From Odiellus spinosus (taxonomy: Eukaryota > Arthropoda > Arachnida > Opiliones > Phalangiidae), in assembly GCA_963920705.1 (NCBI GenBank), contig OY987226.1, forward strand, positions 17,176,501 through 17,240,500: a DNA stretch of 64,000 nt. Direction: 5' to 3'. Of the stretch, positions 1 through 64,000 are shown piece by piece; the stretch's first letter is position 1, and each line of letters opens with the position of its first letter. The notes under the pieces are model-generated. The model searched no databases. It saw only the letters and a list, made by a program, of their open reading frames with translations, and was not told the origin of the DNA. Position numbers and translations under genes: made by a program.

Positions 1-363
1 TTATAATTAATTTGCATAAAAACAGCGGTTATTTCAAAGTATTATTTTAAAGTAGCAAACGATGTTATTACCATTTTGGCAACGTTGAATTCAAACGATT
101 CGCTTTGTTAGTAATTAGTTATTTTGAAAATAGTACCATACGAAGATATCAAATCAAAACTTATAGATAGGCTAGAAGCGCTTCAAAACACCAAAAACAC
201 AAAAACCATTTTGATAAACCCTCGAAATGTTATAGGTACAAAAACCACACAAAGATTAATCCATTTACTTATACGTGTTACGTAGCAATCGCAAAACCAG
301 CGACCCAAAGTTTGTGAAATTAAAGGTTAATTTTAAAAGACTGATTTTCATGTGTTACATTAC

Positions 364-451
364 CTTTGGATTTAATTTCAACAGAGTCTGGAAGATCTTT
401 GCCGTGAAGTGAACCAGACTCGCTGCTAGTTTCCGCAGCTGATTCCGCTTC
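364..451 (-). CDS. Ank2: Ankyrin exon 26 (acidic/serine-rich tail), last exon in window
   Basis: 88 bases, phase 0 in, phase 1 out. It encodes [20 protein letters not shown] and PDSVEIKSK before donor AAG|GTAATG. The open frame between consensus splice sites and the acidic, serine-rich wording fit the ankyrin tail. The gene continues beyond position 1. Confidence 0.75.
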
Positions 452-3400
452 CTAATGATAGTGGATTAGTTACATTAGTTAACTAATAAAAACCACTCAT
501 TTAAAAGTAAATCTTAGCTAAATAAAAATGATTGATCAAAAATATACCAAAATTGAGAATTATAACTTCAAAATGGTATACAGACAAAATCCCCAAAGAC
601 ATTTTCCAAATATAGAACAAGGTCCATAATCTCTCAGTTCTGAATACAAAATCCCCCCACAAAAATACAATTCCTAATAAGAAGTATAAATTACCCGCAT
701 TATATATAATATAGCCTAATTTTCAAAACTGAATAGTTAATTACCAGATTTTTTACGAGCATTTCGTACATTTTATTTAAGGGTGACACGCAGCTAAATC
801 CTAATCTGAAGCGAGAGTAGTCGCGCTAAACCGCCAATTCATTTTAAACTTATTTCGATCATTTCGCGATAGTCCAGCGAATATTATGACCAAAACTATT
901 TAATTACACATAACGTACGCTAAATATTACCGATTATCGTAAAATTGGCTTTAAGAGAGCGAGAAATGCTTCGAAAACCGAACTATACATCCGTTTACCG
1001 CCGGTGAAGAACTTACAAAAACAATCAGACTACGCTAATTAGCATAATTGTGTAGCCGGACTCGTGACGGACTTAAATTGATGGATTGTTTTAGAATAAA
1101 ACCTCTAAGTCTTACGAAAGTTCCAACCACGTAAAATGGTGCCTAACGGAAAATATAAAAATTCCCTATTGAGAAATCCGGAGGTTCCTTTTACTAATGT
1201 ATCTTTTAACCGAGCTTTCATGAACCAAAATTAACATACCTATTTTGTATCAAAGTAGCAAAAATATAGGTATTTATAGAACAAATTTACGAATTAAAGG
1301 TTTTTATAGGACCACATGGCAATTATAGGTATTATAGGTACCTTGAAAGCCCTGGTAAGGTCAAGTCAGGTCATAACAAAGGTTTAGAAATAAACTATTG
1401 ACTTAAACATTTCAAAGTAATTTATAAAAAATAAAATTGCATATTTGTGAGGATTTTGTCTCCATTTATATGTTGGGGGTAATTTGTTTTTCCTTTTTGC
1501 GAATTTTGTCTTTTTCCATAACTGGGCGGTTTTAGCAAGGGTGATTATGTCTTGGGGTATTTTGACTCAAATTATTATGTATTAATTATTATAATAATGC
1601 ATAGTAGTGCATATTATTTATGCACTACACCTTTATTATAGGGAATAGAGCCTCACACCCAAGATCTTCCTATAAGAATCTGTTTATCATCCCTTACTTA
1701 GCCTTTATGTTTTTTGGCTTTATATACCATCCCCTTTTGATACTGAGGATCTCATAAAGTTCTAACAAAATACATCAACCATAAGGGGGCGTTTAAAAAT
1801 GATGATTTTTAAAAGGGATCATCTCTAATGTGTGCAATGGAAGCTATATTCCCTTTAAACCATATCACTGGGAATTTTATGCGATTAGAAAACGTTTATG
1901 TATACAGTTAATTCAAAAAATGAGACTTGTTTTTGAAAAGCATGCTTCTTTTTTCGATTGTTAAACATACCTCGACGTCATTTAGCCTCTGCGTGATTTC
2001 GCAATTAAAAGATAGGTATGGTATTTAATTAAGGAACGAACATTAGTTTTATCTAGCCTAAGCATTATCTTTAATAATGAAATTTTATTTATAATTAATC
2101 TTAATTGAGTTTAGTATCGGGCTTTGTTTATTTTAATTTAACCTTCATTTAACTAATTTAAATATATCATTTTAACCGTGTTAATTTTAATGAATCTTAA
2201 ACGTGTTAATTTTAATGAATCTCAACCGTGTTAATTTTAATGAATCTCAACCGTGTTAATTTTAATGAATCTCAACCGTGTTAATTTTAATGAATCTTAA
2301 CCGTGTTAATTTTAATGAATCTTAACCGTGTTAATTTTAACCGAGTTAATTTTAACTAATTTTAACCGAGTTAATTTTAACTAATTTTAACCGAGTTAAT
2401 TTTAACAAATTTTAACCGAGTTAATTTTAACTAATTTTAACCGAGTTAATTTTAACTAATTTTAACCGAGTTAAGTTTAATTAATTTTAACCGAGTTAAT
2501 TTTAACTAATTTTAACCGAGTTAATTTTAACTAATTTTAACCGAGTTAATTTTAACTAATTTTAACCGAGTTAATTTTAACTAATTTTAACCGAGTTAAT
2601 TTTAACTAATTTTAACCGAGTTAATTTTAACTAATTTTAACCGAATTAATTTTAACTAATTTTAACCGAGTTAATTTTAACTAATTTTAACCGAGTTAAT
2701 TTTAACTAATTTTAACCGAGTTAATTTTAACTTTGTTAAGTGTTTATTTTAACTAATTTTAGTGTTAATTTTAACAAATTTCCTGGGAACTAATTTTAAC
2801 TGATTTTCTCGTGTCAATTTTATCAAATTTTACCTGCGTTAATTATAAATTATTTTAACTATTTCAACCGTGTTAATTTTAACTATTTCAACCGTGTTAA
2901 TTTTAACTATTTCAACCGTGTTAATTTTAACTATTTCAACCGTGTTAATTTTAACTATTTCAACCGTGTTAATTTTAACTATTTCAACCGTGTTAATTTT
3001 AACTATTTCAACCGTGTTAATTTTAACTATTTCAACCGTGTTAATTTTAACTATATTAACCGTGTTAATTTTAACTATATTAACCGTGTTAATTTTAACT
3101 ATATTAACCGTGTTAATTTTAACTATATTAACCGTGTTAATTTTAACTATATTAACCGTGTTAATTTTAACTATATTAACCGTGTTAATTTTAACTATAT
3201 TAACCGTGTTAATTTTAACTATATTAACCGTGTTAATTTTAACTATATTAACCGTGTTAATTTCAACTATATTAACCGTGTTAATTTCAACTATATTAAC
3301 CGATTTAATTTCAACTATATTAACCGTGTTAATTTCAACTATATTAACCGTGTTAATTTCAACTATATTAACCGTGTTAATTTCAACTATATTAACCGTG

Positions 3401-6400
3401 TTAATTTCAACTATATTAACCGTGTTAATTTCAACTAATTTTATCAGTATTAAATATAATTTTAATCTAAGAATTTAAATTTTATCACTAACTAGCTAGT
3501 TAATAAACTAGTAACAATACATTGAAATTCCATTGTTTTACTTGGAAAAGTAGTATAGGGTTTTAATTAACAAATTACACAGGGGTATAATTCTGAGTTA
3601 ATGTATTGTTACGATTAGATTAAATAGATTAAATAGTTAAGGAATGGAGTAATTACTTTTGTGGTTCGCACCTTCGTCATGTCCTGTTCATCGTACGAGG
3701 CATCGAGGGATACATCTCGTCTAAGAGAGGCGTCTCGTGAAGGACCCAACTCCTCCTTGAACGCGTCAAACCCTTTAAACAAGAGACGCGAAAGATTCAG
3801 GTTCAATTACATAAGTAATTTTAAACCTTATTAGATAAGTAATTAGATAAATATTTAAACAAGTAATTAGATAAATATTTAAACAAGTAATTAGATAAAT
3901 GGTTAAACAAGTAATTAGATAAATATTTAAACAAGTAATTAGATAAATATTTAAACAAGTAATTAGATAAATATTTAAAAAAGTAATTAGATAAATATTT
4001 AAACAAGTAATTAGATAAATAATTAAACAAGTAATTAGATAAATAATTAAACAAGTAATTAAATAATTAAACAAGTAATTAGATGAGTAATTAGATATAT
4101 AAATAAGTAATGGAATAAGTAATTTTATAAGCAATTAAATAAGAAATTAGAAAAATAAGTGAATAATTAATTATATAAGCAAATTAATAAGTAATTAAAT
4201 AATTAAAAAAGTTGAATTCTTACCAGACTGATCGAGTCTGACTTTGGCAACAGCTTTTTCAACTTCATCAGTGAAGAGTTGAACGTTAAACATGCATTTA
4301 TTTACAATGTCTTCTCGGTTTATTTTTCTTAGCGCTTTGTCTAAGTTATTGCCTGTTCAAATCGAGAAAGAAACGGACAAATACTCAATTAGTTGTACTT
4401 CACGTACAAACTTAAAATATTTGCGAATTCCCTTTCTAGTTGGAGCCCCCTTTCTGTTTGGTCAACGACTTTGTTACTTATTTAATAAATTTCCTTTCAT
4501 TGGTCTGACGATATACCAAAGACCAGAAATAAGGACTGGAGGTGTTTATCCATTTATAAATTTTATATCTGATCTTTGGTGCTCGTGATTAAATAAGCCA
4601 ATCAGATGGGCCAAAACCGTTCAAGGACTCTAACCAAAGCGAGAGGCTCAAGAAATTATTGCTTATGTGAATAACTGGAGGACGATTAGAATTGTTGGAG
4701 GTCTGGCTTACCGGTTCCCTTTGTGCCCGCTCTCTGCATCCATATCCTGAGCATAACGAGGGCTTGTTGCGTTGGATCGTCGGGGCATTCGGACTTGATT
4801 TGTTTGATGTCGGTTTCTTTGATGTCGAGCTGTAAGGCTAATGGAACCCAATCGTTGCCCAGTTCGCGGGCAATGTCCGATAGCCTCAAGTCCGCTCTGT
4901 GAATGAGTTCTGGTTTGGCCAGACCCGTTTCTTCCACGAAACCATATTTTTTTTCTAGCGTGATTAGTTCCGACGTTAAGACAGCCGTACCATCCGCCTA
5001 ACAAGTACAATGTTTTAGCCAATCAGAACCACACGTTCTAGTTCAATAATATTTCCTACGCGCCTTACCTTGCAAACATCGGGTAAGACAATATTGAGGT
5101 TACAGATAGGTATTTGAGGAGGTTCTCCCCTTCCGACTTTGGGTTCCCTCATGAAGCATATCCTTCCTAATGGATCTTGGTGAGGGTCCTTGACCCGTAT
5201 TGTGAATGGTAACCTATTCTCTCTAAAAGCTTGGAAGCTCAGTTTCAACTGTTCTCCTGATTTCGTCACTGGTATCAGGTTGCCGGCGAACTCCAAGAAT
5301 TGCGTTTTGCTTTCCAGTACCTTTACCACAAAGACACCATCGTTAAAACTGGTAATTTTTTTATTCTGGGACCTTGTCACCAAAGCGTACTTACTTCAAC
5401 ATCTCGACTCTTGGCGACTTCGGTAAAGTGTTCTTGGTGTTCTAACGTTTTGTCTTCTTTGTCGTCGGTCATGCAGAAGACTCTAAGCTCTGCTTCCATG
5501 GGATCTGGTCGTTTAGAGAAGACAACGAATTTGGCCATGAATGGCACGTGAATCGCTTCTTTGTATAATTCCGTCGCGTATTTCGTCGCTTCGTTTACTT
5601 GACGACAGTCCATTAACCAGAACCTAATTACCCGATAACGAGGATATAAATTAACACTAGGCTATTTCTATCGTACTACAGCCAGTTTTCCTAAGTATGT
5701 CTTGACAAGACTCTTGGAATTATTGCTATGAGAAATGAAATAAATCGTTTCACGTGAACGTTGAATTGTAAGAATAAAGTACACCATAGAAAATTTAGTA
5801 AAAGGAATAGAAACTTCAGTTGGTAGCTGTTCCAAACTGGGTCTATTCAACTTCCGGACATCAATGGCAAGCTTTAGGGCGTGCTATATAAACGTCAAGT
5901 CTATAATTTAGTTTTTACTGTTTTTGTCGGCTGATCAATCCCTACTACGTCACTCGGCGCCAATAGGAGAGCAATCGGAAGTTGAGATACCTCTAAAAAT
6001 TGTACAGGCAAGGCAACGCTGAAGCTTTTATTGCTTATATTTTCTATGAGTAGAAGTACAAGTACGCGATCTTCATTGTATATCACAAACTCTATTCTAT
6101 CTTATTGAGAAGACTCTGGCCTACAAATTAAAATTGGCTGAAATACTGGCTGGTTCGCCAATACGCCTTTATAATTAAAACTGGACGAAAATCTGGGCTG
6201 GATTATTCCAAATTATAATTTCAAATGTTTGATTACCTGGCTGAAACTGTCGTGGTGAAGGAGACGCAATCGTTGACGAAGGTGAGAGGAGTTGATCCCG
6301 TGACGTCCTCCCATTGGGCCTTCGTCGTTCCTCCTGTAAAAGTGTAAGTACAAGGGGCCAATCATTACTACTTATCCAATAAATCCGACGGTAGTTATTG

Positions 6401-9400
6401 AATAAAAAAAATTGAAAATTTGAAAAAGGATTTAAAACTGATTTTTAGCTTGCTGAATATTTTTAATCAAATATAATTAAAAAATTTAATTTATATTCTA
6501 TTTAAAATTAATTTTAAATGGGTAGCACCGAGTGATTTCGAAGACGTTATAATTTTTATTTAAACATCTTGCGGGGTAGGGGGGGCGCTTCGAGGATAAA
6601 GAAAATATATATTTGTCTGGCATATAGTTCTCCCAAAACTCGACTTATTTTATATTCCCATTCGATGACGTCAAAGCATTGTCGTAAATTTCTCAAGATC
6701 TTCGAGGCTAATTTTACGTAGGAAGAACAACCATATATTTTCTTTAATTCCATCGCGCGTATTTGTATTTGTCCTGGCAAGCAACCACCCAGCATAGGAT
6801 ACGCCTCTGTGGGTGCCTACAAAATTTTCATTATATCGTGATACTACCCCTTTAAAGAAATCAAATTAAATAGTGTGCGGAATTAAATTGCATGATGATT
6901 AAATCGAGAAATAAATGTGTGCGCGATCAGCAAACTAGAAAGGCAGTAGCGCATCGCTCGTATTAAAACTAAAACCATAATGCAGTATCAACCTTAAAAG
7001 GGTACTTAAATTTCCATACAAAACGTTTTTTTTTTGTTTTGTTTTTATTTCATGAAAGTTAAGTCCCTTCTAACACCCTTTTCAGACGATACACGTTAAT
7101 TAACCGACTTCAAAATGAGTTTAGAAGAATTTAATCCATTAATATTTAGCTGAGACGGTTAGAAAAAACCATAAGCATCGTATTAGATATAAATATCAAT
7201 ATTAATTATTATTTTTTTTTTCAGAATCACCATGCCAAAAAAACGTATTCGAGAATATTTTCGGAATTTTTAATTTAAATTTAAATTTGGGCCAATCATA
7301 TTATTTCAGAATAAACAGCGCTTGCAATGCCTTAACATTAAAAGAATAGGCCGGTGTTTGACATCCAAGACGTTGGGCATTATTATTTTAATGTTAGGTC
7401 ATTACAAGCGCTGTTAAAGGCTGCTTTAATATGATTGGTTCAAATTTATATTTACTTTAATTGAAATTTTACCAAACTAAATTAATTTAAACACCAAAAG
7501 CGTGTCTAAAAATTCTGAAAAATTCTCAAATACGTTCTTTGGCATGGTGATCTCGAAAATAAATTCAAAAGCTGTTCCATTTTTAGCTCCAAGCTAGCCT
7601 TTAAATTACTCTAAGATAGAGCAGAACTTTTTGCGCTCAATGTTTCTATAAAAACAAACATTGACTAATAAATTTAGCTGCTTATATTATTTTACTTAAG
7701 GTAAAACTCGGTTAAAAAGTATATGGTCAAAGTCGCGTCTGAAGAGGGTAAAAGGTTAGAATTGAACATAGTTACCTCTCGCTAATTAACTAATTATAAT
7801 TTCTAATTTAAACCTTTCTCGTCGTCGTTATCAATCCCATCATTTGCTCCATATTTTTTTTATCATATAACACAGTACAATACTGAAACGAGAGCTTATT
7901 TGTTTGTTTCAAAAACAACGGATTTCTTGGTCTTATCTATTCTAGAACATAATTATAATATTCTAAATTGAATTGTTTGGTCAGAAACCTTTTATTAAGC
8001 GAGGTTCGAATTTTCATAAGAAATAAATAATTGCCAAACAAAGTAATTAATGATTAATTGATTTCACTGGCTAAAACGGGAATTAATGTTCGTCCACTGA
8101 CTTAAATGTAGAAGCAATATAGATTAGAGGTAAAAACAGGCAGAGATACCAATAATTCCGTAATTACGCTTATTTTAATCCCTCCTGCCTTTCACTCATA
8201 TTGTTTATAGCCTAGTAAACGAACAGATTATATTATAGAATAATTCTAGTTTATTCTGATTTAATTTTAGTTTTGACTTAGGTAATTTTCATTGCTAGGG
8301 CGGGGCCGTAGTATTCTTCTTCGTATAAACATTATGATAAATGGTATACTTGGATCAACGCGTACGTGTACGTGAAGCTACCTTCTACAATATACTTTAG
8401 TCATCAAATCATATAAAGTTTGTAAACTTAACTTCAGGTATCCGTAATAGGTTCACGTACCTTGTTCACACTAGTGTATCGAAACCGATTTGAAACGGTA
8501 AAATTAAAAGCCGATATTCATATTCAAATGGCCCGGAATCGATGACGTGTCATATTCATAAATAGATTCATTATCATTTCATTTATCTGTTGTTCAAACC
8601 GAATCGGTTTGAAACTGGTTTCCGAAGAAGTTTCGAAAATTCAATTCATATCGAATCGAAGAAAAGGGTTTTCAGTTTGCACAAGAGCTCCTAGTGTGAA
8701 CGTGGCTTGAATTTACATTTAAAATTTGCTTCTAAACTCGCGTTAATTAAATGTTATTCGTTTTCGATTAACATAATTTCATGATAGAAATTCGTCCAAT
8801 AAACTACGTTTTAAAATAATATTTCAACTTAAGTTACGATTATTTAAGGTTGGATTTTTCGCTTCCATTTTTAGTAGAAAAGAAGTATATACGTACTTAC
8901 CAAAAAGAAGTTAATTGATTTTGGAGAAAAACAGAATAAAAATCATAGTAAAAAGTGTTTGTAAAAGAAAGACACGTGTTTTATGACAGACGAAGAAGAA
9001 ATAATTAAAGCCAGAAAAAAGCTGCGGTGGAAGTTAGTGCGAAACGGCACAAAAAAAGAAGAAGCTCGGCTTTCATTGATCGACCACAAAAGCGCTTTCT
9101 TATTATGCGAAACGTGTTTCGTGTATATTTAAAATTAAGCTTTTTTTGTAATTAAGTGCTCGTTAAAAAGTTATCTGACCAAGCAATTCCAACGTACTAC
9201 TATTCAACGTACACTGAAAGCAAGCTGACTAACACTACAACGTTACGTACGTGTTGTTTGTAGAAATAAATACTATCACATTGCGACAAAAAAATACGTG
9301 ATCATGTAATTTACGTCGATGAATGGAGAAATTATGGAATTTCTAACTAAACATCAATTTATTTATAAGTATGCCTAACTAGAAATACATTTCGGTTACC

Positions 9401-12400
9401 AAGAATAATTATCTCGGTTTGCAACACCCAGTTGTTTTAATCAAAGGGAGGGTGAAGTGTTTGTTAGATCTTTAGTATTAAAATTATTAGCCATGGTGAT
9501 ATAGAAATTTAATGAAGTTTTATCAAAAGTCTATCACTTTATTCCATAAAAGTAAATAACGCCCCGTTGCTTAATACTATCAGTAAAGGTCCAGTTTTGC
9601 TTCAGAGACCATCACTTAAAAATAACCAAAAAGTCATCACCCCTGCCTAGCCGGCTCGAGTGGTTTGGACTCTTCCTCGATATTTTAAGTCGGGAGAGAG
9701 GGACGGATTTTGGGCTTTATTGTCTTCCCTCCCAATTTTTAAAACACACCAAACTGTTTTTACAAAAATATATTTGGGGCAAGGAATTATTCGTTGTAAC
9801 CGAAATACATTCCCGGCCTATCTAAAACAAGCACATTTACATACTCCCAAACTCCTAAAAGCTCTGTTCAGACTATACCAATATTTTTCGGTACGGTTGC
9901 CATTTCTGGGATGTAAAATGCAAATTGCTTAAAACGAATTGATTCTTAAAAATTTTGGTTTTAATATTTATATATATATTAACAATATATCAATCTTGAT
10001 CAAATATCCTATAGTTTTTATTTCGCTTTCGCTCATCAATTTGCCTGTTCAAATGGTACAACGTAATCAATCAATTTGAGTTTAGTTGAATCGAGGCTTT
10101 AGTAAAATTTACCGTTGATTTCAATGTTAAATTAATTACAGTTATGTCCAAATAATTCTACGAGGTGAATGTTTGAGGTAGCTTGTGCTCAAATTTGTTA
10201 AAAAAAAATTAACCAAATAAACAAAATTCTGGCTGAAGAATTACATAGCGATTTGATTCGCTAATACCGAGACTATTTCAAAGAAATTATTTTCAATAAG
10301 AAATATTTTACAATTATTCCGTAGACGCGTTAGCATCTTATGGTACGGGCCGCTCGTCATGTGTAATGTAACTATCGGAGACGATCAGGTTTACGCGAGT
10401 GAGATAATTTGAACAGAGCCTTTTCTAGTCTACTCTAGAAATTGTGTTTGAGAAATAGTACCTGCGTGGTGATACGTGTACTTGTACGTGAAAATAAGTT
10501 TAATAAATGTAAATTTCACGTACAGCTGGCAGCACGCGCGAAGCTTGACGATTTCTTGACTTTCAGATAAAGAAACCTGGCTTTGCACGCGCTGCCAACT
10601 CTACAACACACGTGACCAAATACGCTGTAAATTATGGTGGGTTCACGTATCATTTCTCAACCTATATATAATATACATATAAAATTCTAATCGTAGAAAA
10701 TAGAAAGAAGAAGAAGTCTAGGACAGGGCCCCGGCCGATGAGGAACGACCTCTGTGAAGGGCAAAAAACTTTCCTTAAAAAATTCCTTCCACACCCTTTG
10801 CCTATTAACTGGAAGATAAAACCTAAAATGTGGATTTTCACTAAGGTCGAAATTTGAATATCTATCAAACGCTCCAAATGCATTTGGACAAGCTAATGTT
10901 AAAAAAAAATTGTGTTTCGTCTGACTAGAATACAGTGACGTTTTAGTGAAGGCTGTTAAGGTCATCTCGATCTGGAAGGGGTCCCAGTAAAAAAATCAAA
11001 ATTTTAATAGCCTGTACGACATTCGGAAATTGGATAGAACTGAAATGCGCTAAACATCAACTACTGTTCTTTCTATTTTCTACATTCTAATAAACTATAT
11101 AATTCAAAATTTGGAAATTATCTCGGGCCTAATCAAAAGTAATTAAAACGAGCTAATCTAAGATAATTAGCGACACATCAAAGCGAGCGGGAGCGAGATA
11201 GGAATCTCGGGTAAGGAACGAGTAAAACAACGACAATAGGATAGTAAAATTGAGAGAAAGAAAGATAGAAAAGAAAGAAGCGAAAAGAAGTTAGAAATTG
11301 AGAAACAAACCTGACTTTGTAATACCTGTTATGCTACACAACAACCTTAAGGTTGGAGCGTCCCCGCTATATTGGTTGATCATTCCTTTGGTAGCGGCTT
11401 GAGGAACCGGTATCGTCAAAGTGATCGGTTTGTGGAATTTACGACGACGGGGTTCTACCGTCACGATCGGACTCACCGCCACGCGGTTACCCAGCAATTT
11501 CGCCACCAGATCGGGCGAAATCGGTTGCGCCTGAAAGAACGCGAAACGATATAAACATTCGGAACAAAGAGCGCTATTAGAACAAGACCAAATTATATAT
11601 TTCAACCAAAACATCTCGGCACAAACTTCAAAACGTATACTAGTAAGTACAATAACTAAATTTAAGAATGCCATAAAGAACCTTTTTCACCATACCAAGA
11701 GAAATATGTCACGTGATAACAGCGTGATAACGGATGCTTCCCCATGTAGGAATACGTGGAGATGCTGTACAAGCGAACGACGTGAAATTCACTTCTCGCG
11801 GGATGAAGTTTTATTGGCATACTACATTTAACTACTGTTCTTATGGTATGACTTATGAGCAGAGACTTATACAAGCTCTGGACAAGAAGATCTGAAACCT
11901 TTCTTAGAGGTTCGCGTAATGACGATAGAGGTAACTTTTGGTGAATGGTGAGGCAAAACTATATACACGCCACGATGAACTAGCAAAATATTTTTGCTTC
12001 GAAAGATTATAGGGTCGAAGGTCAACGGTTGGGGATAACATGCTACGGCTACGCGAGCGGCATGAAACCTGAATTCTGAGGGTTCAATTTACAGATCCGG
12101 CGATTTTGTTATATTTCCAATATATTATTAAAACTAATTAGTTAATGTTTAAATGCGCGCGATGAATTTAGACAGAAATTGGAATTTTAGAATATTTTAA
12201 GATTCGTAAAGCCCCGTTTTCAGTCAACATTTTCCAAGCTTTTGCTTTGCGCTTTTCAGAAAAAGGTTTATAATACATCGAATTAATTTGGATATCTGCT
12301 TCTCTGTCACTTGAAGCATATTAAAATCTTGATTTTAGATTCACCTTTGATTTTACGCAAAAGTTTGAGATGAAGCGAAACGACTCCGGATAAATCTTTA

Positions 12401-15400
12401 ACCGTTTTAAGACGCGTGCGCCGTTGGTTTTGCCCCAAACTCCGTTAAGTAGCGCTCGATTTGGACAAAATATTGGCATTTTGGAGTGAGAAAGGCTAGA
12501 AATGGTTTAGCTTATGGTCCAGGTTGTAGCTAGTCTCTGGAATGGGCGAAGGGTCATGAACGATTGCTCAAGAAATTATCAATTTAGGCCAGTACACTCG
12601 GGAAATCGAGATGGGATTAAGAGGAGCTTCGAAAACAGTCCTGGGCTATTTCCGCCATGACAAGAAAAAATAAAAAAAAAAAAACTAAATCTATATAACT
12701 TTTAAATCTTTTGCTTGGTATTATGGTGAAGTTTTAAAATAGTTGAAATGCAACTGCTATTCCAAATTAAACATGCATTAAACTTGAAGGAAAGTTAAGT
12801 TAAAAATGAATCTCCAGAATTAGTGGAATTAGCATGGACCTAAAAAATCATAATCCAAACATTAACTGGTATTTAAATTAATTTCAATTGTTTGGTTAAT
12901 AAATTTGAAAAGTTTGGTTAAAAGTGAATTTCAGTGAGGTTCAAAACTTCGAAAGACGTTTCAAAGCAATGGATTATTTTTCCTCCATTGAAATTAAAAT
13001 TTAACTAACTTCGCCTAATTGAGAAAAATTTCGAAAGCTGTTCATTTTCAACTTAAAGATTTCTTTAAGTTTAACAAACCAGAAAAACCAAAACCACGTG
13101 ATCATCAAAAAAGCGTTCAGATTCTTGAATAAACAAATTTTAAAACATCAATGTGTTATATTTCACATCAAAAATATAACACAGTCTGAACACACCTCTT
13201 GATGGAAAAAATTAAAATGAAAATTAAGTTCATAAAAAAACCACGAAAAACATCAACTCAATTAACGTAACATACCTTTCAAATATGTTTTTTGTTCACA
13301 TAAATATGCCTAACGTGTTTTTAATTACTAAAAATCTAATTTTGGTCGAATTAAAAATAATAATCAGAATAAATTAAAATCACGATTTAAAATATAAAAT
13401 AAAATGAACAGATTTAAGGACTTTGAGAGAAATGATATCAAAGGATGAAAACGTAATGATCTAAGCTAAGATGTAAAATGTTATTAAGAAAAACCAAGGA
13501 AGAATAGAGTAAGGGATATATTAAAATTATTTGAATAGTGTTAATGTTAGTTAAAGTTATAATTAGTGGCAGCAGCAGCGAGCATTCAAGGAGAAAGAAG
13601 CGAGACTGAGACAGATTGTTAGATTTCAGGAAGAAGCCTTTATTTGGATTTTACTACAAGAATTTCCTTCGGTTGTTTATTTTTATTATTATTATTATTT
13701 TTTTTTTATAATTTATTACAAAATTTTGGCTAACAAAAAATCGCCAGTTTCAAATTTGTTTTTTTAAAAAAAGATTTTCAAAAAACGTTTTTGACTAGCC
13801 GTAAAATAAATTAATTTTAAAATTTCAATGAATATTTTTTTCTCTCAGCATCGAATCAAAAGCTTCGTTCCCTTGATTGCTGGCTACTTTTTTAATTATT
13901 ATTTTTTAAACCACTTTTAGTTTTAATTTATTTTAAGGTTAGTTTGGGAGAATTTTGGAAGGAAAAATAAATATAGGATTTAAAACCTAATAAATATATA
14001 GTCACGTTTCCGAGTCGAGGTCCTCGGGGTATTGAAATATCATTAAAAGACCTCGCCTTGGAAAGAAGCAAGCACAATTGATTAGGTTATTATAGCAGCA
14101 TTAATTAATGTTTGAAAAACAAAGCAAAAGTGAATGTACATACCATACTCATTCTGAAATATACAAGTTTGGTTTGTAATTATATTTCAAGCTAAATGGG
14201 GTAAAGCTATAGTGTAATGATACATAATGCTAAATCTCATAAAGAAGAAAATAGTCCTTGTTTAAAATTGGTTCGCGATAATAGAGTCTGAAATGGACCA
14301 TTTACAAAAAGGAGGTTCTGGAGAAATCTAAGTGGAATTTTCATATGGTCTGGGTGGAAGGATTACTGGTTAAGACAAAGGTCAAAGGTAAATGAAGGGG
14401 CGTGGCTTAAAATTAAACCACGGGTAAGTTGCGTAACGTGATAAAATTAATTGATCCTTCGAAGGATAAGACACTTAATTTGACCGTTTCAAAATCTCCA
14501 AATCAACATTGAAATCGCAAGTAATACCTTTGATATCTCAAAATGTCTACAAATCATAAAGTTCTGTAGACAAACTTTGCAAGTGTCCGACCCTTCGTAA
14601 TCTTATAATATAATTTCAAACAAGACTAATCATTAAGATAACTTCAAGTACTAACACGACCAACAAGAGGTTAAGGTGGAAATATGGAAAAAAGGCTAAA
14701 CATTAGGATAATGGAATAAGTTGGGAATTCACAGTGTGAAATGGAAAAGAATAATCTTGAAGCGTGTTAGTAAGGATCTTATCAATGACGATATATAAAT
14801 ATACAATCCAAAACTAATGCTAAAATAGTGTAAATGGACCATAAATAAACTCAATATAAAATGGACTATTTTCTCATGGAGTAGAACAGGGCCAATCCCC
14901 TAATTGTAACAGTATCAGAATGAATATGGTCGGTGCATTGTGTATACACAAGAATATGACAGAAAATTACACTACGGACGCCCTTGGTCTCTCAATAGAA
15001 CGAAGCGACCGGTCGTGGGCGGGGTTTCGTAGATCGTGGCACATGTCGAAGGCCTTGGGCATTCGTAGGTTTAGCTTTCTATCATATTCTTAATTGTTAT
15101 AAGTGAAAACACAATCGAGTAATTTATAACAAGCACAGTTAGTGATATTAATTTTAGCAGTTCAGTTAAAACCGGTTTTAAAGAATAAAGTATTAAGCGT
15201 GAATTGAAAAAAAAAAAAAAAAAAAAATTGTAGTTGGAGGGGGATGGGGGATGAATTTAGAAGAGTGTGCATCACGATGTAAATGGCTCCAGGAATATTT
15301 CTTCCCATAGTATTAAAAATACACATTTCTTATCATATGTTATGTTTTAAGTTTTTCTTTTTGGTAACCGATTCGTTAAATATGGACTCGTTAAATGGAT

Positions 15401-18400
15401 ATGACTTTTTAAATATAGATATATAGTTAATAAACGCATTAAATAATCATTAATTAAAAAAAATCTACGAGAAAGACACCCTGGATCCTGCAGCACACTG
15501 ACACTCACGCAAACACTCGGCGGCTATCATACACATTTTTCAACACATTTACAAATATAAGGTTTTCAAGTTTTACCGGGATTATATATCATTAACCGTG
15601 AAATTAAGTAGTAACAATAGCTGTGGAGGAATAAAGAAATACATTCCAATTGTGTGCGGAATCTTTTTGAATGACAGGAATTTGTTTAACTCGCCTGAAG
15701 TTGGATTTAAAAAACCTTTTCAGGTGTCTAAAATTAAGACCGGCCGGCGTCTGTCTAAAATTAAGAGCGGTCGGTGTCCGTCTAAAATTAAGACCGGCCG
15801 GCGTCTGTCTAAAATTAAGACCGACAGGTGTCTATTTAAGGAGCTGTCTAAATTAAAAGTTCGGGAGATTTCTGTCTAAAATTATTTGCCACAGCAACTA
15901 CTTGTCCAATATTTAATTCTAGTAAGTCTACCGAGTTTGTCTAAAATTAAATTCTAGCAAATCTAACAATTAAAATCCAAAATTGAGACAGTTAAATTCT
16001 TTCAGTCTCCACGTATCTTTTAAGCTTATTATTACTACGAATTTTCGTCAGTTACTGGAAACGATATTTTCAGTTTCAACTATTAATTATTATTTCTCGA
16101 AAACCCTATATTGATAAAAGGTGAAATTGTTTGATTTTTATACACTTATATACATCTACCAATACACGTTAATTAAATACCCTGTTAAATAATACTGAGA
16201 TGAAAAATTAAGATAATTGTTGAAACTATAATTTGGGATTGGGATCTAGACCAAAAAGTCACGTGACAATAAGGGATCTGATCAATCTGACCTACATTCG
16301 TGTTTAACAACCCAATGATATGATCTTGTGTAGTGTATAGTAACAATGTTCACAAATGTTACCATTTAAATGCATAGTTTTAAGAAATATAAATCAAAGT
16401 CAAAACTCATCACTGAGCCATTTTCAAGAAAAAAAAAGGTTTTCTGGCATAATTTCAAAATTTAGGTTCTAAAATAAACCATAAGATTGTAAAAATAGTT
16501 CGGGTGAAATGTTCTCCCATTTTTAAAATATCACGAATAAATTAAAATAAATTAAAATAAATAGTTATAAATAGTTAAAGCTCATTAAGTGCAATTATCG
16601 CGTTAAATATATATGGATGGCAAAGCTGGCGTAATTATTGAATATATTTATAAGCCGCTAACACTAATTTCAATTAATATTAATTAATTTACTCGCTAAT
16701 TTCTAAATGACGTATATTTGCGGTTAAAATCCTAATTAGAAGAAATCATTTGAACTTTTTAATCTCACAAATTAAGATTGAAATCAAAGACTTCTTTAAA
16801 ATGTTAATAAATATCATATGCAGTCTTAAATTAAATTTAAGCTTCGTATGGCACATGACCTCAGTTTTTAAAACTAAATAGGTACAAGCTGCTTTTTCTC
16901 CTAAACTGCATCTATTTACAGTGTAAAATCACTAAGATGAGGAACAAATGTCAAACCACAAAAACAGACATAGTACATAAGCGTCATCTAGCGGCCTAAA
17001 CAGCGCGGGTTAAATTACACGTGTCTGCCGTGAATAGAGAATAGCGTACATTACAAGCTCTTGATGAAAATCGAGCTAGTTATAATTGAAATTTAAAGAT
17101 TGATCAAAATTGCGCTAAAAAGTCACTAAGCCTTTGTTACTTCTAGGACTATTATCAATTCAGCCCTATCTTTATAGATAAAGATGAATATCAAAACACG
17201 GCGTTAATAAGCGTCCTCTAGCGGAAAACCGTACAGGCCAAAAGTAGGAACTAACAAAACCACCTGCGTGACTGCTATATTTATAGAGAAAAGGAAGCTA
17301 CGTATGCGGTTTTGTTAGTTTCTACTTTCGCCACTGTTTGCCGATAGAGGACGCTTATGAACGCTAGGTCTAGTTATTAATATTATTTATCTATTATGAT
17401 AGGTGTCCATTGTTAATAGTCCTAGGTTACTTTCAAATACTCGAGAGACGCTAGACGACGGTTAAATTTGGTCAGTTTTTGTTGTTTCTCCATCTGTTAA
17501 TCACCCTTTGTTTTAACTCGGCTGCCTAACTGTACGCTAAAGCGGTTATTCTAAAAAGTGTGTTTTTTAAGCTCCGTGTTAAATATTAAAACTAATTATC
17601 ACATTTAAGATTTTCGGTATTATTTATATAATATCAACCGTAATAATTTCTGACTAGATTATAATGTTAATTTTTACGAATGATTTTAATGTTATGTTTT
17701 TATGTATGGCACTTTTTCACGAAAATTATAATAAACTTCGACGAGGAAAAATCTAAACTACGAGGGTCGTCGATAATCTTTCATTACCAAGGGACCCCTA
17801 TTTTAAACTATAATACTTATGACAAGGCAACTGGGTTTCTTATGAAATTTGTATGTTTGTCTGTCTGTTTTCTAAATTTCTAACAGCTAGCCTTTGTACG
17901 CGCGCGCGTCACACCGATGGAATATCAAAAATGAATAAAAAAAACTGATTTAAATTAAAGCCCTACAACATTTTGTCTAAAATACTTAATTATATATGTA
18001 TTAATGTATTTTTATTAATCGTTAATTGTAGGCACTCTTTTTTTCCCCAATCAAATGAAATATTACTTCTTACCGGTTAATTTTTCACAATAATTACTAA
18101 TTAAATATTTAATTTTTTAAATACCCTTAACTAGATTAAAACTACGTTCAATTTATTTAGACGGATTTAACTTTCATTTTTCGAGATTTTTGTAGTAAAT
18201 TGTACTTTGATTAGGGGAATCTGTTATCGACAATACAAACTAAAATATCCCCATCATTAAATAAAATTGTACTGGTAATTGTAATTTAACGTATTCAAAG
18301 ACGATGTTGCGTAAAGTTTACGTTTCGTTTAACTGTAGATTCTAATTGTACATAATATACGTTTCAAAATAAGACCAATCACGCGCAATTCGGCTAATAA

Positions 18401-21400
18401 ATAAGTTTCAAAAATTCAAGAAATAGTAACTGGATCGATGACGTCATATCCGGATACATTTTAAAAGTAACTTTACTATTAATGGTCCGATTTTGACTTT
18501 TATGGTCTCAATTTGAATACAATACAGAGCGTTCTTCAAATCCATAGTTAATTATGAAATAAAAACTAACTATCGCCTTTAAACCGTAATTACCATAATA
18601 TATACACGGGAAATTTAGGTACGTTTGAATTATTATTTTTGTATCCAGGAAAATGGATAAAGGCATATTGTAAAAGTCGTAAATGTCAATTTTACGAAGG
18701 TTTTCAAGTAATATTTCACATGAAGGAAAAAAGATTCGCCTTAGGCCAAGTCCGACTAACTAAATCGGCAAAAAAGCCACCCGATTTTTTGGGTTTCTGT
18801 TTTTTATGTTTTCGGCCAAATAATTTTTTCAAGAACTTGGGATTTCTACGATTATCGTTAGTGGCGTTAGGGTTTGAGGGGTGATCGGTGTTATCGAGGG
18901 TCGTGCCTAACAATTCTATGGAATTGGAATGTCTGAGGGCGTTGTTGTTGTTGTTGGAATTGTTGTTGTTATTGGCACAATGATTGTTTACCTGAAGTCC
19001 GACTTTGATCTTCTTGGTGAGTGCCGCCTCGGGGAAGATGGCTTGTACTTGGGGCACGACGGTCGAACTGACCATCCCTCCTTCGGGTCCTATGGCGTGA
19101 ACTTCTTGTCGAATACGCGTCACGATGGCGAAATATTGAGGGAAATCAGTCGTCAAGATCCGAGTGATACGATTCGTGTGAAGATCGTCCAAAGCGTTCA
19201 GATCTGCAATCGATTCGCGAGAATAAAATAAAAATTTAAAAATTGTAGGGTAGTTAGAAAATTTGTCGCTGCTGGAATATATTATCTTTTGTGCGCGCAG
19301 TAAGATGGGTGAACATTAAAAATTGCGGCCCACAATTCTGAAAATCTAGAGGCATTTAGCCCGAAAAATAATAACTTTAACCTTCGCCAACACCTAAGGG
19401 CTTAGTTTTAAGGACTTCAGCATTATGCCTTGTTTTTATCAGTTTTTGATGATCGGGAATTTTTAGAATGAGAGACGGAAGTTATATTCTTCGATTACTC
19501 TACTTAAGGTTTTCAATAGCGTTACCCAATATGAGCAACTTTATAATTGGTTATGCCTAACTTACTGATGGTTTGCAAGTCACCATAAATTGTTTTCGGT
19601 ATGAACTTTAAGACTTAAGCAAATGCGTATTAATACATGAATGTATGATGATTTGGGTACTAATTTGAAACTTTGTTCATTGAAACACTAAATCTATTTT
19701 CTTACGATGTTTTTAAAGGGACGCGATATTAAGAAAAAAGGGTTTGTTTACCTTCTCCTTCGAAACTTTCGTTGAGCACATCCTGGACAGCTTCTTCGGA
19801 AGCTTCTAAGGTGTGTTCCCTCCAATTTTCGCCATTATCACTTCGCAATATAGTAATCTCTCGCTCTTTTCCACGCAAGGACGCGAAATGAGGAACCTCA
19901 ATTATAACTGGCCTGAAACGAGCAAACACAAAATCATAAGGACACCTGGTTATATAGAAAGTGCGACAACATGAATGGGTTAAACGCGACTTAGATGTCT
20001 CGAATTGCCTAAGAGGTCTCAAATTGCCTTAAAGAAAGGTCTTGAATTGCCTTAAAGAAAGGTCTCGAATTGCCTTAAAGAAAGGTCTCGAATTGCCTTA
20101 AAGAAAGGTCTCGAATTGCCTTAAAGAAAGGTCTCGAATTGCCTTAAAGAAAGGTCTCGAATTGCCTTAAAGAAAGGTCTCGAATTGCCTTAAAGAAACG
20201 TCTCGAATTGCCTTAAAGAAACGTCTCGAATTGCCTTAAAGAAACGTCTCGAATTGCCTTAAAGAAACGTCTCGAATTGCCTTAAAGAAACGTCTCGAAT
20301 TGCCTTAAAGAAACGTCTCGAATTGCCTTAAAGAAACGTCTCGAATTGCCTTAAAGAAATGTCTCGAATTGCCTTAAAAAAAACGTCTCGAATTGCCTTA
20401 AAGAAACGTCTCGAATTGCCTTAAAGAAACGTCTCGAATTGCCTGAAAGAAACGTCTCGAATTGCCTGAAAGAAACGTCTCGAAAGATATGTCTCGAATT
20501 GCCTTAGAGATTTGTCACCACCAAAATTCGTATCAAACGCATCATTTTTAAAAGGAGCTTAAGTAATTACCCGAGGAATTTGGCTCCGGCTGGTCCAACC
20601 TCCAAGATACGAGAAGCGCAGGCCTCTCCCTCCATGAGCGGAGGAGGATGAATGAGCTTCTCCTTTCGCAGATAGCGGCAAGTGATTCTCATGGGCATGG
20701 CGGCCTTACGAGGCGGGATGATGACGCGAACCCCCGAATGACGGCATCCTCGCATCGCTCCGCCTCGAGCGTCAACCATAAAACTCACCAAGAAACTACA
20801 ATCGACGCGGCAACAAACAAAGAACGTTAAGATTCATCATCTCCCAAAAATAATTAATATAGAAGTTTCTCGGTGGTTTAGTTGTAATAAGAGAAAATTT
20901 AACTTGGTTAGTAATAAAACGTGCTAGAAGTGGTTAGTAAAATGTTATCTCGTGAACAACAAAACCACGCATCCTAATGGTAACAGCCTTTAAAAGCTTT
21001 CGAAAAACCCGTTTTCCAATGGATATTTAAAGGGTGACAAGCCGCTAAATCCAAAAAAAGATCTGTGTCTCAAAACATTGAGCGAGATTTGGTGTGAGCT
21101 TTCGTACTAATGAATGAAATTAAGACTAGCCCACAAGGAAATTCGCGCGCTTTGCTCGAATCAGATACAATTTTCAGCGCGATATACAAATGGGGCAAAA
21201 ATTTGGCCACTCCACTTTTCTAAAAATTCAAATTTCTCTCGCAAAAAACAAGGTGAAAATGGGACTTTTCAATCCTCTTTGCGAGAAAACTTGAATATTT
21301 TTGAGTGAATTTTTTATATTCCATACTACGTCACCCTTTACAAAAGTTTTGTTCGAAATTTATATTGCTACGTGTCTCTTTTAAGTCCCTTGAATTATTA

Positions 21401-24400
21401 TTGAACATGAAAGTTAACCTAGAGCCTTGTTCATAAATGGAGGAGTTATCCATTTCTACTTAAAGATTAATGAAAAGTACTACTATGATCACCAGTGGCT
21501 GGCTATTTCTTTTATTGAGTTAAAAGGAAGTATCGTCTAAACAGGCTTTAAGACCCTAAACATTACTTCCGGCTGGCTGCTACCGATTATAAGTATTTAA
21601 TTTTTATTTTCAACATCAAAAGCTACAGCTTGATTTGTACGCGCTGCCAACATCGTGAAAATTACGTGTAAAATTGTTTAAATTTACACTGATTTGAACA
21701 TTTAATGCGTGAAAGGTTTGGTTTCAGCTGCGTTGGCTTAGGATGAGTGGTTAAGTGAAAAGCCCAGTTTTTGGACTCGAGCGTGTTTAAATGACTCGTT
21801 TTTAATTGACCAATATGCCTGAGACAGGTTTTTTTAAACTAGGCCTAATGAGGATAATTTTTAAATATTTTAAATATTAATAAAAAGGGTAGAAACTTAC
21901 GTCTTCCATTTTAACTTGCTAGTAATTTGAGAGGGAGAAATCCAGCGTGCATTTTTGTTTTTTTTTATGAGGGGGAAAAGAGGAAAAACAAGGGCCACAA
22001 GATTAGAAGTTAGTCTATTAAATATTTATCACAATCTTCAGCCAATGTTTTTAAAGATTTTTCGTAAAAAAGATTAATTTTCCAACTCATTGTCTAATTT
22101 AAATGGAATTAAAATTAAAAGACATGTTTTTAGTTTAAAAATAATTAAACATTCGGAAAAAGGGTTAAACGGACTTTAAAATGATACTAATCATGATCAA
22201 ATCGGTTCATAAATAAGAAAGCTACTTTTGAAAAGTATCCCAAAATAATGACGTCATAAATCGAATGATAACGTCAACGACCTTGGTACTTTTACGAATA
22301 AATTGTAGCTTTCTTATTTATGGTCCGATTTGAACGTTTTTGGTTTCATTTTAAAGCTCATATTAGTACCAATTGAAACACGCTTATCATCACGTGATAT
22401 ACGTAAATATATCACGTGACTCTTCAATATCGTTTAATTATCTTAACGTAACAACAAGTTTAAATTTCTATGTAGATTTTTACATAAACACCAAAGTTCG
22501 TAAATTGCAAATAGTTTAGCAAATGTATCGTTGCAAATACCATCACTCACAAACGTCAAAATACAGTGCAACACTATCAATAAAATGCAACATCCATGCT
22601 TAAACACGCTTATATATCAGCAACGCAAACATTACAAATATATTCTATGGGATATGGTAAGCAGTAGTTTAATGAACTGAAAGCCAAATCCAACTATTTA
22701 CATAGAAAATATTATCGTTGGTTAGAGCCTCAGAAAAATCTAAGATCAACATTAATGGGAAGTTGAAGAGTTAAAATCAAGTGATTCTTTAATCGATTTT
22801 ACAATAAAATTTGCGTAAAAAAAAATTTAAAAGGATTGAGGTTTTAGCATGAAATTACTTAAACGACCTCCGACGGTAGGCTTTAAAAATTCCACACTGT
22901 GGCATGTTCTTGGCTTTTTTTTTTTTTTTTCACGGGCTTATTCGCGCGTGCTATAGAACAAGTAGCGTGTATTTTATTAAGCCAAAAGGTAGGGAGTCTC
23001 GTGATTGGTCGGAGGTATTTCAATAAATTTAAGGCTTTCTACAACCTGAACCTTAGAGACATTTCACAAATTAAAAAATACTATCTTCTTCACCCTCCCT
23101 TCAAAAATATTTTAAAATGAAACTTAGATATTCATAGCTAGCTCCAACCAACTTGGTTTTAAACCTTCATCGCATCTTGCCATGAAGACTACACGAACAG
23201 ACTTAAAGCTCAGCTTATACAATAAAATATTTAAGGGGATGTGGCCTATCCTAATAATCTTAATTACTCCATAGACATCATAATAGTATAAAACACCTTG
23301 AGTTTTCAGCACTGGCAATGTTAAGGTATTTTAACTTTCATTAAAGATGCCATAACGATAAACGGTAGCGCTACGTGCAAGTACTGATAAAACAAGGTGA
23401 AACAGACTATTCTCTGAAGCTCAGACAATTCACACAAGGTCAATAATTTCAATAGGGAAAGAGAAGCAACAAAATCTGATGTTCAAAAGCGTCGCCCAGC
23501 GGCTAAACAGTGTGTGCTAACAAAACCTCGCCAATATGTCTACCGTGAATTAGAATGTAGCGTCATTAACGAGCTTTGTATTATTATAAAACTCGAACAA
23601 AAATACGTCAAACAACAGTATGTTTGATATTTTATTTTTGGTTTCAAACGCTCATTATTAACACTGTACACCAAGCGTCTAACCCATCTATTTTCTAAAA
23701 GTCTGCTGACACATTCGTGATTTTGTTAGTCCGCACCGTTTGCCCCTGGACGACGATTATGAACGTTCATTTTTCTTGTTTCTCTATCGAAATTGAACCT
23801 AATTAGTGTCCGTGTGCTAATCGTCCGAAGAAACACGATTGTCTAATGGACACCGATCTTAATAGATAAAGATGAATAACAAAACGTGGCGTTAATACGC
23901 GGCCTCTAATTGCAAACAGTGGCAAAAACTATCAAAAACTCGTACGTGGCTACTATGAATAAAGAATAGGCAGACGCCCACGTGGCTTAGTTACTATTGT
24001 TGCCCCTGTTTGTCGTTAGAGGACGCTTATGAACGCCAGGTTTTATTATTCATCTTAAACTATTCAAATTGGTGTACATTGTTAATAGTCCTAGTCTAAA
24101 TCTATATATTAGTTTTTGTAGGCGGGGGTTTAGACGCTGCTTGGTACGTAACCTGTGACGCCACATGCCCTGATAAGCTTTGTAGGGAAGAGCTCTGAAG
24201 ATACGCCCTCGCAACAATGCGCTTGAAAGTATAGAGCCGCATATCATTGTCCCTCCATTAAAGCTAAACGCGGTCAAAATTGAAAAATGGGCCATTTCAA
24301 AAAATCTCAAAAGGATTTGGGATAAAAATTAAATCAAAAATACACACGGGCTATATTCTAGACTTCTTGTACGAATAGGAAAAAAATGAAAAATATTTAA

Positions 24401-27400
24401 CCATAATAAGACACCATAATGTGTCACCGTGTGTTACTTGCAGATATTATATCAAATAGTTCAGTAGTTAAACCTTACTATCATTTAAATTATTAAAGGA
24501 ATGATAATTATTTTCCCACTAACCCAATAGATTTGTTATTTCCACGATATCATTTGACGGAATAATATTTTAACGTAAACCATTCCATTAAAAATCGTAG
24601 TAATTGTAATATAAATTGCGTATCAAACATCTCTCACACCATTTCATGATTTCAATTTGAAAATATTACGAATGTAATTTAAAATGAACATTTGCCCCGA
24701 ATACACGATCGACATCCCATAAAATCAAACTGAGAATCGTTTTCCCTAGGTTTCATGCCTCAAATAATCAAAAATGCCTCGAATTAAATGGAAGGGTTAA
24801 TCTTACCCAGCATGGACTGGAGCCCTGGAGATGTCGATGTTATCAGTAGCGTAATTTGATGAAAATCCCGATTCGTAATTGTGGGCGTGTTGCGGCGATA
24901 AGTGCTCTTCTTCTTCAGTCAAAGGAGCTAAGAATAATAAAAACAATACATTAAGTTAATATTTTTCCATATTAAATGGGCTAGGGAATTCAAAATAAAA
25001 TGTTACATTCTAATTATTTCACAGCTATTATATAAAGCCAACCTTCCTGTTCGGAATTCAGAGATCTATTTACTATATTACAAGTTTTAAACCTAGTCAA
25101 AACTTCCGGTTTCGTAGGAATCTCGCGGAGTTAAATTCGGCAGTCTCCTAATGACGTCACAATCGCGTGACGCCAACCCGATAGCGCTTGCCACTAAAGT
25201 AATTTTTAATTCTTAGCGCACGAGTCGCGACATTACGAAGGTATCAAACTCTTATTTATTAGGCCTAGCTGTCATTGACAAATTATTCATGTTGTATGTT
25301 TCCCAATGATATATCATAAGAACTTCGCCCCAAATTAATGGTTTAATTTTTCTAATTGCAAAAAGAATAGTTTTCTTCGGTGCCGTTACGATTTTCTTTA
25401 CATAAATGATAGGCCTTATTTATTAGTTTTATATTAGCATTGAAAACCCGTTATTTACAGGTTGAATTTGATGAATCGAAGAATGGTAATTATAAGAAGG
25501 GAATATTACGTACCAATATCGTCTCTGCCATGATCGTGAGCTCGTTCGTCTTTGGTGACGTCAATGGGTAAGGAATCGTCACCGAGTGATTTGACTTCGT
25601 CAGCGCTTAGATATCGGAATGACTGGTCACCCATTATTGTATCTTCACCTGAAGCGTACAATTCCAACCGTCATCATCAATTTAAAACTAATTCTTCGTG
25701 ACGTTAAATTTGAATTAATTTAAATCAATCCTAAATTTAAACTAATTAAACACCAAATAACACGGAGCCGCAATCACAATTCATTAGCAAGAACAAAAGT
25801 AAAATTCAACACATCGATAAGTAGATATAGACAAAAGTTAATTAAAAAACTCGCGCGTTAATTAAAAATGGAGTATTAAAAATTTGAATCAATCTATTAA
25901 TCTTTGAAAACGATTTAGTTCGAACCTAATGTTAAATTAGTTCCACGCTTCGTGTTATCGTTCTTACTTTAATTATTAAAATTAAAACCGTTTTTTCTTA
26001 ATTAGCGTAGAAAAGGCTAAACACTGACCCAAGTATATTCAGCCAATCAGATTTAGAGGATTTTTAGCACGCGCAAAGCTACGCTTACAAATATATCTAT
26101 AATATCTTTCATTGAGGGTGCCCTTAGAGGAAAAGGGTTTGACTTATTTTGGTTAAGTTTTCAACACTTAAAACTGATTGGTTGAGTATAAATCACCTCG
26201 AAAACATAGCGCTTGAAGAGACCATAGTAATATCCAAGCCCGAATAGAGAAAGTTTAACCCGATAGATAAATAATTGAACGACAAACGTGTACGTGAACA
26301 AAAGTGTCACGTGGTGATAATGTTGTAGTTAGCAAAACGTAGGCGCACAAGTTATTCATTCAATGCGTATAACCAGGGAATGGTAGACGTAAGAGGGAAC
26401 GTTTGGGTAAACCTTAGGGTCTGCTGCCACGATGTCAGCACTAACTCGGCAGAATGCTAGTTTTTCTAGCCCTTATTGGTGAAAAATGGCCCCGCCAATA
26501 AAAAAGATAACGCTGACATCATGGAACTCTAAAGTTCCCTCTTACGTAAATGAGTCCTTGGTATAAGCAACACACGTTTGACAACAAAAACGTTTTTGCG
26601 GATTTTGACGTACGCGTTCATAGCTAGATCATACTCAGTACGTGACTCTATGGGTGGTATTGCTCGAAAAACTCCTAACTTAAGAGTCCCGTATTTGGTC
26701 CGGTTCTGAAGATACTGGGTTTGAGCGGTACTATTTTGAGTTACAAATTCGGACAAACAAAGCCGACTCGTTATAAATCAGTACAAAATATTTCGAAGAT
26801 GAAAATCGAGATCCTATTTAATTGCAATAGAAAAAACGAGCCTTCGCGGTATGTATACGGTTAATAGTTGATGAGCTTTAGTGAACTATTGTATCTCCGG
26901 AACCGGACCAGATAGATACTCGGCTCCTTGGAGTGTTTTTGATCAGTACCTTCCACAAAGTCTCTTCTTTCTTACTTAGGGTACAGTGTCACCCTGTACA
27001 TCGATTAATTTCTCCTATTCGGGCTAAATACATAATGGACAACTGGAAACCGTGTACGGCTACGTCTAAGTTTTCGCTTACTACAAATTACAATTTTATA
27101 TATTTCCTACAAGTTAGAAGTACGCGTTTTCAGTCGAATACGGGTAACACTCGATTATGTAATATAAATAAAACAACAAATAATAAATAAAAAAATCTAA
27201 AAACATGCTTCGTGTGTTATTTCTTTGTCTCAAAAGTGTGAAATTCACTCGTTTATATTGGATAGGATAGACAAAGGGGGGAAAAAACGGACGCGAAGTG
27301 ATAACGAATCAATGACAAAGAGTTAGTAATTGTAACTGAGAAAAAAGACCAAAATTGTACAGAGCGGCGTTAAGAAAAAAAAATACACCAGGATAAATAG

Positions 27401-30400
27401 AGTATAACAAGAATATTTCCAATTCACGCGATTATTCGTCTACTACAAAATTGAAGAAACTAAGCTAGGCCTCTGTCCCCTAAAGTGACGCTGTCACCAT
27501 TTTTTTCAAAGGTCTATGGTTCAATGTTTTTGGTTTTTCATCAGAGTGAAGTGCTTATTTGTTGACTCTTCCTCTAAAAGTATGAGGAATGTTTTTGCGC
27601 AGTGAAACATTCAGAAAGTGTTTCAGAATTATACATTTTGGCATTTAATTAAAATTAAAACCCTTGACTAATCAAAAGACGTCCCACTTTTAGCATAAAA
27701 AAAAACTACAGCGAAACAGTCTTAAAAACGCTCTAAATCTCGTTCTTAATTTTTTACACGCGCACAATCGCGAGTATAACAGCTAAAGGTGGAGAGTCTT
27801 TTGACAGGTCGCAAGTTCTTCTTTTAATTGGATGACAAAATCTGAATCTTTTCCAATTTTATATGTAATTCATATTCATTTCCCGAATGTTTTAATTCGC
27901 GAACATACCTTATTTTTAACAGTAGAATCGATAAAAATCTCTTCACCCTCCCTTTAAAAAACTATTTTCGCTACACCTTCAGGTTGACCACGGTTACTTT
28001 ATCGTAGTACTATCAACAATAGACATCTATATATTAATAAAGATGAATTACATCACTTGGCGTTTATAAGCGTACTCTAACGGAAAACCGAGGTAAAGGT
28101 AGAACTAACAAAACCAAGTGCATAACTGCTATGGATGGGGAATAGGCAGACGCGCACGTGGTTTTACTAGTTCATACATTTACCTGTTTTCCGTTAGAGG
28201 ACGTTTATGAACGCCAGGTTTTGTCATTCATCTTTAACTATTAAGATTGATGTACATTGTTAATAGCACTAGGTCTCACTGTCAAAACCTGATTACTAAT
28301 AAAATTGGAAAGTTACGAACTTCGACTTAAGAAACGGAAATATTGGTACTCTTTTCGATAGACATTTTAGGGTGTATTTTTCTTTTATAACAGAGTTATG
28401 AGATTAAAGATAAAAGATTCGAGATAAACCCAAAATGAAAAAGAGAGTGAGAGTGAGAGTGAGAGAAAGAGTGAAGGAGATAAAAGCGAAAAAAAAAAAA
28501 AGCTAGCGATGCAGCGGTGCTATCGGATAATATTAATCTTCTAGCTGTTAATTTAAATGTCTTATCGTGTTAATCGGTAAACTTGTCGGATATTGTATAT
28601 GTTTATATATTGTTTTAAGTTGTTGCGGTTGACTTACGGTGGGTCTGCAAGTGGCCCTCGTAATATGGTAGATAGACATGGGTCGCGTGAGTGGGTTTCC
28701 CAAACAGAGCCGATTCCTCGAAGTCCTCACCTACACCGCAACGGTACAGGGCACTCAATCAGCCATTTTAAACTGCCACATCATATCAGATATCACGTAT
28801 TTCCCAAATTTCCACTTTAAACCCGGTCGGGGACAGCTAAATTTGTTTGTGTGGTTAATAAGCTCAGCGTTTTAAACATTGCTTATTGTTAATTTAGAAA
28901 TATAAGTTAACGCGGATGAGACCCTCGAACCGGTATTAAATTATTAACACTGAAATTACGAACAACGAAAATTTAGAACTATTTGGCTTCAAGACTCGAG
29001 AGAGTTTTGATAGTTTTTGAAGTTTCGTGTGTTTAGGTGAATTTCGAAATAAACGTTTCATTTCAGCGCTTATACGCTGTTTCTATAACCTTGTTTAATT
29101 CCGTGACTTTTCCATGACCTCTAAGGTCAACTATAAAATACCCTGATGCTATTCTGAACTAATGGGTCAATTTGAAAATATTCCGATACTATTCTAATAT
29201 TGGGTCAGTTTTAAAATACCCTGGTGTTATTCTGACCTATTGGGTCAATTTTAAAATACTCTGAGGTTATTCCGACCAATTGGGTTAAAAATATAATGAT
29301 GCGATTCTGACCTATTGGGTCAATTTTTAAATACTCTGTTGCGATTTTGACCTATCGAGTCAATTTTAATACACCTTGATACTATTCTGACATATTAATC
29401 ATTTTAAAATACGCTGGTGTTATTCTTTTATCTAATTAACCTCCAAATACCCTGATTCAATTTTAAAATTTAATCCTAAATGTTTCTTTTAATACTAAAC
29501 AAATGAATCAAATCTCTAGCCATGAATCTTTCATTGCCCTTTGAGATAAATTTTAAAGCTGGACAGTTCTTTTAATAAAAGGCGTTACATGCAAATCTCT
29601 AGCTCACAAATCTAACAAATCAAATCTGTATTTGGAATAATGAAAATAATTTATAAGGGAGAGTCTTCTAAAGTTTAAAATCTTCTCGAAATTTGGAAGA
29701 ACCTCTTAAAAACTTGATCCCGCTCTGTGAAAACGGACATACGTGTCTATCTAACTTGAACTCGCTAACGGTGATTCAAAGCTCGGTTAATAATTGCGGA
29801 GCGTAGATTTCTGTTAGAGTAGCGGACGTGATTTAAATTGAGTTAAATTTAGAAACGAAATGAAAAGATCCTACACTGTTTCCGCGAGTATCGTGGCTCG
29901 CGACTAAATAGTACCGTAACAATTTTATCAAACAAAGAATACGAAGTGGAAAGGACAAATAAAATGGTTCAAATAAATAATAGTGCTCAAAAATAAAAAT
30001 AAAATTGAGAAAAAGAGAAAATGGAAAATAGAGGGATTATTGTTTCGAGATGCGGAGTTCGGAAAAAAAATAAGAATTTTTTGTTTCCCCTAAAAATAGG
30101 CCGAAACCACCAGTTACTTAGTAGGCCTGCATTATATTAGCATTTTCATCACAAATTGGACTATACTCTGTTCATTAAATTCAATTAATATAAATTCGAT
30201 TCGATTAATAACCTAATTTTAACTCATTCAAAATACGGGGTTAAGCCTTGTCTTAAAGGAATGGTTCGTGATAAAAATGTTTTTCACGATAAATTAAGAA
30301 AAAGTTCAATAGAAGTTTTAGAAATCTAAATAACGCGTACGTGTACGCGTAGCTACTCTTAAAGTACACATCTGCCTCGATTCGGGTCTTGTCAAAGTGA

Positions 30401-33400
30401 TTTTGCACCAAGATCGCGAATTCAATAAATACAAATATATATAGTATATTTAGAATTTTTTAATCATAAACCATTCCTTTAAAATGATGCGAACAAATTA
30501 TAATTTTCTAAGCGCAATTAAAGGGAGAATGCAGCCCAACAATAAGTGATTTTCTTATGTGTATTCCTTATCGTTTAAATAGGCCTAATCCACTAGTAAA
30601 AAATATTACGATAGAATACAATTTGTGAATTTCTTGGAAAATAGACTTAATATGATCCGCGTTGAATTTGAAATCTTGCCATTATCCGCGAATCAAGTGA
30701 GAAGCGCGCTATATTCTAGGCTTAAGAGGAGCATGCTTTCACTAGTTAAATACAAGATATTCAACTCATTAAGCCTACTAATTAAGAGGAAGTTAGCGGG
30801 AGGGCGCAGAAGAAAATGAAGTGGTTTTTAGTGATTCTGTTTCTAAAAATAAGACACGCTTGCGTCGGAAAATATTCAGGAATTGTACAAAAAATCGGAA
30901 ACCTGATTTTGACATAGAACTAAAAGAAGAATCCATGACTAATCAATGACTAATCAATGACTAATCAATGGACGCAATACCGTTGGCTTAATAAAATCCC
31001 CCGACACGTGCTGCGGTCCACTTTAATGTTCACGCGCACAATCACGCGTTCAACAGCGCGTGTCGTGGATATGGTTTGAAGCCATAGGCGAGGAGTATTT
31101 GATTGGTCATAGGTTATTCTTTGAATCGAATGGCAAAATCTGACTCTTTTCCTATTTTTGCACAATTTAGAGTCATTTTTGTCCGAATGTTTAAATATAA
31201 GAACCACTCTTAGTTTAAATAGTAAAATTGTTAAAAAACATTTCATTATCTTCTTCATCCTACCATTAAAAATTGATATCTATCTTAATATTGGTTTGTA
31301 ATATTTTTTACCTTTAAATGGTAAGTAATCTACGACAGAAAATCAATCGTATTTGGTTGCATTCTCCCTTTAAATGATCTATATATGTCTGCTCAATATT
31401 TGTAGAGTTTTCAACGCGTACAAAGTTATGATCCCTCTTATCTACAAGCAATTATATTCTGTGATAAGAGAAGGCTCATAAGAATTAAATTGTACCACAA
31501 GTAAAGCATGATTTACCTGTGATTGTACTCATTGAAAACTCCTTAACTGATTGCGAGTACATGAGACGATCAAAGTGTGTAGCCTCATGCGTGCACTAAT
31601 TCGTAATGCGCTAGTTAAATATTTTATGTAAAGTACTCTAGATGGGGGATTTGGATCTATATCCAGTGCGCATTCGCGTTGCGTGGCTAAATAGTGCGCG
31701 ATGCAATCTAAAAATGCATGAACAGAATTCTAGTCTAATTTATAATAATAGATTATTTAAATCTAACCAAAAGAAAATGAGAAAAAATCCTGATTTTTGT
31801 TAGTAAAAAATAATAAACATTTATTGTTTAAAAACTAGTTACAAAAACTAGTACTAAACAATAACTAAAACTAGTTTAATACTATGAAACTATAAAGGGG
31901 TTCTCTCACTATTAAATAGAATAGCTCGATAATGTATTTAAGTAATGGATATGGTAGAGTCACGGTATTAGTGTGATATAATTGATTTTTAAATTATCTT
32001 AATATTAAAAAATGATTCATAATTGAAATGGTTAAAGATATTATTAACAGTTAATCATAATTAATAGTCAATCATGATTATTAATTATTATTAGTCAATC
32101 ATGATTGTTAGTTATTATTAGTCAATCATTACTAATAATTATAGTAATCATGATATAGTCAATCACTACTACTTAATTATAGTAAATCATGATATAGTCA
32201 ATCATGATATAGTTAACCACGATTAATAAATATTAATAAGGGTTAGTAATAATTAATCAAGATTAACATTTAATAACAGTTAATCATAATTAATCATAAT
32301 GATATACTTATTAGACAAAGGATATTAATTTGAAAATTCGCTAAATTTAATTTTAGTAGTGAGAGAACCCTGAGACTACCTGAAGGTAAAGTGCATCCAT
32401 TGACTCGCTTAGAAATAATAGAGAGAAAGGCAGGGGTGATGACGTCAATGCGCGTACCTCTTATTCCCCGCCTTTCGCTTCATTAACTCTAAACCAGTCA
32501 GTAGACGACAATAAACCAATTTCTAGGAATGTTAAAAAGTAATAAATTCGTTAAAAAAAATAAAAACTTAAAAAAACTGGATTAAACTTAATAAAATCCG
32601 ATTAAATATTCTAAAAATTAACGTAACTTCGCGCCTAATTAAAAGTTAAATTGATTAAGTATTAAACGTTTCCGAAAGCGGGTCGTCTCCTGCGTCTTAA
32701 ACTATAATATCTAAAGCGGTGATCGAAGGTGAAAAATGGAATCAAGATTACTGTACCTCCTTCGTCCTCGGAATCGCTCATGAAGGTCTCTTGCATCGTC
32801 TCTGGCGCCACCACGCGGTATTTTTCTTCCGTGATGGTCGTCGTGGTCGTCGTCACGATCGTCTCCGTCACTACTTTCAAAGTTTCAACCACAGATATGT
32901 AACCCAGACGCTGGGCGATAGACAGAGCCGTTTGTCCTTGCTGAGATTAAACAACAAAAAAAAGGGGGAGCAACGAAATTAACTTATTATACTCAAACCA
33001 AGAAGTTAAATTATTTACGGGAACAGTTTTTCTACTGGATTAAAAGCAATGGAGTAAAAAAGCAGACAAATTTTTCTGCTTTTCTTTTAAATCCATTCCT
33101 TCAGTCAAGGGATAAAGATAGTTTATTTGGAAATTTAGGTTAAAGTTACATGTATGCTATGGTTAAAGTTATCTGGAATTTGAGGTTAAAATTTACAGGG
33201 AAATTGAGGTTAAAGTTACCCGGGAATTGAGGTTAAAAGTTACCGGGAAAGTGAGGTTAAAGTTTCCCGGAAGTTGGGGTTAAAAGAGTATTATTTGACT
33301 AGACTATAGAGTCTAGACTATAATTTAACTATGAAATAATATGAATCTGGGTTCTTACGTTGGTGGTGGCGTTGGGCGAAGCTCTGTGTTCGAGGAGGAG

Positions 33401-36400
33401 GTTAACGATGAGGGTGTGTCCCTGCTGGGCGGCTTGATGCAAAGGCGTGTAACCATGAGAATTGGTCGAGTTGACGTCGGCACCGTGTTGCAGCAAGAAA
33501 CGGATCATATTCAATTGTCCAAAATGGCAAGCCACGTGTAAAGGCGTGTAGCCGGCCTTAGTTGGCGGGTCCGTCTCGGCGCTGTTCTTTACCAAGATGG
33601 CCGCCACATTAACGCGATCTTCTTGCGCGCACAAATGCAGAGGAGTCAAACCATTCTGAAATTCGGCAAATGGATCAAGTCATTTAGAATTTAATATATA
33701 TACGGCGCGTATTCTATTGGTCAAAATGAGAAACCATAAGTTGACTCGACACTTACCTTAGCTTTAGCGTTGACATCGGCGTGGTGTTCAATAAGTAGGG
33801 TAGTGATATCGGTATGTCCTTCTTGGGCAGCCAAATGGAGCGGGGTGAATCCGGCCTTGGACTCGGCGTTGGCTTTGGCGCCGTACTCTAGCAAAGTGGT
33901 AGCGATGTCCATTTGGTTCTTCTTTGCCGAAATGTGAAGGGGAGTGTACCCGTTCTTGGCCACAGCGTGTGGTGAGGCTCCTTTATCCAATAGCAAGAGG
34001 GCCACGTTCACGTGATCGTAGTGGGCCGCCACATGCAATGGTGTGACGCCATTCTGATTGTGACAAAGAGGAAAAAAAATGAGACAAACATGATTTCAGA
34101 TTTATGGCATTTGGGCCAACTGAAATTACTTCCCTCGCCAAATGAAAAATGGTTAAATTATTCAACATCTCACCTTTCCTTGGGCATCAACGGGCGCGTC
34201 TTTTTGCAATAGAAGTCTGGCCACTTTAATATTGCCATATTTGGCGGCCAAATGCAAAGGAGTGAATCCTTTCTGGAAGTACGCAAATGGGGAAAAACAA
34301 TTATTATAAATGATGTTTTTAGATTCGTTTCAAGTCTCAAGCTAGTAATTAGTTACCTTGGTTGTGGCTGTAAGAGAAGCTCCGTGATCCAAGAGAACGG
34401 AAGCGACTTCTTCTTGTCCTTCTTTGGCGGCGATATGCAAGGCCGTGTACATATCCTTGGTAGTGGCGTCCACGGCCGCTCCATGTTGAAGTAATAATCC
34501 AACGATATCAACGTTCCCTAATCGAGCCGCGATGTGCAGGGGAGTTTGTTCTTCCTAAGTACATTGTACAAATGTCACGAACTTTTAACCCTTGACCCTG
34601 AAGAAGTACTTGTAGTGTAAAAATCTATATAATTACCCTGGCTCTCGCATCGACATGAGCTCCGTTTCTCAACAAGATTCGGATGATGTCAGTTTGGTTG
34701 GCACGGGCAGCCAAGTGAAGGGGGGTTTCGCCCCTGACTGTGGGTACATCCGGGTTGGCCCCGTGTTGAATCAAAAATATGACGATATTCATGCAGCCCA
34801 TGAATGAGGCCACGTGCAAAGGAGTAAGTCCAGACTAAACAGACAAAATTGCAGTGATAAGTAACGTTAACTTAACCCTAACTATCGGAAGTCTTCTAAA
34901 AAAAATGTTCCTTACTTCGGTAGTCGCTTCGATAGACGCTCCGTGCTTGAGGAGTAATTCAATGACCTTGATACGATTCTTCTTGCAGGCAATGTGTAAT
35001 GGAGTAAATCCATTCAGAGCCCGAGCATTTGGGTCGGCCTTACGATCCAGGAGTAATTTTGCCACGCGTACGTGACCGCAGTGAGCGGCAACGTGTAACG
35101 CCGTCAGATAATCCTAAACGGGCGATGTCATTCGCGTTAAAAAGGCAGATCTAGTTTATCCCTTTGGTGCATCTTATTTAGATTACTTACAACTGTCACG
35201 TCATCAACTGGAGCTTTGTGGTAAAGCAAAATTCTGGCGCTGTCAACGTGATCGCCTTGCGAAGCCATGTGTAAAGGTGCTAAACCGTTCTATTTTGGGG
35301 AGTCAAATTTCGTATTCAAATTTACATTTTCCAAATTTAATTAAAGCGTTATTATGCTATCAATTACTTTAGTTTTAGCGGTTATAGGCGCCCCTCTTTC
35401 CAATAGCAGATCAACAACTTGATCGTGGCCGCTACGAGCAGCACAGTGAAGTGGTGTAAGGCCGTCCTGAAATTCAGTTTCGAAATCATTATTTTCAACA
35501 AAATGCATTAGATTCCTACAAAATTTAGTTTCCATGAAATTTCCCAGATATTTCAGGTGCACCTTGTTATTCTCTAAGGTTTAAAATCAGAAAGGTGCAG
35601 TAGAAATTATTAGTGTCCCAGATTTTTTATGATTTTTCTCAACATTCTAATTTCCTGGTAATTCCAGAATGTCTAGGTTTCTAACTACTAATAACTCGAA
35701 TAAAATTTGATGGCTTTTCCAACTGGAAATTGCTTAAATGTAAGATAAGCCTTTCTCAGCAAACAATTGTGTATCAAATTTCTGAGAAACGCTTATGTAA
35801 ATAAACTGTTTAAGACGTGTCACCCCTATCGCTAAACGAGTTTAAAAACTTCTACTCAGTGGAAAACGATGCAATTTAATAAGTTAATAAGTACTGACCC
35901 TTGTGGAAGCGTCAATCTTTGCATTCTTCTGAACCAGGAGGTTTACCATGTTTGATTTGCCCCATTTGGCTGCGACATGTAATGGTGTAATTTGGTGCTG
36001 CAAGCAAATTGACGATTACGTATTGAAAATTGAGAATTACTGAGAATCATTGACTGCGGCGCGTATTGTTTACCTTGGCGGCAAAGTTGCAATCGGCGCC
36101 CTTTTCCAAGAGTATGGTGGCGATATTTTCGTTTCCGTAGTGAGCGGCGATGTGTAGGGGCGTGAATCCGCTCTTGGAAGTGACGTCGGGGTTATGGTCA
36201 TTTTGCAGGAGGAGGGCGGCCGCCTTGCAGTCGTCTTTCTTGGCGGCGATGTGGAGCGCGGGCAGTCGTACCCTTCCTTTGGCGTCGTTCTCGAGGAGGA
36301 CGGCGACCACTTTGTCGTGTCCTTGTTGGAGGGCGACGGCCAGCGGCGTGAAGCCGTCTTCCGTCGCCAGGCTCTGATTAGCCCCGTTGGCCAGCAGGAA

Positions 36401-37427
36401 TCGAACCACGGTATCGTGGTTCTCTTGAGCCGCCATGTACAGCGGAGTGAAGCCGTTCTGCGATTGGACGTTAACGTTAGCGCCATTCTGCACAAGGATC
36501 TTGACGACTTCTTCTTGGCCGGCCAACGAAGCGATGTGCAGGGCCGTGTTGCCCTTCTTGGTCGCCGCATTCACGTTCGCTCCTCGTTTCAACAATTCAC
36601 TTACGACGGCCACGTGGCCTTCTTTCGATGCCAAATGTAGAGCGTTCAACCCATTCTGTGATCACGGAAGCGATTGAAATTTAGTTTATCAATAATCATC
36701 CCAGTAGGAAACGTCGCGACAAAATCTCACTACCTATACATCATTTAACTAAATAACCCCACTTAAATTATGACCAGCCTTATGTCTATGTACGCGTTAA
36801 AATAGTCAAAACCAACCCAACAAATTTATCGAAAAATACTTCCAAAGTACGTCGCATATATGTGGGAAACGTGTTTTAAATGAACTAAAACTAGATATAT
36901 ATTTATATTGATTTTTTGCTCTATTTTTTGAGAAGAAAATCTTCGTTTTAGGATTTAGATGCATTCATCCTTTAAGATAAGGGATTGTATATGTCATGAC
37001 TCACTTCACTAACATATATTACTCTACCTCTTCAAGATAAGGAGCAATTTCTACGACAACTCAACTTGATAAAAAAATACAAATTGTAAGATCTCATTTA
37101 TAACAAACGGCCTATAATTATGCGTTTTAAAAGTTAAAATATTTTAAAATGTATATGCTAAAAGCACTTACGGCGTTGCTGGTATTTATGTCGATGCTCC
37201 CTTTCAAGTATTCGAGTACTTTGTCCAAATTGCCAGCTCTGGCTGCTCGCAGAAAACTCGCGTTGCCATCAGTCTAATTGAGAGAAAGAAAAGAAAAACA
37301 TATTCATTAGAATTAAAAATTATACAAACTAAAATTGCCTAATTATTATACTTAATAAAACAAGAAACAACCCAATTATATCAACCCAATTATAAGCCAA
37401 TAACTTTGTCAGTTGAATATTTAATTG

Positions 37428-37459
<32 letters not shown>

Positions 37460-40400
37460 CGAAACAAAAATTCTACAAAAGGTAACGAAAATTGGGTGTA
37501 AAAATTTACGAAAATTTTGGATGTGAACATCCCTAAACAAATACTTCCTACAAGAAATTTGGAAATTTACATTTGAACCCACATTATGTCAAACCTAGTA
37601 TATTATTTGGGTCGTGAACTGTGAGGTTCTTCAACAAGCTAAGTATCTTAATCAAAATCTAGGGAGTTCCTATTTTCAAACTGAAAACTCAACATACCCA
37701 ACCGTGAAAGGGTCCCGATTGAAGAACTGATTGATTACAGGTATATAATCTTACCGTATATGACTTTTCTACACCAAGGGGTAGTTGAGAATCCTTTGGT
37801 TTTTCAACAACAATTGGTGGGTTCGCAATGACCGTTGGCTTTTCAAAAACAAGGGGTGGTTTCCTAATGACCATTGGATTTTCAACTGCCAGAGATGTTG
37901 GGGATCCATTACCGAGTCCATTTTGTAAATGGTACAATACCAATAGGACGCAAACGCAATTAAGTAACACGAAAAAGGTCACAGTCATCCAAGGACCTTG
38001 ACCAGCTAACATAAAATTTAAAACCCATTCCAAGACGATTAAAATCGCGTCTATGAACATGATATATCGTGAAAAATATTGATTCAATCAGAGCGCTTAA
38101 CTTTAAAAGTACTAAACAGTACAATAAAATTTGTAGTAGATATTGTTCCAATTTAGATTAAAATCGAAATGGTATCTTATGTTCATATTTAAGAACTCTT
38201 CAATTATAAGAACCGCACGACCTAACGCGGCCCGGTCTTTAATAATACTAAATTTGAGTTAAAACGTTATTAATAAAAATACTCTAGAACGCGATGTCGA
38301 GGAATGGGCGATACAAAAACAACCAGCCGTTTTAACAAAACACCAAGGATGAACTGAAAAAGAAACGCACCTGATCGAGAATAGTTTTTATTTTATTTAA
38401 ACTAAAAGATTAGCATCTGAAAAGATTACAATTATCGTGGGATGATATCTAATTATACCAAAACCGATACGCTTTTCATTTTTTCGCAAACAGTATACAA
38501 GAACTATGGCTATTTTAAATATATTTCAACTTATATTTCTCCACGGGTTTGTTACGAATCATAATGGATATTACCAACCGCGTTGGTGTAAAGATACAAA
38601 TTAGTCTATCTACCCAACAACAATCCCGAGTGATTACAAAAGGTCTGGGTCGCGGAATTATCTGTAAATGATGTAATATATAACTACGTAAATTTAGAGT
38701 TTCTGTACGATAATGAGATATTAAATTAGATCATCGATTTTATTAATCTTATCTTTCGATACACGTGTATTTAATTTAACAAAGTATGTATAATGTTCAG
38801 TAATAAATTATGATATATGATTATGTACTTGGCTAGCTATTCAAAAGAGAGTTAACATAACGTGGAAAGCCGAGGAGGATTGATACACAATGTAAAATCT
38901 CATAAAGAATAATGTAGTCGGTGTCAACTATATACCTTTGAACAACAATATATTTTCAATGTCGATAGCAACAAATCGACCCAAATGTTTCGCATGAGTT
39001 TACGCGAACTCTTTTGTATAAATAGGTTAAGCCATGGTAGAGGTTAAAGTGTTTGGCTAAAGGACCACCGTAATAAGAATTTGAATCATGTTTAAAATCT
39101 TGTAAAATGTCTCGAGTTGCTGAAAGAATTCCAATAAAATCTAAAGCTTATTTGTGCTACAATAAATTTCCAAATTTACAGATTAAAATAATAATTTTTA
39201 AAGAAAATAGACCTCTAAATTTTCAACAAAAATAGAAAACTAGTTATTTTAACAATTATGGTTTCAATGTTTACACGTTCATCTTAATTAAATAATACAT
39301 TAATTCCTGTATTTCAATAGTTTGTTTACTTATTTGATAAATAGGTCAAATGAAATTGCGATCTACATAACGTTCAGGTTAAAATAAAGCCAAGGGCAAA
39401 AACTCAGTTGACGAATTGTTTACTAGCCTTAGTATCGATTGAATAATTAATATTAGGGGTTAATTACTTGTAATTTAGTTAACTGTTCATTTCTCTAAAT
39501 GTTTTGGGGAGGTTTCTACAAACATAACGTTAATGTTAACTTAAATTCGTTTTTCGTTTGATATACTAACCTTAAAGTTACCTAATATCGTTGAATAATT
39601 AACATTAGGATTTAATTACCTAAAGTTTAGACAATTTAATTACTGAAATTGTTCATGCTTTGGGAAGTCTAAAATAATTATATAATTTCAAAGTTGTAAA
39701 AGTAGGCCTAATGAAAGTAAAATGCGACAGAAATGACAAAATATACTTATCCTACATAAATAGCCTCAAAAATCGTAAATAAAATGCGGAAAAAAATAGA
39801 TTGCCTATCAATAGATCTGTCAGCACCCTTCAGGGTATGAAAAAATGAAAAGTCGGTCTCTTAGATCGTGACTCCAGACAGCGAAAGCGATCGAGTCGGC
39901 CAGGCTGGCGGGCGAGGCTTATCGATTTGAAATCAGAAAAGGCCAAGTCCCGAGCTAACCACACCCTGCTAGGCCTTTTCAAAAACCAAACCATATTACC
40001 ACTATATTCTCAAGACACTAGCCAACCTTCGAAGTGAACGAAATTCCCACGGAAAGAGCCTTCTTCCAAAAACAAATAAGCAGACAACTAAGACTGAGAC
40101 GGAACATACTTACTTGTACTTGCATGATTTGCTAATACGTAAAGCCTACCTTCTACAACATATTGGTCACGTGACATAATTACAGGGACTTGTCAACCGA
40201 TGGGACAAATGCCCCCGCTCTATTTTTACTCTTGATTTTCTGGCCCCCAAACCTTTTTCAATGTCACAGCCTTTGTCAATAAGCAGGTGGGATGGGGTTG
40301 ACCCCCTGTCCAATAAACTTTAAATGCCCTAGGCTAACTAAGTTCTAGCTTAAGGCCTCACCCTGAAATGTCCGAAAGCCATTAATTGGGGCCTGAAATA

Positions 40401-42008
40401 ACTCTCATTAGGGCCTCAATAGCTATATAAAAATTCGGCTATGGTTCGAACACTTGAAAGAATAGCGAATACATGTACGTTTACATCGTGCCTAATGCGG
40501 AAGAGACGATAGATACAAGATTACAAGTACACGTAGGCGTTAGTAAAGAGACTTCTTAGGCTCTGTAAACAGAGAGATCCGTAAAAATACACGCTTCCTT
40601 ACTGCCATAATCAAATTAGTAATTTTCTTTAAAAATATTGGGTTACACCCAAAAACTGATAGTTTTAAAGCATGACCAATAATCTTTTTAAGTAATTAAA
40701 TTTGCGAGTTGGAGTCTTAGAGTTTAAAGGGAAAAAACATCAATAGCGTTAAAATTGATTTTCTTTTAAGGCTGGATTTTCCAAAATTTATATTTTAGTA
40801 TCTTCGCAGTAATTAAATAAAACATGACTTAATCGTGGTATCTTAGGATGAGAATTTAGCTAAAGTTTCGGTCTAACAGCTAATTTTTACCGAGCAATTT
40901 ACGCAGCGACAGACAATGTTTTCCGCCAGAGAAACAAAGCTGTTTTTCTGGCAGAAAATTGGTAAGTTCGCAAAATTTAATTCTTTGTATATGCTTTATG
41001 TAAGGTGAAAATTACCATACGTTAGGTCGCGAGTTAGGGTTACGATGCGAGGGAACGATTTTCACTGATTATTTAGATCAATTTTAAAGACTGTACCACT
41101 ATTTACGAAGCCAGAAAATAACATCTACGTCACAGTATAATAATGCAAGATTTAAGTTGATACTGAGAAGCAAGGTGGGGCTAATTTATTTGTAGCCTCA
41201 TTTCTAAACCATATTCTTAGAATATACGAACGGTAAACCCTTCCCATTGGACGAAAAACTCTAGAATTTCAAGCCAAGAAGATACCGAAAGTGAAGACAG
41301 CTTTATATGGTCGATATTAATAAAAGCTTGTACCAGAAAACTAATATTCCCCTCCTAAATACGCATTGGTTGTACCGTTATTAAACTGAATCCAAAATTG
41401 GTTTTGAAATTTCATATCAAAAATGGATGATTGTTTAATTTGAAGCCAATATGAAACCATTTCTTCCCCGCCTTGAATATGGTAGAAATTACAAACCCCT
41501 TGCCTCACCACGAGATCCCCCCCCCCCCGCCAAGTGCGTAGGCAGAGTTTTCTTTTAATCCCCCGATCGATAGCCAGATTTATAAATAGCACGTCACCAT
41601 CCTACTACACCGTATTTCGAGAGGAAAACGTCCAAAAACCAACGCACCCGCTAAGCCTAAAACGCCAATTTTCACGGCGCCATCCGTCTATATCTCTACA
41701 GCTAAATAGAAAGCAATTTAAATCCCATGGAGTATACAGTCATAATCAAAACAAAACATAAAAAATTTCAAATGAAAATGAAGAGTCGCGTATTCGATAT
41801 AGAAATGGAGAACCTTTGGTTGTCATGACAACCAAACCAAAACTCTCCATTGACAGTTGCGTAAAAAATACATATTAGGCCTAACGAATCCGCTGTGGGA
41901 ATAGAAGCCGGTTTAAGACCGTCAAGGGCAAGAAAAGAACTGCGTGTTTTTAAGCCTTTGAAATGAAGGAATTACCTGCGGTTGCTTAGGTTCCTCTTCG
42001 GCGACCAT
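364..42008 (-). CDS. Ank2: Ankyrin (24 ANK repeats, ZU5-A, ZU5-B, UPA, death domain); 26 exons, 3' end outside window
   Basis: Ankyrins are cytosolic adaptors that tie membrane proteins (ion channels, exchangers, L1-family adhesion proteins) to the spectrin skeleton. The repeats bind membrane partners, ZU5-A binds beta-spectrin, and the ZU5-ZU5-UPA unit forms a supramodule. The 26 exons listed separately join in frame to about 1575 codons: residues 1-11 N-terminus, about 12-798 twenty-four repeats, 799-913 linker, 914-1068 ZU5-A, 1069-1212 ZU5-B, 1213-1374 UPA, about 1395-1490 death domain, then an acidic/serine-rich tail. Landmarks include [40 protein letters not shown] and [13 protein letters not shown]. 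The last exon ends on a donor, so the C-terminus, perhaps a giant tail as in Ank2/UNC-44, is missing. The symbol reflects family type; orthology to one vertebrate paralogue is not implied. Confidence 0.95.
2172..2735. repeat. 25-base minisatellite, about 22 copies
   Basis: Units built on CCGAGTTAATTTTAACTAA, preceded by a block of related units with CCGTGTTAATTTTAATGAA. The two variants are not mixed but lie in separate blocks. Confidence 0.95.
2862..3437. repeat. 24-base minisatellite, about 24 copies
   Basis: Units CCGTGTTAATTTTAACTA plus TTTCAA or TATTAA. Because 24 is a multiple of three, it produces a long plus-strand frame of LILTISTV-type octapeptides. Variants occur in three consecutive blocks. 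Confidence 0.95.
3672..3772 (-). CDS. Ank2: Ankyrin exon 25 (tail, [14 protein letters not shown])
   Basis: 101 bases, phase 1 in, phase 0 out. The join reads [18 protein letters not shown], then [21 protein letters not shown] took donor AAG|GTGCGA at 3671. A second in-frame donor 15 bases on (AAA|GTAATT, exon end at 3657) would add VRTTK. The acceptor has a good pyrimidine tract. Confidence 0.8.
3824..4100. repeat. 24-base minisatellite in intron 24
   Basis: About 11 units of AAGTAATTAGATAAATATTT plus AAAC, decaying into shorter AAGTAATTAAAT units up to about 4200. It fills most of the 451-base intron between exons 24 and 25 and lies 24 bases from exon 24 at its decayed end. Confidence 0.93.
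4224..4352 (-). CDS. Ank2: Ankyrin exon 24 (end of death domain)
   Basis: 129 bases, phase 1 in, phase 1 out. It encodes [20 protein letters not shown], the last death-domain helices, then [20 protein letters not shown]. Donor CTG|GTAAGA. Confidence 0.92.
4712..4997 (-). CDS. Ank2: Ankyrin exon 23 (death domain, main part)
   Basis: 286 bases, phase 0 in, phase 1 out. After [19 protein letters not shown] comes [37 protein letters not shown] and [12 protein letters not shown]. This is a death-domain six-helix pattern ending just before the last helix. Confidence 0.94.
5069..5320 (-). CDS. Ank2: Ankyrin exon 22 (UPA, second part)
   Basis: 84 codons, phase 0 at both ends. It encodes [34 protein letters not shown] and [10 protein letters not shown]. 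The preceding intron is 74 bases. Its acceptor (GGTAAAG|GTA) is poor in pyrimidines, but it is the only site that continues the conserved DVE-VLE join in frame. Confidence 0.93.
5395..5623 (-). CDS. Ank2: Ankyrin exon 21 (UPA, first part)
   Basis: 229 bases, phase 2 in, phase 0 out. It encodes [52 protein letters not shown] and AKSRDVE before GTAAGT. This is the start of UPA, the domain shared by UNC5, PIDD and ankyrins. Confidence 0.96.
6237..6333 (-). CDS. Ank2: Ankyrin exon 20 (ZU5-B to UPA junction)
   Basis: 97 bases, phase 1 in, phase 2 out. It encodes [20 protein letters not shown] and [12 protein letters not shown]. It follows a 5 kb intron. Confidence 0.95.
7221..7592. mobile_element. 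Palindromic miniature element, family B, copy 1
   Basis: The arms AACAGCGCTTGCAATG.. and ..CATTACAAGCGCTGTT face each other around a core with AATAGGCCGGTGTTTGA. It shares arms and core with 48554-48969. The outer left arm end is missing here, so the copy is truncated. Confidence 0.7.
8463..8708. mobile_element. Inverted-repeat element, family E, copy 1
   Basis: It begins TTGTTCACACTAG and ends CTAGTGTGAACGTGGCTT, with ACCGATTTGAAACGG-type inner arms. It is related to elements at 46936 and 52340. Confidence 0.6.
8983..9132 (+). CDS. Small open frame, 49 residues, unrecognised
   Basis: A complete frame from ATG to TAA on the strand opposite ankyrin, inside the 5 kb intron 19. It begins [20 protein letters not shown] and is rich in K, R and E. 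Nothing around it supports expression, and it may be a fragment of a decayed element. Confidence 0.12.
   Translation: MTDEEEIIKARKKLRWKLVRNGTKKEEARLSLIDHKSAFLLCETCFVYI
10527..10595. repeat. Short foldback with GGCAGCACGCGCGAAGC arm
   Basis: GGCAGCACGCGCGAAGC and CTTTGCACGCGCTGCC face each other over about 35 bases. A related GTACGCGCTGCCAAC stretch is at about 21637. Confidence 0.5.
11326..11530 (-). CDS. Ank2: Ankyrin exon 19 (ZU5-B)
   Basis: 205 bases, phase 0 in, phase 1 out. It encodes [33 protein letters not shown] and [12 protein letters not shown] chose the donor ACAG|GTATTA because the join then reads [13 protein letters not shown], the family consensus. A second in-frame donor 15 bases further on (TCAG|GTTTGT, exon end at 11311) would insert five residues. 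Confidence 0.94.
15717..15880. repeat. 27-base minisatellite, about 5 copies
   Basis: Units TCTAAAATTAAGACCGGCCG plus GCGTCTG with small changes. The unit length is a multiple of three, giving a KIKTGRRLS peptide frame that is an artefact. Confidence 0.85.
17143..17425. mobile_element. Palindromic miniature element, family A, copy 1
   Basis: Ends CTAGGACTATTATCAATT and CATTGTTAATAGTCCTAG. Inner arms AAGCGTCCTCTAGCGG and GATAGAGGACGCTT. It folds almost end to end and has no coding capacity. Confidence 0.8.
18395..18530. mobile_element. Decayed foldback related to family F
   Basis: Contains ATGACGTCAT near the centre and ATGGTCCGATTTTGAC at one side, like the better element at 22197-22345. 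Confidence 0.4.
18716..18991 (-). CDS. Ank2: Candidate intron-retained tail after exon 18
   Basis: Reading straight through the exon 18 donor adds 91 sense codons and then TGA at 18716-18718. The tail starts VNNHC, has an asparagine run from an AAC microsatellite, then a serine/asparagine-rich part, and finally a basic part ([17 protein letters not shown]) and [12 protein letters not shown]. Such a product would end after ZU5-A and lack ZU5-B, UPA and the death domain. The length of the open frame in AT-rich DNA and the coding-like composition are suggestive. It may still be a chance frame. Confidence 0.3.
18992..19203 (-). CDS. Ank2: Ankyrin exon 18 (ZU5-A end, ZU5-B start)
   Basis: 212 bases, phase 1 in, phase 0 out. 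It encodes [37 protein letters not shown] and [10 protein letters not shown], then CAG|GTAAAC. The reading frame stays open for 91 more codons past this donor (see the next entry). Confidence 0.95.
19752..19912 (-). CDS. Ank2: Ankyrin exon 17 (ZU5-A, second part)
   Basis: 161 bases, phase 2 in, phase 1 out. It encodes [20 protein letters not shown] and [13 protein letters not shown], both diagnostic for the spectrin-binding ZU5 of ankyrins. Confidence 0.96.
19990..20512. repeat. 23-base minisatellite in intron 16, about 21 copies
   Basis: Units GTCTCGAATTGCCTTAAAGA plus AAG. The left part has GGTCTCG and the right part CGTCTCG, with a sharp change around 20190. The array takes up most of the 658-base intron between the two ZU5-A exons. 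Confidence 0.95.
20571..20795 (-). CDS. Ank2: Ankyrin exon 16 (ZU5-A, first part)
   Basis: 225 bases, phase 2 in, phase 2 out. It encodes [35 protein letters not shown] and GPAGAKFLG. This is the N-terminal half of the spectrin-binding ZU5 domain. Confidence 0.96.
22197..22345. mobile_element. Palindromic miniature element, family F
   Basis: AAATCGGTTCATAAATAAGA..AGCTAC faces GTAGCTTTCTTATTTATGG..CCGATTT, with a TGACGTCA site near the middle. About 149 bases. Confidence 0.7.
22930..23115. repeat. Dispersed repeat, family G, copy 1
   Basis: Shares GTCTCGTGATTGGTCGGAGG-like and CTTCTTCACCCTCCCTT segments, in the same order, with 27750-27960 and 31029-31262. Confidence 0.5.
23486..23770. mobile_element. 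Diverged relative of family A foldback
   Basis: Arms GCGTCGCCCAGCGGCTAAAC and GTTTGCCCCTGGACGACGAT, with paired AACAAAACCTCGCC/GATTTTGTTAGT segments. It is more diverged than the four clear family A copies. Confidence 0.45.
23790..24094. mobile_element. Palindromic miniature element, family A, copy 2
   Basis: Inner arms GATAAAGATGAATAACAAAA and TTTTATTATTCATCTT. The right end is ATTGTTAATAGTCCTAG. The left end is less clear. Confidence 0.7.
24807..24927 (-). CDS. Ank2: Ankyrin exon 15 (linker end, leads into ZU5-A)
   Basis: 121 bases, phase 1 in, phase 2 out. It reads [20 protein letters not shown] and ends [12 protein letters not shown], which corresponds to the DNVNLVSSPIHSG segment just before ZU5-A in vertebrate ankyrins. 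Confidence 0.9.
25514..25648 (-). CDS. Ank2: Ankyrin exon 14 (linker, GDDSLP motif)
   Basis: 135 bases, phase 1 in and phase 1 out. It reads [19 protein letters not shown] followed by [18 protein letters not shown]. The GED..GD...YL...E.K.LGDDSLP pattern is the conserved linker between the repeats and ZU5-A. Confidence 0.93.
27750..27960. repeat. Dispersed repeat, family G, copy 2
   Basis: Shares CGCGCACAATCGCGAGTATA-like start, a GACAAAATCTGAATCTTTTC middle and a CTTCACCCTCCCTTTAAAAA end with 31029-31262. Confidence 0.55.
28004..28272. mobile_element. Palindromic miniature element, family A, copy 3
   Basis: Ends TAGTACTATCAACAAT and ATTGTTAATAGCACTA. Inner arms GCGTACTCTAACGGAAAACC and TTTTCCGTTAGAGGACG. 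It lies about 370 bases from the candidate cassette exon. Confidence 0.75.
28638..28730 (-). CDS. Ank2: Candidate 93-base cassette exon between linker exons 13 and 14
   Basis: Acceptor GTGTAG and strong donor ACC|GTAAGT enclose 93 bases that enter and leave in phase 1, so inclusion keeps the frame. It would read ...[18 protein letters not shown]...[16 protein letters not shown].... The inserted peptide begins GED, like constitutive exon 14. The polypyrimidine tract is weak and I recognise no homologue, so this is a prediction from phase and splice sites only. Confidence 0.4.
29095..29460. repeat. Degenerate array of about 40-base units
   Basis: Around eight diverged units of the form ATTCTGACCTATTGGGTCAA followed by TTTTAAAATACCCTGRTG. 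An old array judging by divergence. Confidence 0.8.
30521..31376. mobile_element. Possible family D element with nested family G repeat
   Basis: Left end TTAAAGGGAGAATGCAGCCC and right end GGTTGCATTCTCCCTTTAA are inverted, as in 50031-50479. The interior contains the third family G copy (31029-31262). The internal arms do not match well, so the two ends may belong to different insertions. Confidence 0.45.
32035..32295. repeat. AT-rich array built on AGTCAATCATGAT
   Basis: Irregular repeats of AATAGTCAATCATGATTATT and ATAGTCAATCATGATATAG with many small palindromes. Within intron 13, close to exon 13. Confidence 0.7.
32757..32940 (-). CDS. Ank2: Ankyrin exon 13 (ANK repeat 24 and start of linker)
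   Basis: Starts in phase 0 with [20 protein letters not shown], the last repeat. It then has a threonine run ([15 protein letters not shown]) and the acidic stretch MSDSEDEG, and ends in phase 1 at GAG|GTACAG. The order repeat 24, T-rich segment, acidic segment is that of ankyrins. Confidence 0.94.
33130..33285. repeat. Short array of about 26-base units in intron 12
   Basis: About six diverged units of GAGGTTAAAGTTACCCGGGA. It fills part of the 418-base intron between exons 12 and 13. Confidence 0.75.
33359..33655 (-). CDS. Ank2: Ankyrin exon 12 (ANK repeats 21-23)
   Basis: 99 codons, [18 protein letters not shown] to SPNATTN, phase 0 at both ends. It contains [18 protein letters not shown]. 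Donor AAC|GTAAGA. Confidence 0.95.
33757..34053 (-). CDS. Ank2: Ankyrin exon 11 (ANK repeats 18-20)
   Basis: 99 codons, [18 protein letters not shown] to DVNAKAK, phase 0 at both ends. It contains [20 protein letters not shown], close to invariant in ankyrins. Confidence 0.95.
34174..34272 (-). CDS. Ank2: Ankyrin exon 10 (ANK repeat 17)
   Basis: 33 codons, [18 protein letters not shown] to VDAQGK, phase 0 at both ends, donor AAG|GTGAGA. Confidence 0.93.
34357..34554 (-). CDS. Ank2: Ankyrin exon 9 (ANK repeats 15-16)
   Basis: 66 codons, [18 protein letters not shown] to SLTATTK, phase 0 at both ends. Confidence 0.93.
34637..34834 (-). CDS. Ank2: Ankyrin exon 8 (ANK repeats 13-14)
   Basis: 66 codons, [18 protein letters not shown] to HVDARAR, phase 0 at both ends. 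It contains [18 protein letters not shown]. Flanking introns are only 81 and 82 bases. Confidence 0.93.
34916..35113 (-). CDS. Ank2: Ankyrin exon 7 (ANK repeats 11-12)
   Basis: 66 codons, [18 protein letters not shown] to SIEATTE, phase 0 at both ends. It contains [17 protein letters not shown], one of the most conserved repeats in the family. Confidence 0.94.
35191..35289 (-). CDS. Ank2: Ankyrin exon 6 (ANK repeat 10)
   Basis: 33 codons, [18 protein letters not shown] to PVDDVTV, phase 0 at both ends, strong donor GTT|GTAAGT. The PVDDVT ending is typical of this repeat in ankyrins. Confidence 0.93.
35368..35466 (-). CDS. Ank2: Ankyrin exon 5 (ANK repeat 9)
   Basis: 33 codons, [18 protein letters not shown] to ITAKTK, phase 0 at both ends. 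The wording is very close to the ninth repeat of other ankyrins. Confidence 0.93.
35899..35997 (-). CDS. Ank2: Ankyrin exon 4 (ANK repeat 8)
   Basis: 33 codons, [18 protein letters not shown] to DASTR, phase 0 at both ends. Donor AGG|GTCAGT, acceptor TTGCAG. It follows a 76-base intron and precedes a 432-base intron. Confidence 0.92.
36074..36655 (-). CDS. Ank2: Ankyrin exon 3 (ANK repeats 2-7 in one exon)
   Basis: 194 codons, phase 0 at both ends, from [13 protein letters not shown] to GADCNFAAK before GTAAAC. It encodes six repeats, two of them 31 residues long (the [12 protein letters not shown] pair), as in other ankyrins. It is the longest coding exon here and clearly richer in G/C at third positions than the neighbouring exons, with long open shadow frames on both strands as a result. 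Other repeats in this gene sit in exons of one to three repeats. Confidence 0.95.
37172..37273 (-). CDS. Ank2: Ankyrin exon 2 (ANK repeat 1)
   Basis: 34 codons, phase 0 at both ends, beginning [19 protein letters not shown] and ending in NTSNA before GTAAGT. This is the conserved first repeat of ankyrins. It is the common acceptor exon for exon 1 and for candidate exon 1b. Confidence 0.92.
37755..38060 (-). CDS. Ank2: Candidate alternative first exon 1b: N-terminal membrane anchor for ankyrin
   Basis: A 102-codon open frame starts at an ATG (an in-frame TGA lies ten codons upstream) and ends on a strong phase-0 donor (ACG|GTAAGA). This can splice directly to exon 2, giving ...EKSYT-TDGNASF. 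Residues 2-20 are hydrophobic but carry D4 and E11. Residues 25-45 form a clear transmembrane segment ([20 protein letters not shown]). Two hydrophobic helices would leave both ends cytosolic, which suits a cytosolic repeat domain. Residues 62-99 hold two copies of a 13-residue repeat ([26 protein letters not shown]) plus a decayed third. I know of no full-length ankyrin with such a leader; the vertebrate small ANK1 form has an N-terminal anchor but lacks the repeats. It could also be an unrelated small gene or a chance frame. Confidence 0.5.
41815..41836. repeat. Perfect 22-base palindrome
   Basis: Each half reads TTTGGTTGTCA. It is enclosed by a second inverted pair (ATGGAGA and TCTCCAT), so the whole can form a stem in DNA or RNA. 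It lies about 140 bases inside intron 1. Confidence 0.8.
41976..42008 (-). CDS. Ank2: Ankyrin exon 1 (start exon, [11 protein letters not shown])
   Basis: Eleven codons from ATG to a phase-0 donor (CAG|GTAATT). The peptide is short, acidic and glutamine/proline-containing, like the short leaders that precede repeat 1 in other ankyrins. Exon 2 begins in phase 0, so the join reads ...KQPQ-TDGNASF. The start was chosen because it is the only ATG in this frame before the donor. A 4.7 kb intron follows. Confidence 0.75.
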
Positions 42009-43340
42009 GACAACAGCCTAGTTATCATTACCCGTTTAATAATAAACAAAAGACAACTTCGCGGCGACTTTGTAAATAATTTTAGGAACTAGGCGATATA
42101 TATTTTTAAAAATTTTAGGCCTTTTTTCGCGCCGAATTTTCGTTTTATAAATAAATTTAACGTTAATTCGCGCTTAAACTACCTACTAAAACTACCGCGT
42201 TTTGATAGCTTCAAGATGCGGCCAATACGTAGCCGTCGAGAATTCTCCAAGTCCAACTATCAAATTTTGGTTCGAGACAATTTGGATTTTAAAACTCTCT
42301 GCGGGGCTGTATTTTTTGGAGATGAGAATCGGAGAACGGTCGCGTTCTTCGGTGTACTACGAATGTATGGCCGGTTTTGGTTTCTACCCATCGCCTGGCA
42401 GCTAGACGGCATTATCGATTCTTTAGGCCTATTTTGGCCAAAGTGGCGCAGGCGCTATGAAGGGGCAATGCGGCGCGCGCTGAACTGTGATATTAAAGGG
42501 CCCGTTGGCCTCGATGCTTTGGCGCCATTGTTCCGGGCTACGATGTACGTTCAGTTACGAGTTCTACATACGTTATAAAGAAGCCTTATATCTAAATGAT
42601 ACGCTTAAAGGTGATACCGGCATCGTCTAAGTTCGTATACGTTGATTTTTCCGAATGGTTTACGAGCCTAGTACATGCGGAGAGAAAATTCAATTGGGGA
42701 GGGGTTCCTGGGAATATTAAGGCCTAGCTTCCCACCCTATGCTGCAGTGCTTATGTAAGTTACTGTAGTGCCTGGTTCGTCTCAAATCTAAAGTACTCGA
42801 AATGTTGCTTTTGGAATAATAGGATATACTCGGAAATAGCTCCGAGTTTAATGAATTCTGGCCTGGAAGGGGTTTGACATGTATAGGTGTAACCTAACCT
42901 AGCTCTTGTTCAGAGTCGGACCATATTTGTTCGTGTTAAGATAAGTAATTAAGTGGGAACGGGGATAATGGGTTAAAAGGGTGTATAAACGACGTAACAC
43001 ATGAAGGTTTCAATGTTTCCCAATAATTACGCGAATAATTTAATGAAAATAAACTAAGAATCAAATCAAATCAAGCTAATTAATAATTAATGAAAGATGG
43101 AACAAGTGGCGTAATTACGTAAATTTAACATCAGCGAATGTACGCATCTGTTTGTGTTAATTAATGACAATGAATAAATTTGAATTGATAATGATCTTAT
43201 TACAAAACTGTCATTTTAGCCTGACTAGATTCTATTGCCAAAAACAAACTACAAAACAGATGTAAATAGATATTACTGCTTACGTACACCACCCCCATTT
43301 CTCGAAAAGAAAAAATATTTCACGAATCATTGATTGTATA
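42009..43340. other. Region immediately upstream of ankyrin exon 1
   Basis: Probable 5' untranslated region and promoter area. The stretch 42190-42560 is richer in G/C and CpG than the surroundings and produces a 120-codon plus-strand frame that looks accidental. No clear initiator or other motif can be fixed by eye. Confidence 0.4.
42096..42105 (-). promoter_or_regulatory. TATA-like stretch upstream of exon 1
   Basis: An alternating TA run lies about 90 bases upstream of the exon 1 ATG in an otherwise AT-rich area, so specificity is poor. The sequence beyond it (42190-42560) is noticeably richer in CpG than its surroundings, as promoters often are. Confidence 0.2.
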
Positions 43341-43344
43341 AATG

Positions 43345-43650
43345 GTGTTAAACTAGAAATCTTACCCAGAAAATGGACTTAGCTGGATTCATTGAGAACC
43401 TGAATTTCTTTGCATTGATGGGTCATCGACTAATAGAATGTTATAAGAAGTCTCATGGAGATCTCGCCTTAACGACGAGCATTTGCGCATTGGTCGATCA
43501 CCCTTCAATACGAAAAAATTCAGGATCTCTAAGAATCCAGCTAAGCCTATTTTCAGAGAAAGTTTTAAATTTATTTCTAGTTTAATATTAGTTTCTAAAT
43601 AATAAAAAAAAAAAAAAAACACCCTTGGTTAGGCTGCATTCTCCCTTTAA
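43345..43650. mobile_element. Family D element, solo copy
   Basis: Contains GACTTAGCTGGATTCATTGA facing AAGAATCCAGCTAAGCC, then AGTTTTAAATTTATTTCTAG, and ends GCTGCATTCTCCCTTTAA, all shared with 50031-50479. The left terminal repeat is not seen. Confidence 0.6.
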
Positions 43651-43661
43651 GCCTTGGCCAC

Positions 43662-43880
43662 CTTTCTCAACAGATAAAGATGAATAACAAAAACAGGCGT
43701 TCATAATCGTCCTCTAATGGCAAACAGTGGCAAAAGTAGGAACTAATAAAATATATGCATGATAGAGAAATTACAGGTACGTATATAGTTTTGTTAATTC
43801 CTACTTATGTCACTGTTTGCCGTTAGAGGACGATTAAGAACGCTAGTTTTTGTTATTCATCTTTATTAAGATAGGTTAAT
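43662..43880. mobile_element. Palindromic miniature element, family A, copy 4
   Basis: AGATAAAGATGAATAACAAA..CGTCCTCTAATGGCAAACAG faces CTGTTTGCCGTTAGAGGACG..TTGTTATTCATCTTTAT. It lies directly beside the family D copy. Confidence 0.75.
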
Positions 43881-44749
43881 AGAGGTTATTCAAGTGATTT
43901 CAATGAGGGATAATAGTATCCGAATCCTTCCTTAAACTGTATTCATCGTGTCGAGGCGAATATTTTGGGGGGTACGGTGCTATCATTGACTATTAGATGG
44001 TCCTTTATATTTATTATATTTATTATCCGGGGAGGGGGATGCTTACCCATTTATTTCGTTGAAGAGAGAGAAAGAGAGAGTAGTGAAAAAGTGGGGTTTC
44101 AGATATTGCAATCAATTTCGGTGGAAAGGGCGGTCTTTTCGCGCTTTTCTGATTGAGTATGGATTATTTTAAAAGAGACCAAAACAGTAACGTAAGCGTA
44201 TTACGAAGAGACGAACCAGATGGCTTATATAGATGCACCCTGGTCCTACCAATTCGACCTAGCTCTTTATTTTTTTTTATATAGAACTTATTCGATTTGT
44301 AAACGGGGTCCAACTATAATTAGATGACTCGTTTTTCAACACCGCCTATATATGAATAATACAAATGAACATTTATAACTATTATTGCCTAGGGTTTACG
44401 AAGCTAGAATTGACGCTCCACCGCGTATTTGCTATTACAAGTCCCCAGTACAGTCCCACCATGGTCCCACGTATATATAATTCAACATACATAGATGGGT
44501 ATAGGATATGTATTGAGGGGGAAAGAGTTCAAAAAAATAACATAGGGGTTTAAATTTGATCGAAGTGAGGAAACGGGAAGCTTCAATTGATTAAAATGTG
44601 TAATACAACTTTCGTAGGTCGAATATTTAAAGTAAAACTTTGAATCGCAACAAAACAATAATATTGCTTTTATTGGCATACTCATAGTTTATATTTTTTC
44701 GAAATATTGTTTAAAATTAAATTTTAATTTCAATGTTGTTAATTTGAAT

Positions 44750-45075
44750 ATTAACGCGGTTAATTTTTAATTTCAATGCCGTTAATTTTTAATTTCAATG
44801 CCGTTAATTTTTAATTTCAATGCCGTTAATTTTTAATTTCAATGCCGTTAATTTTTAATTTCAATGCCGTTAATTTTTAATTTCAATGCCGTTAATTTTT
44901 AATTTCAATGCCGTTAATTTTTAATTTCAATGCCGTTAATTTTTAATTTCAATGCCGTTAATTTTTAATTTCAATGCCGTTAGTTTTTAATTTCAATGCC
45001 GTTAATTTTTAATTGCAATGCCGTTAATTTTTATTTTCTATATTTATCAACAATTTTTAATTTCAATGCCGTTAA
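44750..45075. repeat. 22-base minisatellite, about 14 copies
   Basis: Units GCCGTTAATTTTTAATTTCA plus AT. It merges directly into the following 26-base array. Confidence 0.95.
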
Positions 45076-45089
45076 TTTTGTTTTTAATT

Positions 45090-45895
45090 TCTCTATTTAT
45101 CAGCAATTTTTAATTTCTCTATTTATCAGCAATTTTTAATTTCTCTAATTATCAGCAATTTTTAATTTCTCTATTTATCAGCAATTTTTAATTTCTCTAT
45201 TTATCAGCAATTTTTAATTTCTCTATTTATCAGCAATTTTTAATTTCTCTATTTATCAGCAATTTTTAATTTCTCTATTTATCAGCAATTTTTAATTTCT
45301 CTATTTATCAGCAATTTTTAATTTCTCTATTTATCAGCAATTTTTAATTTCTCTATTTATCAGCAATTTTTAATTTCTCTATTTATCAGCAATTTTTAAT
45401 TTCTCTATTTATCAGCAATTTTTAATTTCTCTATTTATCAGCAATTTTTAATTTCTCTATTTATCAGCAATTTTTAATTTCTCTATTTATCAGCAATTTT
45501 TAATTTCTCTATTTATCAGCAATTTTTAATTTCTCTATTTATCAGCAATTTTTAATTTCTCTATTTATCAGCAATTTTTAATTTCTCTATTTATCAGCAA
45601 TTTTTAATTTCTCTATTTATCAGCAATTTTTAATTTCTCTATTTATCAGCAATTTTTAATTTCTCTATTTATCAGCAATTTTTAATTTCTCTATTTATCA
45701 GCAATTTTTAATTTCTCTATTTATCAGCAATTTTTTATTTCTCTATTTATCAGCAATTTTTAATTTCTCTATTTATCAGCAATTTTTAATTTCTCTATTT
45801 ATCAGCAATTTTTAATTTCTCTATTTATCAGCAATTTTTAATTTCTCTATTTATCAGCAATTTTTAATTTCTCTATTTATCAGCAATTCTTTTTA
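45090..45895. repeat. 26-base minisatellite, about 31 copies
   Basis: Units AGCAATTTTTAATTTCTCTA plus TTTATC, almost identical across the array (single changes near 45149 and 45733), which suggests recent expansion. It shares the AATTTTTAATTTC core with the array before it. Confidence 0.97.
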
Positions 45896-46565
45896 AATTT
45901 CTATACCTAATAAGATATTCCTATTATATTTTTAACCTAATTTCTTATCCTTACTATTACTTTTTAGCCTAATTTTTTATTCCTAACTATTCATCAATAT
46001 ATACTTTCACGAATCTATATCAAGTAATCGATGATGGTTTTAGAATGTTTTTAAGTTATTAGATACATAAATACGTTCTTGGTGATACTGATGTGTATTT
46101 GTAACATTTGTTTGGTCAAGGGCTTAGGTTCATAAAATATCAAAGATAAAATCGTGGAATAAAAAACTACGAAAAACCAGCGTGCAGCGAGAATGAAATA
46201 GGAAAACATCGTGAAAACGAGGAAGCGAAATGGCGATATTTCGTGAAATGATAAATGTTGACAATGGAAGAAAAGATCACCACCGGAAAATGCCCTTTAA
46301 AAGTCCAAATGGGAAACCAGATCGAGAAGGAATTGAAATAAAGACCCCCAAGCGGCGGGAAAACGGGACAAATGACTAAAATGTACTATCGTAGGATACA
46401 ATGTATTATTGCAACGTTTCAGACTAAATACAACTACGTCGCGAATTCATACGCCATGTTAAACATTATAGGCAATGAAAGAAGTCCTAACAAACATCTA
46501 TTGAAGCGGAATGTCCAGTAATATAAGGTCCTTCGAGGGAAATAAACGCCAAGAGATAAGAGTTG

Positions 46566-46645
46566 GAAATAAAAAATATAGCAAAAATGCACTTCCCCAT
46601 CATCCCGTACGGGAAACGCATTTTTGCTATTTTTCTATTTTTCTC
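46566..46645. repeat. Hairpin with 13-base arms
   Basis: ATAGCAAAAATGC and GCATTTTTGCTAT face each other across about 40 bases, with further pairing at the CCCGTACGGG centre. Confidence 0.55.
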
Positions 46646-46935
46646 CATCTTTTCTAGCTCTGCTGGCTGCCACATTTGGCAGAAAGCCCGGAAAAGTCAG
46701 ATTCTTAAAACATCGGGACCAAAATATTTTGGATGTAGGGACCTCCCCGGCACAGCCGCCAGCTTCCTGACTCCGAATCGCGCTCGCCATTTCGAGACAT
46801 TTTAAAGGACAACAGACAATGGATTATATAAATCAGAGAATTTGAGCCAGATGCGACAGCAGAAGTATAAAACGATCCAAGATAAAATATATAGTTCGCG
46901 GGAAAACGATTATAAATACTTTTCAATGCATTATA

Positions 46936-47073
46936 AACCGCGTTCACACTAGAGACTTTGAAACTGTAAAAATCCAAGGTTTAAATATAAAACTATTAAC
47001 TTGAAAAGTTGATACGAACATTCGGAAAGGTTTGAAAACGGTTCAAAAAGTCTCTATCGTGAACGTAGCTTTT
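46936..47073. mobile_element. Inverted-repeat element, family E, copy 2
   Basis: GCGTTCACACTAGAGACTTT faces AAAGTCTCTATCGTGAACGT. About 138 bases, the shortest copy. Confidence 0.75.
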
Positions 47074-47138
47074 AAATATTACACTAATTTCTAGTTTTTT
47101 TAGTTTTTTTTTTTTTTTTTTTTTTAACTCTAAATTTA

Positions 47139-47340
47139 CTAGCAAAAACTCGTGAAAAATCACGGGAGTTTTCCGTAATTTTCCAGAACTTTCCAGATTT
47201 TTATATAGACTTTCCCGAATTTTTAAAAACTTTCCAGAACTTTCCAGACCTCTGGAGACTTTTCTGGGACCTTCTAGAACATTCTGGGTAAAGTTACGGA
47301 CGTACGCGCATACTGAAATTGAAAATTAATAGTGTTTGAT
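47139..47340. repeat. Dispersed repeat, family H, copy 1
   Basis: Starts CTAGCAAAAACTCGTGAAAA, has many CTTTCCAGAAC subunits, contains GTTACGGACGTACGCGC and ends AATAGTGTTTGATT. Shared with 54717-54954. Confidence 0.75.
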
Positions 47341-48553
47341 TGATTTTCTGACTGTCTCCCTTTAGGGGAAATAGATTATTCAAAAACGCCGTACATTCGG
47401 CGCTACGTCTAAACCTAAAGCAGCGTGGTTGCGTGGCTTCTCCAAAAGCTTTATTCCAGAAAGAAATGTCCTTGGCCTATAGTATGTCTACACATTCAAC
47501 CTACAGTTGGCAATACGCGCGAACCTACGGGCTCTTTTGTCTCTTAATTATCAACGCTCATGTTGATAATTGGAACAACCTACTTTCTTCAGGTACGAGG
47601 TTTAACATGGCGAATCAGTCCGCTTCTTCTTTACCCATTAAGCTAACTAAAAGTGACCCTATACCCCGCTTCGATAGAAGTATTTGAATATAGACTAAAA
47701 AGACAGCTGGAAACTACATGGTTTCGTTTACTGAACGCCAGACTTGAGATGAATAAATTATAAACAACAGGGTTTTTTTTTTTTAAAGTCCTATAAATAT
47801 CATATGTTGTATACTTGGAAATGCGCTAGAACTCGCGGGGTATAATTTGGAGTTTAAAGGGCTAGGGATCAGTTTTTTGAAAAGTGTTCAATTTTGGTAT
47901 TAAACTATATCCTTTAGGTTATGAAAATTATTTATCTCTAGAGTAAAACGGCTCAAATCAAGAACTCATTTATGAAACAAAGAACATGTGAACAAAAACA
48001 TATTCTAAACACATCGTCGCTTACTTGATTCGTGAAAGTTTCAAATCAAAAATAGGAAAGTAAAATCAGAACATATTGGCGTGAAATAACAAGAACTAGC
48101 TTAAAAAATTCGCCTCAGATTAAAACTGAAACCCCAAAGTAAGCTCTAGTACTTTTTTAGAGAGGTGAAAAGCAGACGAATTTTGGCTACAAAGTATGCG
48201 AGGGTGATACCAGAAGCTAATGCTGTAAGCCCAAGGTTCTTGTGTAAAAAATGAATTAGTTCTTTCTCAAATATATATTCCGAATCATGGAACCTTTTTC
48301 TATATCTCTTAGTATTGAAATAATTGAAACAAACTCATTAAGTTTTGGGGTTTATATCCCTTTAAGGTTTATAAAAGGTTTCGAACCAGATGGGAAATGA
48401 CTAAAGTTTGTAAACTTAAGTGTAAACAGTATTTTGTATAAATTTAATAGTTGAACGTGCCTAACTAGATTTATTTTTTACTTATATTGAAATTATTATT
48501 ATAAATCGAGATGGTCGAGATTAGTGTAAAAATAAAATCGCCCCTGAAAAATT

Positions 48554-48969
48554 AAAGGGAAAGTTGGAGTTATAAATGGAACAGCTTTTGAATTTATTTT
48601 CGGAATCATCATGCCAAAAAACGTATTCGAGAATTTTCAAACCAATTATTAGACACGTTTTTTGTGTTTAAATTAATTTCTTAAGTTTGGTTAACTTTCA
48701 ATACAAGTAAATATAAATTCTGGCCAATCGTATTATTTCAGTCTTCAACAGCGCTTGTAATGTCCAAACATTAAGCGAATAGGCCGGCGTTTGATGGCTA
48801 ATACCTTGGCCTTCAGACACCGGCCTATTCTTTTAATGTTAGGACATTAGAAGCGCTGTTGAAGGGTGAAATAATGTTTGGCCCGAATTTATATTTACTT
48901 TCTTGGACCCAAAACGTGCCCGAAAATAAATTCAAAAGCTGTTCCATTTTTAGCTCCACGTTTCCCTAT
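48554..48969. mobile_element. Palindromic miniature element, family B, copy 2
   Basis: A more complete copy, about 416 bases. Terminal inverted repeats read GGGAAAGTTGGAG.. against ..CTCCACGTTTCCC. Inner arms carry ATGGAACAGCTTTTGAATTT and its complement. No coding capacity, so non-autonomous. Confidence 0.75.
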
Positions 48970-50030
48970 AAGTTGCCGGCATATATTTCTATAATTTGAC
49001 CTTATTGTCTCGTGTGAAAGGCCCTTAATGTGACTATTTGAATCGTTAATCAGATACCTTACAACAAAATTTAACAAATTTTACTTATTGTGTATCAGAT
49101 AGTTAAAGTAAACTAAATGGTGGAAAAGTTAGTCCATCCCTATTCATTTGAAGTCTTTGCAATGAACGCTAGGTCTTAATGCTTATTTTCGGTTTAAGAG
49201 TTCATTTGTCTCGCGCAGTATGAATCGGCGCGAATGTCCTTCGAACGTTGCCAAGATACTAAAAAAAACTGGGTCTAAGATCTAAGAGAGATTCCAGACT
49301 TTTTAAAGACTTAAATTAGAACATTTCATTCCATCAGATAAAATAAATTATATTGTTTTGGTAGATACAATTAAAATTCATTATCATCTATAAAAGTTTT
49401 AAATTAAATCGCCTCAAGTGCTTGAAATAAAATAATATCACGGGTTCGGGTTTTAAACCACGGTACAAAATATGAGTCACTTTTTAAAGAGCATTATTAT
49501 TATTATAATTACTATAATTACAATTTTTTTAAGCCTTGGCAAGGTCACTGTTAACGCTCTTTATTCGTTTCTAATTAGCAAAAATTTCCGGCCTTCAATT
49601 AACATAACTGCTTATAAAAAATTCGACACATCCAAAATATACGCCTATATAGCATCTTGAGGTCATGAGATTTTGTGGAAAAAATATCTTATATTTCATC
49701 AGAAAAATATATATTTTTTCCCCCAGGATAGTTTTCGCAGAGAAAAACAATCATTTACACATTGTATACGCCCATTGAACGTGTCAACGATATTTAGTTA
49801 GAAAACTCAGATCTCCAAAAAAAATTGTTCTAAATAAAAAATGTTTTTCAAAAGTAAAAACTAAAATTTGCATCCGGTAGTTTCGTTTTTTTTTTTGTTT
49901 TTTTTTTTTTGCTCCATTCAGTCAAGAAGAATTTACAATACAATCAAAGCTGATCATGAAACCTTACATAGATTATCAATTAATCTATTAAACATGGTTT
50001 TTGCAGGTAAATGCAATTCTTTTAATAAGT

Positions 50031-50479
50031 TTAAAGGGAAAATGCAACCTTACAACAAGTGATTTTTTTTATCGATATAGGGCTAATTCAACAGAAAAAA
50101 AAAAAACCAAAAAAAAAAAAAAAACAGACCAATATTAAACTAGAAATCAATTTAAAAACTTACCATCAAAAATAGGCTTAGCTGGATTCATGGAGATATC
50201 CATAACTCCTCGTATAAGGACTAGCGACCAATGATATTGATCATGGAGATCCTGCATTCCCCATATAAGAGACATCGACCAATTTTATTGGTCGCTAGTC
50301 CTTATACGGGGAGTTCAGGTGATCTTCACGAATCCAGCTAAGCCTTTTTTCCGGGTAAGTTTTAAATTTATTTCTAGTTTAATATTTGTTTTTAATTTTT
50401 TACTGTTGGATTAGGCCTATTTAAACGATAATTAATCGATAAAAAAATCACTTGTTTTATGTTGCATTCTTCCTTTAAC
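50031..50479. mobile_element. Inverted-repeat element, family D, full copy
   Basis: Ends TTAAAGGGAAAATGCAACCT and ATGTTGCATTCTTCCTTTAA. Inside are ATAGGCTTAGCTGGATTCAT facing GAATCCAGCTAAGCC, and a second nested palindrome around GACTAGCGACCAAT. About 449 bases, no coding capacity. Confidence 0.75.
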
Positions 50480-52339
50480 AAGTCACCGAGTTGCGTAAAA
50501 CTTCAGTTTTTAGCCTTTCTAGGCGCGAGACAGAAGCAATTTCACTTTCCAAGTCTATAAATTTTTACACAGGTCTACACGCGTTCGTGAAAATTCTCGT
50601 AATATTTGGTCTGTACAGTTATTTCTTTATGAAATGTGTACTATTTGGATACCACGGAGGGGCCTAACGTGGGATACGCGTCTTCAAATTCTAACCTCAC
50701 TGGTTCATGGTTGAGTAATTGCAAAGTTACCGCCAACATTTCGTGTAAAAAAATTAAATAAAAAAATAAACATTTTTTTTCGCGCGATGTTTCTGAGTAA
50801 TAAGAAACAACAAGAAAGAAATTGTCCAAGTTTTCAGCGCGATTAATGTTAGGACGACAGTTCATTTCTTGGAAAGCGTAATTATAAATTTAGTTTTTGA
50901 ACGTAATGCAAACTAAAACTGTAACTGGTTGAATAGCGAGATGAAATATTATCTTTAAAGGATAGCCTTAAAGACTTAAGATAATATTACGTTTCTATCG
51001 AAATTTAAACACGAAGAAAAACATTGTAAGATAATTACTGGTTCCGAATTTTAAATTTTTTGTTTGTTATGTTGAATAATATTACGCAAACTGAAATTAA
51101 CTCGCAAGAGTAAGATTATATCATTAATGAAGTTCGCATTATATAGGCAAGCCTTTTATGTTGGGTTTTCGTTTTCCACCATGTTTTAAATGTTAAAATC
51201 TAGATTATCTGGGTTGTTGAAATTTTCCATTTAAATTTTTTTTACGTTAGTTCTACTATATAAATATAATTCAATGCTAATTAATTATTGTTTTGATACT
51301 TATAATTAAGCCCATGTGACCTTCATTCATTATTTTTAAATTAATTTTATTAATGAAATGTTTGGAATTAATTGAAACCAAATGTGAATTGAAGGAAAAT
51401 ATTTTTTGAACTAAATGACGAAATCAACAACCCTGAACTTCCAATCAACTTTTCGTGCTGAAAATTCCGATTTTAGACAAAGAACCTCTACAGCTGACCC
51501 CAAAATTTACAATTTGACCTTTTACAAAACGAAATAAAAAAGAAAAAGAGGAAAAGAAAGCGTTTTGAAATTCTGTAATGAGGACGTGGCTATTGTCAAA
51601 ATCATTCAAGCGAAAGAATGGAACGGTTTAAAAAAATATAATTAAGGATGAATTAATTTAGTTTATTTTAATTTATTTAGAAGAAGATCTTGGGATAAAA
51701 AACTCTTTATATCCGTTAATATATAAATTTGAAGTTTTATGGGGCGAGTTTTTGGCACGCAGCAAGGACGTGACACCATGAAGGAATCAAATTTGAATAG
51801 CCGCTACTATAAATATTAATGAGTTGAATGTTTTACGTAGGCTGAAAGTTAAAAAATATATATTGGCGTAATGGACCCAAACTCCCCAAAGGAATTTGAA
51901 TTTGACCAGTATTTCGAATATTTTTGGAAAAACTGAGGAGAGTTCACGAAAAAAAAAAAAAAAAAAAAAAAAAAGTTTACGCAATATTTAATTTCAAAGA
52001 GTCGTTACAAAGTTATAAATTAAAAACGAGTAGATTTTTTAATCTCCTTAATAACCGAAGATTGGCTATCCTACATTCTAACTTCTCTAGCTATTTTAGA
52101 CTCGCGTGATCTCAAACGGATGGTGCTAAAGCCTCCGGGTATTTTGAAAATCTAATTTATCATACCATTGATAAATTTGACGAGTCATTACGTTAGAAGG
52201 TAGATTTACGCTGCAAGTTTCATTTGTAAGAGTGTGGAGTATTCGAGAAGTCTAGTGTTCTAACGTTTCTAAACTTTCTTGAAATCAAAGAAACATGCAG
52301 GAAGGATTTAACCTGTCAGCAATATCGCTTAATTATCTT

Positions 52340-52806
52340 TAGCCGCGTTCAGACTAGAGACTTGAAAGCGTTTTTAATCATTTTAGAAAAGATAAATTAG
52401 CTACGATCTTACTAGGCCTTGGAATCGATTTAAACCGTTTCAAAACGTTTCGCTAAAGTCGTGTGAACAGAAAGTCGTGTGAACAGAAAACCGTGATTTC
52501 TCGAAACTGCTTCGGGAACCAGTTTCATACCGATTCGGTTTCAACAACCGATAGATGAAGGTACAATAAATCGATTTATAAAGATAATGCGTGAACACAT
52601 GACGCTTAAAACGATTCCTGGCGATTTGAATATCGTTACAAATCGATTAATAAATGATATAGTGTGGCCATAGCTATTGTAAAATTTTGAGGTCAACTGT
52701 AAAGATCAATTCTCAAAATATATAATTATTATTTTGAAAAGTTGATTTGAATATTCTTAACGGTTCGAAAACGGTTTCGAAGTCTCTAGTGTGAACGTAG
52801 CTTTGA
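52340..52806. mobile_element. Inverted-repeat element, family E, copy 3
   Basis: GCGTTCAGACTAGAGACTTG at one end, AAGTCTCTAGTGTGAACGTA at the other, with GTTTCATACCGATTCGGTTT inside. Longest copy, about 467 bases. Confidence 0.75.
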
Positions 52807-54716
52807 TGGCCGCTGTCTACAAATGGAAAGAAACTAACGTCACGAACAAACCACGATACAAATTGGGTATATTTGTCGAGAAATAGAGCGAGTCACGGTT
52901 ATTAAGATAGGGTCACTCATCTCCATGCGGGCTCTTTTCACTCGGGAAAATCCATAGAGCATCCTCTTTCATCTAATATTCAATTCCTGGTTTGAATGAT
53001 CCATCCCATTCAAAACATTCTACAAACTGCGAGGCAATTCCAATTCAATCGAGAGAACCACACCTTACACCCACAGCATTCTGTGGGGGATTAAAAACTG
53101 GGTGACAAGAGCCTGCCACATAGTTTAATACCTAACGAAGCGTAATTCCCCCGTGTTGGGAAGAAGTCCCCTAACTTCCTCGGGCTATAGACCAATTTCC
53201 GCTCCCACCTCAAGACCAACCAGGTATCAATAACAATATACAATCAACGTTAACAAACTACGTATTAGTTACGAACACGGTCCGTGAAATTGCCAAGTTG
53301 AAACGTCATTCGTCAATTGGTATCAATATAAACGTTAACTACTTTCACTTTGGTATATTAGAAAGTAAACCGGGTGAAGGTGAAAGCGTGCCGGAGTACG
53401 GACAACAAGATGAACCATAGTTACTCAATCGAGAGCCTCGGGCCAACCTGTCGTGAGTACGTATAGACTACGTACAACAGAGGGAGATGCAGAGATCCTG
53501 ACTATATATACAAGCAGGTGCTCTGGAGAGTAATACAAAGACACTAGTCACTGGTACTAAGTTTAAAAGACCGAGCTAAATCTATTCTTTCAAGGGTCGA
53601 GTAAGGTTGTGAGCCAGCCGTGTCTCAACTATATAATAGCCTCCAGGGCCAACGGCTTCGGAAAATCACGAAGACATTTAAGGGAAAGCGAAACCAGTTG
53701 GCCAGGTGCGAGAGGAATATAGCCCGTGCTAGTTAGAGTCTTCAGTACAAATTACCATACTCTCCACGCTATCTTTATGTAACTACCCCATTCATATCCA
53801 TAATGATCCTAGGTTTAAAAGTAATGAAACCAAAGTTTGATTCTTGACATAGGTCGCGCGCGCCACCAGACTTAAATATTCAGAAATTCACTTCGAGTTT
53901 GCATCACGTACGAAGGTTAGCTTCGTTGTATCTCTCATTATTAAACAAATGCGGATTATGGCTTTACTACGAATCTACGACGGTACATTACATGATGACT
54001 AAAGCAATCTGAGAATGGAAGATAGCAAAATTTCACCATAAGATTAAGTTACGGAATTTGTATAAATTTATTTGATAACTTCGATTGTAAAATAATGAAC
54101 TTTGCCTTCGAGCTTCGTTCTACTCTAACGTATGGAATTTTTAGGTAGTTTATGGTCGTCGCAAATGAGGAGGCGATTCACGATGGTGGTCGGAAGTTTA
54201 GGAAATGCACGCCGCCAAGGGGAATGCGTCTTGAGAATTTTAAATTTAAACCCGGTCTGGAACGCCAACTGTCTGTCAGTATACGCTTACCACTGCGATC
54301 TTAGAAGTCACATAAATTCACTATGAAAACCGGTTTATCCAAAGATATTTAATATCCATTTAAGAATGTAACTGCTGCGTATACCGAGTAGATAGTTGGG
54401 GATACATTCTTCCCACACAAACGTGCAGTTGCATCAAAATGGCTTCACCCACTAATACTACTTTATGGTACGCTACTTTACTGCAAAAACCATACTAACT
54501 CCATTTCAGCTTGCTGCGGATTTCTTAGTGTTTAAGTGGTTTTAATAGGATAGGTTAGGGGTCAAGTATTTATCAGAACTAGATCTCATCTCCGTCGCCA
54601 TTGGTTAGGGTTGAAAGTTCCAATACGACACGGTTACCAAATCTTATTAAAAGCCATACCCAGGGCATCGTGGATACATAATTATAGTTATTAGCTATTG
54701 TGGTTTATTTTATACG
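52807..54716. other. Intergenic stretch without recognised feature
   Basis: Somewhat richer in G/C around 52900-53700 than the flanks. A 64-codon plus-strand frame at 54132-54326 is not recognisable. I see no splice-supported exon here. Confidence 0.4.
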
Positions 54717-54954
54717 ACTAGCAAAAACTCGTGAAAAATTACGGGACATATAAAATGCAAGATTTTGAAAGTTCTGAAAGTTCATGAATAGAAATTCTCC
54801 AGACCTTTCTAGAATTTTCGGAATTTCTCAGACCTTTCTAAACCTTTCAATTTTCTGGACCTCTTCAGACTTTTCTGGACCCTTCTAGAACATGCTGGAA
54901 AACGTTACGGACGTACGCGCGTATGGACATTTTATATTAATAGTGTTTGATTAC
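54717..54954. repeat. Dispersed repeat, family H, copy 2
   Basis: Same start, CTTTCTAGAA subunits, GTTACGGACGTACGCGC and AATAGTGTTTGATTA end as 47139-47340. Same orientation. Confidence 0.75.
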
Positions 54955-55589
54955 ATTCCACGAATACATGTAGATTCCTGTAGCGAATATGTCAATATTA
55001 ATTTAACATGTTCAAACCCCCCCCCCCCCCCCCAACACTAAGTTACTATGTTTTTGCGCAAAGATCGTTGGGTTTATCGAGGAATCCGTTAGTTTTTTTA
55101 ATGGAGAGGCCGAGTGTGTCTGTATACCTGCGAATAAAATGACAGCTGTTTTGGGTCTTATTTAATGAAAACTTCCTATACACTTAAAGAGTTTCGTGAA
55201 TAATTTTTAAATCGCCGTTTCAATAATAAATTTAACAATAAAAGGTTTTAAGAAAATGCTTAATATTTAAATTTATTAAATACGGGTGTAAAGCGTAACC
55301 ACGGACGAAGGTCAAAAGTCATGGCTAGACGCTAAACTATAGTGTAATTTCTTGAAAGTAAAATAAAATTTAATTTGTTTCATTCTAACCTGAATTCAAC
55401 AAAAGTGGACGAAAGACATTTTAAATTTTGGTCCTTTTGGTTGAATTCGGATTACTTCATTGGGTCTATTTGGGCGAATTCTGTTTGATTTATCCAATTT
55501 GGACCATTATTCTTCATTGGGAAAGCCGATTTCTTTCGTTATTCTATGGGAGCACTTTGAAATGAAAAGTAAAACCGACGTCACGCACC

Positions 55590-55828
55590 GTAATTAAATT
55601 TATACTTTAAAGGCATGGTAATTAAATTTATATTTTAAAGGCATGGTAATTAAATTTATACTTTAAAGGCATCGTAATTAAATTTATACTTTACAGGCAT
55701 GGTAATTATATTTATTCTTTAAAGGCATCGTAATTAAATTTATACTTTAAAGGCATCGCAATTAAATTTATACTTTAAAGGCATCGTAATTAAATTTATA
55801 CTTTAAAGGCATCGTAATCAAATTTATA
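55590..55828. repeat. 28-base minisatellite, about 8 copies, interrupted
   Basis: Units GGCATCGTAATTAAATTTAT plus ACTTTAAA. The array resumes with one further unit at 56181-56212 after the element at 55829-56180. Confidence 0.95.
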
Positions 55829-56180
55829 CGGGGTTCGTACAAAATTTTGGAGGTTAATTTCCCTGACTTTTCTAGGAGCTCTTGGCAATACCAACTTTTT
55901 ATTTCACATAGTTTATCAATCAGGGTCAATACGAGAAAATGTTTTTATCTTTAGGCAAATATTTATGTTACAATTAACTGTTCACCCAATCATAAACAGT
56001 TCCTTGACATGTACCAACATATTTAATTTCTCTGACCATTTGGGCTCATTTCAAAATTTCCTGACTTTTCCCTGGCCTTTTGGTGCAAATTTCCAAATTC
56101 CCTGACTTTTTCCTGACCTTTTGGGTGAATTTCCAAATTCCCTGACCTTTCCATGTTTTCCAGGTCGTGTACGAACCCTG
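55829..56180. mobile_element. Miniature DNA transposon inserted in a minisatellite
   Basis: A 352-base element with terminal inverted repeats CGGGGTTCGTAC and GTACGAACCCTG, flanked on both sides by the 5-base duplication TTATA (55824-55828 and 56181-56185). It splits a 28-base repeat unit exactly. The interior has several CCCTGACTTTT..TTTCCAAATT subrepeats and no coding capacity. Superfamily not assigned. Confidence 0.85.
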
Positions 56181-56212
56181 TTATACTCTAAAGGCATCGT
56201 AATTAAATTTAA

Positions 56213-58740
56213 TTCTGGAATGTCGCATTGACTATATTGGAAAATCTAGCCCTGAAATTCCGTAACAACTCTCACTTGTCAGAATAATGTTAAAAGGGGT
56301 GAGGTCGAGACTAGTATAGAAGATCGATTAAACTTTGACATTTACGCGAAAAAACTCAACCGTTACAGCTCTAGTTTTTATCACCTTAACATTTTACGAC
56401 TACTAAAGGCAGGGCTAAAACTTTCTAGAAGTGATCCAATTTCGATAGAGCTTCGTACTGTGGTCAAAATCTTAACTCGAGAGCGGTCAATATATTCCAC
56501 GGTTCCCATCCCATGCCATTCCTACGTATAGTCGAGTATTTCATAGATGAGATTGCGAGAACTACTTTATCTACAACGTTATACATTGTGTACTACTCCG
56601 CTTCAGCATCCGTTCCCTCGCAAACTACATTTGAACAGAAAGTAAAAGGGCATTGCATTAGACGCCCGACTTCCTGGTAGATCCATTAGGGACTACTCTG
56701 GGGAACAAGTCACGTGACTGCGAGGGGAAAAGCCGCTCTGACAAAGTGCTCTGTCAACTTAAAAGGGAGACGGTCACAAAATATTTGTTGTATTCAAAAT
56801 TCCCACTCAATATTTAATCGTTATCAGGGCTTTGAACAAAATCAGGAAAAAAAAGTGTAATTATGGACTTGCATTATAAACATGCATACGGTAAAAAAGG
56901 CAGGAAAACTTTCAAAGTAGGAAGCAAATTTAAATGACAATGGGATCTTTATTTGCAGCAAAGCAATGCTCGCTTTTATGTCTAGTAACTATTTTAGGAC
57001 ATCTCTAGAAGTGCAATAAGTTTACTAGAGACTAGATCTCCTTCAAAGTTACTTATGTGGATTCAACTAGACGTCTAAATACACATTAATCTCCAAAATA
57101 TAGAAAATATACTGATTTTATGGGAATTTAGGGAACTATGTAGTATCATCCGAAGCTCTGCGTTTTCTCACGAACACATTTTAAGACTCTCGTTTTGATC
57201 GAGGATTGTTTGAACAAATTATCACCCGAATCATCTATTCCGACGGAAAGCTAAGTCTATAGCTATCAGAATGCGCTAAGGGAAGGGCGTGAATCGAAAC
57301 ACTTCCCTGTACAATTCAATTTTAAGAAAGCGTGCGACAAATCCAGATTGTCTCAATAATCGAGTGATATTGGTTTTTATTAAAAACCAGAAAATGTTGC
57401 CCTCTACGTCATAACTTGTGAAATGACGCTTTTCTCATCACAATTTATTTTATTTCTCGATTTTTAAAAGTTTATCAAAAGAATAAATCTTAGTTGTGTG
57501 TCTACCTTCCTTTGAGTAACCTGCTGTATTTGTCTATACATAGAATCATGCACATACAATAAATTTTGTTTGATATTTTTATGGGATATCTTAGTTGTCT
57601 GTCTATCTTCCTTTGAACAACCTGTGCATGTGTCTATTCATAGATTCTTGTACATACTATCTATTAACGGATAAGACCCCAAGAAGGTGTTGAGGTGATA
57701 AAGGTTAATCATTAATCAATATTCCGTAGACATATTTGTAAGAGGTTCCACACCTTAAATTCATTATAGAAGAATATAGATAATCATTTTCCTTTCGAAA
57801 TCGATTATAGATAAAACTAAGATAAGCCGGTTAAACTTCCTGGAGCTATACCGTACCATATATCTTTTTTCCTATCTTTACGGGTTCTTTGTCAAGTTTT
57901 CATTTGCCACAATTGGCAATTTGAGAAAACAAACGATGAAGGTGACCGAGTATGTCTATTTTTGGTCAATATATTTGTTATCTCGAATGTATACGCACTT
58001 GCGTCGAAAGGTATATGCCATTATACACAATATTTAAATATTAAAGGTATCTTATCGTTAGATTTCTAAAATTCTACATTGAAGGTTACTTCATTCAATC
58101 ACGTACAAAATTTTGTTCTCTTCCGTTAGAAAAATTTAATTTTTCTTGGCAGATTGGCTTCGTGGAATCATTTAATTACTAATCTAATTATTAATTAATT
58201 GACAAATTGATTGTTTAATTCACTAATAATTCTTAATAATTAATTGTACGTGTTGTTATTTGTCCGCGATGTCTGGTGATAACTACCAATATCGGATTTT
58301 AGCTCAATATTATTATAAAGTTAGCTAGTCACGATTCTCAGCCATTCTCGGAATTGTTCGAATTACTCGCGTGTAAATACACACCTTTTACAGTTCTTTG
58401 ATTATATTGGTTCCGTTAAAAATAGTTTCAGGTACCATACGAGATACATATATCATTTATGAACTACTATTACAATGTTTATTTCGAAGGAAATTTTCGG
58501 AATGAAGAGTCTTGACATCATCCATTTTGATATTTATTTAGGCTAGCTAAATTATAGACTTTCTGGGAATCTTTTATTCAAACCCTTATCTCTGACCTAT
58601 GACCCCCATTTTGGAAATCCTGGCCTAACCAGGATATACAGGTTACGTACTAGCCCTATAATGTCATCTCAAAAAAAAAACTTCTTTCAAAATAGTCGTA
58701 AGAAAACTCTTATTAAATACAAATTGACAATTTAAGATAA
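56213..58740. other. Intergenic stretch without recognised feature
   Basis: AT-rich sequence. Two similar segments, ATCTTAGTTGTGTGTCTACC near 57487 and ATCTTAGTTGTCTGTCTATC near 57588, form an imperfect tandem duplication of about 100 bases. No gene seen. Confidence 0.4.
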
Positions 58741-58759
58741 AATCAAGAAGTGAACTCAC

Positions 58760-58780
58760 CAATACATCCCCTGACACCAT
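58760..58780 (-). CDS. Candidate distal alternative first exon (MVSGDVL)
   Basis: Seven codons from an ATG in good context (AAAAAAATGG) to a consensus donor TTG|GTGAGT in phase 0, the phase required by ankyrin exon 2. It sits just downstream of the CpG-rich, TATA-bearing stretch at 58840-59260. Very short leaders of this sort arise often by chance; a comparable one, MGVVY, is at 43284-43298. Confidence 0.2.
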
Positions 58781-58800
58781 TTTTTTCACCAAGTTATACT

Positions 58801-58823
58801 GCAAGTACTTGTTAAGTACTTGC
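58801..58823. repeat. Perfect inverted repeat, 10-base arms
   Basis: GCAAGTACTT, a 3-base spacer, then AAGTACTTGC. It lies 20 bases upstream (minus strand) of the MVSGDVL start candidate, in what would be its 5' untranslated region. Confidence 0.7.
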
Positions 58824-59239
58824 AGCGTCGTGAAAGTAATCCTTAATTATAGCTTCAGAACGAGCGTGAATTATGTCGAGTCGAACTAGGGATGGGACGG
58901 GGTCACGGGTCACTCGATTATAACTTAACGTAGGTCTCTTTAGTTACTGTATAATAATAGGGAAGAAGTGCTCGGAGCAGACGCGCATCGTGACGCGCGA
59001 CTTTCACACCGTAAGAACACCAAGCACTATATGAGAGCAACGCGCTAAGCGGCTGCTTGCCCGCTTGGCTGGCCACTTTCAAAAAACAAGATATCCCTCA
59101 CAATCCGATGATAATAAATAATACAGTCAAGAGTCCCTCGTCAGATTGGCTCTCTAATAAACTTCGCTAAGGTTGATATGGATGGACAGAGAGACAATCT
59201 GCTTACACTCCCCTCTCGCTTCGCTCACGCACTTCCCTC

Positions 59240-59247
59240 TTTATAAA
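59240..59247 (-). promoter_or_regulatory. Possible TATA box of a distal alternative promoter
   Basis: TTTATAAA in a GC- and CpG-rich context is followed on the minus strand by GAGGGAAGTGCGTGAGCG. The CpG-rich stretch runs to about 58840 and leads to a short phase-0 first-exon candidate at 58760-58780. The motif is palindromic, so it could also serve the plus strand. Prediction only. Confidence 0.25.
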
Positions 59248-59422
59248 CCGAAGTCCCCCCACTTACAAGTTTTCTGAAAGTTTACATTTAAGCTCTATTC
59301 ACACGATACATCTTTTACAAAACACTGTTGGGTAATTAAGTCAAACGATAGTGCCGGTAAGAGTTTAGAAAGTTGGGACATTTAGGTTTACAAATAATAA
59401 GATGGTTTGTAGATTTGTTTTG

Positions 59423-59453
<31 letters not shown>

Positions 59454-60158
59454 AAGCAAGGGTTTGTAAAATTAATTTGGACAAACTAGTATGATTTTTA
59501 AAATTTGGGCAAGGTTAGAGAATTTATAGTTTGCTCAAATCAAGTTGAACAAAACCTTTTTGGGTTAACTCGTAAGATATTTTAAAGTTGGACAAGGTTA
59601 GGTTTGTAAATCAATTTTGGAGATTCAAGAAGATGAAAGCTGGGCAAATAATTTTGGGCAATTTTTGCCAATTACTTCGAATATCATTATTAGTTTGAAA
59701 AAGTAAAATCGTGCGAATAGGACTTTGTAACCAAATAGCAAAGTGAGTATAAAACCTATAGTTTCGTACACGCTAAAACTTCAAACTGATTCTGACTTTA
59801 AAATACGTAGTTAGTTTCAAGTCGGGTCGTCATAGAAAATAAAGCTAAAGGCCCTTTTATCACGAAGTAAACAAAACCTTGAGATAAGGGTAAGCCAATA
59901 GTTTGGTAGGCGCTGTAAAATCAGTATTGCACATAGCTGAGGATCCCCATTATTAAAGGGACAAGAAAACCTTGGATTCGATAATATAAGAGTTAAAATG
60001 TTTTAAGGATTGAAAAGAGGGTAAAAAAAATAAATAAAAAATAAAAAAAATGATTATAAATGGACCTAGTTTAAACGAGTGCTCATGTTCATTTCTAGAT
60101 ATTTAATTATTAATAAATAATAATAATTATAAAGAATAACTATATTAAAATGACTTAC

Positions 60159-60278
60159 CGAAGCGAAAAAAATATTCTTAGAACCCGGTAGGGTTCTATG
60201 TATTGGGCCCATCATCATCTGTAATGTTATTTTGATTTCCTTAAAAAAATGGACCTTTAGCCAATCAGAACGCTCCAT
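60159..60278 (-). CDS. Candidate upstream exon, 40 codons
   Basis: An open frame from ATG (context GAAATGG) runs to a strong donor TCG|GTAAGT in phase 0. It includes MMMGPIHRTLPGSKN and ends FFAS. It could be another distal leader for ankyrin exon 2 or part of a different minus-strand gene. No family is recognised. Confidence 0.18.
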
Positions 60279-60509
60279 TTCCCCATTGAAATAACATTAA
60301 AATCGACTCTTTCGAGGACATGTCCCTTGCATCGCAGAACTAAAAGAGGAATTATTTGTTACAGATATAATCACTTTTAAATGGTAGAGCAAGGTTCGAA
60401 TGTTGAACTTTTCAAGTTTCATTTAAAAATATTAAGTCTAAGTATTTTAAAATTAATTCTGAAGTTGACCCTTTTTTTGGTACTTAGCTGGTTTCGCGCA
60501 TGGCCAAAT

Positions 60510-61020
60510 TCGTAATGTTATTCTATGGGATTTGGTTTTTTGAAAGTGGCTTACCTTTCAGATTTATTTTCTAATACTTCCGGATATTTTTCAGACTTGG
60601 ATTTTCCGTGTGGTATGAATTAAGTTTCGAGCTTCATTTTAAGACTAATTTCATAATTTTACACCGATTAGTTGGCCCACAGTCTATTCATGAAAACGGA
60701 GGAAAAAGTAAGGCGGAGAAATAGATTCGCCAAAAACCTAAGCCTAATTTGACAAATTAGGCTTAGGTTTTATATGGCTTTTTAAAATCACGAGCACGAG
60801 CGCGCGCGCTTGATTTGGAGGCTATGGGTATTGAACTCTAATGACTTAATTTCTCCTTCTTCATATTTTCGCCGTTTATAGACTGTGACCAAACTAATCG
60901 GTATAAAATTATGAAATTAGTCTTAAAATAAAGCCTGTAAAATATTTGGAAGCATTAGAAAATAAATCTGAAAGGTAAGTCTCTTGCAAAAAATCTAAAT
61001 CTCATAGAATAACATTAATT
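60510..61020. mobile_element. Large palindromic element, family C
   Basis: GTAATGTTATTCTATGGGAT..CTTACCTTTCAGATTTATTT faces AAATAAATCTGAAAGGTAAG..CTCATAGAATAACATTA. The centre holds a perfect-looking hairpin of CCTAAGCCTAATTTG and its complement (60739-60769). About 510 bases, no coding capacity. Confidence 0.8.
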
Positions 61021-61099
61021 TTCAATTTCTCCGCCTTAAAAGTACTCTCCTTTTTAAAAATGAGTGAAATTCCGAACGACTTGCCATTCCGAACGGCAA

Positions 61100-63355
61100 T
61101 AAGGAAGGTATTAACATCAAAAATAATGAAAAAATTAATTGGAATTTGGTTTAAAGGGCAATGGGGAAAATATAAAGATTTCGCTGCGGCTGTCGGAGGT
61201 ATTAACATCAAAATTGCTGAAATGATTAATTTAAATTTGGTTTAAAGGGCAATGGGGAAAATATAAAGATTTCACTGCGGCTGTCGGAGGTATTAACATC
61301 AAAATTGATGAAAAATTTAATTTAAATTTGGTTTAAAGGGCAATGGGGAAAATATAATGATTTCGCTGCGGCTCTCGGAGGTATTAACATCAAAATCGAT
61401 GAAAAAATTCATTTTAATTGGGTTTAAAGGGCAATGGGGAAAATATAATGATTTCGCTGCGGCTGTCGGAGGTATTAACATAAAAAATTATGAAAAAATT
61501 AATTTTAATTGGGATTAAAGGGCACTGGTAAAAATATAGAGATTTGACTGGAATCAAGTGCGGCTGCCGCAGCTATTAACATCAAAAATTATGAAAAAAT
61601 TAATTTTAATTGGGATTAAAGGGCACTGGTAAAAATGTAGAGATTTTACTGAATCGAGTGCGGCTCCCCCAGCTATTAACATCAAAAATAATGTAAAAAT
61701 TAATTTTAATTGGGATTAAAGGGCAATGTTAAAATGTAGAGATTTGACTGAATCAAATGCGGCTCCCCCAGCTATTAACATCAAAAATAATGTAAAAAAT
61801 TTTTTTAATTGGAATTAAAGGGCAATGGTAAAAATGTAGAGATTTGACTGAATCAAGTGCGGCTGCCCCAGCTATTATCTTCAAAAATAATGTAAAAATT
61901 AATTTTAATTGGGATTAAAGGGCAATGGTAAAAATGTAGAGATTTGACTGAATCAAGTGCGGCTGCCCTAGCTATTAACATCAAAAATAATGAAAAAATT
62001 AATTTTAATTGGGATTAAAGGGCACTGGTAAAAATGTAGAGGTTTGACTGAATCAAGTGAGGCTGCCCCAGCTATTAACATCAAAAATAATGAAAAAATA
62101 AATTTTAATTGGGATTAAAGGGCACTGGTAAAAATGTTGAAATTTGACTGAATCAGGTGAGGCTGCCCCAGCTATTAACATCAAAAATTGTGAAATAATT
62201 AATTTTAATTGGGTTTAAAGGGCAATGGTAAAAATGTAGAGATCTGACTGAATCAAGTGCGGCTGCCCCAGCTGTTAACATCAAAAATTGTGAAAAAAAT
62301 CATTTTAATTGGGTTTAAAGGGCAATGGTAAAAATGTAGAGATCTGGCTGAATCAAGTGCGGCTGCCGCAGCTGTTAACATCAAAAATTGTGAAAAAATT
62401 AATTTTAATTGGGTTTAAAGGGCAATGGTAAAAATTTAGAGATCTGACTGAATCAAGTGAGGTTGCCCCAGCTATTAACATCAAAAATTATGAAAAAGTT
62501 AATTTTAATTGGGATTAAAGGGCAATGGTAAAAATGTAGAGATTTGACTGAATCAAGTGCGGCTGCCCCAGCTATTAACATCAAAAATAATGTAAAAATT
62601 AATTTTAATTGGGATTAAAGGGCAATGGTAAAAATGTAGAGATTTGACTGAATCAAGTGCGGCTGCCCCAGCTATTAACATCAAAAATAATGTAAAAATT
62701 AATTTTAATTGGGATTAAAGGGCAATGGTAAAAATGTAGAGATTTGACTGAATCAAGTGCGGCTGCCCCAGCTATTAACATCAAAAATAATGTAAAAATT
62801 AATTTTAATTGGGATTAAAGGGCACTGGTAAAAATGTAGAGATTTGACTGAATCAAGTGCAGCTGCCCCAGCTATTAACATCAAAAATAATGTAAAAATT
62901 AATTTTAATTGGGATTAAAGGGCAATGTTAAAATGTAGAGATTTGACTGAATCAAGTGCGGCTGCCGCAGCTATTAACATCAAAAATAATGAAAAAATTA
63001 ATTTTAATTGGGATTAAAGGGCAATGGTAAAAATGTAGAGATTTGACTGAATCAAGTGCGGCTGCCCCAGCTATTAACATCAAAAATAATGAAAAAATTA
63101 ATTTTAATTGGGATTAAAGGGCAATGTTAAAATGTAGAGATTTGACTGAATCAAGTGCGGCTGCCGCAGCTATTAACATCAAAAATAATGTAAAAATTAG
63201 TTTTAATTGGGATTAAAGGGCAATGGTAAAAATGTAGAGATTTGACTGAATCAAGTGCGGCTGCCGCAGCTATTAACATTTAAAATTATGAAAAAATTAA
63301 TTTTAATTGGGTTTAAAGGGCAATGGTAAAAATGTAGAGATTTGACTGAATCACT
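61100..63355. repeat. Long tandem array, 91- then 100-base units, about 23 copies
   Basis: Every unit contains TTAAAGGGCAATGG and GGCTG..GCTATTAACATCAAAA. The first four units are about 91 bases (GGGGAAAATATA, TCGGAGGTATTAACATC). Later units are 100 bases, with an added GACTGAATCAAGTGC block. 100 is not a multiple of three, so it is not coding. Confidence 0.97.
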
Positions 63356-63405
63356 TTTTAAAGGGCTAGTCTTTTAATATAGAAGTTAACACTTTCGTGT
63401 TAGAC

Positions 63406-63571
63406 TGAAGTGACAGATATTATATCAAAAATGTCTTTGCGAACAAAGACCCAGAAGGACATGTTATGGCCTTGAATGTCTGAAGTGACAGATATTATAT
63501 CAAAAATGTCTTTGCGAACAAAGACCCAGAAGGACATGTTATGGCCTTGAATGTCTGAAGTGACAGATATT
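63406..63571. repeat. 75-base tandem duplication, 2.2 copies
   Basis: TGAAGTGACAGATATTATAT.. repeated exactly at a 75-base spacing, with a partial third copy. Contains GTCTTTGCGAACAAAGAC, an inverted repeat. Confidence 0.95.
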
Positions 63572-63715
63572 TAATTTTCTTTTAAAACATTAAATTTAAA
63601 TACAATTAAATTTTCTTTTAAAACATGAAATTTAAATACAATTAAATTTTCTTTTAAAACATGAAATTTAAATACAATTAGATTTTCTTTTAAAACGAAA
63701 TTTAAATATAATCAC
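63572..63715. repeat. 36-base tandem repeat, about 4 copies
   Basis: Units AATTTTCTTTTAAAACATGA plus AATTTAAATACAATTA, immediately after the 75-base repeat. Confidence 0.93.
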
Positions 63716-64000
63716 AATCTGGCACGATTTAGAGTTTCAAATTTCAATACAACTGATTTTATTCACTCGGAAATATTTAAGAAAAACATAACAGACGATT
63801 TTCTCCCATTGACGCTTAACGTTAAATTTCGCTTGATTATTTTTCAGGGATTACGTGTCAAACAAAAGGAAACTTTTCGTTCGATAGAAAAATATACTTA
63901 ATTTAGCTTTGGCTTTAGGCTAGACTCAAATTTCTATGATCTGATCTCATACCTTAATTGGATAATGTTTTCTATGGATAATGCTTTATTATAACTCTTC

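Follow-up and report, generated by a model that had tools for sequence, protein, structure and literature searches.

Can an ankyrin carry a membrane anchor of its own, supplied by an alternative first exon? Ankyrins are viewed as peripheral adaptors, brought to membranes by partner proteins or by lipid modification, and the locus described here raises this question because an open frame with two hydrophobic segments lies a short distance before the first ankyrin-repeat exon of an ankyrin gene. The gene occupies the minus strand of the window (the whole stretch of DNA analyzed, 64 kb in length) and was located by tblastn with a fly ankyrin-2 sequence as bait; matching segments run from 37267 down to 5078, and the frame at 4997-4698 (minus strand) reads as a death-domain-like exon. 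From its likeness to the fly bait the gene looks like an ankyrin of the invertebrate type, and we take the ZU5/UPA and death-domain names to apply to its body. The features on which the argument turns are collected in Table 1.

Table 1. Features of the ankyrin locus and of the candidate leader exon, in window coordinates.
Feature	Position	Strand	Description	Basis
Ankyrin gene body within the window	4698..37273	-	Ankyrin repeats, ZU5/UPA region (names as assumed in the text), death-domain-like exon	tblastn and reading frames
Ankyrin exon 2	37172..37273	-	102 bases, first ankyrin repeat, phase-0 acceptor	tblastn and exon boundaries
Donor site	37749..37754	-	GTAAGA, phase 0	Sequence and score
Candidate alternative first coding exon (leader)	37755..38060	-	102 codons, coding for two hydrophobic segments followed by a P/V-rich linker	Translation, hydropathy, simulations, single genome match, AlphaFold2
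Tandem repeat	37796..37885	-	39-base unit, 2.3 copies, coding for a 13-residue P/V-rich unit	Tandem Repeats Finder
Region in which any internal promoter or 5' leader would be expected	38061..38660	-	Single motif matches	Motif scan
Probable canonical first coding exon	41976..42008	-	ATG at 42008, 11 residues, phase-0 donor CAG/gtaatt	Sequence alone

The acceptor of exon 2, at 37274/37273, reads ...CAATTAG/ACTGATGGC. Upstream, the short exon beginning at ATG 42008 is probably the canonical first coding exon of the gene, judging by its sequence; its donor scores 5.31 on a consensus matrix. Because the usual first exon probably lies there, the candidate frame falls inside intron 1, which would be 4.7 kb long if this assignment is correct. 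The animal's own genome (443,074,358 bases in 286 contigs) was searched with one repeat exon of the gene, which matched itself at 100% and other places at 47% identity or less among the matches listed, and a second copy of the gene was rejected on these grounds. The same exon had 235 matches in the genome, on contigs C6, C8, C14, C17, and C18 among others, many of them in extended reading frames, the longest of those listed having 1855 codons; they point to a large family of apparently intron-poor ankyrin-repeat genes.

The candidate frame is open from stop to stop between 38087 and 37689 on the minus strand. Read from its ATG at 38060 it has 123 codons before it stops at 37689, or 102 codons (ending at 37755) with splicing at the donor, and with its own start codon and an upstream stop it has no need of exon 1. 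The 102 codons end in ...KSYT at the donor ACG/GTAAGA, after a P/V-rich tail holding the 13-residue repeat, whose 39-base units agree at 82% of positions (Tandem Repeats Finder). On the same matrix this donor scores 5.09, which exceeds the 4.71 at most reached by the best sites lying no more than 30 bases from the ends of 14 ankyrin homology segments (some of these are not true donors). The gap from donor to exon 2 acceptor is 481 bases, both junctions are in phase 0, and when leader and exon 2 were joined in silico the reading frame continued unbroken across the junction. An earlier sequence-only reading of this DNA had described the 102-codon frame with its upstream stop, ATG, two hydrophobic segments and 13-residue P/V repeat, together with a phase-0 consensus donor at this distance before a phase-0 acceptor; translation, hydropathy, Tandem Repeats Finder, and the joined frame bear out both descriptions.

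In a 19-residue window, the Kyte-Doolittle hydropathy of the leader reaches 2.04 at residues 1-19 and 2.46 at residues 24-42. AlphaFold2, run on the single sequence with no alignment, placed helices at residues 2-18 and 23-49 (block pLDDT of 76-85) followed by disorder after residue 49, with a mean pLDDT of 64.5 and a pTM of 0.35 for the whole model, which we read as evidence of predicted helix propensity only. The hydrophobic moment peaks in the first segment, at 0.31. By arithmetic, D4, E11, and N15 of that segment are on the same side of the helix, so rather than crossing the membrane alone it may rest at the membrane surface or be packed in a hairpin.

We consider it somewhat better supported than its rivals, with a probability of roughly 0.55, that the leader is an alternative first exon producing a full-length ankyrin anchored in a membrane by its own N-terminus. 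Against this stands a possible but doubtful explanation, that the leader is a chance open frame in intron 1, lengthened by the 39-base tandem repeat and ending by luck at a donor-like site. Introns of 4.7 kb were simulated under three models, 6000 each, with tandem repeats lying outside the models. An ATG frame of at least 102 codons appeared in 309, 263, and 217 of the 6000 introns under the respective models, so the length of the leader alone is unremarkable, as the chance explanation would have it. The combination of features is far rarer: a frame with an in-frame donor of at least 5.09 at or beyond codon 102 occurred in 1 of 18,000 introns, and one that also had two hydrophobic segments in 0 of 18,000, with thresholds chosen post hoc, after the leader frame was known. 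Looser thresholds (at least 85 codons, a donor of at least 4, two segments) gave 1 case in 16,000 and 0 in 16,000, that is, 1 in 32,000, and a smaller first run gave 0 in 800. In the real window, on both strands, the leader is the only ATG frame of at least 80 codons that meets an in-frame donor this good. For the window as a whole, counting both strands, the frequency of 1 in 18,000 translates into roughly 0.0015 expected cases, a rate at which a scan over thousands of windows would throw up a few such cases by luck. The leader frame stayed open in 85 of 20,000 dinucleotide shuffles, a result in favor of a first exon.

The tandem repeat itself fits a chance origin as well, as minisatellites are common in the window, and its two full copies differ nonsynonymously at six codons and synonymously at one. 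Purifying selection between the copies is thus not visible, though a loose linker need not show any. Long minisatellite arrays in the window lie at 45026-45888 (period 26), 61106-63353 (period about 100), and 2852-3437 (period 24).

Coding statistics for the leader are mixed and intermediate. Among simulated frames of at least 85 codons, 0.04% (of 2369) and 0.56% (of 1800) matched its codon score, as did 3.4% of non-coding windows in which stops were disregarded. The synonymous part of that score was matched by 6.7 and 16.2% of the simulated frames and by 19% of the non-coding windows (stops again disregarded); in its choice among synonymous codons the leader does not resemble an exon. When open windows from the two strands of the real sequence were ranked, the leader came third of the non-exon windows with 80 codons (54 distinct windows in all) and second of those with 100 codons (24 in all), and every listed minus-strand window that overlaps an exon scored higher. 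With 60-codon windows it was absent from the best 22 of 141 windows, and the three best listed open windows of intron 1 on the minus strand all overlap it (starts 37958, 38051, and 37889), the third of them extending 45 bases beyond the donor. That the score of the leader lies close to those of other non-coding frames again speaks for a chance frame, as does base composition, which shows no sharp change at the donor: GC is 0.25 in the adjoining 150 bases upstream, 0.40 in the leader, and 0.37 in the 150 bases past the donor, with 0.31 and 0.27 in the longer flanks. The contrast with the upstream side, taken by itself, favors an exon. The GC of the leader is also lower than that of all 16 ankyrin exon segments tested (0.44-0.58).

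Three other frames stood out in these comparisons. The open frame at 53178-53417 (plus strand) has the top score among non-exon 80-codon windows. Another, at 42261-42560 (plus strand), runs antisense to the sequence directly preceding canonical exon 1 and scores slightly above the leader, which may simply reflect GC-rich sequence. At 18719-18991 (minus strand) the frame of a ZU5 exon continues for 91 codons beyond a likely donor, CAG/GTAAAC, at 18991, through an Asn-rich stretch and a strongly basic segment. This extension is the sole non-exon window in the best 22 of 141 at 60 codons, has no genomic match other than itself at E ≤ 10, and is a possible alternative 3' end or extended exon.

In the genome, the leader protein has one match at E ≤ 0.001, the window itself, and the 1131 bases around it likewise match only themselves (in a DNA search that skips very common words). 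Since the leader is a single match at this threshold, it is no dispersed element, and a transposon or repeat origin was rejected, as leader and flanks match only themselves across the 443 Mb in these searches, though a diverged copy may exist beyond the threshold. No Pfam family was found for it at E ≤ 10, with filters that drop most matches above 0.1, and no relatives were found in viral contigs or plasmids. Five matches in the PDB, to pieces of photosystem II and cytochrome oxidase, had E values of 0.83 to 2.4 and were rejected as homologs, E values of 0.83 or worse being taken as chance. One of 77 pattern matches, a candidate relative in a prokaryote genome (L001), covers 28 residues at 53% identity through an exact shared octapeptide and was also taken as chance.

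The single match bears in addition on the idea that the leader belongs to a separate small nested gene or a retrocopy, encoding a 123-residue membrane protein and followed by a run of 30 A as the relic of a poly(A) tail. The frame does run 21 codons past the donor, and the A-run lies at 37459-37430 (minus strand), 230 bases after the stop. We nevertheless regard this origin as improbable: at E ≤ 0.001 no source gene was found in the genome; a convincing target-site duplication is lacking, as the best candidate consists of 13 AT-rich bases and contains one mismatch; AATAAA is absent between 37700 and 37275, with one ATTAAA after the A-run; and other A-runs occur in the window, at 51949-51974 and 59423-59451 (plus strand).

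It is more improbable still that the leader is part of an internal exon between exons 1 and 2, possibly a poison exon, and not a first exon. Acceptor-like sites that could serve such an exon exist at 38417, 38402, 38371, and 38354, and another was noted by eye at 38007-38006. When canonical exon 1 was joined to each of the 30 AG sites between 38660 and 37801, however, 29 of the joined frames hit a stop before the leader donor, and the sole open one (AG ending at 37839) adds 28 codons of the tail, free of hydrophobic segments; the hydrophobic part is therefore usable only from its own start. For the region that would have to supply that start with a transcript, the motif scan returned one Inr-like TCAGTT at 38357, a single short match that is no sign of function, and no TATA match between 38061 and 38660. 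Four ATGs (38562, 38479, 38416, and 38186) lie in the 600 bases preceding the leader and, like the sparse promoter motifs, count against a first-exon role. The CpG observed/expected ratio is 1.86 in the 500 bases before the leader, 1.64 in 42000-42600, and 1.23 across the whole window; because of the first and last of these values it does not single out a promoter at canonical exon 1.

With a first-exon role for the leader preferred, we infer the promoter, transcript, splicing, insertion, topology, and function of the leader form as follows. Transcription would begin within intron 1, and the RNA would contain the leader exon joined in phase to exon 2. It would encode a full-length ankyrin whose chain opens with a hydrophobic helical hairpin, followed by about 50 disordered P/V/E/K-rich residues ahead of the repeats, and the hairpin would insert into the ER or an ER-derived membrane. 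If both helices span (N-in/C-in), the ankyrin repeats would remain cytosolic, and they would likewise be cytosolic if the second helix alone spans as a reverse anchor, because the first basic residues of the leader, R66 and K67, come after that helix. The ankyrin itself would then be fixed to the membrane, and not by way of a bound channel or adhesion protein. The proposal of the sequence-only reading that this locus could make a membrane-anchored ankyrin is supported in part: geometry, phase, two-segment hydrophobicity, single copy, and rarity in simulation favor an alternative first exon, and the coding statistics are intermediate.

More tentatively, we suggest that an ankyrin with repeats, spectrin-binding region, and death domain may be an integral membrane protein by virtue of an N-terminal hairpin expressed from an intron-1 promoter, so that the skeleton could be tied to a membrane with no partner, perhaps the sarcoplasmic reticulum, in a counterpart of sAnk1 arrived at independently. 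If so, placing an anchor before the entire repeat domain would alter the sites at which the spectrin skeleton can attach, and the implication would be that ankyrins became fixed to membranes on more than one occasion, via different exon additions. Ankyrin genes with alternative first exons have been described, and so have small ankyrins anchored in membranes; to our knowledge, no known ankyrin combines these features with the complete repeat domain. A full-length ankyrin with an N-terminal membrane anchor did not appear among the listed hits of searches in the open-licence literature, outside which most subscription papers lie (animal protein databases may hold such isoforms), in agreement, within that scope, with the earlier statement that no equivalent had been described.

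Among known membrane-bound forms, sAnk1.5 carries a single membrane segment, at its N-terminus, with neither the repeats nor the spectrin-binding region, and the sAnk1-type exon sits near the 3' end of its gene. The C. elegans UNC-44 AO13 ankyrin reportedly has seven potential transmembrane domains between STEP blocks, in an alternative tail. It resembles the proposed form in being an invertebrate ankyrin isoform with potential transmembrane domains, and differs from it in that the segments here are two and N-terminal. sAnk1.5 is a 17-kDa protein made from an internal ANK1 promoter, P2, with its membrane segment in the sarcoplasmic reticulum (PMC10199891). The likeness to the vertebrate small ANK1 form drawn in the sequence-only reading agrees with that text: both cases would combine an internal promoter (here proposed) with a membrane segment and a cytosolic tail (PMC10199891). 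Unlike the segment of sAnk1.5, the leader, which lies before repeat 1, would precede the whole repeat domain, and it has two hydrophobic segments.

The arrangement of exons has a precedent in mouse Ank3, with its five alternative first exons (1a-1e); among the tissues tested, heart and skeletal muscle contained 1d, whereas brain, kidney, cerebellum, and lung did not (PMC4449188). There several first exons are joined to one exon 2 (2b) of 102 bases, the scheme proposed here; exon 2 has the same length in both genes and begins ag/TCTGA in mouse Ank3 and ag/ACTGA here (PMC4449188). Unlike the leader, with its 306 coding bases, the first exons of mouse Ank3 have coding parts of 24-114 bases, a length difference that speaks against the first-exon reading, and lie farther from exon 2b, with 21 kb for the nearest, 1e, and about 23 kb for 1d, as against 481 bases for the leader (PMC4449188). 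The words transmembrane and hydrophobic are absent from its main text (PMC4449188). Drosophila Ank2, another invertebrate ankyrin with tissue-specific isoforms, has Ank2-L and Ank2-XL forms that differ by their C-terminal tails, and the accessible part of that paper makes no mention of an N-terminal membrane segment (PMC6703079). For ankyrin-G, a membrane-anchored ankyrin-binding construct can replace the natural partners, and at the axon initial segment the anchoring of ankyrin-G is reported to outweigh partner identity (PMC5266712). In that construct the anchor sits on an artificial partner, whereas in the form proposed here it would belong to the ankyrin itself.
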